43,715 nucleotides of DNA from a virus: positions 1 to 43,715 of IMG/VR virus record IMGVR_UViG_3300021599_000790; one strand, written 5' to 3'. Shown piece after piece: positions 1 through 43,715 of this stretch. The number at the start of each line of letters is the position of its first letter. Position 1 is the first letter of the stretch. Made by a program: the position numbers and the translations under genes. The notes under the pieces were generated by a model. It made no database searches. It saw only the letters and a list, made by a program, of their open reading frames with translations, and had not been told where the DNA came from.

Positions 1-1
1 A

Positions 2-268
2 TGGGCTGATGTTATTCGTAAAACCTTTGATGAAGGCGGATGTGATGAAGTGATTTCTACTCGCCGCTTGGTACACATTGCACGTACTTACGGTGTGTTT
101 GGTGATAAGATGAAATCAATCGGTCTTTGCTTGAATCGTTTTGATGAAGATACCAAAATTTCTTTTACTGATTTGTATACCAAAGTGGATGCTGGTGCTA
201 ATACCGAAACCATTATGGCAAAAACAGTAGAAGAAACAATCATGGTAAATGAAGAAGTTCCTTTCTAA
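2..268 (+). CDS. C-terminal part of CobS/MoxR-like AAA+ ATPase (5' truncated)
   Basis: The frame is open from the first bases of the window, so the gene begins upstream; 88 residues remain and end at TAA 266-268. The visible part contains the segment ISTRRLVHIARTYGVFGDKM, typical of the C-terminal (sensor 2/lid) part of CobS/CbbQ/MoxR-type AAA+ ATPases common in T4-like aquatic phages. Walker motifs would lie upstream and cannot be seen. Family proteins act as ATP-driven remodelling factors; the partner in phages is not known. An ATG at 50 exists but lies inside the conserved domain and is not a believable start. The family call rests on a short fragment, so I am moderately sure. Confidence 0.6.
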   Translation, partial: WADVIRKTFDEGGCDEVISTRRLVHIARTYGVFGDKMKSIGLCLNRFDEDTKISFTDLYTKVDAGANTETIMAKTVEETIMVNEEVPF

Positions 269-284
269 TTTACCTGAAAAACGC

Positions 285-313
285 TTGACAACCTGTCAAT
301 AACCTAGTATAAT
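285..313 (+). promoter_or_regulatory. Consensus sigma70 promoter for the HTH gene
   Basis: TTGACA (285-290) and TATAAT (308-313) match the consensus perfectly and are separated by 17 bp. Transcription would begin near 320, just ahead of a pseudoknot-capable leader and the HTH gene. It lies right after the stop of the upstream ATPase gene, so it resets transcription for a single-gene unit that ends at the terminator 691-725. Confidence 0.9.
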
Positions 314-325
314 ATACACATAATT

Positions 326-367
326 TGAGAGAACGGTTGCCTCTCAGATGATTTAAATTCAGCAACC
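326..367 (+). promoter_or_regulatory. H-type pseudoknot in the mRNA leader
   Basis: Stem 1 pairs TGAGAG (326-331) with CTCTCA (341-346). Stem 2 pairs GGTTGC (335-340), which lies in the loop of stem 1, with GCAACC (362-367). Loop lengths are 3, 0 and 15 nt, the classic H-type geometry. The pseudoknot ends 6 nt before the SD sequence ACGGAG (374-379) and is followed by six T residues (368-373). It probably controls translation, or attenuates transcription, of the HTH gene. It does not match the preQ1-I or cyanophage glutamine riboswitch consensus as I recall them. T4 gene 32 mRNA is a precedent for an autoregulatory leader pseudoknot. Confidence 0.6.
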
Positions 368-388
368 TTTTTTACGGAGTATTTTGTT

Positions 389-661
389 ATGTCAGTTAAA
401 TCTAAAGTCCTTGCTTACCTTTCTAAAGAAGATGGTTACAACACACTCACACCTGCTAAAATGCAGAGCATGTTTGGTGTTTCAAATCCTTCCGCAACAA
501 TCAACGATCTTCGCAATGAAGGTCACGCTATTTACTTGAATAGCCGTTACAACAACAACGGTGAGAAGGTTTTCTTCTACCGTCTCGGCACTCCAACTAA
601 GCGTATGGTTGCTGAAGGTATTGCAGCTATTCGTGCTCAAGGAGAGCGCGCTTTTGCTTAA
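389..661 (+). CDS. Small helix-turn-helix (winged-helix-like) protein
   Basis: This 90-aa protein is probably a DNA-binding regulator or transcription-associated factor. Residues about 5-60 form a helix-turn-helix/winged-helix pattern: a helix (KSKVLAYLSKE), a turn with LTPAKMQSMFGVSN, a recognition-like helix (ATINDLRNEGHAI), then a beta wing (YLNSRYNNNGEKVFFYRL). Small HTH proteins of this form are common in T4-like aquatic phages. The start is supported by ACGGAG at 374-379, 9 nt before ATG. The gene is monocistronic: it has its own perfect sigma70 promoter, a pseudoknot leader and a strong intrinsic terminator, unlike its operon-borne neighbours. That suggests high, separately controlled expression. 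The target is unknown. Confidence 0.75.
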   Translation: MSVKSKVLAYLSKEDGYNTLTPAKMQSMFGVSNPSATINDLRNEGHAIYLNSRYNNNGEKVFFYRLGTPTKRMVAEGIAAIRAQGERAFA

Positions 662-690
662 GATTACCTCTTAAGTTTTAAAAACGCTGC

Positions 691-725
691 AAAGAGAGGA
701 TATATATTCATATCCTCTCTTTTTT
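691..725 (+). terminator. Rho-independent terminator
   Basis: A perfect 13-bp stem, AAAGAGAGGATAT (691-703) with ATATCCTCTCTTT (710-722), has a 6-nt loop and runs into a T tract (720-725). It closes the single-gene unit of the HTH protein. Confidence 0.92.
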
Positions 726-744
726 ATTATACAATGGACAAACT

Positions 745-1560
745 ATGGAAATACAAATCAAACTTGATGAATTGAAAAAGAATAAACTTTTCGTAGCTAC
801 ACCAATGTATGGTGGCATGAATCATGGCCTCTATGCAAAATCTTGTCTCGACCTTCAAACTTTGATGATTAGATATGGTGTTGATGTTAAGTTTTCTTTT
901 CTTTTCAACGAATCACTCATTACAAGAGCAAGAAACTATTTGACGGATGAATTTCTCCGTTCAGATTGTACGCACATGTTGTTTATCGACTCAGATATTC
1001 ACTTCAATCCACAAGATGTTTTAGCATTAATGGCTCTCGACAAAGATGTTATTGGTGGTCCTTATCCTAAAAAATCTGTCAATTGGGGTAATATTGCTCA
1101 CGCAGCTCGTAAACATACAGAAATGGAACCTAGAGAACTGGAACAATTAGTTGGTGAGTATGTTTTCAATGTTGTAAAAGGCACACAACAATTTTCTGTA
1201 ACTGAACCACTTCAAGTTTTGGAAATTGGAACAGGTTTCATGATGATTAAACGTGATGTTTTTGGAAAACTTGAAAAAGCTTATCCTCAATTGCGTTATA
1301 AACCAGATCATATTGGACAAGCACACTTTGATGGTTCACGTTACATTCATGCCTATTTTGATACTATCATTGATACTATTGATTCTGCAACAGGCGGTGG
1401 ATCAGATCGTTATCTAAGTGAAGATTATATGTTCTGCCAACTGTGGCGTAAGATTGGTGGAGAAATTTATCTCTGTCCTTGGATGAAAACTCAGCATATC
1501 GGCACATATGCATTTACCGGCAACATGCCAAAGGTTGCTGAACTTACTGGTAGATTGTAA
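745..1560 (+). CDS. Glycosyltransferase, GT-A fold (phage type)
   Basis: This 271-aa protein has the hallmarks of a nucleotide-sugar glycosyltransferase: an N-terminal beta strand (KLFVATPMYGG), the segment FNESLITRARNYLTDEFL, and a metal-binding DxD-like motif in MLFIDSDIHF at about residues 75-84. It would transfer a sugar from a nucleotide donor; the acceptor (phage DNA, virion protein or host glycan) cannot be told. Similar single-domain proteins occur in many T4-like aquatic phages. It follows the terminator of the HTH gene with only a weak SD, and is followed after 1 nt by the diphosphohydrolase-like gene. Confidence 0.75.
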   Translation: MEIQIKLDELKKNKLFVATPMYGGMNHGLYAKSCLDLQTLMIRYGVDVKFSFLFNESLITRARNYLTDEFLRSDCTHMLFIDSDIHFNPQDVLALMALDKDVIGGPYPKKSVNWGNIAHAARKHTEMEPRELEQLVGEYVFNVVKGTQQFSVTEPLQVLEIGTGFMMIKRDVFGKLEKAYPQLRYKPDHIGQAHFDGSRYIHAYFDTIIDTIDSATGGGSDRYLSEDYMFCQLWRKIGGEIYLCPWMKTQHIGTYAFTGNMPKVAELTGRL

Positions 1561-1561
1561 G

Positions 1562-1948
1562 ATGGGTTACGATAAAATGTACATAAGCAACGATGAATTT
1601 ATCGTTGACGCTGAAAATGTTGGAGATATATCGATTGGTCGTAAGTATGATGGTAACAAACTAGAATATGGTTTGTTACCTCCTCTTGCTCTTGAAGCTA
1701 CTGTTGATGTACTTACATTTGGTGCTCAAAAGTATGAAAGAGACAATTGGAAAAAAGTGCCTGATTCCAAGCGCAGATATTTTGATGCATTAGAACGCCA
1801 TGTTTGGGCTTGGAAAAAAGGTGAGAAATTAGATCCTGAATCTGGTAAACATCACTTAGCTCATGCTCTTTGTTGCCTCATGTTTCTATATGAACATGAT
1901 ATACTGTATTCTGTTGATGAACAAATTAATTATGGAGTAGAAAAATGA
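1562..1948 (+). CDS. dATP/dGTP diphosphohydrolase-like protein
   Basis: This 128-aa protein resembles the phage dATP/dGTP diphosphohydrolase N-terminal family (also annotated DUF5664). Diagnostic segments are YGLLPPLALEATVDVLTFGAQKY, an alpha-helical start with conserved acidic residues, the RRYFDALERHVWAW helix, and the GKHHLAHALCCLMFL helix. The family removes pyrophosphate from dNTPs to adjust nucleotide pools during phage replication. Start: ATG 1562 lies directly after the previous stop (1558-1560); ATG 1577 is an alternative five codons in. Its last four bases overlap the start of the clamp gene (ATGA), so the two are translationally coupled. I trust the family; the exact substrate is inferred. 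Confidence 0.72.
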   Translation: MGYDKMYISNDEFIVDAENVGDISIGRKYDGNKLEYGLLPPLALEATVDVLTFGAQKYERDNWKKVPDSKRRYFDALERHVWAWKKGEKLDPESGKHHLAHALCCLMFLYEHDILYSVDEQINYGVEK

Positions 1949-2628
1949 AACTATCTTCCGACACAATAAATCTTTTGAAGAACTTTGCTTCAATCAATCA
2001 GGGGATTTATTTCAAACAAGGCAAGACAATTAAAACTGTTTCGCCACAAAAAAATATTATGGCAGAAGTGACTGTTGACGAAAGTTTTCCAGTTGACTTT
2101 GGTGTTTATGACTTGAATAACTTCCTTTCAGTTATCTCTTTACATAAAGATGATCCAACTCTAAACTTTGAAGATAAGAATATTCTTATTTCTGGTTTGA
2201 AAGGCCGTAGTAAAATCAAATATCGATTTTGTGAACCCACTATGATTGTGGTTCCACCAGAAAAGAATATTGTAATGCCTGACCCAGAGATTAGATTCAC
2301 TCTTAATGCTGAAGATTTTGATTGGGTACTTCGTGCAGCAGCAGTTCTTTCTTCACCACATATTGCGATTGAATCTGATGGTGAAAAAGTATTCGTCAGC
2401 ACGATTGATTTGCAAAATGATTCTGCACATACAGACTCAATTGAAATTGCAGATGGTAATGGTGATAAGTATCGAATGATCTTTAAGACAGAGAATCTTA
2501 AAATGATTTCTGGTACATATGAAGTGTCTCTATCTTCTAAGGGCATTTCGCACTTCAAAAACAAGAACAAGAATCTTCAGTATTGGATTACTACTGAAGC
2601 CGGTTCTAAATTTGAAAAGACTAAATAA
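1945..2628 (+). CDS. 45: DNA polymerase sliding clamp (T4 gp45-like)
   Basis: This 227-aa protein has the length of T4 gp45. It would form the trimeric ring that tethers gp43 to DNA and, in T4, also activates late transcription. Recognisable features are the N-terminal KLSSDTINLLKNFASINQGI, the central VDFGVYDLNNFLSVISL segment, and the C-terminal half with TLNAEDFDWVLRAAAVLSSP and YEVSLSSKGISHFKN. Position before gp44, gp62 and RegA agrees with T4 order. The ATG overlaps the previous stop. After the stop lies a hairpin-rich leader rather than an immediate gp44 gene, because a ParB-like gene is inserted between them. The late promoters in this window are of the type that depends on gp45 in T4. 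Confidence 0.93.
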   Translation: MKLSSDTINLLKNFASINQGIYFKQGKTIKTVSPQKNIMAEVTVDESFPVDFGVYDLNNFLSVISLHKDDPTLNFEDKNILISGLKGRSKIKYRFCEPTMIVVPPEKNIVMPDPEIRFTLNAEDFDWVLRAAAVLSSPHIAIESDGEKVFVSTIDLQNDSAHTDSIEIADGNGDKYRMIFKTENLKMISGTYEVSLSSKGISHFKNKNKNLQYWITTEAGSKFEKTK

Positions 2629-2641
2629 TTTTTGTAGTACA

Positions 2642-2711
2642 ATCTCCCACATGTGTGGGAGATATTAAACCCACTCATACTTAACGGTTGACGTTTGGTC
2701 TCCAAGTATGA
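2642..2711 (+). promoter_or_regulatory. Structured intergenic region before the ParB-like gene
   Basis: Two inverted repeats fill the 100-base gap. The first is a 9-bp stem ATCTCCCAC/GTGGGAGAT with a 4-nt loop (2642-2663) and no T tract. The second pairs TCATACTT (2675-2682) with AAGTATGA (2704-2711), encloses a small stem AACG/CGTT (2683-2695), and is followed by TTTTT and the SD sequence AGGAG (2718-2722). The first may stabilise the gp45 mRNA 3' end; the second may attenuate or gate expression of the next gene. No good promoter was seen here. Confidence 0.5.
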
Positions 2712-2728
2712 ATTTTTAGGAGAAGTTT

Positions 2729-3736
2729 ATGTTTGATATCAATACCCTCGATCCGTCTAAAGTTACCTTTGGACATTTCACAACACCTGGTGTAAAATTT
2801 ATCGATAGAAAAATAATTCCTATTGATAAAATTTATGTTCCACCAATCAAAGACAATCCTGTTAGAAAAAAAGGTAAAAACTATAATAACATCCAAAGAT
2901 TATCTGAATCTTTTAGAAACGGAATAAGTTACGCACAATGTCCTCCGTTGGTGCGTGAGAAGGTGCAACAAATTGATGGCCACATTTATGAATATGAATT
3001 GGTTGCAGGACAACACCGTTGGGAAGCTTTTATGATTCTTGGATATACTATGTGGATTTTTGATGTATATGAAATCACTGGTAACAAATATTCTACTTAT
3101 GAAGATTCATTACGAACACTACAATTGAAAGAAAACGATCATGCTCCACACCAAGAAACAAGTGAAGATGATGCTGTAAACATTATATGTCGTCTTTTGG
3201 ATAGAATGTCGAAAATTGTAGCACCAAACTCCGACAGTATTCGTGCGTACTTGGATGCACACTGCAAGAATATGCATCATAACACTAAAGCAAAAGTTGT
3301 TCGTGATGTTGTTCGTAATATGCAAAAAAATGGAGTTTCAGTTTATTCTGATATTGTTACCTATACTGCAAGTGACGTTAATGGTTTTGTTCAGAAAAAA
3401 ACTAACTATGTAACACAAGGTGAATTTGATAAGAAAAGAAATTCATATGGTTGGTCGGTTTTAGAAGGTTATGAATATGAATATGTTATGAGTGCAGCTA
3501 AAAAGTTTTCTGAAACAGGATCACCTTCATATTTTATTTGTCACACAAAATCACCTACAGAAAAATATCCTTTGGATGAAAAGCGTGAGAAAATGATGAT
3601 GCAATTCCAAAAACTTGAAACTGCTCTGTTGGATGTTATGAAATATTATGAAGAAAACAAATCTTTTCCGTGGAAAGTTGAAGGTTTTCTACCACAAGAC
3701 GTTAAAGCTGGTGAAGAAACTTTAATTAAAGTTTGA
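2729..3736 (+). CDS. ParB/sulfiredoxin-fold nuclease-like protein
   Basis: This 335-aa protein carries a ParB N-terminal-like domain at about residues 25-125: IIPIDKIYVPP, then RLSESFRNGISYAQCPPLVRE, then the signature LVAGQHRWEAFMILGY with the GxHR motif. ParB-like domains bind or cleave DNA, or bind nucleotide triphosphates. The C-terminal 200 residues are alpha-helical and not recognised. An AGGAG SD (2718-2722) sits 6 nt before ATG. The gene separates gp45 from gp44, which are adjacent in T4, and the promoter for gp44 overlaps its stop codon. A role in replication or genome handling is inferred only from position. Confidence 0.72.
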   Translation: MFDINTLDPSKVTFGHFTTPGVKFIDRKIIPIDKIYVPPIKDNPVRKKGKNYNNIQRLSESFRNGISYAQCPPLVREKVQQIDGHIYEYELVAGQHRWEAFMILGYTMWIFDVYEITGNKYSTYEDSLRTLQLKENDHAPHQETSEDDAVNIICRLLDRMSKIVAPNSDSIRAYLDAHCKNMHHNTKAKVVRDVVRNMQKNGVSVYSDIVTYTASDVNGFVQKKTNYVTQGEFDKKRNSYGWSVLEGYEYEYVMSAAKKFSETGSPSYFICHTKSPTEKYPLDEKREKMMMQFQKLETALLDVMKYYEENKSFPWKVEGFLPQDVKAGEETLIKV

Positions 3737-3761
3737 CAAACAGTTCTTTTTTTGTTATAAT
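3733..3761 (+). promoter_or_regulatory. Consensus sigma70 promoter for the clamp-loader operon
   Basis: TTGACA (3733-3738) and TATAAT (3756-3761) are a perfect match with a 17-bp spacer. A TG one base upstream of the -10 gives an extended -10. The -35 overlaps the TGA stop of the ParB-like gene. Transcription would start near 3768 and cover gp44, the membrane protein, the extra AAA+ ATPase, gp62 and RegA. Confidence 0.9.
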
Positions 3762-3788
3762 ATATTATGATTTATGTGAAAGGTGATT

Positions 3789-4724
3789 ATGGAACATTTG
3801 TTGTGGACAGAAAAGTATCGCCCTCAGACGGTTCAGGATTGTATTCTTCCGGAACGTCTGAGGCAACCTTTTCAGGAATACGTCAATCAAAAGACAATAC
3901 CCAATTTACTGTTGAGTGGCGGAGCGGGCGTAGGCAAGACGACCGTAGCCAAAGCAATGTGCAACGAAATCGGTTGCGACTTCATGATAATCAATGGTTC
4001 TGATGAAAGTGGCATTGATACTTTTAGAACCAAGATAAAGAATTATGCTTCTTCAATGTCATTTGCTGGTGGTCGTAAGGTCATTATCATCGATGAAGCA
4101 GACTATCTAAATCCAAATTCAACTCAACCGGCTTTGCGTAATGCAATTGAAGAATTTGCAGGCAACTGCTCGTTCATTTTTACTTGTAATTACAAAAATC
4201 GAATCATTGAACCATTGCATAGTCGTTGCGCTGTAATTGATTTTGGTCTAAAGAACGGTGAAAAGATCAAGATGGCCTCTCAGTTCCACAAGAGAATTGA
4301 GATGGTTTTGCAAAGTGAAAATATTGACTATGATAAGACAGTTGTTGCTGAACTTATCAAGAAACACTTTCCAGATTTTCGCCGTGTAATAAATGAATTG
4401 CAAAGATATTCTCAGTTCGGAAAGATTGACACTGGTATTCTTGCACAGATCGGTGATGTATCTCTAAAAGAGATTGTAAAACATATTACTGAAAAAGATT
4501 TTACTGCTATTCGTAAATGGGTTGGTACAACTGAAATTGATGGTAATACTTTGTATCGTAAACTTTACGATTCACTATATGATGTAATGAAACCAAATTC
4601 AATACCAAAAGCTGTTTTGATTCTTGCAGACTATCAATATAAACAAGCCTTTGTTGCTGACCAAGAAATTAATATGGTCGCTTGTTTGACTGAACTAATG
4701 GTTGAATGTGAATTCACAAAGTGA
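3789..4724 (+). CDS. 44: Clamp loader large subunit (T4 gp44-like)
   Basis: This 311-aa AAA+ ATPase loads the gp45 clamp onto primer-template DNA together with gp62. Visible features are Walker A GGAGVGKTT (about 44-52), Walker B VIIIDEADYL (98-107), sensor 1 around FTCNYKNRII and the SRC arginine-finger motif at HSRC (144-147), followed by the helical collar domain. ATG 3789 is preferred over the in-frame GTG 3783 because AAAGG (3779-3783) is then correctly spaced. The length matches T4 gp44. The stretch 3841-3990 is clearly richer in G+C than the rest of the gene. The stop overlaps the GTG start of the next gene. Confidence 0.94.
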   Translation: MEHLLWTEKYRPQTVQDCILPERLRQPFQEYVNQKTIPNLLLSGGAGVGKTTVAKAMCNEIGCDFMIINGSDESGIDTFRTKIKNYASSMSFAGGRKVIIIDEADYLNPNSTQPALRNAIEEFAGNCSFIFTCNYKNRIIEPLHSRCAVIDFGLKNGEKIKMASQFHKRIEMVLQSENIDYDKTVVAELIKKHFPDFRRVINELQRYSQFGKIDTGILAQIGDVSLKEIVKHITEKDFTAIRKWVGTTEIDGNTLYRKLYDSLYDVMKPNSIPKAVLILADYQYKQAFVADQEINMVACLTELMVECEFTK

Positions 4725-5008
4725 ACAATTTATTTTTCGACATATGGAAGTGGATAAAAAATGACTTTAACTCATATCCTTTTCGCTTTGCTGCCGAGCT
4801 TTTTGCTTGGGTCATCAGTATTGGGTGTAGTGTTATCATGGCATTTACCGTACCAGATCCTCCCCTTATGGTTTTATATCCTATGTGGATTACTGCTTGT
4901 GCTGTCTATGCTTGGGCTGCTTACACTCGTAAGAGTTTTGGAATGCTTGCCAACTATATCTTGTTGACAGCCATTGATACTGTTGGTTTAGCTAGAATGG
5001 TTTTTTGA
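4721..5008 (+). CDS. Small membrane protein inside the clamp-loader operon
   Basis: This 95-aa protein starts with GTG at 4721, overlapping the gp44 stop (GTGA). The only other in-frame methionines lie too far in. It has a short amphipathic N-terminus (FDIWKWIKNDF) and about three hydrophobic segments: residues 21-44, 48-68 and 75-92. No family function is recognised. It sits in the place where T4 has gp62, but it is not gp62, which is found two genes downstream. Tight coupling to gp44 suggests coordinated expression, perhaps linking replication proteins to the membrane, but that is speculation. Confidence 0.65.
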   Translation: MNNLFFDIWKWIKNDFNSYPFRFAAELFAWVISIGCSVIMAFTVPDPPLMVLYPMWITACAVYAWAAYTRKSFGMLANYILLTAIDTVGLARMVF

Positions 5009-5017
5009 AAGTGAAAT

Positions 5018-6190
5018 ATGTCCGATTTTGATGATGATATAGCTCCTCTACGTGCTAGATTTAATAGACTTTCTAAAAGTTTTAGAAAGAAACGTGAGAA
5101 AAGAAAATATGACTTTGAAAGGAAAAGTGAAGTGGGCAGAAAATATAATGATGGTTTAGTTTTTACAAGTGATGAAGATACTGATTTTTCGGCAGTAGAG
5201 CAACGTCCAGAATTTTTCTTAAGTGGTGTTTCACTCAATGATCACTATATTTCCAAGATCGTTGATGAAAGAACTCGACTTGGTTTAAAAACAATTTCCG
5301 ATAAACAGATTTATGTTGCTGATTATAAATCATGGATTTCCTTTTCTAGAAAAGCTTATACTGATCTACAGATCATTGAGTTTAGTAAAGATGCCGGCCT
5401 TATCATAGATAGAAAAGAAGTGGGGTTCATAGACTATTCTGTAAACTCAAACTCTGTTGAAATTAAAATCTGCGGTAGTTTGGAGTTTGTTGAGTTTCAC
5501 AAAAAACTTATCTCGAAGAATTTTCATACTGCTACTTGTCACATCGAATGGATTTATTCTGGTGATGGCAGTTCTGTTCAAATTCCTTTGACAGCGGACC
5601 GTTTGCCCATTGCTGAAATGTATCCTTTTTTGAAAGATGAAACTATTGGAAATTACTATGATAGATTCATGGAATCTTCAGCATCGATTCTACTTTTGAT
5701 TGGTCCACCAGGAACAGGTAAGACAACTTTTATTCGTGGTCTATTGCATCATCTAAAGAAAAATGCTGTTGTAACTTATGATGAAAAAATTCTTGAAAGA
5801 GATTTCGTGTTTGCTCGTTTTCTTGAAGATGATGCTAGTGTAATGGTTATCGAAGATGCAGATAATTTTCTAATGTCTCGTAAAGAAGGTAATACAATGA
5901 TGCATCGTTTCCTAAACGTAGGCGATGGTCTTGTAGGCATTCAAGGTAAGAAATTAATTTTCTCTACCAACCTACCATCTGTAAAAGATATTGATCCTGC
6001 TTTGATTCGTGCTGGTCGTTGCTTTGATATTCTTCATTTTGAAAATTATAATGAAGAACAAGCTAAGAAGATTGCTAAGAAATTCAAAGTTGAATTTAAC
6101 AAAAAATCTGAAGGTGATTACTCTCTTGCAGAAATCTTTCATTCTCAAAATAAGACACCGAAGGTTGAAACTAAAATTGGGTTCTACTGA
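5018..6190 (+). CDS. Classical-clade AAA+ ATPase inserted between gp44 and gp62
   Basis: This 390-aa protein has a highly charged basic N-terminus (residues 10-40, RxxRxxxRKKREKRK pattern), an unrecognised domain (60-200), and a C-terminal AAA+ core. Walker A is GPPGTGKT (229-236), Walker B VMVIEDAD (275-282), sensor 1 N318, and an arginine-finger region DPALIRAGR (326-334) as in classical AAA proteins (BCS1, FtsH and proteasomal ATPase type). Such proteins unfold or remodel protein complexes. It is unlike clamp loaders and MoxR. It overlaps gp62 by one base (TGATG). The target is unknown; position suggests remodelling of replication or transcription complexes. I am sure of the fold, not of the job. 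Confidence 0.78.
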   Translation: MSDFDDDIAPLRARFNRLSKSFRKKREKRKYDFERKSEVGRKYNDGLVFTSDEDTDFSAVEQRPEFFLSGVSLNDHYISKIVDERTRLGLKTISDKQIYVADYKSWISFSRKAYTDLQIIEFSKDAGLIIDRKEVGFIDYSVNSNSVEIKICGSLEFVEFHKKLISKNFHTATCHIEWIYSGDGSSVQIPLTADRLPIAEMYPFLKDETIGNYYDRFMESSASILLLIGPPGTGKTTFIRGLLHHLKKNAVVTYDEKILERDFVFARFLEDDASVMVIEDADNFLMSRKEGNTMMHRFLNVGDGLVGIQGKKLIFSTNLPSVKDIDPALIRAGRCFDILHFENYNEEQAKKIAKKFKVEFNKKSEGDYSLAEIFHSQNKTPKVETKIGFY

Positions 6191-6573
6191 TGAGTCCGTT
6201 CGATTATGTAAACCAGATTCTACAAGGTAAAAAGAATCTAATTGTCGATGAAGTAACTGAGAAGGAATATTCTCCATTTCTGACTAATCGCAGTCTATCC
6301 TACCATATGGACTGCTTAATGTTTGCAAATGAGATGAATTCTAGACACTTCATCGACAAAAAGATGCAGAATGATTTTTTACTAAATACCATAAGGTCAA
6401 GAAAGAGGCCTTTTGCGAAGTGGGCTAAATCTGAAAAAAGTGAAGATATAGAATGTATACAACAAGTCTATAACCTTTCATCCACGAAAGCCAGAGAAGT
6501 TTTACGTCTACTGAGCAAAGAACAAATTCAATTCCTAAAACAAAAAATAGAAACTGGTGGATTGAGGAAATGA
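6190..6573 (+). CDS. 62: Clamp loader small subunit (T4 gp62-like)
   Basis: This 127-aa protein is recognised as gp62 by SPFDYVNQILQGK near the start, the signature YSPFLTNRSLSYHMDCLMFA, then NEMNSRHFIDKKMQNDFLLN and IRSRKRPFAKWAK. gp62 is the single non-ATPase subunit of the T4 clamp loader, completing the gp44(4)-gp62(1) complex. It is shorter than T4 gp62 (187 aa), as in T4-like cyanophages. It is separated from gp44 by two genes, which differs from T4. Its start overlaps the AAA+ stop and RegA follows after one base. Confidence 0.85.
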   Translation: MSPFDYVNQILQGKKNLIVDEVTEKEYSPFLTNRSLSYHMDCLMFANEMNSRHFIDKKMQNDFLLNTIRSRKRPFAKWAKSEKSEDIECIQQVYNLSSTKAREVLRLLSKEQIQFLKQKIETGGLRK

Positions 6574-6574
6574 C

Positions 6575-6976
6575 ATGGTAGATATTAATAAATTCGTAGA
6601 AGTGCAGTTGCAGGAACAAGATGATTTTTTGAAAGTGAGAGAAACTCTAACTAGAATTGGAGTTTCTTCCAGAAAAGAAAAAGTGTTATACCAATCTTGC
6701 CATATATTGCATAAACAAGGTAAGTACTATATCGTACATTTTAAAGAGTTATTTGCACTTGATGGTAAACCATCAAACATTACTGAGAATGATATACAAA
6801 GACGTAATGCGATTGCCAATTTACTTGAAGAATGGGGTTTAGTTAAGATTTTAAATAGAAAAGTAATTGAAGATAATCTGGCTCCGATACATCAAATTAA
6901 AATTATTTCTTTTAAAGAAAAAGATGATTGGGAACTTATACCTAAGTATAACATAGGTAAAAAAGAAAAAGATTAA
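6575..6976 (+). CDS. regA: RegA translational repressor
   Basis: This 133-aa protein matches RegA in length and sequence. Signatures are DFLKVRETLTRIGVSSRK, LYQSCHILHKQGKYYIVHFK, and NDIQRRNAIANLLEEWGL. In T4, RegA binds the initiation regions of early mRNAs and blocks translation, including its own and clamp-loader genes. It lies directly after gp62 as in T4, but the polymerase gene gp43 is about 3 kb further on here. It ends the operon that begins at the 3733 promoter; a new sigma70 promoter follows 8 bases after its stop. Confidence 0.9.
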   Translation: MVDINKFVEVQLQEQDDFLKVRETLTRIGVSSRKEKVLYQSCHILHKQGKYYIVHFKELFALDGKPSNITENDIQRRNAIANLLEEWGLVKILNRKVIEDNLAPIHQIKIISFKEKDDWELIPKYNIGKKEKD

Positions 6977-6983
6977 AATTCAT

Positions 6984-7012
6984 TTGACTTTTTTAAAGAG
7001 TTACTATATAAT
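6984..7012 (+). promoter_or_regulatory. Sigma70 promoter after regA
   Basis: TTGACT (6984-6989) and TATAAT (7007-7012) are separated by 17 bp. Transcription would begin near 7019, 14 bases before the small ORF at 7033. The geometry equals that of the promoters at 285 and 3733. Confidence 0.85.
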
Positions 7013-7032
7013 ATAGATTATGGTGATAAAAA

Positions 7033-7212
7033 ATGAAAGAAAAGATTACACGTTTAGTAAACAAATATACTAAAGAAGAAGTATATACTAGAGATTACGA
7101 TGATTTTGTTAGAGAGGGCACCAATGAATTTATTCGTGTCTTTCAAAAATTAAATCCTCAAAGAACTTTTTTGGTGAATCGACAAGCATTTGTGGTCGCC
7201 AAAGAGTCGTGA
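7033..7212 (+). CDS. Small protein, 59 aa, of unknown function
   Basis: ATG 7033 opens a 59-codon frame ending at TGA 7210-7212. It lies between a strong promoter and a terminator whose stem overlaps its stop codon, so it forms its own transcription unit, which supports that it is real. The product is charged: KEKITRLVNKYTKEEVYTRD at the N-terminus, and a middle with VREGTNEFIRVFQKLNP. No domain is recognised. A strongly transcribed tiny protein early in infection could be a host-takeover factor, but nothing in the sequence proves that. The SD is weak (GGTGA at 7022-7026). Confidence 0.6.
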   Translation: MKEKITRLVNKYTKEEVYTRDYDDFVREGTNEFIRVFQKLNPQRTFLVNRQAFVVAKES

Positions 7213-7233
7213 TGCCTAACGGGTCACGTTTTT
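7208..7233 (+). terminator. Rho-independent terminator overlapping a stop codon
   Basis: CGTGA (7208-7212) pairs with TCACG (7224-7228). The stem continues through a T.G pair and a one-base bulge to CC/GG around the loop TAAC (7217-7220), and is followed by TTTTT (7229-7233). It ends the 59-aa gene unit before the Hsp20 gene. Confidence 0.8.
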
Positions 7234-7261
7234 ATTAACTTGCTTATTTAAGGAGAAATAT

Positions 7262-7753
7262 ATGACAGTAGGACGTATTGCTTTTGGACCTTTGTTCCAT
7301 CAAACTCTTGGTTTTGAAAATTTTCTACGTGATGTGGAAAAAATGTTGGGTGAAGAAGTAAAGCCTTCAACTTTCCCACACCATAATATTATTAAAGTTG
7401 ATGATAGTCGTTATATCGTTGAACTAGCTGTAGCTGGTTTCTCGAAAGATGAAATTGAAATTACAAGACAAGAGGGTTCATTAAAGATTGTAGGAATGAA
7501 ACAGAATGAAGATATGGGTCAAGCTACATATCTACATCGTGGCATTGCTACACGTTCATTCACTAAAAATATTACCATTGCTGATACTGTTGAAGTACAT
7601 AGTTCAGAAATCAAAGATGGTATTTTACGTATTGGTCTTATCAATGTTATTCCAGAACATAAGAAACCAAAACGTATTGAAATTGGAAGTGAACTAAAGT
7701 TCTTTGAGCCAACACTTCTTCAAGAAAACAAAAAAGAAGTAAAAGCAGCTTAA
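7262..7753 (+). CDS. Small heat shock protein, Hsp20/alpha-crystallin
   Basis: This 163-aa protein is an IbpA-like small heat shock protein. It has an N-terminal FGPLFHQTLGFENFL segment, the alpha-crystallin domain (about 40-140) with YIVELAVAGFSKDEIEIT and GSLKIVGMK, the RGIATRSFTKNITIADTVEV segment, and the DGILRIGL strand (the GxLxIxL element). Small heat shock proteins hold unfolding proteins without ATP. They are frequent in T4-like aquatic phages, probably to help virion protein folding. The SD AAGGAG (7250-7255) is well placed. A GC-rich hairpin follows the stop. I see no separate promoter after the terminator at 7208-7233, so expression may rely on read-through. Confidence 0.92.
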   Translation: MTVGRIAFGPLFHQTLGFENFLRDVEKMLGEEVKPSTFPHHNIIKVDDSRYIVELAVAGFSKDEIEITRQEGSLKIVGMKQNEDMGQATYLHRGIATRSFTKNITIADTVEVHSSEIKDGILRIGLINVIPEHKKPKRIEIGSELKFFEPTLLQENKKEVKAA

Positions 7754-7756
7754 AAC

Positions 7757-7775
7757 ATGGGGCCTTTGGCCCCAT
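7757..7775 (+). terminator. GC-rich hairpin after hsp20
   Basis: An 8-bp perfect stem ATGGGGCC (7757-7764)/GGCCCCAT (7768-7775) has a TTT loop and is followed by only two more T residues and A. It resembles an intrinsic terminator but the T tract is poor, so partial termination or mRNA 3'-end protection is likely. It also argues against translation starting at ATG 7757, which would lie inside the stem. Confidence 0.55.
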
Positions 7776-7792
7776 TTATGGAGAAAATCTAT

Positions 7793-7981
7793 ATGATGAA
7801 AAAAGATAAAAGCTTTCGTTTACCGAAAGAAACAAAACGTTTACTCGCTACAATGTCGAAAGAAAAGCGAAGTGACTTCAAAAACCTAATGATAAAGGGT
7901 ATTATCTTAGGATCAGTTGAACCACCTAGAGAAAAAAGAAAACACAAAACTAAAATTGTTCAGGCTGAGACTGAAGAATGA
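7793..7981 (+). CDS. Small basic protein of unknown function
   Basis: The 62-aa product is very lysine/arginine rich (MKKDKSFRLPKETKRLLATM, then EKRSDFKNLMIKGIILG and REKRKHKTK). It could bind nucleic acid, but no family is recognised. I chose ATG 7793 because GGAGAA (7780-7785) is well spaced to it and because the upstream in-frame ATG 7757 lies in a hairpin. ATG 7796 is also possible. Its end overlaps the dCMP deaminase start (ATGA), indicating coupled translation. Confidence 0.6.
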   Translation: MMKKDKSFRLPKETKRLLATMSKEKRSDFKNLMIKGIILGSVEPPREKRKHKTKIVQAETEE

Positions 7982-8493
7982 AACAAAAGTTCATTCGGGC
8001 TCATATGAAAGTGGCTGAAGTTTATGCTCAGTTATCTTCAGCTGAACGATTGAAAGTTGGTGCTGTTATTGTCAAAGAAGATACGATCATAGGTATAGGT
8101 TACAACGGCATGCCATCAGGTTGGATAAACGCCTGTGAAAAAAAAGAATACATGCCAGTTGATAATGTAGATAAATTAAATGTTGAAGAAATAGAACAAC
8201 AGTGGCCATATGAAGATCGTGGCAAAAGATATAAATTGATCACAAAAGATGAAGTTATTCATGCAGAATCAAATGCCATTTCTAAAGTAGCCAAATCTAC
8301 AAATTCAACAGAAGGTTCTTATCTATTTGTCACTCATGCTCCGTGTATTCATTGTGCTAAACTTATACACCAATCTGGAATAATTAGAGTCTTTTATAAA
8401 GAAGCGTACAGAGATGATAGTGGTTTAAAATTTTTAGAAAAGTGTGGTATAAAGGTGATGAAAATTTCAGATGACTATATTCTTCAGAATTAA
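7978..8493 (+). CDS. Deoxycytidylate (dCMP) deaminase
   Basis: This 171-aa protein is a zinc-dependent dCMP deaminase converting dCMP to dUMP for thymidylate synthesis. Zinc and catalytic motifs are visible: VIHAESNAISK (HAE, about residue 93) and APCIHCAKLIHQSGI (PCxxC). The N-terminal RLKVGAVIVKEDTIIGIGYN and GYNGMPSG are typical. The insertion between about 50 and 85 (CEKKEYM... EEIEQQWPYEDRG) is as in T4-type enzymes, which are allosterically regulated by dCTP/dTTP; whether that applies here is inferred. It is co-transcribed with other nucleotide genes. No thymidylate synthase is seen in the window. Confidence 0.92.
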   Translation: MKQKFIRAHMKVAEVYAQLSSAERLKVGAVIVKEDTIIGIGYNGMPSGWINACEKKEYMPVDNVDKLNVEEIEQQWPYEDRGKRYKLITKDEVIHAESNAISKVAKSTNSTEGSYLFVTHAPCIHCAKLIHQSGIIRVFYKEAYRDDSGLKFLEKCGIKVMKISDDYILQN

Positions 8494-8508
8494 AATAAGG
8501 TGAAAAAT

Positions 8509-8967
8509 ATGTTAGTGTTACCCGATAATATGATAGGAAAACCTGTAGGTTTTACCTGTTCTACTTTCGACCTTCTTCATGCAGGTCATATATTGATGCT
8601 TGCAGAATGTAAACAAATTTGTGATTATCTAATTGTAGGATTACAAACTGATCCAACCGTTGATAGACCAGGAACAAAAAATAAACCAGTTCAAAGTATC
8701 GTAGAAAGGTTTGTCCAATTATCTGCTGTTGAATTTGTTGATGAGATTATTGTGTATGAAACGGAAAAAGATTTAGAAGATTTGTTAATGTTTCTTCCTA
8801 TCACTATCAGAATTTGTGGTGAAGAATATAAAGATAAACATTTAACAGGAAAAGATATATGTGATGTAAGAGGAATAAAAACATATTATAATTCAAGGAC
8901 ACATAGATTTAGTTCTTCTGAATTGAGGCAAAGAACTTATGAATCTGAAATGAGGAAAATACTATGA
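8509..8967 (+). CDS. Cytidylyltransferase-like nucleotidyltransferase (TagD/RfaE type)
   Basis: This 152-aa protein is a small HxGH-type nucleotidyltransferase. It has the nucleotide-binding motif STFDLLHAGHILML (HAGH) near residue 20, VGLQTDPTVDRPGTKNKPVQ, and the closing motif FSSSELRQR (the S/TSSxxR element). Close relatives are glycerol-3-phosphate cytidylyltransferase and the RfaE C-terminal domain, which couple CTP or ATP to a phosphorylated substrate. The substrate here is unknown. ATG 8509 is preferred over GTG 8500 because AAGGTG (8497-8502) is then the SD. It overlaps the MazG-like gene (ATGA). Confidence 0.82.
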   Translation: MLVLPDNMIGKPVGFTCSTFDLLHAGHILMLAECKQICDYLIVGLQTDPTVDRPGTKNKPVQSIVERFVQLSAVEFVDEIIVYETEKDLEDLLMFLPITIRICGEEYKDKHLTGKDICDVRGIKTYYNSRTHRFSSSELRQRTYESEMRKIL

Positions 8968-9332
8968 CTAAAGTATTCACGGATGTGGCAACGTTTATGC
9001 TGGCTGGAGAACAAACTGTTGGTAAAGATAATAACGAACAGGCAGAGTTGTACTTGAATTTGATTAGAGAAGAATACCAAGAACTATTAGATGCTAGGCA
9101 ATTAACCGATGATGTCTTGACAATTGACGCATGTTTTGATACAATATGGGTCATCGTTGGTTATATGTTATCTAGAGGTTGGAGTTGTGAAAGAATCTGG
9201 GATGAGGGTGCCTTAAGTAATCTAAGAAAGATTGATAGGAAAACTCAGAAGATTTTAAAAAGAGAAGATGGTAAGATATTGAAACCCGAAGGTTGGCAAC
9301 CACCAGATTTTACTAAATTTATTAATAAGTGA
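8964..9332 (+). CDS. MazG-like NTP pyrophosphohydrolase
   Basis: This 122-aa all-alpha protein has the MazG/PRA-PH pattern: DNNEQAELYLNLIREEYQEL supplies the ExxE(E) metal motif at about residues 24-42, and ACFDTIWVIVGYMLSRGW the second ExxD-like helix (D59/D63 region). The C-terminal DGKILKPEGWQPPDF motif is typical of phage members. It would hydrolyse NTPs or dNTPs to monophosphates and pyrophosphate; in other phages MazG-like proteins adjust nucleotide pools or (p)ppGpp. A near-consensus promoter lies inside the gene at 9117-9145. Confidence 0.82.
   Translation: MTKVFTDVATFMLAGEQTVGKDNNEQAELYLNLIREEYQELLDARQLTDDVLTIDACFDTIWVIVGYMLSRGWSCERIWDEGALSNLRKIDRKTQKILKREDGKILKPEGWQPPDFTKFINK
9117..9145 (+). 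promoter_or_regulatory. Internal sigma70 promoter toward gp43
   Basis: TTGACA (9117-9122) and TACAAT (9140-9145) are separated by 17 bp inside the MazG-like coding region. Transcription from about 9152 would serve the two small ORFs and the DNA polymerase. The geometry equals that of the other early promoters. The motif could be chance in coding sequence. Confidence 0.55.
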
Positions 9333-9342
9333 GGAGCAATAA

Positions 9343-9567
9343 ATGCTAAACGAAGTAATCAAAAAACTGTTGAGTGATAACACAAAACTTCCTAAGGCTT
9401 ATAAGTATGATCTCTTTTATCGGGATTATGATGATAAGGTTGAGCTCATTGGCTTGGTTGATGATCCAACCTATGATATGAAAGACTTTGTGGGTAGAGA
9501 GATGCTCTTTCCCAAGCGTTGGCTGACGCTTGATGTATATGATTCTAAAATGGAGATCAAAGTATAA
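9343..9567 (+). CDS. Conserved-looking small protein, unknown function
   Basis: The 74-aa product is acidic/basic mixed, with LPKAYKYDLFYRDYDDKVEL and EMLFPKRWLTLDVYD. No family is recognised. A good SD (GAGGAG, 9331-9336) precedes ATG, and its stop overlaps the next ORF's start (TAATG), so it is expressed in the same unit as the following gene and the DNA polymerase. Confidence 0.6.
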   Translation: MLNEVIKKLLSDNTKLPKAYKYDLFYRDYDDKVELIGLVDDPTYDMKDFVGREMLFPKRWLTLDVYDSKMEIKV

Positions 9568-9869
9568 TGACAATAAAATTAATTACATTCAAAACAAATC
9601 ACACGGTGTTAGCAAAAGTTTTAGATGAGGGTGATATCGGTGTTATTATAAAAGAACCTGTGCAAGTGGTTTCTATTCCTCCATCAGCTTCCAATCAAGA
9701 AGGTGGTATTGCTTTCTCTCCTTTCTTAGAGTATAGTGAAGAATTTAAAACTGGAATTGTAATAAAAAATAGTGATATTCTTACTATCAATAGTCCAATT
9801 GTTGACCTTGAAAATCAATATAACAGAATTTTTGGATCGGGTATTCAAATCGCATCTAGCATTTCTTAA
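9567..9869 (+). CDS. Small beta-rich conserved phage protein upstream of gp43
   Basis: This 100-aa protein starts with ATG overlapping the previous stop. The N-terminal two thirds are beta-strand rich: IKLITFKTNHTVLAKVLDEG, GVIIKEPVQVVSIPP, then GIAFSPFLEYSEEFKTGIVI and SDILTIN. The C-terminus (ENQYNRIFGSGIQIASSIS) looks like a conserved tail. Proteins of this form occur next to the polymerase in T4-like aquatic phages. The pattern is compatible with a small Sm-like beta barrel, but I cannot assign a function. It abuts the gp43 ATG directly. Confidence 0.65.
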   Translation: MTIKLITFKTNHTVLAKVLDEGDIGVIIKEPVQVVSIPPSASNQEGGIAFSPFLEYSEEFKTGIVIKNSDILTINSPIVDLENQYNRIFGSGIQIASSIS

Positions 9870-12425
9870 ATGAAACAATACTACACCAACGTATCAACAT
9901 ACGGAAGTAATATTCTGTTTCGAGGTGTAAAGAACGGTCGGAGAGTTAAGATGAAAATCGAATACGCTCCGACTTTGTTTTTGCCCGTCAATAAAAACAC
10001 AGAATGGAAAACGCTCTCTGGAGATAATCTCGAACCTAAAAAGTTTGAGAATATGCGTTCAGCTCGAGATTTCGCCAAAAAATATGAAGATGTACAAAAC
10101 TTTAAAATATTTGGTAACTCTAGTTTTGAATATGCCTTCATTGCTGAAACACAACCAGGAATGATTGACTGGAATATCGATGAACTCAAAATAAGTATTA
10201 TCGATATTGAGGTCGGATCAGAAAATGGTTTTCCAGATCCATATAAAGCTACTGAACCAATTACTGCTATCGCTATTCGTAGTTTGAATGGTGACATGGT
10301 TGTTTATGGTTGCGGTGAGTATGATAAAGAAAAAGATGAAACAAATAAAGGTAAAAATGTAACTTACATTAAATGCCGTGATGAATATACATTGTGTAAA
10401 ACATTTCTAACTGATTGGGAAAAAGATTCTCCCGATGTTGTCTCCGGTTGGAACATTAAGTTCTTTGATATTCCTTATTTGGTGAATCGTTTCAATCGTA
10501 TTCTAGGTGAAGATAATACTCGAAAACTCTCACCTTGGAATAATGTTTATGCTCGTGAGAAAGTTATTCGTGGTAAAAATGTGACCTCTTACGATCTAAC
10601 AGGTATAGCTGTACTCGACTACATTGAACTATACAAGTGGTATGCGCCTGGTGGAAAATCACAAGAATCATATCGCCTTGATAATATTGCTCACGTAGAA
10701 CTTGGTAAGAAGAAGATTGATTATTCGGAGTATGATAATCTTCACCAACTTTATCGTTTAAACTTCCAAAAGTTTATTGAGTATAACATTGTTGACGTTG
10801 AACTTGTCATTGAACTTGAAAACAAATTGAAATTGATTGAACTTGGTTTGACTTTGGCATATGACACAAAAACAAACTATGAAGATATCTTTGCACAAAC
10901 AAGAATGTGGGATTCTCTAATCTATTCTTACTTGTTTGAGAAAAATATTATTGTACCACCAAAAATTATAAAAAATAAAACTGAAGCTTTTGAAGGTGCA
11001 TATGTAAAAGAACCACAAGTTGGCGCACATGATTGGGTCGCATCATTCGATTTGAATTCTCTGTATCCGCATTTGATGATGCAGTATAACATTTCACCTG
11101 AAACATTGATTGATCCTGAAGAATACACAGATGAAATGCGTGGTGTTTTAGGACAAGTTGTGACAGTTGATCGTTTAATTAATGGTGACATAGATACTAG
11201 TAAATTGAGCGATGTTACTTTAACTCCTAACGGACAATTTTTTAGAACTGACATACAAGGTTTTCTTCCTAAGATGTTGGAAGAAATGTATGAAGATCGA
11301 AAGAAATTTAAAAAGTTGATGTTGAAATCAAAACAAGATTATGAAAATGAAACTGATGAATCTAAGAAACGTGAAATTAAAAACCTTGTTGCTAGATACG
11401 ATAATCTACAGTTAGCTAAAAAGGTATCACTCAATAGTGCTTATGGTGCTTTGGGTTCTCAATATTTTCGGTTTTATGATTTGCGTATGGCCTTGGGTGT
11501 CACCACGGCTGGTCAACTAAGTATTCGTTGGATTGAAAAAGCATTAAATGGTTACTTGAATAAATTATTAAAAACGAACAATGAAGATTACGTTATCGCC
11601 TCAGATACAGATTCGATTTATCTCCGCCTTGGTGAGCTTGTTAATACGGTGTATAAAGATAAATCGGATCCTAATGCAATCATCTCCTTCATGGATAAAG
11701 TCTGCGAACAGAAAATACAACCTTTTATTGATAAGAGCTATCAAGACCTTGCTGCGTATGTTCATGCGTACTCCCAAAAAATGCAAATGAAACGTGAAGG
11801 ACTTTCTGACAAAGGAATCTGGACCGCAAAGAAACGATACATTCTGAATGTGTACAACAACGAAGGTGTTCAATATAAAGAACCACAAATCAAAGTGATG
11901 GGTCTTGAGATGGTCAAATCATCTACGCCTGCTGCGATTCGTGAGAAGATGAAAGAAGTTATTCAGTTGATGATGAAGGGAACAGAAACAGATGTTCAGG
12001 AGTTTATTTTAAACTTCAGAGAACAATTCAAAAAGTTACCACCTGAAGATATTTCTTTTCCTAGAGGTTTGAATGGCTTGACTGAATACTCCGATTCTGT
12101 TATGATGTATAAGAAAGGTACACCTATTCATGTTCGTGGTGCAATTCTTTACAATCACTATCTGAAACAATATGATTTGGTTAAAAAGTATCCTTTGATA
12201 CAAGAAGGTGAGAAACTCAAATTTACCTATCTAAAAGTGCCAAATCATTTTAAAGAAGATGTGATTTCTTATCCTGGTAGATTACCAAAAGAATTTAATT
12301 TGGATGACTATATTGATTATGAAACACAGTTTAATAAAGCGTTTGTCGAACCCGTCAAAGTTATTTTAGATTGTTTGAGTTGGCAAGTCGAAAAACAAAA
12401 TTCTATAGAAAGTTTCTTTGGATAA
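9870..12425 (+). CDS. 43: Family B DNA polymerase (T4 gp43-like)
   Basis: This 851-aa replicative polymerase has intact 3'-5' exonuclease and polymerase motifs. Exo I is IIDIEVGS (D112, E114), Exo II VSGWNIKFFDIPYL (D200), and Exo III YNIVD (Y305, D309). Polymerase motif A is FDLNSLYP (D394), motif B KKVSLNSAYGALGS (about 517-530), and motif C IASDTDSIYL (D579, D581). The length is slightly under T4 gp43 (898 aa). No intein, intron or split is present. The C-terminus (EKQNSIESFFG) resembles the clamp-binding peptide of gp43, which ends in a similar FxF motif. It follows the previous stop without a gap; TAATG couples the next gene. Confidence 0.97.
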   Translation: MKQYYTNVSTYGSNILFRGVKNGRRVKMKIEYAPTLFLPVNKNTEWKTLSGDNLEPKKFENMRSARDFAKKYEDVQNFKIFGNSSFEYAFIAETQPGMIDWNIDELKISIIDIEVGSENGFPDPYKATEPITAIAIRSLNGDMVVYGCGEYDKEKDETNKGKNVTYIKCRDEYTLCKTFLTDWEKDSPDVVSGWNIKFFDIPYLVNRFNRILGEDNTRKLSPWNNVYAREKVIRGKNVTSYDLTGIAVLDYIELYKWYAPGGKSQESYRLDNIAHVELGKKKIDYSEYDNLHQLYRLNFQKFIEYNIVDVELVIELENKLKLIELGLTLAYDTKTNYEDIFAQTRMWDSLIYSYLFEKNIIVPPKIIKNKTEAFEGAYVKEPQVGAHDWVASFDLNSLYPHLMMQYNISPETLIDPEEYTDEMRGVLGQVVTVDRLINGDIDTSKLSDVTLTPNGQFFRTDIQGFLPKMLEEMYEDRKKFKKLMLKSKQDYENETDESKKREIKNLVARYDNLQLAKKVSLNSAYGALGSQYFRFYDLRMALGVTTAGQLSIRWIEKALNGYLNKLLKTNNEDYVIASDTDSIYLRLGELVNTVYKDKSDPNAIISFMDKVCEQKIQPFIDKSYQDLAAYVHAYSQKMQMKREGLSDKGIWTAKKRYILNVYNNEGVQYKEPQIKVMGLEMVKSSTPAAIREKMKEVIQLMMKGTETDVQEFILNFREQFKKLPPEDISFPRGLNGLTEYSDSVMMYKKGTPIHVRGAILYNHYLKQYDLVKKYPLIQEGEKLKFTYLKVPNHFKEDVISYPGRLPKEFNLDDYIDYETQFNKAFVEPVKVILDCLSWQVEKQNSIESFFG

Positions 12426-13243
12426 TGTTACAAGTAATTTTTCCATTTCTAACAGCAATAGCCTTATCTGGTGTTGCTGCCTATTATTCTGTAATAGGAT
12501 TGGCTCAAATATTTCCAGGTTCGTTTTGGCCTATCGTCATCATGGGGTCAACTTTAGAATTGGCAAAATTAGTAACTGTTTCTTGGTTGTATAATAACTG
12601 GAACGAAACTATACGTTTAATGCGTTATTATTTTTTTGTTGCAGTTTTATTGTTGATGTTGATCACCTCGATGGGCATTTTTGGTTACCTATCGAAGGCA
12701 CATTTGGAAACGAATGTTGTTTTAGGTGCGAATACAGTTCAACTGAAAACATTACAACAACAAGAAAACATTGTTAAAGAACGGCTTGATTACTTACTTA
12801 AAAGAGCTGGTGATCCTGCAACAGCATCAAGAAAAATTGATAAACAAATACAGGAAGCTCAACAAGAATTAAAAGAAATCAACGAAAAGAAATTGCCTTT
12901 ACTTTCAGAAGAAAATAAGTTAGCGGCAGAAATTGGTCCCATCAAGTATATTGCCGAGGCTTTATACACAAAAGATGATCCAAATTTCATAGATAAAGCT
13001 GTACGTGCAGTTATAATGATCATTATTGTTGTTTTTGATCCTCTTGCAATTCTTCTTTTGGTAGCTTCAAATCAAACGTATAGAAAATTAAAAGAGAATA
13101 AAGAAACTCCTACTGAAAGCAAAAAGGCAATTAAAAAGAAAAAGATTGACAATTCGACAGCACCTAGTGTAGAATTGTTTACTAAAGATGATAATGAAGT
13201 AATACCTAAATCAAAGATTGTTAATATTGGAGAAATGCCATGA
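12425..13243 (+). CDS. Four-TM membrane protein with a central coiled coil
   Basis: This 272-aa protein starts at ATG 12425, overlapping the gp43 stop (TAATG). An N-terminal block has three hydrophobic helices (about 4-30, 34-55, 66-90), with LAQIFPGSFWPIVIMGSTLE linking the first two. A coiled-coil stretch follows (about 105-175: QLKTLQQQENIVKERLDYLL, then QIQEAQQELKEINEKKLPLL). A fourth helix (RAVIMIIIVVFDPLAILLLV) is followed by a lysine-rich tail. Similar proteins of unknown function recur in T4-like aquatic phages. It is coupled to both gp43 and UvsX by four-base overlaps. A role in anchoring replication to the membrane would be speculation. Confidence 0.7.
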   Translation: MLQVIFPFLTAIALSGVAAYYSVIGLAQIFPGSFWPIVIMGSTLELAKLVTVSWLYNNWNETIRLMRYYFFVAVLLLMLITSMGIFGYLSKAHLETNVVLGANTVQLKTLQQQENIVKERLDYLLKRAGDPATASRKIDKQIQEAQQELKEINEKKLPLLSEENKLAAEIGPIKYIAEALYTKDDPNFIDKAVRAVIMIIIVVFDPLAILLLVASNQTYRKLKENKETPTESKKAIKKKKIDNSTAPSVELFTKDDNEVIPKSKIVNIGEMP

Positions 13244-14304
13244 GTTTATTGGAAAAATTGAAGAAAAGTTCAACGATAAAAGAGACTTCCATTCTTGCGA
13301 AGTCTGAGTTTTTTACAGAAAAAGATATGATTCGCACTGAAGTGCCAATGATTAATGTGGCACTTTCGGGTTCACTTGATGGTGGACTAACACCAGGTCT
13401 TACGATGTTTGCTGGACCATCGAAACACTTTAAGACAGCATTTGCATTATTAATGGCATCAGCTTATATGAAAAAATATGAAGATGCTGTTGTACTTTTT
13501 TACGACTCTGAATTCGGTACACCACAAAAATATTTTGAAACCTTCAACATTGACACAGACAGAGTTCTACACACACCTATCACTGACGTTGAAGAATTGA
13601 AACATGATATTATGAATCAATTGCAAAGTATTACTAAGGGTGATAGAGTCATTATTATTCTTGACTCTATCGGCAACTTGGCATCTAAAAAAGAAATTGA
13701 AGATTCTTTAGAAGGCAAATCTGTTGCTGATATGACTAGAGCTAAACAAATGAAATCTTTGTTTAGAATGATAACACCACATTTAACAATCAAAGATATC
13801 CCTATGGTTGTTGTCAATCATACATACAAAGAAATTGGTATGTTCCCGAAAGACATTGTTGGTGGTGGTACAGGTTCTTACTACTCAGCCGATACAATTT
13901 GGATTCTTGGTCGCCAGCAAGAAAAAACCGGAACAGAAATTACTGGATATAACTTTATCATCAACATTGAAAAGTCCAGATATGTTCGTGAAAAATCTAA
14001 GATTCCAATTACTGTTTCTTTCGATGGTGGTATTCAAAAATATTCTGGTCTACTTGACATTGCACTTGAAGGAAATTTTGTTGCTAAACCTTCAAATGGT
14101 TGGTATGCAAAAGTTGACCGAGAAACTGGTGAAATAATGGACAAAGTTCGATTTGCAGATACACAGACAAGAGAATTTTGGTCTGATATTCTTACGAATG
14201 AATCCTTTAAAGAATATGTGAGAAAGAGATATGAAATCACTTATAGCAGCATTTTGGGAGATGATAACGAATCTCCTGAATTCCAATCAGACGAAGCGGC
14301 CTGA
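13240..14304 (+). CDS. uvsX: UvsX recombinase (RecA-like)
   Basis: This 354-aa protein matches T4 UvsX in length and motifs. The Walker A is of the UvsX type, GPSKHFKT (59-66), and Walker B lies in VIIILDSIGNLA (about 137-148). Further conserved parts are ALSGSLDGGLTPGLTMFAG, LFYDSEFGTP, and VVVNHTYKEIGMFPKDIVGG (the L2/filament region). UvsX forms filaments on ssDNA for recombination-dependent replication and repair. An acidic tail (DDNESPEFQSDEAA) matches the habit of RecA proteins. It overlaps the upstream gene by four bases and the next ORF by 74 bases. Confidence 0.94.
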   Translation: MSLLEKLKKSSTIKETSILAKSEFFTEKDMIRTEVPMINVALSGSLDGGLTPGLTMFAGPSKHFKTAFALLMASAYMKKYEDAVVLFYDSEFGTPQKYFETFNIDTDRVLHTPITDVEELKHDIMNQLQSITKGDRVIIILDSIGNLASKKEIEDSLEGKSVADMTRAKQMKSLFRMITPHLTIKDIPMVVVNHTYKEIGMFPKDIVGGGTGSYYSADTIWILGRQQEKTGTEITGYNFIINIEKSRYVREKSKIPITVSFDGGIQKYSGLLDIALEGNFVAKPSNGWYAKVDRETGEIMDKVRFADTQTREFWSDILTNESFKEYVRKRYEITYSSILGDDNESPEFQSDEAA

Positions 14305-14596
14305 GTACTCGGTAGATTACCGAGATGAAAACACCTATTTTACCATACTCAGTGGTAAATATCAAAATGTAACTGTCACCTACTCGCAAACCCAATTCTT
14401 TGAAGATGAGGGTTTTGCGAGGTTAAAATTCAATTACCATGTGATTGAATTCGCAAATTTTACCGAAGAACACTTGACAGACAATCAAGAATTTGTTATA
14501 ATAATAGGTGATATACTCCAAGACTATCTTTTAATTGAGGCAAAAAAACTTGAAACAACTAGAAAACGTCATTCTGAAGAACTTGATTTTCAATGA
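14231..14596 (+). CDS. Small conserved phage protein between uvsX and gp41
   Basis: The frame encodes 121 aa from ATG 14231, or 111 aa from ATG 14261. Neither start has an ideal SD: GAGAAAGAGA precedes the first, GGGAG directly abuts the second. The part beyond the UvsX stop looks like the real domain: YRDENTYFTILSGKYQNVTV, QFFEDEGFARLKFNYHVIEF, and VIIIGDILQDYLL. It is alpha/beta and unrecognised. Its 3' end contains a perfect sigma70 promoter and the start of the gp41 helicase gene, so the region is triple-used. The overlap with UvsX makes the start uncertain. Confidence 0.6.
   Translation: MKSLIAAFWEMITNLLNSNQTKRPEYSVDYRDENTYFTILSGKYQNVTVTYSQTQFFEDEGFARLKFNYHVIEFANFTEEHLTDNQEFVIIIGDILQDYLLIEAKKLETTRKRHSEELDFQ
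14474..14502 (+). promoter_or_regulatory. Consensus sigma70 promoter for gp41
   Basis: TTGACA (14474-14479) and TATAAT (14497-14502) match perfectly with a 17-bp spacer and a TG extended -10 element. It lies within the coding sequence of the small ORF. Transcription from about 14509 leaves a 40-base leader before the helicase TTG start at 14550. Confidence 0.82.
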
Positions 14597-15956
14597 GGAC
14601 TATACAAGAAAAGTATTGCCGTTCATTAAAGATGAATATTTCTCCGAAAATAATCAACGCAAATTTTTCAGAGAAATAAAAACGTATGTTGAAGAATACA
14701 AAAATCTTCCAACATATGAATCTCTTTTAATTGATTTTACCGAATCAAAAAAACTCACACAAGTTGAAGTGAATGGTTGTGTTGATTTGCTTCGTGAGTT
14801 GAATAGTGATAAGAATGAAAAGTCGGAAATGGATTGGTTGATTGATCAGACTGAAAAGTTTTGTCAAGATAAAGCCATCTATAATGCAATCATGAACTCT
14901 GTTTCTATTCTTGATAAAAATGGTGAAGATAACAAATCAAAAGGTGAGATACCAAAACTTCTAAGTGATGCATTGGCAGTTTCTTTTGATAATCATATTG
15001 GTCACGATTATGTAAATGATTCTGATGCTCGATTTGATTTCTATCATAAACAAGAGACAAAGTTACCATTTGATCTAGACCTGTTCAACAAGATCACTAA
15101 AGGTGGTCTTCCAATCAAAACTCTTAACATTGCACTTGCTGGTACTGGTGTTGGTAAATCTTTGTTTATGTGTCACGTTGCGGCTTCTTGTTTATCTCAA
15201 GGTAAAAATGTATTGTACATTACACTTGAAATGGCTGAAGAAAAGATTGCTGAACGTATTGATGCGAATCTTTTGAATGTCAGTATGGATGAACTAAAGA
15301 CAATGACGAAGGATGATTATGAAAGAAAGTTTAATCATCTAAAAACCAAACTCAATGGTAAATTAATTATCAAAGAATATCCAACGGCAGCTGCATCATC
15401 GTTGCACTTCAGAGCCTTGTTGAATGAACTTCATTTGAAAAAGAGTTTTAAACCAGATATTGTCTTTATTGATTATCTGAATATTTGTGCATCATCCAGA
15501 ATTAAACCTGGTGCAAATGTAAACAGTTATTCTTATATCAAAGCGATTGCTGAAGAACTAAGAGGTCTTGCTGTTGAGTTTGCTGTGCCAATTGTTTCTG
15601 CGACACAAACAACTCGTTCTGGTTTTACAAACACCGATCCTGGTCTTGAAGATACTTCAGAGTCTTTTGGTCTGCCTGCTACTGCTGACTTTATGTTTGC
15701 ACTTATCAGTACAGAAGAACTAGAACAATTAAATCAAATTATGGTGAAGCAATTGAAGAATCGTTATGGTGATCCGAATTCATTTAAACGATTTGTTATT
15801 GGTATTGATAGATCGAAAATGAAATTGTATGATGCTGAACCTGATGCACAAAGTGGTCTTGCTGATTCCGGACAACCTGATGATAGTCCTCCATTAAACA
15901 CATTTGGTAATCGTGAAAGTAAATTTAATAAAAATTTCGGTGGTTTAAAAGTATGA
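14550..15956 (+). CDS. 41: Replicative DNA helicase (T4 gp41, DnaB family)
   Basis: The protein (468 aa from TTG 14550) is a DnaB-type hexameric helicase. The N-terminal domain contains LENVILKNLIFNEDYTRKVL. The RecA-like core has Walker A ALAGTGVGKSLFM (about 200), VLYITLEMAEEKIAERI, Walker B DIVFIDYLNI, and ATQTTRSGFTNTDPGLEDTS. No ATG is available near the start. TTG 14550 has GAGG (14537-14540) at good spacing, while the upstream TTG 14535 has no SD, so I chose 14550. A dedicated promoter sits just upstream. The acidic/proline-rich C-terminus may bind a partner such as the primase or loader. It overlaps the next gene (ATGA). Confidence 0.92.
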   Translation: MKQLENVILKNLIFNEDYTRKVLPFIKDEYFSENNQRKFFREIKTYVEEYKNLPTYESLLIDFTESKKLTQVEVNGCVDLLRELNSDKNEKSEMDWLIDQTEKFCQDKAIYNAIMNSVSILDKNGEDNKSKGEIPKLLSDALAVSFDNHIGHDYVNDSDARFDFYHKQETKLPFDLDLFNKITKGGLPIKTLNIALAGTGVGKSLFMCHVAASCLSQGKNVLYITLEMAEEKIAERIDANLLNVSMDELKTMTKDDYERKFNHLKTKLNGKLIIKEYPTAAASSLHFRALLNELHLKKSFKPDIVFIDYLNICASSRIKPGANVNSYSYIKAIAEELRGLAVEFAVPIVSATQTTRSGFTNTDPGLEDTSESFGLPATADFMFALISTEELEQLNQIMVKQLKNRYGDPNSFKRFVIGIDRSKMKLYDAEPDAQSGLADSGQPDDSPPLNTFGNRESKFNKNFGGLKV

Positions 15957-16315
15957 AAATAATGTCGCTCGACCAAATACTTTTTGCTTGTTCAACAACT
16001 ATCGTTCTAGTTGCAATAGTTTATCATCATGCAGGATTTAAAAATATAAAAGACTGTTATAGAATGTGGCTTACGAAAGAATATTGGACAAACTACAATA
16101 TTGTAGAATTCGCCAGTTGGTTTACAAAAGCAATCATTATTATTCCAGGACTCATATTTGGCATTCAAATATGGTGGCTTTATTTTTTCACATTACTTAC
16201 AAGTTTAACTTTGATTTGGGCTAGCAACAAAAAATTACTACCAACATTAGTTGCCTTTAATACCATGTGGTCTTGGTTAAGTTTGATGGTATTGTCACAA
16301 CATTTGATAAATTAA
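15953..16315 (+). CDS. Small multi-pass membrane protein
   Basis: The 120-aa product has about four hydrophobic helices: residues 6-25 (ILFACSTTIVLVAIVYHH), 55-72 (WFTKAIIIIPGLIFGIQI), 74-90 (LYFFTLLTSLTLIWA) and 97-117. A charged loop (KNIKDCYRMWLTKEYWTNY) lies between the first and second. It overlaps the gp41 stop (ATGA). No function is recognised; like the gene after gp43, it is a membrane protein coupled to a replication gene. Confidence 0.65.
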   Translation: MKIMSLDQILFACSTTIVLVAIVYHHAGFKNIKDCYRMWLTKEYWTNYNIVEFASWFTKAIIIIPGLIFGIQIWWLYFFTLLTSLTLIWASNKKLLPTLVAFNTMWSWLSLMVLSQHLIN

Positions 16316-16317
16316 AA

Positions 16318-17433
16318 ATGAATCTAACTAAAGAACAAGCTGTTTATTGTGCGAGTGTTTTCTCGGACTACTTTGATCGGTTTTCCAGAATTGATGAGTA
16401 CATGCGAGAACAGAAATTAAATTCAATGGCCGAAAGGCCATTTGTTTTGCCTGGTATGGGACCTGAAGAAGATTTGTTTACAGACTTCAATATGTCTCCT
16501 GCTGATATGGAATTCGAAGTGATGGAATTGCCACAAGAAAGGTGGGACATTTATTTGAATATGATTTCTTCTCATTCAAATATGACTAGTATACCTGGCC
16601 GTTGTTTGAGACTTGCTGTGTTGGAAAAGAAAACAAATAAGTGGGTTGGTTTCATTCGCCTTGGTTCACCAGTGATTAACTGTAAACCGAGAAATGAAAT
16701 GTTGGGTCAAGTGTTCACACAAATTGATGGTGGCGCACAGATGTTTAATCGTTGTGCTATTATGGGTTTTGTAATTGTGCCAGCACAGCCATTTGGTTAT
16801 AATTATCTTGGTGGTAAGTTGATGGCTGCGATATGTACAACACATGAAGTTCGTGAAATGTTGGACAAGAAATATAATATGACAACTTGTTTATTTGAAA
16901 CAACAAGTTTGTATGGCTCTACAAAAGCAGTCTCTCAATATGATGGTATGAAACCACTCATTCGTCATAAAGGTTTAACAGATAGTGATTTTCTTCCGAT
17001 GTTACATGGTGAGACATATACTAACCTGAAAGAGTATATCGAAAATATTATTGGTGAACCACTGGCACCAGAAGGTGCATCAAGTCGAAAGTTGAAAATA
17101 TCAAACGCCATGGTATCACTCATTAACGTTTCTCTAAGAGGAACACCAGAAGGTGATAAGTTTAAACGAACGATTGAAAATGCAAAGAATCTGAATGAAC
17201 AGAAACGATATTATGTTTCAGATTATGGCTTCAGTAATATGGTTGATTATGTTAATGGAAAAACAACTAAACTGGTTGCTGGTGAAAACTATGAGAAGTT
17301 TCATCTGGAGAATGTAATTGAGTGGTGGAGAAAGAAAGCTGTTAATCGTTATGAAACACTAAAGACAGAAAACAGACTCAGAACTGAAATAGAGGTCTGG
17401 ACAGGCGAAAAAGAGATTGACATCATTCGGTAA
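16318..17433 (+). CDS. Conserved phage protein, DUF4338/acyltransferase-like pattern
   Basis: This 371-aa protein starts at ATG 16318, two bases after the previous stop; the upstream start at 16267 would overlap the membrane gene without an SD. The centre has segments KWVGFIRLGSPV, RCAIMGFVIVPAQPFGYNYL, GGKLMAAICTTHEVREML, and CLFETTSLYGSTKAVSQYDG. This resembles DUF4338-type proteins, a family that includes the DruA anti-phage protein and looks distantly acetyltransferase-like. The C-terminus is basic and helical. I cannot name a reaction. It is the last gene of the replication block; a promoter overlaps its 3' end. Confidence 0.5.
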   Translation: MNLTKEQAVYCASVFSDYFDRFSRIDEYMREQKLNSMAERPFVLPGMGPEEDLFTDFNMSPADMEFEVMELPQERWDIYLNMISSHSNMTSIPGRCLRLAVLEKKTNKWVGFIRLGSPVINCKPRNEMLGQVFTQIDGGAQMFNRCAIMGFVIVPAQPFGYNYLGGKLMAAICTTHEVREMLDKKYNMTTCLFETTSLYGSTKAVSQYDGMKPLIRHKGLTDSDFLPMLHGETYTNLKEYIENIIGEPLAPEGASSRKLKISNAMVSLINVSLRGTPEGDKFKRTIENAKNLNEQKRYYVSDYGFSNMVDYVNGKTTKLVAGENYEKFHLENVIEWWRKKAVNRYETLKTENRLRTEIEVWTGEKEIDIIR

Positions 17434-17450
17434 CCGTGTTAGGATAAATA
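17417..17450 (+). promoter_or_regulatory. Composite promoter: TTGACA-17-TAGGAT overlapping a late GATAAATA
   Basis: TTGACA (17417-17422) is followed after 17 bp by TAGGAT (17440-17445), four of six -10 matches. Overlapping it is GATAAATA (17443-17450), the NATAAATA late motif of T4-like phages. The site is 25 bases before ATG 17476. It may serve both early host polymerase and late phage-modified polymerase. Confidence 0.55.
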
Positions 17451-17473
17451 CTCCTAAAACTACTAGGAGTATT
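17447..17473 (+). repeat. 10-bp inverted repeat just before the 17476 start codon
   Basis: AATACTCCTA (17447-17456) pairs with TAGGAGTATT (17464-17473) around a 7-base loop. The second arm contains the SD sequence TAGGAG (17464-17469) of the 17476 gene. In a transcript started upstream, this hairpin would hide the SD; in one started from the late motif (about 17456) it could not form. This resembles T4 genes whose early read-through mRNAs are untranslatable while late mRNAs are open. Confidence 0.65.
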
Positions 17474-17475
17474 AG

Positions 17476-18540
17476 ATGGCTGATGGAATTTCAGGTGCAG
17501 GTGCAGAGATTACAGCTCTCGCGGAGAGTTTACAAGCTTATGCATGTGCTACGAGACAATTCATTGGTAAACCACTAACCGATGTTACAGAAATAACTAA
17601 TAAAACAATTGGTGATGCTGAGTGTGATAGACCATTGGATAAATGTTTAAAAGGTTTAAATGCAAATTGGTATCACAGTGTCATAACTACAGCCAATGAA
17701 ATTTTTAAAGATGTCAAACCTCAAGGTAAATATATGTTTTACCGTGGTGGAAAATTAGTCGGCGACATTTATAAAGAGTTCGGAAAATTTAGAAAAGAAA
17801 GTGGTTTATCTGGAGATGATAAATGGAATCCTGCTGACATTTGGATGGCAAAAAAAGGATTTAAATTTGAAAAAGACTGGTCAACACTTAGAGACTATAA
17901 TCGATATATCTATGATGAATTTGCACATAAGAATCTAATTGGAATTTCTTTGAAGTTGGTACCAAAAGGTGATGCACATTCTAAAATATTTAATGATGGT
18001 AAACCTCTCATCGCAGAATGGAATGGGTACAAAATTAGTGATGATATGTTTAGTTCAAAAGACATATATCTGAAATATAAATCAGAAGGTAAAGAAGGTG
18101 AAATACAACTTAGAAATTTCTCAAGTCGTCCGGTTACAAGTTCTTGGCAAGGAGAAATTAAAGGTAAAACAGCAGCAGGTGGAAAAATTGGTGGTGGCAT
18201 TGTAATGACTGCTGCATTAGAATCTGGGATACCAAGAACTAAACTAATGATACCTTCGTCTTTCGGTACTCATATTGAAAAACCTAATGATAAGATTCTA
18301 AAAGAATTTGCTACAATGTTTAAAGAATTAAGTAAAAGTAAAAAATCAGTAAAAGATTTAATGACTGAAGCTATGATTTGTCAAAAGAAAGATAAGACTT
18401 GGTGGATGTCAAAATTTTTAGGCATACATTATGTTTATACCATTATAAACGAAAAAAAAGAAAATGAAGTTGTTAAATGGTTGTTTGAATATGGATCATC
18501 AGCAACTAAGAACAGTAGTATTTTTATAAAGTATAGCTAA
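17476..18540 (+). CDS. Nuclease-like protein (possible PD-(D/E)XK core)
   Basis: This 354-aa protein is not clearly assignable. Residues about 117-125 read WNPADIWMA, and about 155-165 read LIGISLKLVPKG. An aspartate after a short strand followed by a strand with SxK resembles the PD-(D/E)XK nuclease core with serine in place of the acidic residue. A glycine-rich stretch (AAGGKIGGGIV) lies in the middle. The family appears in T4-like aquatic phages as a conserved protein of unknown function. The hairpin hiding its SD and the composite promoter suggest mainly late expression. Its stop overlaps the next gene start (TAATG). Confidence 0.5.
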   Translation: MADGISGAGAEITALAESLQAYACATRQFIGKPLTDVTEITNKTIGDAECDRPLDKCLKGLNANWYHSVITTANEIFKDVKPQGKYMFYRGGKLVGDIYKEFGKFRKESGLSGDDKWNPADIWMAKKGFKFEKDWSTLRDYNRYIYDEFAHKNLIGISLKLVPKGDAHSKIFNDGKPLIAEWNGYKISDDMFSSKDIYLKYKSEGKEGEIQLRNFSSRPVTSSWQGEIKGKTAAGGKIGGGIVMTAALESGIPRTKLMIPSSFGTHIEKPNDKILKEFATMFKELSKSKKSVKDLMTEAMICQKKDKTWWMSKFLGIHYVYTIINEKKENEVVKWLFEYGSSATKNSSIFIKYS

Positions 18541-19772
18541 TGAAATTCTCAGAATATTTAACCGAATCTAAGAAAGAAGGAGCTAACCTTCACTTAGAAC
18601 ATTTAGAAGATAATGTATTAAACAGAGGCATAAAAGGTGCAAGAGAGTCAATTGATTTTCTCCGTGCATTGCGTGATATGTTAGCAGGTCATTCTCAATC
18701 CAAAGTGAATGTTACTACAAAATGGGATGGTGCTCCTGCTGTAATTTGTGGTACTAATCCAGAAAATGGAAAGTTTTTCGTCGGCACAAAATCAGTTTTT
18801 AATAAAGAAGGTAAATTAAATTATACTGATGATGATATTGATAAGAATCATCCTGGTGGAGGACTAAATGAAAAATTAAAAACAGCACTTGCTTTTCTTT
18901 CAAAGTTAGAAATTAAAGGTATATTACAAGGTGACATGTTATTCACTAAAGGTGATATACAAAAACAAAGTATAGACGGCGAATCATATATTACATTTCA
19001 GCCTAATACAATTGTTTATGCTGTGCCTACTGATTCTGTTATGGCTTCAAAAATGATGGCAGCTCAAATGGGTATCGTGTTTCATACATCGTATTCTGGT
19101 AGAACCATGGATACATTGAAGGCCTCTTTTAATATTGATATTGGTAATTTAAAACAAACTAAAGATGTTTGGTTTAGAGATGCTTCATTTGTTGATGCCT
19201 CTGGTACTGCAACATTTACTGAAACAGAAACTAAGTTAATTACGAATGTTCTATCTCAAGCAGGCAGAGTATTTCAAACAATCAATCCTCTAGTTCTAAA
19301 TAGAATATCTTCTTCAGATATTTTAAATACACAAATTAAAACATTTAATAATACGAAAGTCAGAGCAGGTCAAAAAATAACTAACACTCGAACACATGTT
19401 ACAGAATTGATTCGTTGGGTAGAAGATAGGTTGAATAAAGAAATTCTTGCTGCAAAGAAAGAAGATACGAGGAAAAAAAGAATCGCAGAAAAATCTGAAC
19501 TGATTAGATTTTACAGAAGTAGTGCATCTCAACTTGCGGCAATTTTTGACTTAATGAACTTAATTGTAGACGCCAAGATAATGATAGTCAGAAAATTAGA
19601 ATCTATAAAATCTTCAGTAAGTACTTTTGTAAATACTGAAGATGGTTTCAAAGTTACTGGTCCAGAAGGTTTTGTTGCAGTAGATAGATTAAGTGGTGGT
19701 GCATTGAAACTTATCGATAGAATGGAATTTTCGCAACAAAACTTTAATGCCGCAAAGAATTGGAGTAAATAA
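18540..19772 (+). CDS. DUF6267-like protein with nucleotidyltransferase (ligase) motifs and a capsid-targeting-like leader
   Basis: This 410-aa protein begins MKFSEYLTES, matching the T4 internal-protein leader pattern with an LTE-S cleavage-like site at residue 9. The body shows the ordered motifs of covalent nucleotidyltransferases (DNA/RNA ligases): motif I KWDG (61-64), motif III-like GILQGDMLF (127-135), IIIa-like TFQPNTIVYAVP (152-163), motif IV-like PEGFV (375-379), and motif V-like LKLID (389-393). A long helical insertion (285-355) separates IIIa and IV. The family looks like DUF6267 of T4-like phages. Ligase-type chemistry (lysine K61 adenylylated) is my inference from motif order. 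Confidence 0.6.
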   Translation: MKFSEYLTESKKEGANLHLEHLEDNVLNRGIKGARESIDFLRALRDMLAGHSQSKVNVTTKWDGAPAVICGTNPENGKFFVGTKSVFNKEGKLNYTDDDIDKNHPGGGLNEKLKTALAFLSKLEIKGILQGDMLFTKGDIQKQSIDGESYITFQPNTIVYAVPTDSVMASKMMAAQMGIVFHTSYSGRTMDTLKASFNIDIGNLKQTKDVWFRDASFVDASGTATFTETETKLITNVLSQAGRVFQTINPLVLNRISSSDILNTQIKTFNNTKVRAGQKITNTRTHVTELIRWVEDRLNKEILAAKKEDTRKKRIAEKSELIRFYRSSASQLAAIFDLMNLIVDAKIMIVRKLESIKSSVSTFVNTEDGFKVTGPEGFVAVDRLSGGALKLIDRMEFSQQNFNAAKNWSK

Positions 19773-20044
19773 TGGCTTATGATTTAAATAAAATACTGCA
19801 AGAGTATGGTGATGATGACTTTGGTTTTTCTGCCGTATCTGAAGAAGAATATAATGCGGTCATAAATGAGAAGGCTGATACTGCCGAAGAATTTCAAGCA
19901 AGACTTCAACAGGTAGAAAAATTAGTATTACCTTTTTTCACTAAGTTGTTACAGACCGCGGATAAAGAATACATATATTGGCCAAATAGAAAAAAATTGG
20001 TCGAAGATCAAATACAAAAGATTTTAAAACTAACAAGAGGATAA
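19772..20044 (+). CDS. Small acidic conserved phage protein
   Basis: This 90-aa protein starts with ATG overlapping the previous stop (TAATG). Its N-terminus is acidic (LNKILQEYGDDDFGFSAVSE) and the rest forms helices with QARLQQVEKLVLPFFTKLL and a basic end. Similar small proteins are common in T4-like aquatic phages; no function is known. Its position after the ligase-like gene suggests a shared operon. Confidence 0.65.
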   Translation: MAYDLNKILQEYGDDDFGFSAVSEEEYNAVINEKADTAEEFQARLQQVEKLVLPFFTKLLQTADKEYIYWPNRKKLVEDQIQKILKLTRG

Positions 20045-20055
20045 AGGAGACTAAC

Positions 20056-20178
20056 ATGTTAGAGACACTTTTCTGGTTACTAATTGGAGCATTTATTGGT
20101 TGGAATTTTCCGCAACCACAGTTTGCAAAAAATTTGCAGGCGAAAGTAATGGGAATGTTTAAAAAAACTGGTGAATAA
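20056..20178 (+). CDS. 40-aa single-span membrane protein
   Basis: ATG 20056 with a strong SD AAGGAGA (20044-20050) opens a 40-codon frame ending at TAA 20176-20178. The product has one hydrophobic helix (LETLFWLLIGAFIGWNFP) followed by PQPQFAKNLQAKVMGMFKK. Tiny proteins with this helix then a PQPxxA motif are familiar from T4-like cyanophages. It is two bases from the IscU start. Function unknown. Confidence 0.7.
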   Translation: MLETLFWLLIGAFIGWNFPQPQFAKNLQAKVMGMFKKTGE

Positions 20179-20180
20179 AA

Positions 20181-20570
20181 ATGGCTTATTCTAGTCAATT
20201 GATGGATCACTATGAGAATCCACGAAACGTAGGAAAGTTAGATACAAGTGACACGACTGTTGGTACAGGATTAGTTGGTGCGCCAGCTTGCGGTGACGTT
20301 TTAAAGTTGCAAATTAAAGTTGATGACGGAGTAATTACTGATGCGAAATTTAAGACGTATGGTTGTGGCTCGGCGATTGCATCGTCGTCGCTTGTCACCG
20401 AGTGGGTTAAAGGCAAGACAATTGATGAAGCGATGGCGATCAAGAATACCCAAATTGCTGAGGAACTTGCATTACCACCAGTCAAAATTCATTGTTCGAT
20501 TCTGGCGGAAGATGCAATCAAAGCAGCTATAAAAGATTATAAAGATAAAAATTTAGCAAAGGCAGCTTGA
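20181..20570 (+). CDS. iscU: IscU-type iron-sulfur cluster scaffold
   Basis: This 129-aa protein is a full-length IscU, on which [2Fe-2S] clusters are assembled by IscS and passed on by HscA/HscB. All key residues are present: D and C in GAPACGDVLKL, the second cysteine in KTYGCGSAIASSSLVTEWV, the LPPVK chaperone-binding motif, and the third cysteine in IHCSILAEDAIKAAI. The sequence is close to beta/gammaproteobacterial IscU, indicating acquisition from a host. By hand count, 20281-20460 is about 46% G+C, richer than neighbouring genes. No iscS, iscA or hsc gene is seen, so it would plug into host machinery. It is an auxiliary metabolic gene in a phage. Confidence 0.95.
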   Translation: MAYSSQLMDHYENPRNVGKLDTSDTTVGTGLVGAPACGDVLKLQIKVDDGVITDAKFKTYGCGSAIASSSLVTEWVKGKTIDEAMAIKNTQIAEELALPPVKIHCSILAEDAIKAAIKDYKDKNLAKAA

Positions 20571-21445
20571 TGTTAAAACAAGTAGATGGTAAGTGGGCTT
20601 TAGTTTCTAAAAAAACACAGAGACCACTTGCTTATTACAGAGGTGAGGGTAAACCTTCTGACGAATGGGTTAGGAAACAAGAATCAAGAATTCAAATATT
20701 CAAGTCGATGAATGAACAAAAAGATTCTACGAAGTCTGGTTCTGGTTTAACTATATTCGATATTGATGACACACTCTTTCATACAACTGCTAAGATTGCT
20801 GTGAAGAAAGATGGTAAAGTTGTTCGTGAATTAAATAATCAAGAATTTAATACCTATCAATTAAAGAAAGGTGAAGAATTTGATTATCGCCAATTTCGTG
20901 ATGCAAAAAAGTTTAAAGAAGAATCAAAGCCTATTGCCAAAATGTTTGCTAAGGCAAAAGCAATACTCCGTAATGTTGTAAATAAACCGGGTAGTCAGAT
21001 GATTATTTTGACTGCACGTAATGATTTTGATGACAAAGAAACATTTTTGGATACATTCAGGCAATATGGTTTAGATATAAACAAGGTAAGAGTCGAACGT
21101 GCAGGCAAATTAACAAAGTTGTCGCCAGCGCACGCTAAGTATGTTATAATATATAATTATTTAAAACAAGGTAAATTTTCCCACGTTCGTTTATTCGATG
21201 ATAGTATGGCAAACCTAAAAGAATTTTTACGTTTGAAAAAAGATTTTACAGACGTAACATTTGAGGCATATTTTGCGAAACCAGATGGTTCAGTGGAAAG
21301 AATCGGTGGTATAAATGAAGAACAAGAGTTTGTTTCTAAGGCTGGCGCAGGAGAATGGGGTAGACCAGAACTAACACGTAAATATATAGAAGATACACCA
21401 GGACAAAAGGTTCAGAGGTTTAAGAAATACATAAAGAATATATAA
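20570..21445 (+). CDS. HAD-superfamily phosphatase with N-terminal phage module
   Basis: This 291-aa protein starts at ATG 20570, overlapping the IscU stop (TGATG). Residues 1-47 (KQVDGKWALVSKKTQRPLAY, then GKPSDEWVRKQESRIQIFK) form a short module also seen attached to other phage proteins. Then comes a HAD hydrolase: motif I FDIDDTLFHT (about 64-73), motif II IILTARNDF, a lysine region, and motif IV RLFDDSMANL. The LTARxDF form is typical of phage polynucleotide 5'/3' phosphatase-like HAD domains. The substrate is unknown. Coupling with IscU is by overlap. Confidence 0.78.
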   Translation: MLKQVDGKWALVSKKTQRPLAYYRGEGKPSDEWVRKQESRIQIFKSMNEQKDSTKSGSGLTIFDIDDTLFHTTAKIAVKKDGKVVRELNNQEFNTYQLKKGEEFDYRQFRDAKKFKEESKPIAKMFAKAKAILRNVVNKPGSQMIILTARNDFDDKETFLDTFRQYGLDINKVRVERAGKLTKLSPAHAKYVIIYNYLKQGKFSHVRLFDDSMANLKEFLRLKKDFTDVTFEAYFAKPDGSVERIGGINEEQEFVSKAGAGEWGRPELTRKYIEDTPGQKVQRFKKYIKNI

Positions 21446-21463
21446 TTTTTTTGGAGAATGTGA

Positions 21464-22297
21464 ATGAGAGATTTGATTATAGGATGTTCCACCAACTACG
21501 ATTGGTCCAAATTAAAATATTGGATCAACTCTATCAATAAATCCGGATTTCAGGGTGATAAGGTCATGATTCTTATGAATTGTGACAAAGATACAGTAAA
21601 TAAAGTTGTTGAATCCGGATTCAATGTTATAGGTTTCAAAAAAGACGAAGAAGGTAATTTAACATATTCCTCTAATATGCCAGTGCATACTGAAAGATTT
21701 TTGCACATATACAACTATCTAAAAGATAAGGACTATCGATACGTAATTACTACTGATGTTAAAGATGTAGTCTTTCAAAAAAATCCTATTGAATTTTTGG
21801 AAAAGGAATGTGTCAATAAAAATTTACTTTTTGCTTCGGAAAGTATTCGATACAAAGATGAACCATGGGGTGATCAAAACTTAAAAGAAACTTTTGGTCC
21901 TTACATTTATGAACAGTTTAAAAATAATGAGATATTCAATGTGGGTGTTTTGGCTGGACATGGATATGCTATTCGTGATTTAGCACTAAACATTTTTGTT
22001 TCTTGTTTGAATCGTCCAATTCCTATTTGTGACCAATCAACCTTCAACTTTATGATTAGTCAAAATCCCTACACTTCATTGAGTAAGTATACGCGTTCTG
22101 AAGAAGGCTGGGCAGCACAGTTAGGTACAACAGGAGATCCATCAAAAGCATTACAATTTGATCCTGTTTTATTGGAAGCCAAACCTAAACTACAAGATGG
22201 AATTGTAACGACATCTGAAGGAAAACAATTTTATATTGTACACCAGTACGATAGAGTACCTGAAATGAAAAATACATTGGAGAAAAAATATGAGTGA
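21464..22297 (+). CDS. Glycosyltransferase-like protein
   Basis: This 277-aa protein looks like a GT-A type glycosyltransferase: an N-terminal strand DLIIGCSTNYDW, a central YRYVITTDVKDVVFQKNPIE with a DxxD-type metal-binding motif in the expected position after a beta strand, and FNVGVLAGHGYAIRD further on. It starts a block of surface-glycan genes. A T7 run and GGAG (21446-21456) precede ATG. The acceptor could be phage structural protein or host LPS. It overlaps the methyltransferase start by eight bases. Confidence 0.65.
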   Translation: MRDLIIGCSTNYDWSKLKYWINSINKSGFQGDKVMILMNCDKDTVNKVVESGFNVIGFKKDEEGNLTYSSNMPVHTERFLHIYNYLKDKDYRYVITTDVKDVVFQKNPIEFLEKECVNKNLLFASESIRYKDEPWGDQNLKETFGPYIYEQFKNNEIFNVGVLAGHGYAIRDLALNIFVSCLNRPIPICDQSTFNFMISQNPYTSLSKYTRSEEGWAAQLGTTGDPSKALQFDPVLLEAKPKLQDGIVTTSEGKQFYIVHQYDRVPEMKNTLEKKYE

Positions 22298-22862
22298 TAT
22301 GTTAGTAATTAATACGAATTCTGAAGCATTTAATATAACAGAAAAAAGAGAATTTAGGCCTTCTGGGTACCACTTTAAACAATTTATTTCTGTAATGGAA
22401 AAACCTGTTGTTTTAGAAATTGGTTGTGATATCGGTGATACAGCATTTTCTTATCTAGAATGTAATCCTAATTTAACTTTATATTCTATTGACCCGTATG
22501 ATGATTATGTTGATTGGAATGGAAATCATTTGAATGAGAGACAGAAACTTTATCAACATGTGGTGGATAGATTTAAACCATTTGGTGATAGATTTAAACT
22601 TATACGAAGTAATTCTGATGAAGCGGTTAGTCTTTTTGAAGATGAATTTTTTGATTTAATTTTTATAGATGGACTTCATACTTATGACCAACTAAGTAAA
22701 GACTGTGATAATTATTATTCCAAACTAAAAACCGGATCAATATTTTCTGGACATGATTATACGGTAATTGAGGGAGTTAATAGGGCTGTTAATGAATTTT
22801 CTCAGAAAGTAAATAAAGAAGTTAATAGTGGTGAAAACGATACGTGGTTTTGGGTCAAATGA
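22290..22862 (+). CDS. Class I SAM-dependent methyltransferase
   Basis: This 190-aa protein has the Rossmann methyltransferase motifs: motif I VVLEIGCDIGDTAFSYL (GxDxGD variant, about 32-48), motif II LYSIDPYDDY, motif IV-like FDLIFIDGLHTYDQLSKD, and GSIFSGHDY. This is the Methyltransf_24 type often found in glycan and LPS gene clusters. It would methylate a sugar or small molecule; the target is unknown. It is translationally coupled on both sides. Confidence 0.82.
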   Translation: MSDMLVINTNSEAFNITEKREFRPSGYHFKQFISVMEKPVVLEIGCDIGDTAFSYLECNPNLTLYSIDPYDDYVDWNGNHLNERQKLYQHVVDRFKPFGDRFKLIRSNSDEAVSLFEDEFFDLIFIDGLHTYDQLSKDCDNYYSKLKTGSIFSGHDYTVIEGVNRAVNEFSQKVNKEVNSGENDTWFWVK

Positions 22863-23548
22863 AAAATTGCATAGTTTTTTCTGGACAATTCAGGACTTTT
22901 AAAGATACTGTTGAAAACATCAAAGAGTTTATTCGAATCAATGATTTAGATGTTTATTGTTTTTTATGGACTACAGACGCGGATGAAAAGCGATTTGTAG
23001 TCGATAATCTAAAACCTATAAACTTTAGATTTGATGATTACTCCAATTATCAAGGTATGTTTGAAGAAATGGAACAAAGAATTCGCCATAATAACCCTAA
23101 ACCTGCTCCCATCGATAAGGTTGCTGCAAACGCATCGATGAATTTTGCTAGAAAACAGGCGTATTCTTTAGTGAGAAATAATTATGATAACATCTTCTAT
23201 TGTAGATATGACATTGACATATACGAACAGTTTACTTTAAAGGAACAAGTTGATTTTGTAGTAACACCATTAGAAGAATCGTATAATTTAATATCGGATA
23301 TATTTGCAATTATACCTCAAAAATATGCTAAACATTATTTTTTGTATGATGAATATGAAAATATACACTCAACTAAATTTGAACCTAAGTTTGAAGAATG
23401 GTTGAGAAGTATTAAAAAATACGGTGAAGAAAACATCAGGATTCATAGAGATGATAGATATTGTCCACATATGATGTTGTTACGCAATTTATGGAATAAT
23501 AATGTACCCTTTGTTATAGAAAACCTTCCTGTGAGAATAAAAAGATGA
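22859..23548 (+). CDS. Glycosyltransferase-like protein, first of a tandem pair
   Basis: The 229-aa product starts at ATG 22859, overlapping the methyltransferase stop (ATGA). It begins KNCIVFSGQFRTF, shares this with the next gene's ALCFSGQARSF, and has a DxD-like IFYCRYDIDIYEQF in the middle. Other shared points are VYCFLWTTD versus VYIHSWKFD near residue 40. The two are diverged paralogues. The family resembles phage and capsule-locus glycosyltransferases of poorly known specificity. I am sure it is a real gene, less sure of activity. Confidence 0.6.
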   Translation: MKNCIVFSGQFRTFKDTVENIKEFIRINDLDVYCFLWTTDADEKRFVVDNLKPINFRFDDYSNYQGMFEEMEQRIRHNNPKPAPIDKVAANASMNFARKQAYSLVRNNYDNIFYCRYDIDIYEQFTLKEQVDFVVTPLEESYNLISDIFAIIPQKYAKHYFLYDEYENIHSTKFEPKFEEWLRSIKKYGEENIRIHRDDRYCPHMMLLRNLWNNNVPFVIENLPVRIKR

Positions 23549-24270
23549 AAATAGCTTTATGTTTTTCTGGACAAGCCAGATCGTTTGAAAAAGGTTACGA
23601 ATATTATAAAAAAAATCTCTTAGATAATTATGATGTAGATGTTTACATTCATAGCTGGAAATTTGATGGTGAAGAAAAGTTTTTGGATCTTTACAAACCA
23701 AAATCTTTTAAATTTAGTGATCCTTACTCAAATACTGAACAAGGATTTAAGTTGGATGATTACTATACGCATACACCAAATAGAGAAAAATATCCACCAA
23801 GATTTACATATTCGATGTTTGATTCTATGTATAGGTGTTTAGAATTATTGGTTCACGAATCATTAAACAATCGGACTGATTATAATTGGGTAATAAGAAC
23901 TCGAACTGATTATGCTTTGAATGTTTCGATTCCTTTTGAAACACTAGATTCAAACAAACTTTATATACCAAATTGTAGAATGGTACCAGAAAGAGATTTT
24001 GGAAATGACCAGTTCGCATTTTCATCATATAATAATATGAAAAAATATATGTCAACTTTCATGAACATAAATCACTACTATGATGATTTGAAAACATTAT
24101 TCATAGGTGAAGATTTGATGAAAGCCAATTTACATGAACATAATTTATTTGGTGAAAATTTGGTTTATGTTAATATGAATAATCCTTTTCCACCAGGATC
24201 CCACAACGGAACTTGGCACTCATTGATTCGAGATGATTACGAAGAATGGACAAACAATTCAAAAAAATAA
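23545..24270 (+). CDS. Glycosyltransferase-like protein, second of a tandem pair
   Basis: This 241-aa protein begins KIALCFSGQARSFEKGYEYY and has WVIRTRTDYALNVSIPF with the R-T/Y-D-Y/D pattern of its neighbour (CRYDID), plus FGNDQFAFSSYNNM as in nucleotide-sugar transferases. It overlaps the previous gene by four bases and the next by 25. It likely adds a sugar to the same product as its paralogue, perhaps in sequence. This is inference from the pair and cluster. Confidence 0.6.
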   Translation: MKIALCFSGQARSFEKGYEYYKKNLLDNYDVDVYIHSWKFDGEEKFLDLYKPKSFKFSDPYSNTEQGFKLDDYYTHTPNREKYPPRFTYSMFDSMYRCLELLVHESLNNRTDYNWVIRTRTDYALNVSIPFETLDSNKLYIPNCRMVPERDFGNDQFAFSSYNNMKKYMSTFMNINHYYDDLKTLFIGEDLMKANLHEHNLFGENLVYVNMNNPFPPGSHNGTWHSLIRDDYEEWTNNSKK

Positions 24271-25004
24271 TCAAAGAATTAAAAGGACATTCTGGAAATA
24301 AAATAACTTTGGTTGAAAACGATAATATTTTATACGTTGAAAAAACTGGAGATATAGAAAGAAATTTTGAAAGAATGAAGTTTCTTTATGAAAACAACTA
24401 TAATGTACCATTAATTTTTGAAAGTGATGGAAAAACATTCATGAACATGGAGTATATCCATGGTCTTGATATGAAAGAATATTTAAAAACACATAATATA
24501 AAGTTTCTTTTTAATTTTATATTTGATATATTAAAACAGTTTTCTGAAAATAGTGAAGTTGTAGATTACACTGAAACATATTATAAAAAGTTATCTTTTC
24601 TTGATGATGTGAATGATTTACCTTTCTCTAAAGAAGAATTTATATATTCTTTACCTAAAAAAATACCCAGATCACATTATCATGGAGATTTTACTTTAGA
24701 AAATTTAATTTATACAGAAAACAAATTCGTTATGATTGATCCAGTAACAATAGAATATGATTCTTATATATTTGATATAGCTAAACTTAGACAAGATTTA
24801 GAGTGTAAATGGTTTCTTAGAGAGACAGACTTAAGATTAGATGTAAAATTAAATGAGTTACAAGAGAGAATACTGAATTCTTTTCCCTTGGCTAAAGATG
24901 ATAATTTATTAATATTGATGTTATTAAGAGTTTATAGGCACACTAAGAGTGGTGATAATAATCATCAGTTTATTTTGAAGGCGATTGAAAAATTATGGAA
25001 ATAA
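24246..25004 (+). CDS. Choline-kinase/aminoglycoside-phosphotransferase-like kinase
   Basis: This 252-aa protein has the APH/choline kinase fold. An N-terminal nucleotide-binding lobe contains MNMEYIHGLDMKEYL (hinge). The catalytic lobe contains HYHGDFTLENLIY (HGDxxxxN, about residues 144-152) and KFVMIDPVTIEYD (the IDP/DFG-equivalent). LicA-type choline kinases and sugar kinases share this form. With the adjacent nucleotidyltransferase it makes a LicA-LicC-like pair, suggesting activation of a small alcohol or sugar as a nucleotide conjugate. The substrate is not decided by sequence. It overlaps both neighbours. Confidence 0.75.
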   Translation: MDKQFKKIIKELKGHSGNKITLVENDNILYVEKTGDIERNFERMKFLYENNYNVPLIFESDGKTFMNMEYIHGLDMKEYLKTHNIKFLFNFIFDILKQFSENSEVVDYTETYYKKLSFLDDVNDLPFSKEEFIYSLPKKIPRSHYHGDFTLENLIYTENKFVMIDPVTIEYDSYIFDIAKLRQDLECKWFLRETDLRLDVKLNELQERILNSFPLAKDDNLLILMLLRVYRHTKSGDNNHQFILKAIEKLWK

Positions 25005-26038
25005 TTGTACCTGCAGCAGGACTTTCAACCAGATTTCCCAATACTAAACCCAAATATCTATTATATGATTACGGTCATAAAATGATGATACAGAGAGCTC
25101 TGGATCCTTGGTTAAAAACCGAACATAATATAACGGTTGGAGTTTTAAAACAACATGATGAAAAATTTAACTCTGTAGATTTTTTGAAGTATGAATTTGG
25201 TGATAGAATTAATGTGGTTATTTTAGAAGAAATGACCGAAGGTCCGGCTGACACTGTTTATAAAATCATAAAAAAATCTAATATTGATTTAACACAACAA
25301 TTATTAGTTAAAGATTGTGACAGTTTTTTTCATATGGATAAAGTTGAAACCGAAAACTTCGTATGCACTTCAAATATAGCTGATCATGAGGTATTGAAAA
25401 AATTATCATCAAAAAGTTTTGTTATAAAAAATGAACAAGGTATAATTACTAGTATTATAGAAAAAAAAGTTGTATCTGATACCTTTTGTGTTGGTGGTTA
25501 CGGATTTAAAAATGTTCAATCATATTGTGACACATTTGAACAATTAAAAAAATCTCAAACGAATAGAGAAATTTTTGTTTCAGATGTAATATCCAAACAA
25601 CTGGAAGATGGTGAAATTTTCAGTTCAGTTTCGGTTAAAAATTACACGGATGTAGGAACGCAAGAAGATTGGCATGAATACAATAACAAACCTGTTATAT
25701 TTTGTGATATAGACGGCACACTAATAGTATCACAAAGTAGAGTTGGACAAAATAACTTTTATAGTTCTTATATTGCTTTAGAAAAAACTGTTAATAAACT
25801 ATTAGATTTACAGAAAAATGGAGCTCAATTTATATTTGTAACTTCTAGACCTAAAAATTTAGAAAGACAAACTCATAATTTACTCACATCTCTAGGATTT
25901 AAAAATTATGAATTAATTATAGGATTACAAAATTCTACTAGAATATTAATAAATGATTTTAATAATGCGAATCCACACCCTAGAGCAATATCAATTAATG
26001 TAGAACGAGACAAGGACCAAGCATGGATGTATCTTTAA
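24995..26038 (+). CDS. Bifunctional sugar-nucleotidyltransferase and HAD phosphatase
   Basis: This 347-aa fusion has two parts. Residues 1-225 form an NTP transferase: IIVPAAGLSTRFPNTKPKYL (the GxSTRF-PK signature), LVKDCDSFFHM as the metal-binding strand, and VGGYGFKNV. Residues 230-347 form a HAD phosphatase: PVIFCDIDGTLIVSQ (DxDGT), IFVTSRPKN (motif II), and LINDFNNANP (acidic motif). Comparable fusions activate a phosphorylated compound and dephosphorylate a related one in surface glycan pathways (LicC-like). It overlaps the kinase by ten bases and the next gene by 16. The domains are clear; the substrate is not. Confidence 0.82.
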   Translation: MEIIVPAAGLSTRFPNTKPKYLLYDYGHKMMIQRALDPWLKTEHNITVGVLKQHDEKFNSVDFLKYEFGDRINVVILEEMTEGPADTVYKIIKKSNIDLTQQLLVKDCDSFFHMDKVETENFVCTSNIADHEVLKKLSSKSFVIKNEQGIITSIIEKKVVSDTFCVGGYGFKNVQSYCDTFEQLKKSQTNREIFVSDVISKQLEDGEIFSSVSVKNYTDVGTQEDWHEYNNKPVIFCDIDGTLIVSQSRVGQNNFYSSYIALEKTVNKLLDLQKNGAQFIFVTSRPKNLERQTHNLLTSLGFKNYELIIGLQNSTRILINDFNNANPHPRAISINVERDKDQAWMYL

Positions 26039-26739
26039 TTCCTAATAAAATTTTATTTATTGTTACTTCAGCTTTAAATTCAAAAGTTGGAGTTGTGAAT
26101 AGTACTCAAAGATTACAACAGACAGTAGAAACACTAATTAATTTAAAACAAAAAGTGCCTGAAGCCACTATACTTCTTGTAGATGGTTCGCCTGATCCAG
26201 TTCCCGAAGAAACGAAAAAAATAATCAGTCAACATTGTCAATGTATTTGGTTTGGAGAACATCCAGAAATAAATTCAATGTCATCAATAGGTAGACAAAG
26301 TGAGGCTGAACTTTTACTATTATTTAATACCTTTATTTTATTTAAACGTGTTCCTGAATTTATGAGTTTTTTGCATGGAGTCAAAAGAATTTTCAAATTT
26401 TCAGCGAGAAGTTTTTTAGAAGATGATTTCGACATTAATGAGTATGATAATCTTTTTGGTAAGTATGTGTTTAAGAAATCTTTGCCATCTTGGATGCCAC
26501 CCGAAAGAAAAAAGAATATAACTGATCATCTCTACATTACAAGAATGTATTCCTTTTGTCCTTCTTTATTGGATAATTACTTACAACAAATTCAACCAAT
26601 GTTAAACAACGTGATGCAACATAGAATCGATTTCGAACATGCTCATTATCTTTGTCTAGATAAAACACATATAGTTGAATTTGATAGAATAAAATGTTCT
26701 GGCATCGTATCGGTTTCGGGACAAATGGAAAGATATTAA
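26023..26739 (+). CDS. Putative glycan-cluster protein, unknown
   Basis: The 238-aa product has an N-terminal alpha/beta pattern (KILFIVTSALNS, RLQQTVETLINLKQKVPEAT, ILLVDGSPDPVP) like a glycosyltransferase Rossmann half, and a later FKFSARSFLEDDFDIN with acidic residues. No clear DxD or family motif is visible. It lies between the nucleotidyltransferase and the oxygenase and overlaps the first, so it is probably part of the same pathway. Low certainty about activity. Confidence 0.55.
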   Translation: MDVSLIPNKILFIVTSALNSKVGVVNSTQRLQQTVETLINLKQKVPEATILLVDGSPDPVPEETKKIISQHCQCIWFGEHPEINSMSSIGRQSEAELLLLFNTFILFKRVPEFMSFLHGVKRIFKFSARSFLEDDFDINEYDNLFGKYVFKKSLPSWMPPERKKNITDHLYITRMYSFCPSLLDNYLQQIQPMLNNVMQHRIDFEHAHYLCLDKTHIVEFDRIKCSGIVSVSGQMERY

Positions 26740-26740
26740 T

Positions 26741-27517
26741 ATGATTAATGAATTTGAATATGAAAAATTACAAAATGAGTTTAAAAATGGACAACCATTT
26801 TCTCATTGTGTTATAGATAATTTTTTTGATGAAGAAACGGCTTTAAAATTGTCAGAAGAATTTCCCGACTATAATGATAACGTTTGGTCTATCTATGATA
26901 ATCCAATAGAAAATAAAAGAACTAATTCAAACTGGAATTTGTTTCCAAAAGAAACATATCAATTCTTTTCTTTAATGAATGGTGATGAGTTTATAGAAAA
27001 AGTAAAAAAAATTACAGGTATTGATGATTTGGCTGCCGATTATGGATTACACGGCGGCGGGTGGCACATGCATGGTCGCAACGGAAAATTGAATTTACAT
27101 AAAGATTATTCTATTCATCCAAAACTTGAAATGGAAAGAAGAATTAATATTATCATTTACATGACACCAATTTGGCAAGAATCTTGGGGTGGAGGGTTGG
27201 AATTATGGTCAAATGATGAGGAAAAAAATTTACCAAAAGAATGTATTAAAAAAATTGATAATAAATTTAACCGTGCTGTAATTTTCGACACTACGCAGAA
27301 TTCGTGGCATGGCCTTCCTGATGCGATTAATTGTCCTCCAGGAATGTACAGAAAATCTTTAGCAATATACTATGTCTCTCCTCCAAGAAAAGAAGCTGAA
27401 GTACATGACCGAGCACTTTTTGCACCTTACAAAGATCAGGTTAGTGACCCTAAAATTTTAGAATTGATTAAAAAAAGATCAAGTTCTAAAACCTCTGGTG
27501 AAGTTTATAGGACATAA
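26741..27517 (+). CDS. 2-oxoglutarate/Fe(II)-dependent dioxygenase (prolyl-hydroxylase type)
   Basis: This 258-aa protein has the double-stranded beta-helix motifs of 2OG-Fe(II) oxygenases: NLHKDYSIHP supplies HxD, NSWHGLPDA supplies the distal iron-binding H, and MYRKSLAIYYV the arginine for 2-oxoglutarate. FSHCVIDNFFDEETALKL at the start is typical of phage and capsule-linked members. It would hydroxylate a protein, sugar or other substrate using O2. It ends the glycan-gene block before the late promoter at 27538. The family call is firm and the target unknown. Confidence 0.85.
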   Translation: MINEFEYEKLQNEFKNGQPFSHCVIDNFFDEETALKLSEEFPDYNDNVWSIYDNPIENKRTNSNWNLFPKETYQFFSLMNGDEFIEKVKKITGIDDLAADYGLHGGGWHMHGRNGKLNLHKDYSIHPKLEMERRINIIIYMTPIWQESWGGGLELWSNDEEKNLPKECIKKIDNKFNRAVIFDTTQNSWHGLPDAINCPPGMYRKSLAIYYVSPPRKEAEVHDRALFAPYKDQVSDPKILELIKKRSSSKTSGEVYRT

Positions 27518-27537
27518 AAACCTCAGGTAAGAGAAAT

Positions 27538-27545
27538 TATAAATA
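27538..27545 (+). promoter_or_regulatory. T4-type late promoter (TATAAATA)
   Basis: The exact T4 late consensus TATAAATA lies in the 68-base gap before the large modular late gene, 40 bases from its ATG. In T4 this element is read by host polymerase carrying gp55, gp33 and the gp45 clamp. The gap also holds the SD GCGGAG (27575-27580). Confidence 0.8.
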
Positions 27546-27585
27546 CAAGATAAAATTAGACTAACTGCTGTAGAGGCGGAGAAAT

Positions 27586-30309
27586 ATGAAATTTAAAGAC
27601 TTTCTATTAGAACAGAAAGAAAAACACGCTGTCATGGCTTTCGGCCGTATGAATCCGATTACGAACGGCCATGAAAAAGTAGTCAAGGAAGTCAAAAAAA
27701 TTGCTAAGCAATTTGACGCATCCCACCACATCGTACTGTCACATTCTCAAGATCCGAAGAAAAATCCTCTTACAGTACAGCAAAAAATGAAACACGCTAA
27801 GCGTGCATTTCCCGATACAAAATTTGTAGCAGCATCCAGTGAATCTCCCACATTTTTCGAATATGCCGAAAAGTTATACAAACAAGGTGTAACTCATTTT
27901 CACATGGTTGCTGGTTCTGATCGAGCTCTCGAATATTTAAAATTACTCAAAAAATATAATGGTACACATAAGGGTGCTAGATTTAATTTTAAATACATGG
28001 GTGTAGAATCTGCCGGTGAACGTGACCCAGATGCAGAAGGCGCAGAGGGTATCTCCGCATCAAAGATGCGTGATGCTGCCGCAAAGGGAGATTTCAAAAC
28101 TTTTAAAAAAGGCGCACCATCAAAAATGTCAGTTGATCAGGTAAAAGACATGTATAATGATGTGCGTAAAGGTATGAACATTAAAGAAAGCATCAATGAA
28201 GAATTCGAAGAACTTCTCGTTGAAGGTGTACATGATCAAAGTATTTTCAAAGCAGTATTTTTAGCAGGCGGTCCAGGTTCAGGTAAAGATTATGTGTTAA
28301 GTAATACATTAGATGGCCATGGATTAACAGAAATTAATTCTGATAAAGCTTTAGAGTTCTTAATGGATAAAAAAGGACTTGATAAGAGAATGCCTGAGAA
28401 TGAAACTGAAGCGAGAGATATCGTTCGAGGCAAAGCTAAGAGTGTAACTGAATTACGTCAACGTTTAGCATTACAGGGAAGAAACGGTTTAATCATCAAT
28501 GGTACAGGCGATGATCCTAAAAAGGTTGCAAAAATTAAATCAAAATTAGAAGAATTGGGTTACGACACCTCAATGATTCTTGTCAATACAAATGATGAAG
28601 TGTCTGCACAAAGAAACATTGAACGTGGTCAAAGAGGTGGTAGAACTGTACCAGAAACAATTCGTAAAGAAAAATGGGACAATGTTCAAAACGCACGTAC
28701 AGAATACGCAAAGATATTTTCTGATCGTTATATGGAGTTTGACAACTCGGAAGATTTGCGACAAGCGCCACCTGATGTGGTTAAAGAAAAGAAAATGGAA
28801 ATGTTGCAACTCTTTAAGAATGTTAAAGAGTTCGTTGCACAACCTCCACAATCTCCTGCTGCTCAAGAATGGGTAGCAAATGAACTTCAACAAAAAGATA
28901 CATTAAAGCCGGACACAAAAGGTGCAGAAAAGATTCCACCAAGTGGATCTAGTGCTGCTGATGAAGCTAGAAAGATGGGATTACAATATTATGGATTTGG
29001 CCGTTACGGTAAAAATGGTAAAACTACACACCGTTCAGTGCATGACAAATTAGTACAAGTAACAAACAAAGAACCAGAACAACCAAAATTACCAACACCA
29101 GGTTCTTCACCAGTTGATAATAAATCTAAAGTCAAAAAAGAATCTATTGATGACGAATTTGAAAATCTTATTTCAGAAGATTTGCGTAAGTGGTTTAGTA
29201 AAACTGATCCAGAAGGTGGTTGGAAAAGAATTAATAGTAAAGGTGAAGCAATTGGTCCTTGCGCTCGTGAACCTGGTGAACCAAAACCAAAATGTATGTC
29301 AAACGAAAAACGTGCTTCATTGTCCAAGAAAGAACGTGCATCTGCTGTCGCAGCAAAACGTAAACATGATCCTGTTGCAGACAGAGGTGGCAAAGGTGGT
29401 AAACCTGTGAATGTTTCTAATTTTGGAAAAGGAAAACTATCTGAAGCTGTAACAGTTTCGGTTACTGGTGATACAGTTGATGAAGTAAAAGACTTCTTTA
29501 CTACATTCAATAATAATGTAACCCATGAAGAATCATATGCTTTGTCTGATTCAAAGACTGATGCTATAACATTAGGTAAATTTATGCAACCCTTTGGTGA
29601 GAAAATGGAAAATACCATGATCACTAATGAGATGATGCAAGATATGCTTGATGAAAGTCAACATAATTTATTGAAAGATAAACAAGGTAGAGTTAGAGTT
29701 TTCATGTTGCGCTCTGTTGCAGCAAAAGAAGCACATACGAAACAAGGTATCGTTTTGAAACATAAAAATGGTTATGTAATTAAACTAAAAGAGGAGATTG
29801 AAAATGTTGAAGTTTATAAAGGAACTATTCGGAATTGGATTGAAGAATCCAAACAAGCACGGGTTAGAGGGAGCATCGACAGCTCCAAACCAGGACTTCT
29901 CACAGAGAGTAGAACAATACTCAGCACCAGTGGAAGCACCAGTTCAGGAACAAACAGTTCAAGAGAAACCAAAGACGCAAAAGAAGGCACCAGCATCCAA
30001 GAAGCCATCGCCAAAGAAACAAGAAACAAAATCACCCTCTCAGAAATCAGGCAGAGGCAGAAAACCTGGTCAGAAGAACAAATCAACGAAATAGATCGTG
30101 GTATTGAACCTGGTCTATCAATGGCTGGTGCAGGTGAAAGTATTGGTAGAGATATGGGAGAAAAAATTAAAAAAAGATCCCATAAAGTTACTACAGTAGA
30201 AATGACTGGTGATGAAACAACAGCTTCTATTGGTGATCAAAAAGAAGGTGAGTTAAAAAGAAAAGGTATTAATTTAACGACATTCAAAGCAAAAAGGCCG
30301 ATAGGATGA
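27586..30309 (+). CDS. Large modular late protein: NMNAT-like domain, P-loop kinase and further modules
   Basis: This 907-aa protein begins MKFKDFLLEQ, a T4 capsid-targeting-like leader. Residues 14-200 form a nucleotidylyltransferase: FGRMNPITNGHEK (HxGH variant), VLSHSQDPKKNPLT, HMVAGSDRALEYL, and GISASKMRDA. Residues 221-415 form a P-loop kinase (AVFLAGGPGSGKDYVLSN Walker A, LIINGTGDD, zeta-toxin/kinase type). Further modules follow: LRKWFSKTDPEGGWKRI (533-549) with a basic tail, a domain at 621-690, and LLKDKQGRVRVFMLRS (695-710). Module borders carry (L/I)xE sites at E213, E531, E620 and E690. Residues about 745-838 coincide with a nested gene in another frame and have atypical codons. 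I infer a packaged polyprotein. Confidence 0.8.
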   Translation: MKFKDFLLEQKEKHAVMAFGRMNPITNGHEKVVKEVKKIAKQFDASHHIVLSHSQDPKKNPLTVQQKMKHAKRAFPDTKFVAASSESPTFFEYAEKLYKQGVTHFHMVAGSDRALEYLKLLKKYNGTHKGARFNFKYMGVESAGERDPDAEGAEGISASKMRDAAAKGDFKTFKKGAPSKMSVDQVKDMYNDVRKGMNIKESINEEFEELLVEGVHDQSIFKAVFLAGGPGSGKDYVLSNTLDGHGLTEINSDKALEFLMDKKGLDKRMPENETEARDIVRGKAKSVTELRQRLALQGRNGLIINGTGDDPKKVAKIKSKLEELGYDTSMILVNTNDEVSAQRNIERGQRGGRTVPETIRKEKWDNVQNARTEYAKIFSDRYMEFDNSEDLRQAPPDVVKEKKMEMLQLFKNVKEFVAQPPQSPAAQEWVANELQQKDTLKPDTKGAEKIPPSGSSAADEARKMGLQYYGFGRYGKNGKTTHRSVHDKLVQVTNKEPEQPKLPTPGSSPVDNKSKVKKESIDDEFENLISEDLRKWFSKTDPEGGWKRINSKGEAIGPCAREPGEPKPKCMSNEKRASLSKKERASAVAAKRKHDPVADRGGKGGKPVNVSNFGKGKLSEAVTVSVTGDTVDEVKDFFTTFNNNVTHEESYALSDSKTDAITLGKFMQPFGEKMENTMITNEMMQDMLDESQHNLLKDKQGRVRVFMLRSVAAKEAHTKQGIVLKHKNGYVIKLKEEIENVEVYKGTIRNWIEESKQARVRGSIDSSKPGLLTESRTILSTSGSTSSGTNSSRETKDAKEGTSIQEAIAKETRNKITLSEIRQRQKTWSEEQINEIDRGIEPGLSMAGAGESIGRDMGEKIKKRSHKVTTVEMTGDETTASIGDQKEGELKRKGINLTTFKAKRPIG
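29804..30094 (+). CDS. Nested lysine/proline-rich small protein (overprinted)
   Basis: ATG 29804 has a strong SD (GAGGAG, 29791-29796) and encodes 96 aa in another frame inside the 27586 gene. The N-terminus is LKFIKELFGIGLKNP, followed by a repetitive VEQYSAPVEAPVQEQTVQEK, and a very basic tail (KKAPASKKPSPKKQ, GRGRKPGQKNK). Such proteins look like nucleic-acid-binding or head-packaged basic proteins of phages. In this stretch the long frame has 30 of 83 codons ending in C and only 7 in T (hand count), unlike the rest of the genome, which suggests that the nested frame was the original one. It could have inserted into, or fused with, the modular gene. Confidence 0.65.
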   Translation: MLKFIKELFGIGLKNPNKHGLEGASTAPNQDFSQRVEQYSAPVEAPVQEQTVQEKPKTQKKAPASKKPSPKKQETKSPSQKSGRGRKPGQKNKSTK

Positions 30310-30890
30310 AAACATTTAAAGAATTAATGTTAGAGAGATGTTGGCCAGGTCATAAACCTGTACCTGGTAAAAAACCTTATTCACCAGGTTCTTGTGTAAA
30401 AGAAGAACAACTTGATGAAATGCCTGGTGCTAATATGGACACTAGAGCAGTACATAAGCATCTTAGAAAATCTGGTTGGGAATTAACTAGAACATCCGGT
30501 GGTCACGATGTGTTTACTCATCCAGAAGCTAAGCATCATATTCCTGTTCCTCGTCACAAGCAATTAAAGGCACCATTAGTTCGTGGTATTCTAAAAGCTG
30601 CCAAAATAAATGAAGATTTGGAAGAATCTGCCGCATGGCAACGTAAAGAAGGAAAAAATCCTGAAGGTGGATTAAATCGTAAAGGTATTGCTTCTTATCG
30701 CCGTGAAAATCCTGGTTCAAAATTGTCAATGGCTGTGACTACACCACCATCAAAATTAAAACCAGGAAGTAAAGCAGCGAATCGCCGTAAATCATTTTGC
30801 GCTCGTATGGGTGGTATGCCAGGTCCTATGAAGGATGAAAAAGGTCGTCCAACAAGAAAAGCATTATCTTTGAGAAAGTGGAATTGCTAA
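30306..30890 (+). CDS. Modular late protein with HicA-like toxin domain
   Basis: This 194-aa protein overlaps the previous stop (ATGA). Modules are: leader MKTFKELMLE (1-10); CWPGHKPVPGKKPYSPGSC (12-30), a short Cys-flanked phage tag; a HicA-like double-stranded-RNA-binding/mRNA interferase domain at 45-103 with HLRKSGWELTRTSGGHDVF (the GxxH catalytic histidine, H67) and IPVPRHKQLKAPLVRGIL; and a basic C-terminal module (AAWQRKEGKNPEGGLNRKG and NRRKSFCARMGGMPGPMKD), similar to DUF6321. Junctions are QLDE-M (38) and DLEE-S (107). No HicB antitoxin gene is adjacent. The domain may act as an RNase delivered to the host or as an RNA-binding piece; this is inference. Confidence 0.72.
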   Translation: MKTFKELMLERCWPGHKPVPGKKPYSPGSCVKEEQLDEMPGANMDTRAVHKHLRKSGWELTRTSGGHDVFTHPEAKHHIPVPRHKQLKAPLVRGILKAAKINEDLEESAAWQRKEGKNPEGGLNRKGIASYRRENPGSKLSMAVTTPPSKLKPGSKAANRRKSFCARMGGMPGPMKDEKGRPTRKALSLRKWNC

Positions 30891-32201
30891 GTGGCACAAT
30901 TTAGAACCGACTTACACAAGATAGATTCAGGACAAGTATTCACTCGTTATGAAGTGAATATGATGTCTGATCGTCTTACACCATCGGGCACAATGACAGA
31001 TGCGTTTGGTCGCCTTCGTCTATCACAACCATTTACTCTTTTTGATAGTTCGCACCGTTTTACTGACAACGGACTGTGGTCAACATCAAATACAGAAGGA
31101 AATAGTTCATATGCTTTTGTAAACAATCAAAGTATGATTGCGATGACTGTGGGAACTACAGCAAATGCCGAAGTCATTCGTGAGACAACAAGAGTGTTTT
31201 CATATCAACCAGGTAAGTCTTTGTTGATGATGTCGTCATTTGCTATGGAGACACCTAAAGCAAATGTTCGTCAGAGAGTTGGTTATTATGGTGCTGAGAA
31301 TGGTATCTATCTTGAGAATGATGGAACAGCAAACTATTTTGTGCTGAGAAGTAATACATCAGGGACAATTACAGAAACAAAAGTTACACAAACAGATTGG
31401 AATATAGACAAGTTTGTCGGCACGGGTTATTCATCTCAAAGTGGTGGTGCTGAACATACTAACGGCATCGATGTAAGTAAAACTAATATTCTTTGGATGG
31501 ATATTGAATGGTTGGGTGTTGGTGATGTTCGTTGTGGATTTGTGGTTGATGGTAAAATGGTTCCTGCTCATATATTTCATAATGATAATAAGAATTTGGT
31601 TCCTTATATGACAACGGCATCTTTACCGTTGCGTTATGAAATCAAGAACACAGGTATTACAACAAGTAATTCTACATTAAAACAGATTTGTTCAACCGTT
31701 ATATCTGAAGGTGGATATGAGTTGCTTGGATCGCAGCAAGCCGTAGGCACACCAGTTACTAGCCCAATTGATTTGGCCGTTGCTGGAACATATTATAATC
31801 TCATTTCTTTGAGATTGAAATCGGATAGATTAGATGCGATTGCCATTATTACTGCACTATCTTTATTAGCATTAACTAACAACTCATATTATAACTGGCA
31901 ACTCAGGGCGGGTGGTACAACAACAGGTGGAACATGGGTAAGTGCAGGAGATAATTCGGCTGTTGAATATAAATTAGATGCCGCAACAATTTCAGGTGGA
32001 AGAATATTAGCATCGGGCTTTACAACTTCTACTACACAAAGTTCTATACCAGTGGATATTCTTAGAGAAGCACTATTCAAATTTCAATTAGAAAGAAATG
32101 GATTGACCAATACACCCTTCGAACTCACATTATGTGTGGCAGCATCAGTTAATGGTTCTGATATATACGCATCGATGGATTGGGAAGAAGTCACAAGATA
32201 A
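30891..32201 (+). CDS. Virion structural protein
   Basis: The 436-aa product starts with GTG at 30891 directly after the previous stop. It begins AQFRTDLHKIDSGQVFTRYE and has the hallmark MTDAFGRLRLSQPFTLFDSS and FTDNGLWSTSNTEGNSSYAF of structural proteins widely found in T4-like and other aquatic phages. The rest is beta-rich. It is likely a tail or baseplate-associated component; the exact place in the virion is not known. It lacks the leader and cleavage-site features of its neighbours. Confidence 0.72.
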   Translation: MAQFRTDLHKIDSGQVFTRYEVNMMSDRLTPSGTMTDAFGRLRLSQPFTLFDSSHRFTDNGLWSTSNTEGNSSYAFVNNQSMIAMTVGTTANAEVIRETTRVFSYQPGKSLLMMSSFAMETPKANVRQRVGYYGAENGIYLENDGTANYFVLRSNTSGTITETKVTQTDWNIDKFVGTGYSSQSGGAEHTNGIDVSKTNILWMDIEWLGVGDVRCGFVVDGKMVPAHIFHNDNKNLVPYMTTASLPLRYEIKNTGITTSNSTLKQICSTVISEGGYELLGSQQAVGTPVTSPIDLAVAGTYYNLISLRLKSDRLDAIAIITALSLLALTNNSYYNWQLRAGGTTTGGTWVSAGDNSAVEYKLDAATISGGRILASGFTTSTTQSSIPVDILREALFKFQLERNGLTNTPFELTLCVAASVNGSDIYASMDWEEVTR

Positions 32202-32226
32202 CAAAAACTAAATCAGGAGAACTAAA

Positions 32227-33549
32227 ATGTTTCAAGACAAACTAACAAAAGAAATTGCTGCTGCAGCAGCACAAATTAAAACAGAACCAACTAAAAACGT
32301 TGTAAATGGAAACAGCGTTGAAGGTGCTGTTGTTTCAATTATGGCCAATGAAGAACTTAAAGGTAATCAACACAAGATTGATGCCAATAAGAATGGTAAA
32401 GTTGATGCACACGACTTTAAACTTCTTCGTAGTAAGAAAAAAGTAGAAGAAGGTGTTAAGGGTGCTGGTGTAGGTGCTGCTCTAGGTTCTGTTGCTGGTG
32501 GACCAGTCGGTGCTGCAATTGGTGGTGCTTTAGGACATGTGGCTGGTGAAGTTCTTTCCAGTGCTAAAAACAAAGCAAAAGCTATGGGTCGTATTGCTGT
32601 AGGTCCTTCAATGGCTGATAGCAAATTAAAAAGAGAAGATGTTGAACAAATCGATGAAGTTGGTGATACATCAGCAGGTAGAAAAATGATTAGTTCATAT
32701 GTCAACAAAGCAATTGGTGACAAATCAAAAGACCGTTCAAAAGGTTTACGTAAAGCAACATCACGCCTCTACAAAGACAATTACTATGGTAAAAAGAATG
32801 AAGAAGTTGAAATGAACGAAGAAGATGCTTATAACAAAGACCGTTATGCTGTTAAAGATGGTAAAGCAAAAAAAGATAATCCTACACACATGGGTTCACC
32901 TAACTACAAAGATCAACCACATCATGTTTGGGCAACAAGTGCTGAACATGCATTGAAAAAATCTATGAAGAAAGAAGAAGTTGAACAAATGGACGAAGCT
33001 TTTCCAACTGTAGCAGATGCTAAAAAACGTATGGCTGCCGGTCAAAGTTCTTTCGAGAAAAAGAAAATTTCTACTGGCACAGTTTACTCACGTAAGTACA
33101 AAGCAGAACCAGATGATGCAGATGATATGCCAAAGAAAAAGGCAAAGACTATGAAAGAGATGTTGGACATTTACAGACAACATGGCGCAGAATCTTTGGT
33201 AGAAAATTTAATGATCGAAGAACCAACGAACGATGAGTATAAAAAAGAAGCTGAAATTGCTCAAGCAAAATCTGAAGGTAAAATTCGCAATGACAAACAG
33301 ATTGCTAAAGCAGCATCACAAGGTGTAAAAATGGAAGAAGTTGAACTTGAAATGTATGATGCTGATGAAATCAATGGTGTTCAAATCGATACAATTGATG
33401 AGCGTTCAATGACTGATGCTGAAATGGACAAACGTGAGAAAATCGTAAAGTCAATGAAAAAAGGCATTCAAGGTTTCAAAGATCGTTATGGTGATGATGC
33501 TAAGTCGGTAATGTATGCTACTGCAACCAAAAACGCGATGAAGGACTAA
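32227..33549 (+). CDS. Modular late protein with EF-hand, glycine zipper and repeated KKEEVExxDE linkers
   Basis: This 440-aa protein is built of short modules. An EF-hand/dockerin-like calcium loop (DANKNGKVDAHD, residues 52-63) is followed by a glycine-zipper membrane-active stretch (GVKGAGVGAALGSVAGGPVG, then AAIGGALGHVAG; about 76-107). A basic module (GRKMISSYVNKAIGDKSKDR), a module around NPTHMGSPNYKDQPHHVW, and helical modules follow. They are separated by near-identical linkers: KREDVEQIDE (135-144), KNEEVEMNE (190-198), KKEEVEQMDE (248-257), and KMEEVELE (368-375). The linkers resemble prohead-protease sites. Similar modular proteins occur in T4-like cyanophages. No catalytic site is visible. 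I infer a head-packaged polyprotein. Confidence 0.65.
   Translation: MFQDKLTKEIAAAAAQIKTEPTKNVVNGNSVEGAVVSIMANEELKGNQHKIDANKNGKVDAHDFKLLRSKKKVEEGVKGAGVGAALGSVAGGPVGAAIGGALGHVAGEVLSSAKNKAKAMGRIAVGPSMADSKLKREDVEQIDEVGDTSAGRKMISSYVNKAIGDKSKDRSKGLRKATSRLYKDNYYGKKNEEVEMNEEDAYNKDRYAVKDGKAKKDNPTHMGSPNYKDQPHHVWATSAEHALKKSMKKEEVEQMDEAFPTVADAKKRMAAGQSSFEKKKISTGTVYSRKYKAEPDDADDMPKKKAKTMKEMLDIYRQHGAESLVENLMIEEPTNDEYKKEAEIAQAKSEGKIRNDKQIAKAASQGVKMEEVELEMYDADEINGVQIDTIDERSMTDAEMDKREKIVKSMKKGIQGFKDRYGDDAKSVMYATATKNAMKD
32380..32415 (+). other. EF-hand/dockerin-like calcium-binding loop
   Basis: The 12-residue loop has D, N, N, G, V, D and final D at positions 1, 3, 5, 6, 8, 9 and 12, a full match to the EF-hand/dockerin pattern. 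It lies in the N-terminal module of the 32227 protein. In this form it could bind Ca2+ or stabilise a protein-protein contact. Confidence 0.65.
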
Positions 33550-33551
33550 CT

Positions 33552-35009
33552 ATGAAAAAGTTTTCGGATGTTTTTAAATCCATTCGATTTGCTAAATTGG
33601 ACCCTCAACATGATAAACCTGAAATTGGTGGATCAAAAGATGATGAGGAACATTATACTGTTGGCACAAAAGAATGGGATCAACAAGTAAAACATGTAAA
33701 GAAAAGAGCTATGCAAGAAGAAAAGAAAGACAAGTATGATGAGGGTGAATATGACCGTGAAGGTGATATGGCTAAATCCGACTTGCGTTCTATCATTGCG
33801 AATGCTAAAAGATTGCACGATATGATTGAAGATGCTGATAATCTTCCTGAGTGGGTGCAATCTAAAATTACTGTAGCAGAAGATTATATTTCAACCGTTG
33901 CGAATTACATGACAGCAGAAATGAATGAATCTGTCGCAGATACACATTCTAAATTGCGTAAAAAATCTGGTTTGCCACATCCCGATTACTATAAAGAATT
34001 AGGCAAATCTTATGATATTGAAGATGATAAAGAAAGACTTTCAAAGCAATCTGAAATCAAAAAGAAATACAAAGTCGAATCTTATGTTCCTTCACCACAT
34101 GCCAAACCTGTTCCTAAGAAACCAAAAGGTGAATATGAACGTAAGGTTGACAAGTATTTGAAAAAGAAATACAACAAAGAAGAAGTGGAAATAGACGAAG
34201 CAGCAAAGTGGCGTTCAACTTCAGTAGCAAAAAAAGTTACTGATCCTGATGATGAAAGCAGTCGTTCTTATGACTATCATCACGAAAATCCCAGATCAAC
34301 AGGCATGAAGCAAGCAACTTCAGATAAGCCATATTCATCGGGCAGTTTGATGACAAGACTTAAAGCACAAGTCGCCTCACAGGGTGCCAGAAAAGGTATG
34401 GTTACCAAACAACACGCCGCAAGTCTAAAAGATAGAATCAAGTCTGCTATGCGTAAAGAAGAAGTTGAACTTTCTGAAGGTCGCCCATCACAGCGCCATC
34501 CATTAGAGGGTCATGAATATCACAAGAAAACGGATGCTGAATTGATTCACATTGCTAAAGATGCACATGAAGCAGCAGAAGCAATGAAAAGTCACAACAC
34601 AACCGCAGAAAACAAATACCGTGACCAAGCAAATGATTCTGCGACAGTGAGATATTTCCGTCAAAAGAGTGGTATGCCTAACTGGTATAAAAAGAAGTAC
34701 GGACACGTTAAGGAAGAAATGGAACAGTTAGAAGAAAAGAATGTTCCAACTTCACCTGAAAAGTGGGCTCAGGCCAAAGCACAAGCAAAAGCTAAGTTTG
34801 ATGTATATCCATCAGCCTACGCAAATGGTTGGGCTGCAAAGAAATATAAAGAAATGGGTGGTGGTTGGAAATCAGTTAGCGAAGAAACTATTTCAGAATC
34901 TCGCAAATCTGAAATTATCAAAAAGTTAGTTAAGAAAAAAACTAATCCAGACGATAAATTTGAACCAAATCCAGTAATGGTAAAAACCAGAGATGACAGA
35001 GATCATTAA
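33552..35009 (+). CDS. Modular late protein with (I/L)xE linkers
   Basis: This 485-aa, highly charged protein starts MKKFSDVFKSIRF. Modules: 72-126 (DMAKSDLRSIIANAKRLHDM), a helical domain known from T4-like phages; 127-208 (THSKLRKKSGLPHPDYYKEL); 217-301; 310-386 (EYHKKTDAELIHIAKDAHEA); 397-440 (EKWAQAKAQAKAKFDVYPSA, then YANGWAAKKYKEMGGGW), a motif recurrent in aquatic phages; and a basic end. Linkers are KEEVEIDE-AA (E216), KEEVELSE-GR (E309), KEEMEQLEE (E395), and ETISE-SR (E449). Three of these fit the full T4 prohead-protease consensus. It follows the similar 32227 gene after two bases. No enzyme motif is visible; a DNA-binding or packaged-cargo role is inferred. Confidence 0.65.
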   Translation: MKKFSDVFKSIRFAKLDPQHDKPEIGGSKDDEEHYTVGTKEWDQQVKHVKKRAMQEEKKDKYDEGEYDREGDMAKSDLRSIIANAKRLHDMIEDADNLPEWVQSKITVAEDYISTVANYMTAEMNESVADTHSKLRKKSGLPHPDYYKELGKSYDIEDDKERLSKQSEIKKKYKVESYVPSPHAKPVPKKPKGEYERKVDKYLKKKYNKEEVEIDEAAKWRSTSVAKKVTDPDDESSRSYDYHHENPRSTGMKQATSDKPYSSGSLMTRLKAQVASQGARKGMVTKQHAASLKDRIKSAMRKEEVELSEGRPSQRHPLEGHEYHKKTDAELIHIAKDAHEAAEAMKSHNTTAENKYRDQANDSATVRYFRQKSGMPNWYKKKYGHVKEEMEQLEEKNVPTSPEKWAQAKAQAKAKFDVYPSAYANGWAAKKYKEMGGGWKSVSEETISESRKSEIIKKLVKKKTNPDDKFEPNPVMVKTRDDRDH

Positions 35010-35017
35010 CATAAATA
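35010..35017 (+). promoter_or_regulatory. T4-type late promoter (CATAAATA)
   Basis: CATAAATA matches the NATAAATA late motif of T4-like phages. It lies right after the stop of the 33552 gene and 30 bases before the structural gene at 35048, which also has TTTTTAGGAG (35031-35040) as initiation signal. Confidence 0.7.
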
Positions 35018-35047
35018 ACAAGTAAAACAATTTTTAGGAGAAATAAA

Positions 35048-35848
35048 ATGCCTTTATGGTCAAACACAGACGCTAATACTAGCGCACCAAAATATGCAGT
35101 AGCTGGAGGACTTGGTGTCTCCGCTAATGGTGATGTCTTATACACAAATACAACCGCCGATGCATTTGTTCCAGGTGCAACGATTGGTGTATTTGGTGTT
35201 TCCGCTTCGGAGAAATCTGGAACAGGTAATGTTGCAACATTGACTATTACTTCAGCTGGTTCGGGTTTCACTGCTCGTCCGACTTTAAGTATAACTGGTG
35301 CTAATACTGTTCAAGCAGTAGCTATTGCTAATGCAAAAACTGTAGGTGTAACAATCACCGCAGCAGGTACAGGTTATGTAGCCGGTCAAGTATTTACTGC
35401 AACTGGTGGTACAGGTACAGCAACGACACTTACTATAACTACAGTCAACGGAAGTGGTAATGTTACTGCGGTTAGCATTACACAAGCAGGTGACTATACA
35501 GCATTACCAACACTAACTAATAATCCATTTACATCCAACACTACTGTTGCTGGTACAGGATTTACGGCTACACTTTCTATGGGTGTTGGTAGTACATTGG
35601 TTACTACAGTTGGTGAACAATATAATTCTTCCGACGTAACCGTTACAGTTGGTGGTGCTGGTGGTACAGGTGCTGTTGTTGCACCAGTCTTAACTGGTCA
35701 AGAAGGTACTTCGAAAGGTGTATTAGCTGGTTGGAACTTACGTAAAGAAGGATCTGGTGGTCGTGCAGGTCGTGTACAGTATGAGTGCTTAGTTGCTATG
35801 GGTTCAATCTCCGGTGATGGCGCTGACGATACTCTATTGGCACCGTAA
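35048..35848 (+). CDS. Virion structural protein, beta-repeat type
   Basis: This 266-aa protein begins PLWSNTDANTSAPKYAVAGG, a start seen in T4-like phage structural proteins, and ends GRAGRVQYECLVAMGSISGD. The middle is rich in Gly, Thr, Ala and Val with repeated beta units such as ITSAGSGFTARPTLSITGA, ITAAGTGYVAGQVFTATGG, and ITQAGDYTALPTLTN. This suggests a decoration or fibre-like surface insert on a conserved core. It has its own late promoter, consistent with high expression. The precise virion position is unknown. Confidence 0.7.
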   Translation: MPLWSNTDANTSAPKYAVAGGLGVSANGDVLYTNTTADAFVPGATIGVFGVSASEKSGTGNVATLTITSAGSGFTARPTLSITGANTVQAVAIANAKTVGVTITAAGTGYVAGQVFTATGGTGTATTLTITTVNGSGNVTAVSITQAGDYTALPTLTNNPFTSNTTVAGTGFTATLSMGVGSTLVTTVGEQYNSSDVTVTVGGAGGTGAVVAPVLTGQEGTSKGVLAGWNLRKEGSGGRAGRVQYECLVAMGSISGDGADDTLLAP

Positions 35849-35850
35849 TA

Positions 35851-36270
35851 ATGAGATATGAAGATGATGCTATCGATTCCTCAGAAGTAATAGGAACGAT
35901 ACAAAAAGGTCAAGCGATTGATGCACATGAACCTTCGGGTGAGGACTCTGTTTCGGTCCTCAACCCGAATGTTGTTACCGAAGTTAATTTTCGTTTAAGA
36001 AATGAATTAAATGAAATTATATTAACTGCCGATCAGGGTATACAGAAGATAAGAAAAACCTTACATAGATATGGTTTTGATTTACCTGCTGTATATGAAC
36101 CTGATCGTGAAGGTGATGAACTGGTAATTGAAGTTAATCAGTTTGGTTTTGATGATTTAGATTCTAATGTTTATATTTTATATTTTATGAATGATAAAGG
36201 GGTTTATGAATTTTATGCTGAACTTGGAGATGATCAACGTATGGATGAATTACTATCTGACGGTATTTAA
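35851..36270 (+). CDS. Conserved acidic phage protein
   Basis: The 139-aa protein follows the structural gene after two bases. It has SEVIGTIQKGQAIDAHEPSG, NFRLRNELNEIILTADQGIQ and KIRKTLHRYGFDLPAVYEPD, then acidic strands. It resembles small conserved proteins of T4-like aquatic phages and is probably virion-assembly related by position. No function is assigned. Confidence 0.6.
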   Translation: MRYEDDAIDSSEVIGTIQKGQAIDAHEPSGEDSVSVLNPNVVTEVNFRLRNELNEIILTADQGIQKIRKTLHRYGFDLPAVYEPDREGDELVIEVNQFGFDDLDSNVYILYFMNDKGVYEFYAELGDDQRMDELLSDGI

Positions 36271-36281
36271 AAAGAAAAATA

Positions 36282-36674
36282 ATGCTGTTTGATAATTTGA
36301 CTAGTGAAAATATACTGATGTATGCAATGAAGATTTATGATAAGCCTAATTGCATCATGAGTGAGTTTAAAGAAGATATGAAAAGATTCAACTATTTAAA
36401 AAGGTTGTTTCGAAGGTATCGAAAAATAGGTGAAATAAAAGAACTTCTAGTATTAAATCATCTAGTCGTTTTATATAATGTTTTTGGTGCTGAAGCATTG
36501 ACTAGATTATTATTTTTTAAGATGTCCAAAGAAGATCAACCTATTTTAAAAACATACCTTATATTTTTAAGTTGTATGCCAGATGTGGTAAAAGGTATAA
36601 AAGGACAAGATGTATTATCTTCTGATATACCTGTAGATTTAAAAATAGCCGAAGTGTTAAGAGAGATTAAATGA
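36282..36674 (+). CDS. Conserved helical phage protein (DUF7207-like)
   Basis: This 130-aa, all-helical protein has LMYAMKIYDKPNCIMSEFKE, DMKRFNYLKRLFRRYRKIGE, LLVLNHLVVLYNVFGAEALT and RLLFFKM, a pattern shared by conserved phage proteins (DUF7207, from memory). It overlaps the next gene (ATGA). No function is known. Confidence 0.65.
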   Translation: MLFDNLTSENILMYAMKIYDKPNCIMSEFKEDMKRFNYLKRLFRRYRKIGEIKELLVLNHLVVLYNVFGAEALTRLLFFKMSKEDQPILKTYLIFLSCMPDVVKGIKGQDVLSSDIPVDLKIAEVLREIK

Positions 36675-36895
36675 GTAATGAATTTAAAAAAGAATGTGGC
36701 GAAGGAATGTATTGGTGTAGCACTGATAAAAAGTGTAAGCCAATACAAGAAGATATGCCCACAAACAATGCCGGTGGTGGTGTCATTGCTGGAATAGGTG
36801 TTGGTCCTCAAGGTGAACCTGGTGTAAATAAGAAAAAAAGAAATTTAATACCTTTAATGGCTTTTATAAGAAGGAAAGCAAATGTGGCTTCTTAG
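36671..36895 (+). CDS. Small Cys-motif protein with collagen-like GPQGEPG
   Basis: This 74-aa protein has CGEGMYWCSTDKKCKP near the N-terminus, a Cys/aromatic motif common in aquatic phage proteins, then GGGVIAGIGVGPQGEPGVNK with a short collagen-like Gly-X-Y run, and a basic C-terminus. It overlaps the spanin-like gene by 14 bases. Function unknown; possibly a virion-associated peptide. Confidence 0.55.
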   Translation: MSNEFKKECGEGMYWCSTDKKCKPIQEDMPTNNAGGGVIAGIGVGPQGEPGVNKKKRNLIPLMAFIRRKANVAS

Positions 36896-37322
36896 TTTTT
36901 TACCTACAGCATTTCTAGAATTTATAATTAATGCCGTATTGTTTGCAAGTATAGTTGGTGTTGTTGTAGGATTTTTTGGAAGTAAAATTCCATTTGTTGG
37001 CTCATATGCAACAATCATTAAGTATGCGTCAATCGTATTTTTCTGTATAGGCCTTTATTGGAAAGGTGGATTTAGTGTAGAGAAAGAGTGGCGAGCTCGT
37101 GTCGAAGAAATGCAAGAAAAAGTAAGACTTGCAGAAGAACAGTCTAAACAAGTCAACACAGAAATAGAAACTAAAATTGTAGAAAAAACAAAAGTTGTAA
37201 GAGAAAAAGGTAAGATACAAATCGAATATATTAATCGATTAGTTAAAGGTGATACTGTAGAGATTGTGAAAGACATGACTGAAGAACAGAAACAGGAATT
37301 TATGGTAAAGCAAAAAGAATGA
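36882..37322 (+). CDS. Inner-membrane spanin-like protein (Rz-like), interrupted by TGA
   Basis: The 146-aa product has two N-terminal membrane helices (about 4-32 and 46-62) and a long coiled-coil C-terminus (EKEWRARVEEMQEKVRLAEE, then VEKTKVVREKGKIQIEYINR), as in Rz-type i-spanins. With the lipoprotein at 37379 it would join inner and outer membranes for the last step of lysis. The reading frame continues in phase after TGA 37320-37322 for 19 more codons (QDAVTRIIIEEHNKAVELK) and then stops at 37380-37382, in an ATGA overlap with the next gene. The TGA may be a nonsense change of TGG or an error. Confidence 0.65.
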   Translation: MWLLSFLPTAFLEFIINAVLFASIVGVVVGFFGSKIPFVGSYATIIKYASIVFFCIGLYWKGGFSVEKEWRARVEEMQEKVRLAEEQSKQVNTEIETKIVEKTKVVREKGKIQIEYINRLVKGDTVEIVKDMTEEQKQEFMVKQKE

Positions 37323-37378
37323 CAAGATGCTGTGACAAGAATCATTATAGAAGAACATAATAAAGCTGTGGAGTTGAA

Positions 37379-37645
37379 ATGAAACTATATCTAATTTTAT
37401 TGACTGCATTATTAACTGGTTGTTCCACTACTGTACCAGTTGTTGCAAAGTTTCCTGAAGCACCACAATCGTTAAAAGAAAATTGTGCCACTTTAAAGAA
37501 AATTGAAGGTGAACAAGTTTCTATCGTAGATTTGCATAAAACTGTGATTGAGAATTATACTACTTACCATGAGTGTGTTATTAAAGTTGAAGGTTGGAAC
37601 GAGTGGCACAAAAAACAAAAAGAGATTTTTGAAAGTATAAAATAA
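37379..37645 (+). CDS. Lipoprotein, probable outer-membrane spanin (Rz1-like)
   Basis: The 88-aa protein has a lipoprotein signal peptide (KLYLILLTALLTGCST) with lipobox LTGC at about residues 12-15, so mature Cys15 would be lipidated. The mature part (about 73 aa) is periplasmic with HECVIKVEGWNEWHKKQKEI. Position directly after the Rz-like gene and before the endolysin supports an o-spanin role. It is longer and less proline-rich than lambda Rz1, so the call is by context. Confidence 0.65.
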   Translation: MKLYLILLTALLTGCSTTVPVVAKFPEAPQSLKENCATLKKIEGEQVSIVDLHKTVIENYTTYHECVIKVEGWNEWHKKQKEIFESIK

Positions 37646-37658
37646 ATTGGAGTAAACA

Positions 37659-38276
37659 ATGGAACTAACAAAACAACAACTAAAACAATTATTACCAAAA
37701 AATCCATATATTGACCAGTGGCACAATGCACTCAGTCAATTATTGCCAGATTATCAAATCAATACACCACAACGTATTGCAGCATTCATTGCACAATGCG
37801 CTCACGAATCTGGTAATTTTATTTTCTTAACTGAAAATTTGAATTACAAAGCCGCAACACTACGTAAATTATTTGGAAAATATTTTCCAGATGATGCAAG
37901 TGCTGCTGCATATGAAAAGAAACCTGAAAAGATTGCAAACAAAATCTATGCTGATCGTATGGGTAATGGTAACGAAGCATCTGGTGACGGCTACAAATAT
38001 CGTGGTCGTGGATTAATTCAATTGACTGGTAAAACAAACTATACTTGGTTTGCTGCATCACTGGAGATTTCTCCTGAAGAAGCAGCAGAGTATACACAAA
38101 CTTTTGAAGGCGCAGCACAATCTGCATGTTGGTTCTGGGAAACAAATAATATTAATCAATGGGCTGATAAGAATGATATTCTCACAATGACAAAGAGAAT
38201 TAATGGTGGCACCATAGGACTTGAAGATCGCAAGAAACATTATGAACATGCCCTTCACGTTCTAGGAGCTCACTAA
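37659..38276 (+). CDS. Endolysin, GH19 chitinase-like (peptidoglycan hydrolase)
   Basis: This 205-aa protein is a glycoside hydrolase 19 domain alone. Signatures are IAAFIAQCAHESGNFIFLTE (catalytic Glu50 and second Glu59), NLNYKAATLRKLFGKYFP, the substrate loop DGYKYRGRGLIQLTGKTNYT, and the C-terminal MTKRINGGTIGLEDRKKHYE. Phage GH19 endolysins cut peptidoglycan between N-acetylglucosamine and N-acetylmuramic acid or equivalent. No signal peptide is seen, so a holin is needed. Candidates lie downstream at 38515 and 39015. The SD GGAG (37649-37652) fits. Confidence 0.92.
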   Translation: MELTKQQLKQLLPKNPYIDQWHNALSQLLPDYQINTPQRIAAFIAQCAHESGNFIFLTENLNYKAATLRKLFGKYFPDDASAAAYEKKPEKIANKIYADRMGNGNEASGDGYKYRGRGLIQLTGKTNYTWFAASLEISPEEAAEYTQTFEGAAQSACWFWETNNINQWADKNDILTMTKRINGGTIGLEDRKKHYEHALHVLGAH

Positions 38277-38518
38277 TGAAATATCTAGCACTTCTAATAC
38301 TACCACTATTGGTTGCTTGCGAGGAAAACTATCGTTACCCTTGCCAAGATCCAGATAATTGGGAAAAGAAAGAATGTAAAAAACCCTATTGTAGTGCTAA
38401 CGGAACTTGTCCTGAAGATTTGACTCCATACGAAAAAGATAAAGTTGGAGGATTACCAGGAAATAATAATATAACACAGCCTGCACAACAGATGCCAAAA
38501 AAAGGAGAATGTAAATGA
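38276..38518 (+). CDS. Cysteine-rich lipoprotein in the lysis region
   Basis: The 80-aa product has a lipoprotein signal (KYLALLILPLLVACEENYRY) with lipobox LVAC at about residues 12-15, and a mature part with five further Cys (PCQDPDNWEKKECKKPYC, SANGTC, GEC) and a Pro/Gln-rich end. It overlaps the endolysin stop (TAATG) and the next gene (ATGA). It may be a second o-spanin or a superinfection-exclusion lipoprotein; it is not decided by sequence. Confidence 0.6.
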   Translation: MKYLALLILPLLVACEENYRYPCQDPDNWEKKECKKPYCSANGTCPEDLTPYEKDKVGGLPGNNNITQPAQQMPKKGECK

Positions 38519-39015
38519 TTAAGGATATATGGGAAGGACCAAGATATACAACTGAAGAATTAAATGCGAGATTAAAATTCTTTATTGGTGTCGTTTTAGG
38601 CCTAACACTATTTGGTATTGTTTTCGTAGTATTATACAGTTTAATTTTTGTTACTCAGCCGATGAATGGTATGAGTCCTGTGGATAATAAATTCTTTGAG
38701 TTAATTATTCCAATTGCAACATTCTTAACTGGTACATTATCAGGTATTATGTTGGCAGGTGATGACAAAGACTTGAGAGCAAAAGCACTTGATGCTGCTA
38801 ACAAGCCATATACACCACCACCTTCGCCACCACCATCACCGTCACAGAAAAGAATTGAACCAACTTTAAGTGAAGCAGCCGCCGCTCGTGCATCAACACC
38901 ATCAAATCCGTTTGAATCTGCAATGGACGATGTGTTAAATAGTTTTGCTCCTGCTGTTGCATCGGGATTCGGTGGTAAAGAAGCGCCTGCACAACCAGAT
39001 CATCCTGAAAAATAA
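38515..39015 (+). CDS. Two-TM membrane protein with proline-rich tail
   Basis: This 166-aa protein has an N-terminal KDIWEGPRYTTEELNARLKF, then two membrane helices (about 22-48 and 62-82) and a cytoplasmic tail with a PPPSPPPSPSQ run and an acidic/alanine region. It is coupled to the lipoprotein and to a second small membrane protein. By position it is a holin or antiholin candidate, but the long Pro-rich tail is unusual for holins. The family occurs in T4-like aquatic phages without a known function. Confidence 0.6.
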   Translation: MIKDIWEGPRYTTEELNARLKFFIGVVLGLTLFGIVFVVLYSLIFVTQPMNGMSPVDNKFFELIIPIATFLTGTLSGIMLAGDDKDLRAKALDAANKPYTPPPSPPPSPSQKRIEPTLSEAAAARASTPSNPFESAMDDVLNSFAPAVASGFGGKEAPAQPDHPEK

Positions 39016-39242
39016 TGAGTCTATTAATCAAGATGCTCTCAGGAGAGGGTGAAAATAATCCAAGTAGCAAGAGAGTAATTACGTTTCTAGCGTTTTTACT
39101 TCTTGCTACGGGGTTTATTGCAGAAATGTTTTTTGAAAGAAAAGTAAACCATAGTACCTACGAAACAATGATGTATATTGTTATTGGTGGTTTAGGGTTT
39201 ACCGCATCCGAAAAATTTACTAAAAAGGAAAATACAAAATGA
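39015..39242 (+). CDS. Small two-TM membrane protein (holin-like)
   Basis: The 75-aa protein has two hydrophobic helices (about 20-38: VITFLAFLLLATGFIAEMFF; and 48-63: TMMYIVIGGLGFTASE) and a lysine-rich C-terminus (KFTKKENTK), the size and charge pattern of class II holins. It overlaps both neighbours (TAATG and ATGA). In the lysis region it is the best holin candidate; the evidence is context and topology only. Confidence 0.6.
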   Translation: MSLLIKMLSGEGENNPSSKRVITFLAFLLLATGFIAEMFFERKVNHSTYETMMYIVIGGLGFTASEKFTKKENTK

Positions 39243-39418
39243 ATTACCTATTCGCTTTAGCAATTGCGCTATTTCTTGCCACATCAGTATATGCAGCAGA
39301 AGAAAAGAAAGTTTGTGTCAAAGAATATGACAACAAAACTAAAAAAGAAAAAGAAGTGTGCAAAACTATCAAAGTTCATAAGAAACTAGAAGGCACAAAG
39401 ATTCCTGAGAAAAAGTAA
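39239..39418 (+). CDS. Small secreted lysine-rich peptide
   Basis: ATG 39239 overlaps the previous stop (ATGA). The 59-aa product has a signal peptide (NYLFALAIALFLATSVYAAE) with an AxA-type cleavage site after VYA (about residue 19). The 40-residue mature part is lysine-rich with two Cys (VCVKEYD and EVCKTIK). It would act in the periplasm, perhaps as a disulfide-linked basic peptide during lysis; this is inference. Confidence 0.65.
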   Translation: MNYLFALAIALFLATSVYAAEEKKVCVKEYDNKTKKEKEVCKTIKVHKKLEGTKIPEKK

Positions 39419-39430
39419 TAGAGACATAAA

Positions 39431-40150
39431 ATGCCTTTAACTAGAATAACATCCGACAATATTTCAAATACTACAATTGAAATACAGGATCTAAGTGTAA
39501 ACACTGTAAATGCTCTAATGTACACAGCAAATACCGCTGTTAGTGCTAGTGGTGTTACTGCTGGAACTTATGGAAGTATAGGAACATCTCCTATTATAGT
39601 AGTTAATGATCAAGGTAGATTGACTTCAGCTCAAGAAAATATAGAATTTTTACTATATCGATTAAATTCTACTAGAGTTGGTTCCAATGCAACTGGAGCT
39701 CAAAGTATTTTTGGTGTTAGTGCTAATTTGGAAACAAACACACAATATGAAATAGAAGGATTGTATGCCCTGTCAAAAACGGCAGGAACTACATCTCATA
39801 ACTTTTCTATTGGCTTTGGTGGAACCGCAACATTTAATAATGTAGCTTATCTATCTTCATTCAAATACAATACAACTAGTTTTTTAGCAGCTCCAACAAC
39901 CGATGGTTTACATTCTTTTATACAAGGAACAACTACAACTCAGATTTTATCCGCAATAGTTTCTGCTGGCACATACATAGCAATAACTATAAGAGGAAGT
40001 TTAAGTGTTAATGAAGCAGGTACATTAATACCACAATATTCTTTGAGTGCCGCTCCTGGCGGCGCATATACTGTAGCTATAGGAAGTTATTTTAAATTAA
40101 CTAAGGTTGGATCTGCCGGTTCCAATATTTCTGTTGGTAGTTGGTCTTAA
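39431..40150 (+). CDS. Tail-fibre-like protein
   Basis: This 239-aa protein begins PLTRITSDNISNTTIEIQDL and has GVTAGTYGSIGTSPIIVVND and QGRLTSAQENIEF, a repeat unit typical of phage tail-fibre proteins. The C-terminal half is Thr/Ser/Gly/Ala-rich beta structure resembling a receptor-binding head domain (GLYALSKTAGTTSHNFSIGF, then SLSVNEAGTLIPQYSLSA). It starts the adhesin block at the window end. Confidence 0.68.
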   Translation: MPLTRITSDNISNTTIEIQDLSVNTVNALMYTANTAVSASGVTAGTYGSIGTSPIIVVNDQGRLTSAQENIEFLLYRLNSTRVGSNATGAQSIFGVSANLETNTQYEIEGLYALSKTAGTTSHNFSIGFGGTATFNNVAYLSSFKYNTTSFLAAPTTDGLHSFIQGTTTTQILSAIVSAGTYIAITIRGSLSVNEAGTLIPQYSLSAAPGGAYTVAIGSYFKLTKVGSAGSNISVGSWS

Positions 40151-40165
40151 TTTTTTGGAGAAAAG

Positions 40166-40531
40166 ATGGCACATTTTGCACAATTGGATGAAAACAACAC
40201 AGTTATTCAAGTTATCGTCGTTCATAATAATGAATTAATGATGGACGGCCAAGAGAATGAAACAAAAGGTATTTTGTTTTGTAAATCGTTGTATGGTGAA
40301 GAAACACGATGGAAACAAACATCATATAACGGAACTATGAGAAAAAATTATGCAGGTTTTGGTTATACGTATGATGCACAAAGAGATGCATTTATACCAC
40401 CGAAACCTTTTAATAGTTGGGTATTGAATGAAACCACTTGTTTGTGGGAAGCACCAACACCATACCCAACAGATGGTGAAAGATACTATTGGGATGAAGA
40501 AACGACCAGCTGGGTGCTCAGTACGGTATGA
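40166..40531 (+). CDS. Tail-fibre-associated conserved phage protein
   Basis: This 121-aa protein has AHFAQLDENNTVIQVIVVHN, RWKQTSYNGTMRKNYAGFGY, TYDAQRDAFIPPKPFNSWVL and the ending YYWDEETTSWV, a widespread family found beside tail-fibre genes in aquatic phages. It probably caps or assists a fibre. An initiation signal TTTTTTGGAG (40151-40160) precedes ATG. It overlaps the IPT gene (ATGA). Confidence 0.75.
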   Translation: MAHFAQLDENNTVIQVIVVHNNELMMDGQENETKGILFCKSLYGEETRWKQTSYNGTMRKNYAGFGYTYDAQRDAFIPPKPFNSWVLNETTCLWEAPTPYPTDGERYYWDEETTSWVLSTV

Positions 40532-40896
40532 CAACCTACGTCAACAGTGGTAACTTTGAACAAACAACAATTGATGAATTCTCAGGACCAAAGATAACTT
40601 CAATTACTGTAACGAACAGTAGTTATGTTGCCACTGGAGCAACAACAATATCTACAAGTGGTGGATATGTACAAATAGTAGGAACAAGTTTTAGCAGTCC
40701 AATGCAGGTGTTTTTGGATCCAACAGGAACAAATAGAATTCAAAGTACAACTGCTGCAACATCAGTAACATATGTGAACTCAACTACAATTAATGTACAA
40801 CTACCAGCAAAAGCCGCAGGAAATTATACTTGTTTTGTTGTAAGAACGTCAGACGGACAATTTGCAACAAAAATTAACGGATTAACATACGCATGA
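40528..40896 (+). CDS. IPT/TIG immunoglobulin-like domain protein
   Basis: The 122-aa protein is essentially one IPT/TIG-like Ig domain: KITSITVTNSSYVATGATTI, GGYVQIVGTSFSSPMQVFLD, STTINVQLPAKAAGNYTCFV. Such domains occur in phage fibres and adhesins. Its N-terminus (NSGNFEQTTIDEFSGP) is paralogous to that of the next gene (VNIEATTLSSFTGP), so the pair arose by duplication. It overlaps both neighbours by four bases. Confidence 0.7.
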   Translation: MTTYVNSGNFEQTTIDEFSGPKITSITVTNSSYVATGATTISTSGGYVQIVGTSFSSPMQVFLDPTGTNRIQSTTAATSVTYVNSTTINVQLPAKAAGNYTCFVVRTSDGQFATKINGLTYA

Positions 40897-42056
40897 CACA
40901 AAAAATTACATCGGTCAATATTGAAGCAACTACATTAAGTTCATTTACGGGACCAACAATATCCAGTATTGCTATTGCCAATTCAACTTACGTTTTATTA
41001 GATGATACCGCAGTTTCAAATGCTGGTGGTTATGCTGTCATTACAGGAAGTAACTTCACAAGTGGCGCCCAAGTTTTATTTGGTAGTACACCAGCAACAG
41101 CAGTTACTTTTGTTAATTCAACTACATTAAATGTTCAAGTGCCTGAATTGACAGCAGGTAGTTACGTTACCTATGTACAAAATGCGGATGGTTCTACTGC
41201 AATCAGGTTGAATGGTATCACCTCAAGTCCTATACCTGTTTGGGCTACAGGAAGTACATTGACACCTCAAACTGATGGTGTTGCTATTTCTGTTCAATTA
41301 TCGGCAACATCTGATTCGAGTGTTGTATATTCTGTAGCTAACGGCAGTTCTTTGCCTTCTGGAACAACATTAGATTCAAATGGTTTGTTTAGTGGTACGA
41401 TTTCTGGATTAAGTGGTGATACAACATATAATTTTAGTGTAAATGCAATTGATGCTGAAAATCAAGAAACACTAAGATCATTCAGTGTAACGGTGGTTTC
41501 AGGAGATCCGTTTTTTAAAGATACTGTATTGTTGTTGAATGGTGAAACAAGTAATAATACATGGATTACTGATGTAAGCACAAATAAATTTGCACTTACG
41601 GTGGCTGGTGATACACGACCAAACGCATTTAGTCCGTATGGAACTGTTCGGAGTAATTATTTTGACGGTACTGGTGATTGGTTATCATTAACAAGCCAAG
41701 CTAATCTAGCATTAGGCACTACAGATTTTACAATAGAATTTTGGGTTTATATAGCATTAAATACGATACCAACTAATATTACATTTTACGATCAACGTAA
41801 CAATACCAATGGATTTTCAGTGGTGCAGCCTGTTATTGAGTTGACTTCGGGTACTGGATATGCATGGTATTCCGAAGCCGCAAATAAGATAACAACAGGT
41901 ACTTCCGTAGTAAGATTAAATGCATGGCAACATGTGGCTGTATCTAGGTCGGGTACTACTACTAGAATGTTTATAGATGGAGTTCAAGCTGGAAGCAGTT
42001 TCACTGATACACTAAATTATCCAGCAGGAAGTCCGTTTATTAACCTGTCAATCTAA
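40893..42056 (+). CDS. IPT-cadherin-like-LamG adhesin (frame broken near the end)
   Basis: The 387-aa product has an IPT domain (about 20-105, GGYAVITGSNFTSGAQVLFG), a putative Ig/cadherin-like domain (about 112-200, NGLFSGTISGLSGDTTYNFS), and a LamG/concanavalin-like domain (VRSNYFDGTGDWLSLTSQA, FTIEFWVYIALNTIPTNITF, LNAWQHVAVSRSGTTTRMFI). The LamG domain stops early at PFINLSI; the rest of a LamG array continues in another frame (42037 onward). About 40 residues expected between the hit strand and LLTCQS are missing, so a deletion or frame change occurred near 42036. It is likely a tail-fibre adhesin. Confidence 0.65.
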   Translation: MTQKITSVNIEATTLSSFTGPTISSIAIANSTYVLLDDTAVSNAGGYAVITGSNFTSGAQVLFGSTPATAVTFVNSTTLNVQVPELTAGSYVTYVQNADGSTAIRLNGITSSPIPVWATGSTLTPQTDGVAISVQLSATSDSSVVYSVANGSSLPSGTTLDSNGLFSGTISGLSGDTTYNFSVNAIDAENQETLRSFSVTVVSGDPFFKDTVLLLNGETSNNTWITDVSTNKFALTVAGDTRPNAFSPYGTVRSNYFDGTGDWLSLTSQANLALGTTDFTIEFWVYIALNTIPTNITFYDQRNNTNGFSVVQPVIELTSGTGYAWYSEAANKITTGTSVVRLNAWQHVAVSRSGTTTRMFIDGVQAGSSFTDTLNYPAGSPFINLSI

Positions 42057-43715
42057 TCGTTTAATTGATAATAGTACAAATAACTTTACAATTACAAGAA
42101 ACGGTGATGTATTAGTAAGCAACTTTGGTCCTTTTGTTGAAACAGACACAACAACAGGCAGTGGTTATTTTGATGGTACTGGAGATTATATAGATGCACC
42201 AAGCAATGTAGCATTTACACTTGGTACATCAGATTTTACAATAGAAGGTTATCTATACTTAATTTCAGGAACCACGGGAACACTGTATGATTCAAGAACA
42301 GGCTCGACTACAATATCTCCAGTGATATATTTAAACGCCGGAGCGTTAACTTATTTTGTTGCAGCGAATAGAATTGGTGGACCTACACTAGTTGCTGGAC
42401 AATGGCATCACATTGCAGTTTCACGAAGTGGAACAAGTACAAAATTGTTTTTAAATGGAGAACAAGTAGGATTAACATATACTGATACGAATAATTATGT
42501 TATAGGTGGCCCAAAAATTGGAGCTGGATATAACAACACTAACCTGTTGAACGGTTATATTTCTAATTTAAGAGTATTAAAAGGTACTGCATTATACACA
42601 TCAAACACTGCGCCACCAACTGCACCATTAACCGCAACAGCGGATACGAGTTTACTTACATTACAATCACGCATTGGTGAAAACAATAATAGATTTATCG
42701 ATACTTCTGGTATAAACAGTATTATAACAAGAAGTGGTAATACCTCACAGGGAACATTTAGTCCGTTTCAGATAGGCGGTTGGAGTAATTTTTTTGATGG
42801 TACGGGAGATTACATTTCTACAGCTGATAATGCAGTTTTGAATCCAGGAACTCAAGATTTTGTCATGGAAGCATGGGTTTATTTTACAGGTACAACTGGT
42901 GCCAATCAAGGTATAAACGGCAAAGGAACTGCGGGCACCAATGGATATTCATTCTTTATAACGAACGCTCTAGTCTTAAGTTTCATTTGGAATGGAACGG
43001 GCGGAACAACAATTACTGGAGGAACACTCAGTTTAAATACATGGAATCATGTCGCTGTTGTAAGAAATAATAGCGTAATTCGATTATATTTGAATGGTGT
43101 GGGAGCAGGATCTTCTACTGCATGTACAACTGATATAACATCTACCGCTATCAAATATATTGGCCAAGCTCGTGGTGCTAATCCTATGTTAGGTTACATA
43201 AGTAACTACAGAATGATGAAGGGTTCGCGTCCCTCTGGATATGATGCTACATCGTCATCACTTACAGTACCGTCATTACCATTAACTGATGTCGCTAACA
43301 CTTCAATATTAACTTGTGCTGATAATGCATTTATTGATGATAGTCCAAATAATTTTGCGATTACACGTAACGGTGATGCATCGGTGCAACCGTTTAATCC
43401 ATTTAAAGCACATACAATAGTACCCAATACTCGTAGTGTTTATTTTGATGGGACAGGGGATTATCTGTCTACCCCAGACAGCACTGCTTTTGATTTTGGT
43501 ACTGGGTCATTAACTGTAGAAGCGTGGATTTATACTGGTGTAAAAGTTGATTATCAAAGTATTGTTGGTTCTTTTGACGGTTCCAGTAATGGGTGGTATT
43601 TACACACAAATTCATTAGGAACTATTACATATGGACTAACTCCAAGTGCCCCATATAATGGAACGATCCAAGTTTGCAACAATGCATGGAATCACATTGC
43701 GATGGTTCGTAATGG
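42037..43715 (+). pseudogene. Out-of-frame continuation: LamG repeats of the same adhesin (3' end beyond window)
   Basis: In frame from 42037 the sequence encodes LLTCQSNRLIDNSTNNFTIT and then at least three further LamG-like units up to the window end without a stop. Each has YFDGTGDY, an aromatic strand (TIEGYLYL, VMEAWVYF, TVEAWIYT), a WxHxAV strand, and LxxNG. Between units are linkers like LNGYISNLRVLKGTALYT and SLLTLQS/SILTCAD. No start codon suits it alone; it belongs to the 40893 gene but is in a different frame. It may be a broken gene, an assembly error or, less likely, programmed frameshifting. The array would be a glycan-binding fibre. Confidence 0.65.

Follow-up and report, generated by a model that had tools for sequence, protein, structure and literature searches.

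The late gene cluster of a freshwater T4-like phage encodes four proteins (o27586, o30306, o32227 and o33552) that carry unrelated domains and small modules, which raises the question of what such chains do and how they are processed. A sequence-only reading proposed that they are packaged into the prohead core and cut by a gp21-type prohead protease at (L/I)xE sites lying at module borders. We examined this proposal in the window, that is, the whole 43.7-kb fragment (43,715 nt) of the phage genome, and in its relatives. Its nearest isolates, Pelagibacter phage HTVC008M and the Methylophilales phage Melnitz, are both assigned to the Kyanoviridae. The gene order of DNA polymerase, UvsX-like protein, DnaB-type helicase and cargo cluster (27586-35009, the four genes above) is the same in HTVC008M, P-SSM2, Melnitz and S-SCSM1. 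The window is a fragment that ends before the head genes and contains neither these nor gp21 itself.

Several neighbouring genes were recorded as well. Between the helicase and the cargo cluster lies o16267 (16267-17433), which has a Pfam match to DruA (the Druantia protein; E=7.9e-9) and another to phrog_19197, whose function is unknown. A block of glycosyltransferase or nucleotide-sugar type genes (21464-27517) is inserted 5' of the late promoter; it includes a possible NTP-transferase/HAD fusion (24995-26038), followed by a 2OG-Fe(II) oxygenase (26741-27517). A conserved virion structural protein (phrog_1645; 30891-32201) is embedded among the four cargo genes.

The first cargo gene is preceded by a late promoter element, and its product is the longest of the four chains. 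Predicted bonds are marked by a slash.

27538-27545 (+): T4-type late promoter element TATAAATA, 41-48 nt 5' of the o27586 start
27586-30309 (+): cargo polyprotein 1 (o27586), 907 aa; leader, nucleotidyltransferase, P-loop kinase, KWF module, further small modules
27586-27612 (+): capsid-targeting-like leader MKFKDFLLE/ (E9); M1, F3 and E9 invariant in 18/18 homologues
27613-28197 (+): nucleotidyltransferase (cytidylyltransferase/NMNAT-like), TxGH and SxSxxR-type motifs; PF01467, phrog_3041/395
28222-28224 (+): predicted cleavage site LLVE/G (E213) before the kinase; E and G invariant in 18/18, P3 L/I in 18/18
28225-28884 (+): P-loop kinase module (zeta-toxin/AAA_33; nucleotide/polynucleotide kinase fold); PF06414 E=2.8e-13, Foldseek, phmmer
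29176-29178 (+): predicted site LISE/D (E531) before the KWF module; module gain and loss bounded here
29179-29445 (+): basic KWF module (residues 532-620, pI 10.1), optional in homologues
29443-29445 (+): predicted site KLSE/A (E620); E in 17/17, P3 L/I in 16/17
29653-29655 (+): predicted site MLDE/S (E690) in a disordered stretch; not a conserved column in the alignment of 18 homologues

The promoter element occurs once in the window with both strands counted, against 5 expected, and either TATAAATA or a (C)TAAATA element is found at -50 to -30 in 17 of 19 o27586 homologues. Late expression, a criterion for T4-type internal head proteins, is thus met by the promoter element, while transcription itself is inferred from the sequence. 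The Foldseek matches of o27586 included NaMN adenylyltransferases as well as adenylate, UMP-CMP and polynucleotide kinases. In the kinase P-loop (28264-28293), GGPGSGKD, the Walker Lys is followed by Asp instead of the usual Ser/Thr; this GKD is invariant in all 18 homologues, and gp129 of HTVC008M has GKT. The AlphaFold model of o27586 showed ordered nucleotidyltransferase and kinase domains with stretches of pLDDT<50 between them, such stretches making up 34% of the chain. Six of the seven [LI]xE[AGS] Glu residues fell inside these stretches (p=0.007), and the seventh, E201, lay one residue outside. The larger predicted cleavage pieces are mostly basic, as are the T4 internal proteins.

The other three chains are shorter:

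30306-30890 (+): cargo polyprotein 2 (o30306), 194 aa, pI 10.2; leader, CWPG module, HicA, DUF6321
30306-30335 (+): capsid-targeting-like leader MKTFKELMLE/ (E10); leader scan, family comparison
30417-30419 (+): predicted site EQLDE/M (E38) before HicA; [LIVM]xE directly before HicA in 7/7 contexts
30444-30608 (+): HicA-like module; PF07927 E=4e-12
30624-30626 (+): predicted site DLEE/S (E107) between HicA and DUF6321; 14/14 contexts before DUF6321
30651-30881 (+): DUF6321 basic module; PF19846 E=3e-23
32227-33549 (+): cargo polyprotein 3 (o32227), 440 aa; glycine-zipper stretch and linkers, no strict leader
32656-32658 (+): predicted site VEQIDE/V (E144); 5/5 contexts before the VGDT module
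32995-32997 (+): predicted site VEQMDE/A (E257); 7/7 contexts before the FPTVADA module
33552-35009 (+): cargo polyprotein 4 (o33552), 485 aa; several small modules, no strict leader
34197-34199 (+): predicted site EVEIDE/A (E216); sequence match, low-pLDDT stretch in a weak AlphaFold model
34476-34478 (+): predicted site EVELSE/G (E309); E invariant in 12/12, 19/19 contexts before GRPSQRH
34734-34736 (+): predicted site MEQLEE/K (E395); E invariant in 12/12, 27/27 contexts before KNVPTSP
34896-34898 (+): predicted site ETISE/S (E449); 6/8 contexts before SRKA

Single chains thus hold several biochemically unrelated domains: nucleotidyltransferase, kinase and KWF in o27586, and HicA with DUF6321 in o30306. 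Pfam assigned a peptidase domain to none of the four proteins. No HicB (antitoxin) was seen among the Pfam matches of the scanned neighbours, although no HicB-specific search was made. All four o33552 sites tested sit in stretches of pLDDT<50; this adds little, because 51% of that weak model, which cannot define domains, is below 50.

Every site named in the sequence-only reading was found in the protein to which it had been assigned (E213, E531, E620 and E690 in o27586; E38 and E107 in o30306; E144 in o32227; E216, E309, E395 and E449 in o33552). It had missed E9 (leader), E201, E754, E774 and E806 in o27586, E10 (leader) in o30306, and E257 and E392 in o32227. The observation was confirmed and proved stronger than that reading had recognised. 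The four cargo proteins contain 11 [LI]xE[AGS] matches against 3.6 expected from residue shuffles (p=0.001), mostly owing to o27586 (7 vs 1.9, p=0.0025) and o33552 (3 vs 0.7, p=0.03). No match with A/G/S at P1' was counted in o32227, and residue shuffles indicated no enrichment in the remaining window proteins (19 vs 21 expected).

Such a pattern could be compositional, reflecting nothing more than ordinary acidic linkers in mosaic phage ORFs; the linkers are indeed Glu-rich, and the window alone gives just p=0.001. We counted sites in 148 homologues, less than 70% identical to one another, using local shuffles. There were 957 [LI]xE matches against 676 expected (z=11), with no enrichment at spacing 1, 3 or 4 and none for [LI]xD (377 vs 434); control proteins had 159 against 136. 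The enrichment was thus specific to spacing 2 and to E rather than D, and the pattern stood at 152 of 162 module borders, compared with a null rate of 12%. These results left the compositional explanation barely credible.

The N-terminus supplied a feature that the sequence-only reading had lacked. Homologues of three unrelated families, o18540 (DUF6267), o27586 and o30306, share a leader of the pattern M-K-x-F-x-x-[FYL]-[LIM]-x-E or close variants, whose x positions vary freely. The DUF6267 family adds a further candidate packaged protein:

18540-18566 (+): leader MKFSEYLTE/ of the DUF6267 protein o18540; leader scan

In phrog_455, the DUF6267 module of o18540 is joined to the nucleotidyltransferase of o27586. 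When all possible start codons were scanned, the strict leader pattern matched three times in the window (o18540, o27586, o30306), four times in S-CREM2 and twice in S-SCSM1; HTVC008M had no strict match, only looser versions. Three jumbo phages outside this phage family carry the same nucleotidyltransferase without a leader. An N-terminal leader ending at a gp21 site, another criterion for T4-type internal head proteins, was therefore met by o27586, o30306, o18540 and their homologues and unmet by o32227 and o33552, neither of which carries a strict leader itself. T4 IPIII starts with a leader of the same shape as MKxFxxFLxE. A literature search for the T4 leader string gave no match. The first ten residues of IPIII are enough for packaging, with positions 4 and 7 weighing most in targeting and positions 8 and 10 in processing (PMC9026906). 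A protein encoded between portal and gp21 in relatives (L260:1303-2118, L264:1525-2193) starts with MKSLxEFKxxVEE/EKSDYSKFD, possibly a further leader on a core protein.

Published mass spectrometry of relatives bears on packaging. Five of the six leader-bearing genes of S-CREM2 and S-SCSM1 encode virion proteins. All four S-CREM2 genes are in its virion proteome (SAM hydrolase, gp13, APH-like kinase, cytidylyltransferase); in S-SCSM1, ORF91 (NMNAT) was detected and ORF30 is not marked as virion. Because the pattern was sharpened after S-CREM2 had been seen, S-SCSM1 (1/2) is the only independent check of the leader. In the syntenic block of S-SCSM1, ORFs 89-93, 95 and 97 are recorded as virion proteins. 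S-CREM2 ORF160, also detected in virions, carries KWF, CWPGY and DVWPSAY modules with the linker KEETEISE/G, and cytidylyltransferase homologues of the o27586 module are present in virions of S-CREM2, S-SCSM1 and S-SZBM1. The published proteome reports caution that abundant non-virion proteins can co-purify. Homologues of the cargo proteins, and modules shared with them, are virion-associated in relatives; the location in the head and the source phage itself are not covered by those proteomes. Together with the T4-type leader, they lend support to the proposed prohead-core packaging. A Cas9-annotated nuclease in S-CREM2 virions, gp12 (L279:7704-10313), has a leader-like LRFASFMAE/AA near its N-terminus.

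The sequence-only reading had called for an alignment of homologues and held that freely varying Glu sites would refute it. Among the 18 o27586 homologues, E9 and E213 were both invariant, with L/I/F at P3 of E9 and L/I in all at P3 of E213. P2, by comparison, took ten different residues at E9 and twelve at E213 (entropy 3.1 and 3.5 bits, 3.46 at E213), against a median of 0.83 for conserved Glu columns. The refuting outcome was thus contradicted, and the placement of sites at module borders was clearly borne out by the alignments, by module-start contexts and, in o27586, by low pLDDT. The gain or loss of the KWF module is bounded exactly by a site preceding DLRKWF (e.g. FENLISE/DLRKWF) and by GKGKLSE/AVTV, and homologues lacking the module keep one site (FLSE/SVTV, FLTE/AVTI or FLNE/SVTV). 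In three homologues (L037, L156 and L159) the nucleotidyltransferase has been swapped for another family (GGGFQPFHAGH) behind an unchanged leader.

Twelve module kinds were found behind many dissimilar upstream contexts. Some stand first behind a leader (MKNFKTFITE/GRPSQRH, MKTFNTFVVE/DLRKWF) and elsewhere behind KEEVEQLDE-type linkers, and the leader-borne and linker-borne copies share L/I-x-E only. We aligned 147 dissimilar contexts from relatives with no prior choice of site, using only where the downstream module begins and one constant offset for each module. P1 was Glu in 146 of the 147, P3 was L/I/V/M in 95%, and P2 was variable, which is the gp21 site L/I-x-E; comparative evidence of this kind was decisive. 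The contexts are not fully independent, because linkers can travel with modules. For KWF, a first count gave [LIVM] at P3 in 18 of 24 contexts. LPHPDYYK, tried as a module start, had a site in 0/2 contexts, and this border guess was probably wrong. The border alignment, the invariant E9 and E213 with variable P2, and the spacing- and Glu-specific enrichment contradicted chance composition.

The clear shuffling of modules at these borders would also be expected if the borders were short recombination tracts, with similar linker DNA driving module exchange and L/I-x-E arising as a by-product. Distinct linker DNA copies average 83% identity. However, 39 linkers comprised 33 different DNA versions, their Glu codons (141 GAA to 22 GAG) were close to those of the same proteins overall, and leaders and linkers share no sequence other than L/I-x-E. 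We consider this DNA-level explanation improbable.

The protease itself was sought in relatives, as the sequence-only reading had suggested. Peptidase_S77 (gp21) is encoded in 14/14 large relatives tested and is absent from the window, a fragment. The KEEVEQxDE DNA pattern occurs in at least 120 stretches of viral contigs. Among the matches listed, eight contigs exceed 50 kb; gp21 was found in four of these, and the rest may be fragments. The T4 enzyme cuts after L/I-X-E (PMC9026906). In 13/13 relatives, L/I-x-E closes the gp23 propeptide region, A, T or S comes next, and P2 is T, S, A, Y, Q, N or M; identifying this bond as the one cleaved is an inference from where the cut lies in T4. Because the gp23 region shows L/I-x-E with a variable P2, leader, linker and gp23 sites share exactly L/I-x-E. 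The earlier rule for a full match held in its L/I-x-E part. Its requirement for A/G/S at P1' did not hold; it was too strict, because P1' is variable at borders and gp23 has T as well.

P1' at the borders is often L, V, K or R instead of A/G/S. Some borders may therefore be uncut, and cutting at sites with other P1' residues remains an inference. This bears on the main rival, packaging without internal cleavage, in which only the leader is cut, the (L/I)xE linkers inside the chain serve merely as flexible spacers or as additional motifs for docking in the core, and the chains are packaged and injected whole like some polyvalent proteins. The virion RNA polymerase of N4 is packaged unprocessed (PMC5512222), many borders lack A/G/S at P1', and KEEVEQLDE is conserved well beyond L/I-x-E, with E often at P5, P7 and P8, as a docking peptide would be. 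In the 87 contexts without a KEEVE linker, however, conservation was far stronger at P1 (Glu in 86) and P3 (LIVM in 92%) than elsewhere; the freedom of P2 at E213 is consistent with a protease pocket, and gp23 has the same minimal pattern. We regard uncut chains as unlikely, though a more serious possibility than either of the two explanations above.

Cleavage by the prohead protease is thus the preferred explanation, and the known systems resemble it in part. T4 IPI-III and Alt, which carry a capsid-targeting sequence and are processed by gp21, likewise have a short leader ending in L/I-x-E, late expression and basic or enzymatic cargo, and a gp21-type protease is present in the relatives studied here (PMC9026906). 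T4 cargo, however, consists of single units from which terminal propeptides are removed, whereas here many shuffled modules share a chain with a site before each. In the T4 core proteins gp22 and gp67, gp21 also cuts several internal sites, but that scaffold is cut for removal, and the chains described here carry folded cargo. Polyvalent proteins similarly join several unrelated enzymatic and small domains, and entry into the host along with the DNA has been proposed for them (Iyer et al. 2017, PMC5512222). In that class, processing is attributed to zincin-like metallopeptidases embedded in the chain, a frequent though not universal feature; none was found here, and the sites match a prohead protease acting in trans. 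The ejection proteins of the phiKZ-like giant phage SPN3US are internal head proteins whose propeptides are removed by the prohead protease, but with an AxE/SxE motif, long propeptides and no report of shuffled multi-enzyme chains (PMC5694885). Cyanophages S-SCSM1, S-CREM2 and S-SZBM1 carry a homologous NMNAT/cytidylyltransferase in their virions, and the S-SCSM1 and S-CREM2 copies have the leaders MKSFLQFLKE/A and MKNFSSFLTE/A; the accessible portions of those reports describe virion association and propose no targeting or cleavage mechanism. Targeted, gp21-processed internal proteins (T4) and multi-domain injected polyvalent proteins with embedded metallopeptidases (PMC5512222) are therefore already known. 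In the literature searched, which mostly excluded subscription papers, we found no account of shuffled cargo chains being processed by a prohead protease, and this is not proof of novelty.

Taken together, it is probable that the cluster at 27586-35009 encodes cargo polyproteins that are loaded into the prohead core and processed by gp21, with cleavage and ejection being inferred. Comparison and proteomes support packaging, and site conservation, without N-terminal data, supports cleavage; for injection there is only the analogy with T4. In the proposed mechanism, the cargo proteins would be made late, and the leader of about ten residues (MK-x-F-x-x-F-L-x-E) on the leading ones would dock them in the prohead core. 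Cutting by gp21 after the Glu of L/I-x-E would then take off the leader and separate the nucleotidyltransferase, P-loop kinase, HicA, DUF6321, KWF and other small, mostly basic modules. The pieces may remain with the DNA in the head and pass into the next host, so that a single gene could deliver numerous distinct pieces, and new cargo could be gained by module recombination between L/I-x-E sites. The order of cutting and the host function of the pieces are likewise inferred.

With less confidence, we favour a broader interpretation, namely that T4-like aquatic phages possess a general combinatorial system for cargo. In it, interchangeable, site-preceded modules under a leader would be cut apart in the prohead and then injected, among them toxin-type modules (HicA-like, zeta-type kinase) that would act in host takeover during the first minute. 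If this is true, tailed phages would use a viral polyprotein strategy with processing coupled to head maturation, and in a very abundant aquatic phage group head maturation would double as the polyprotein-processing step. A phage could then add or swap injected proteins by module recombination at a three-residue site. The cargo interpretation would explain the nucleotidyltransferases in cyanophage virions, and the leader together with L/I-x-E would provide a simple rule by which genome sequence alone predicts the injected cargo, among it many proteins of unknown role in cyanophages and pelagiphages.
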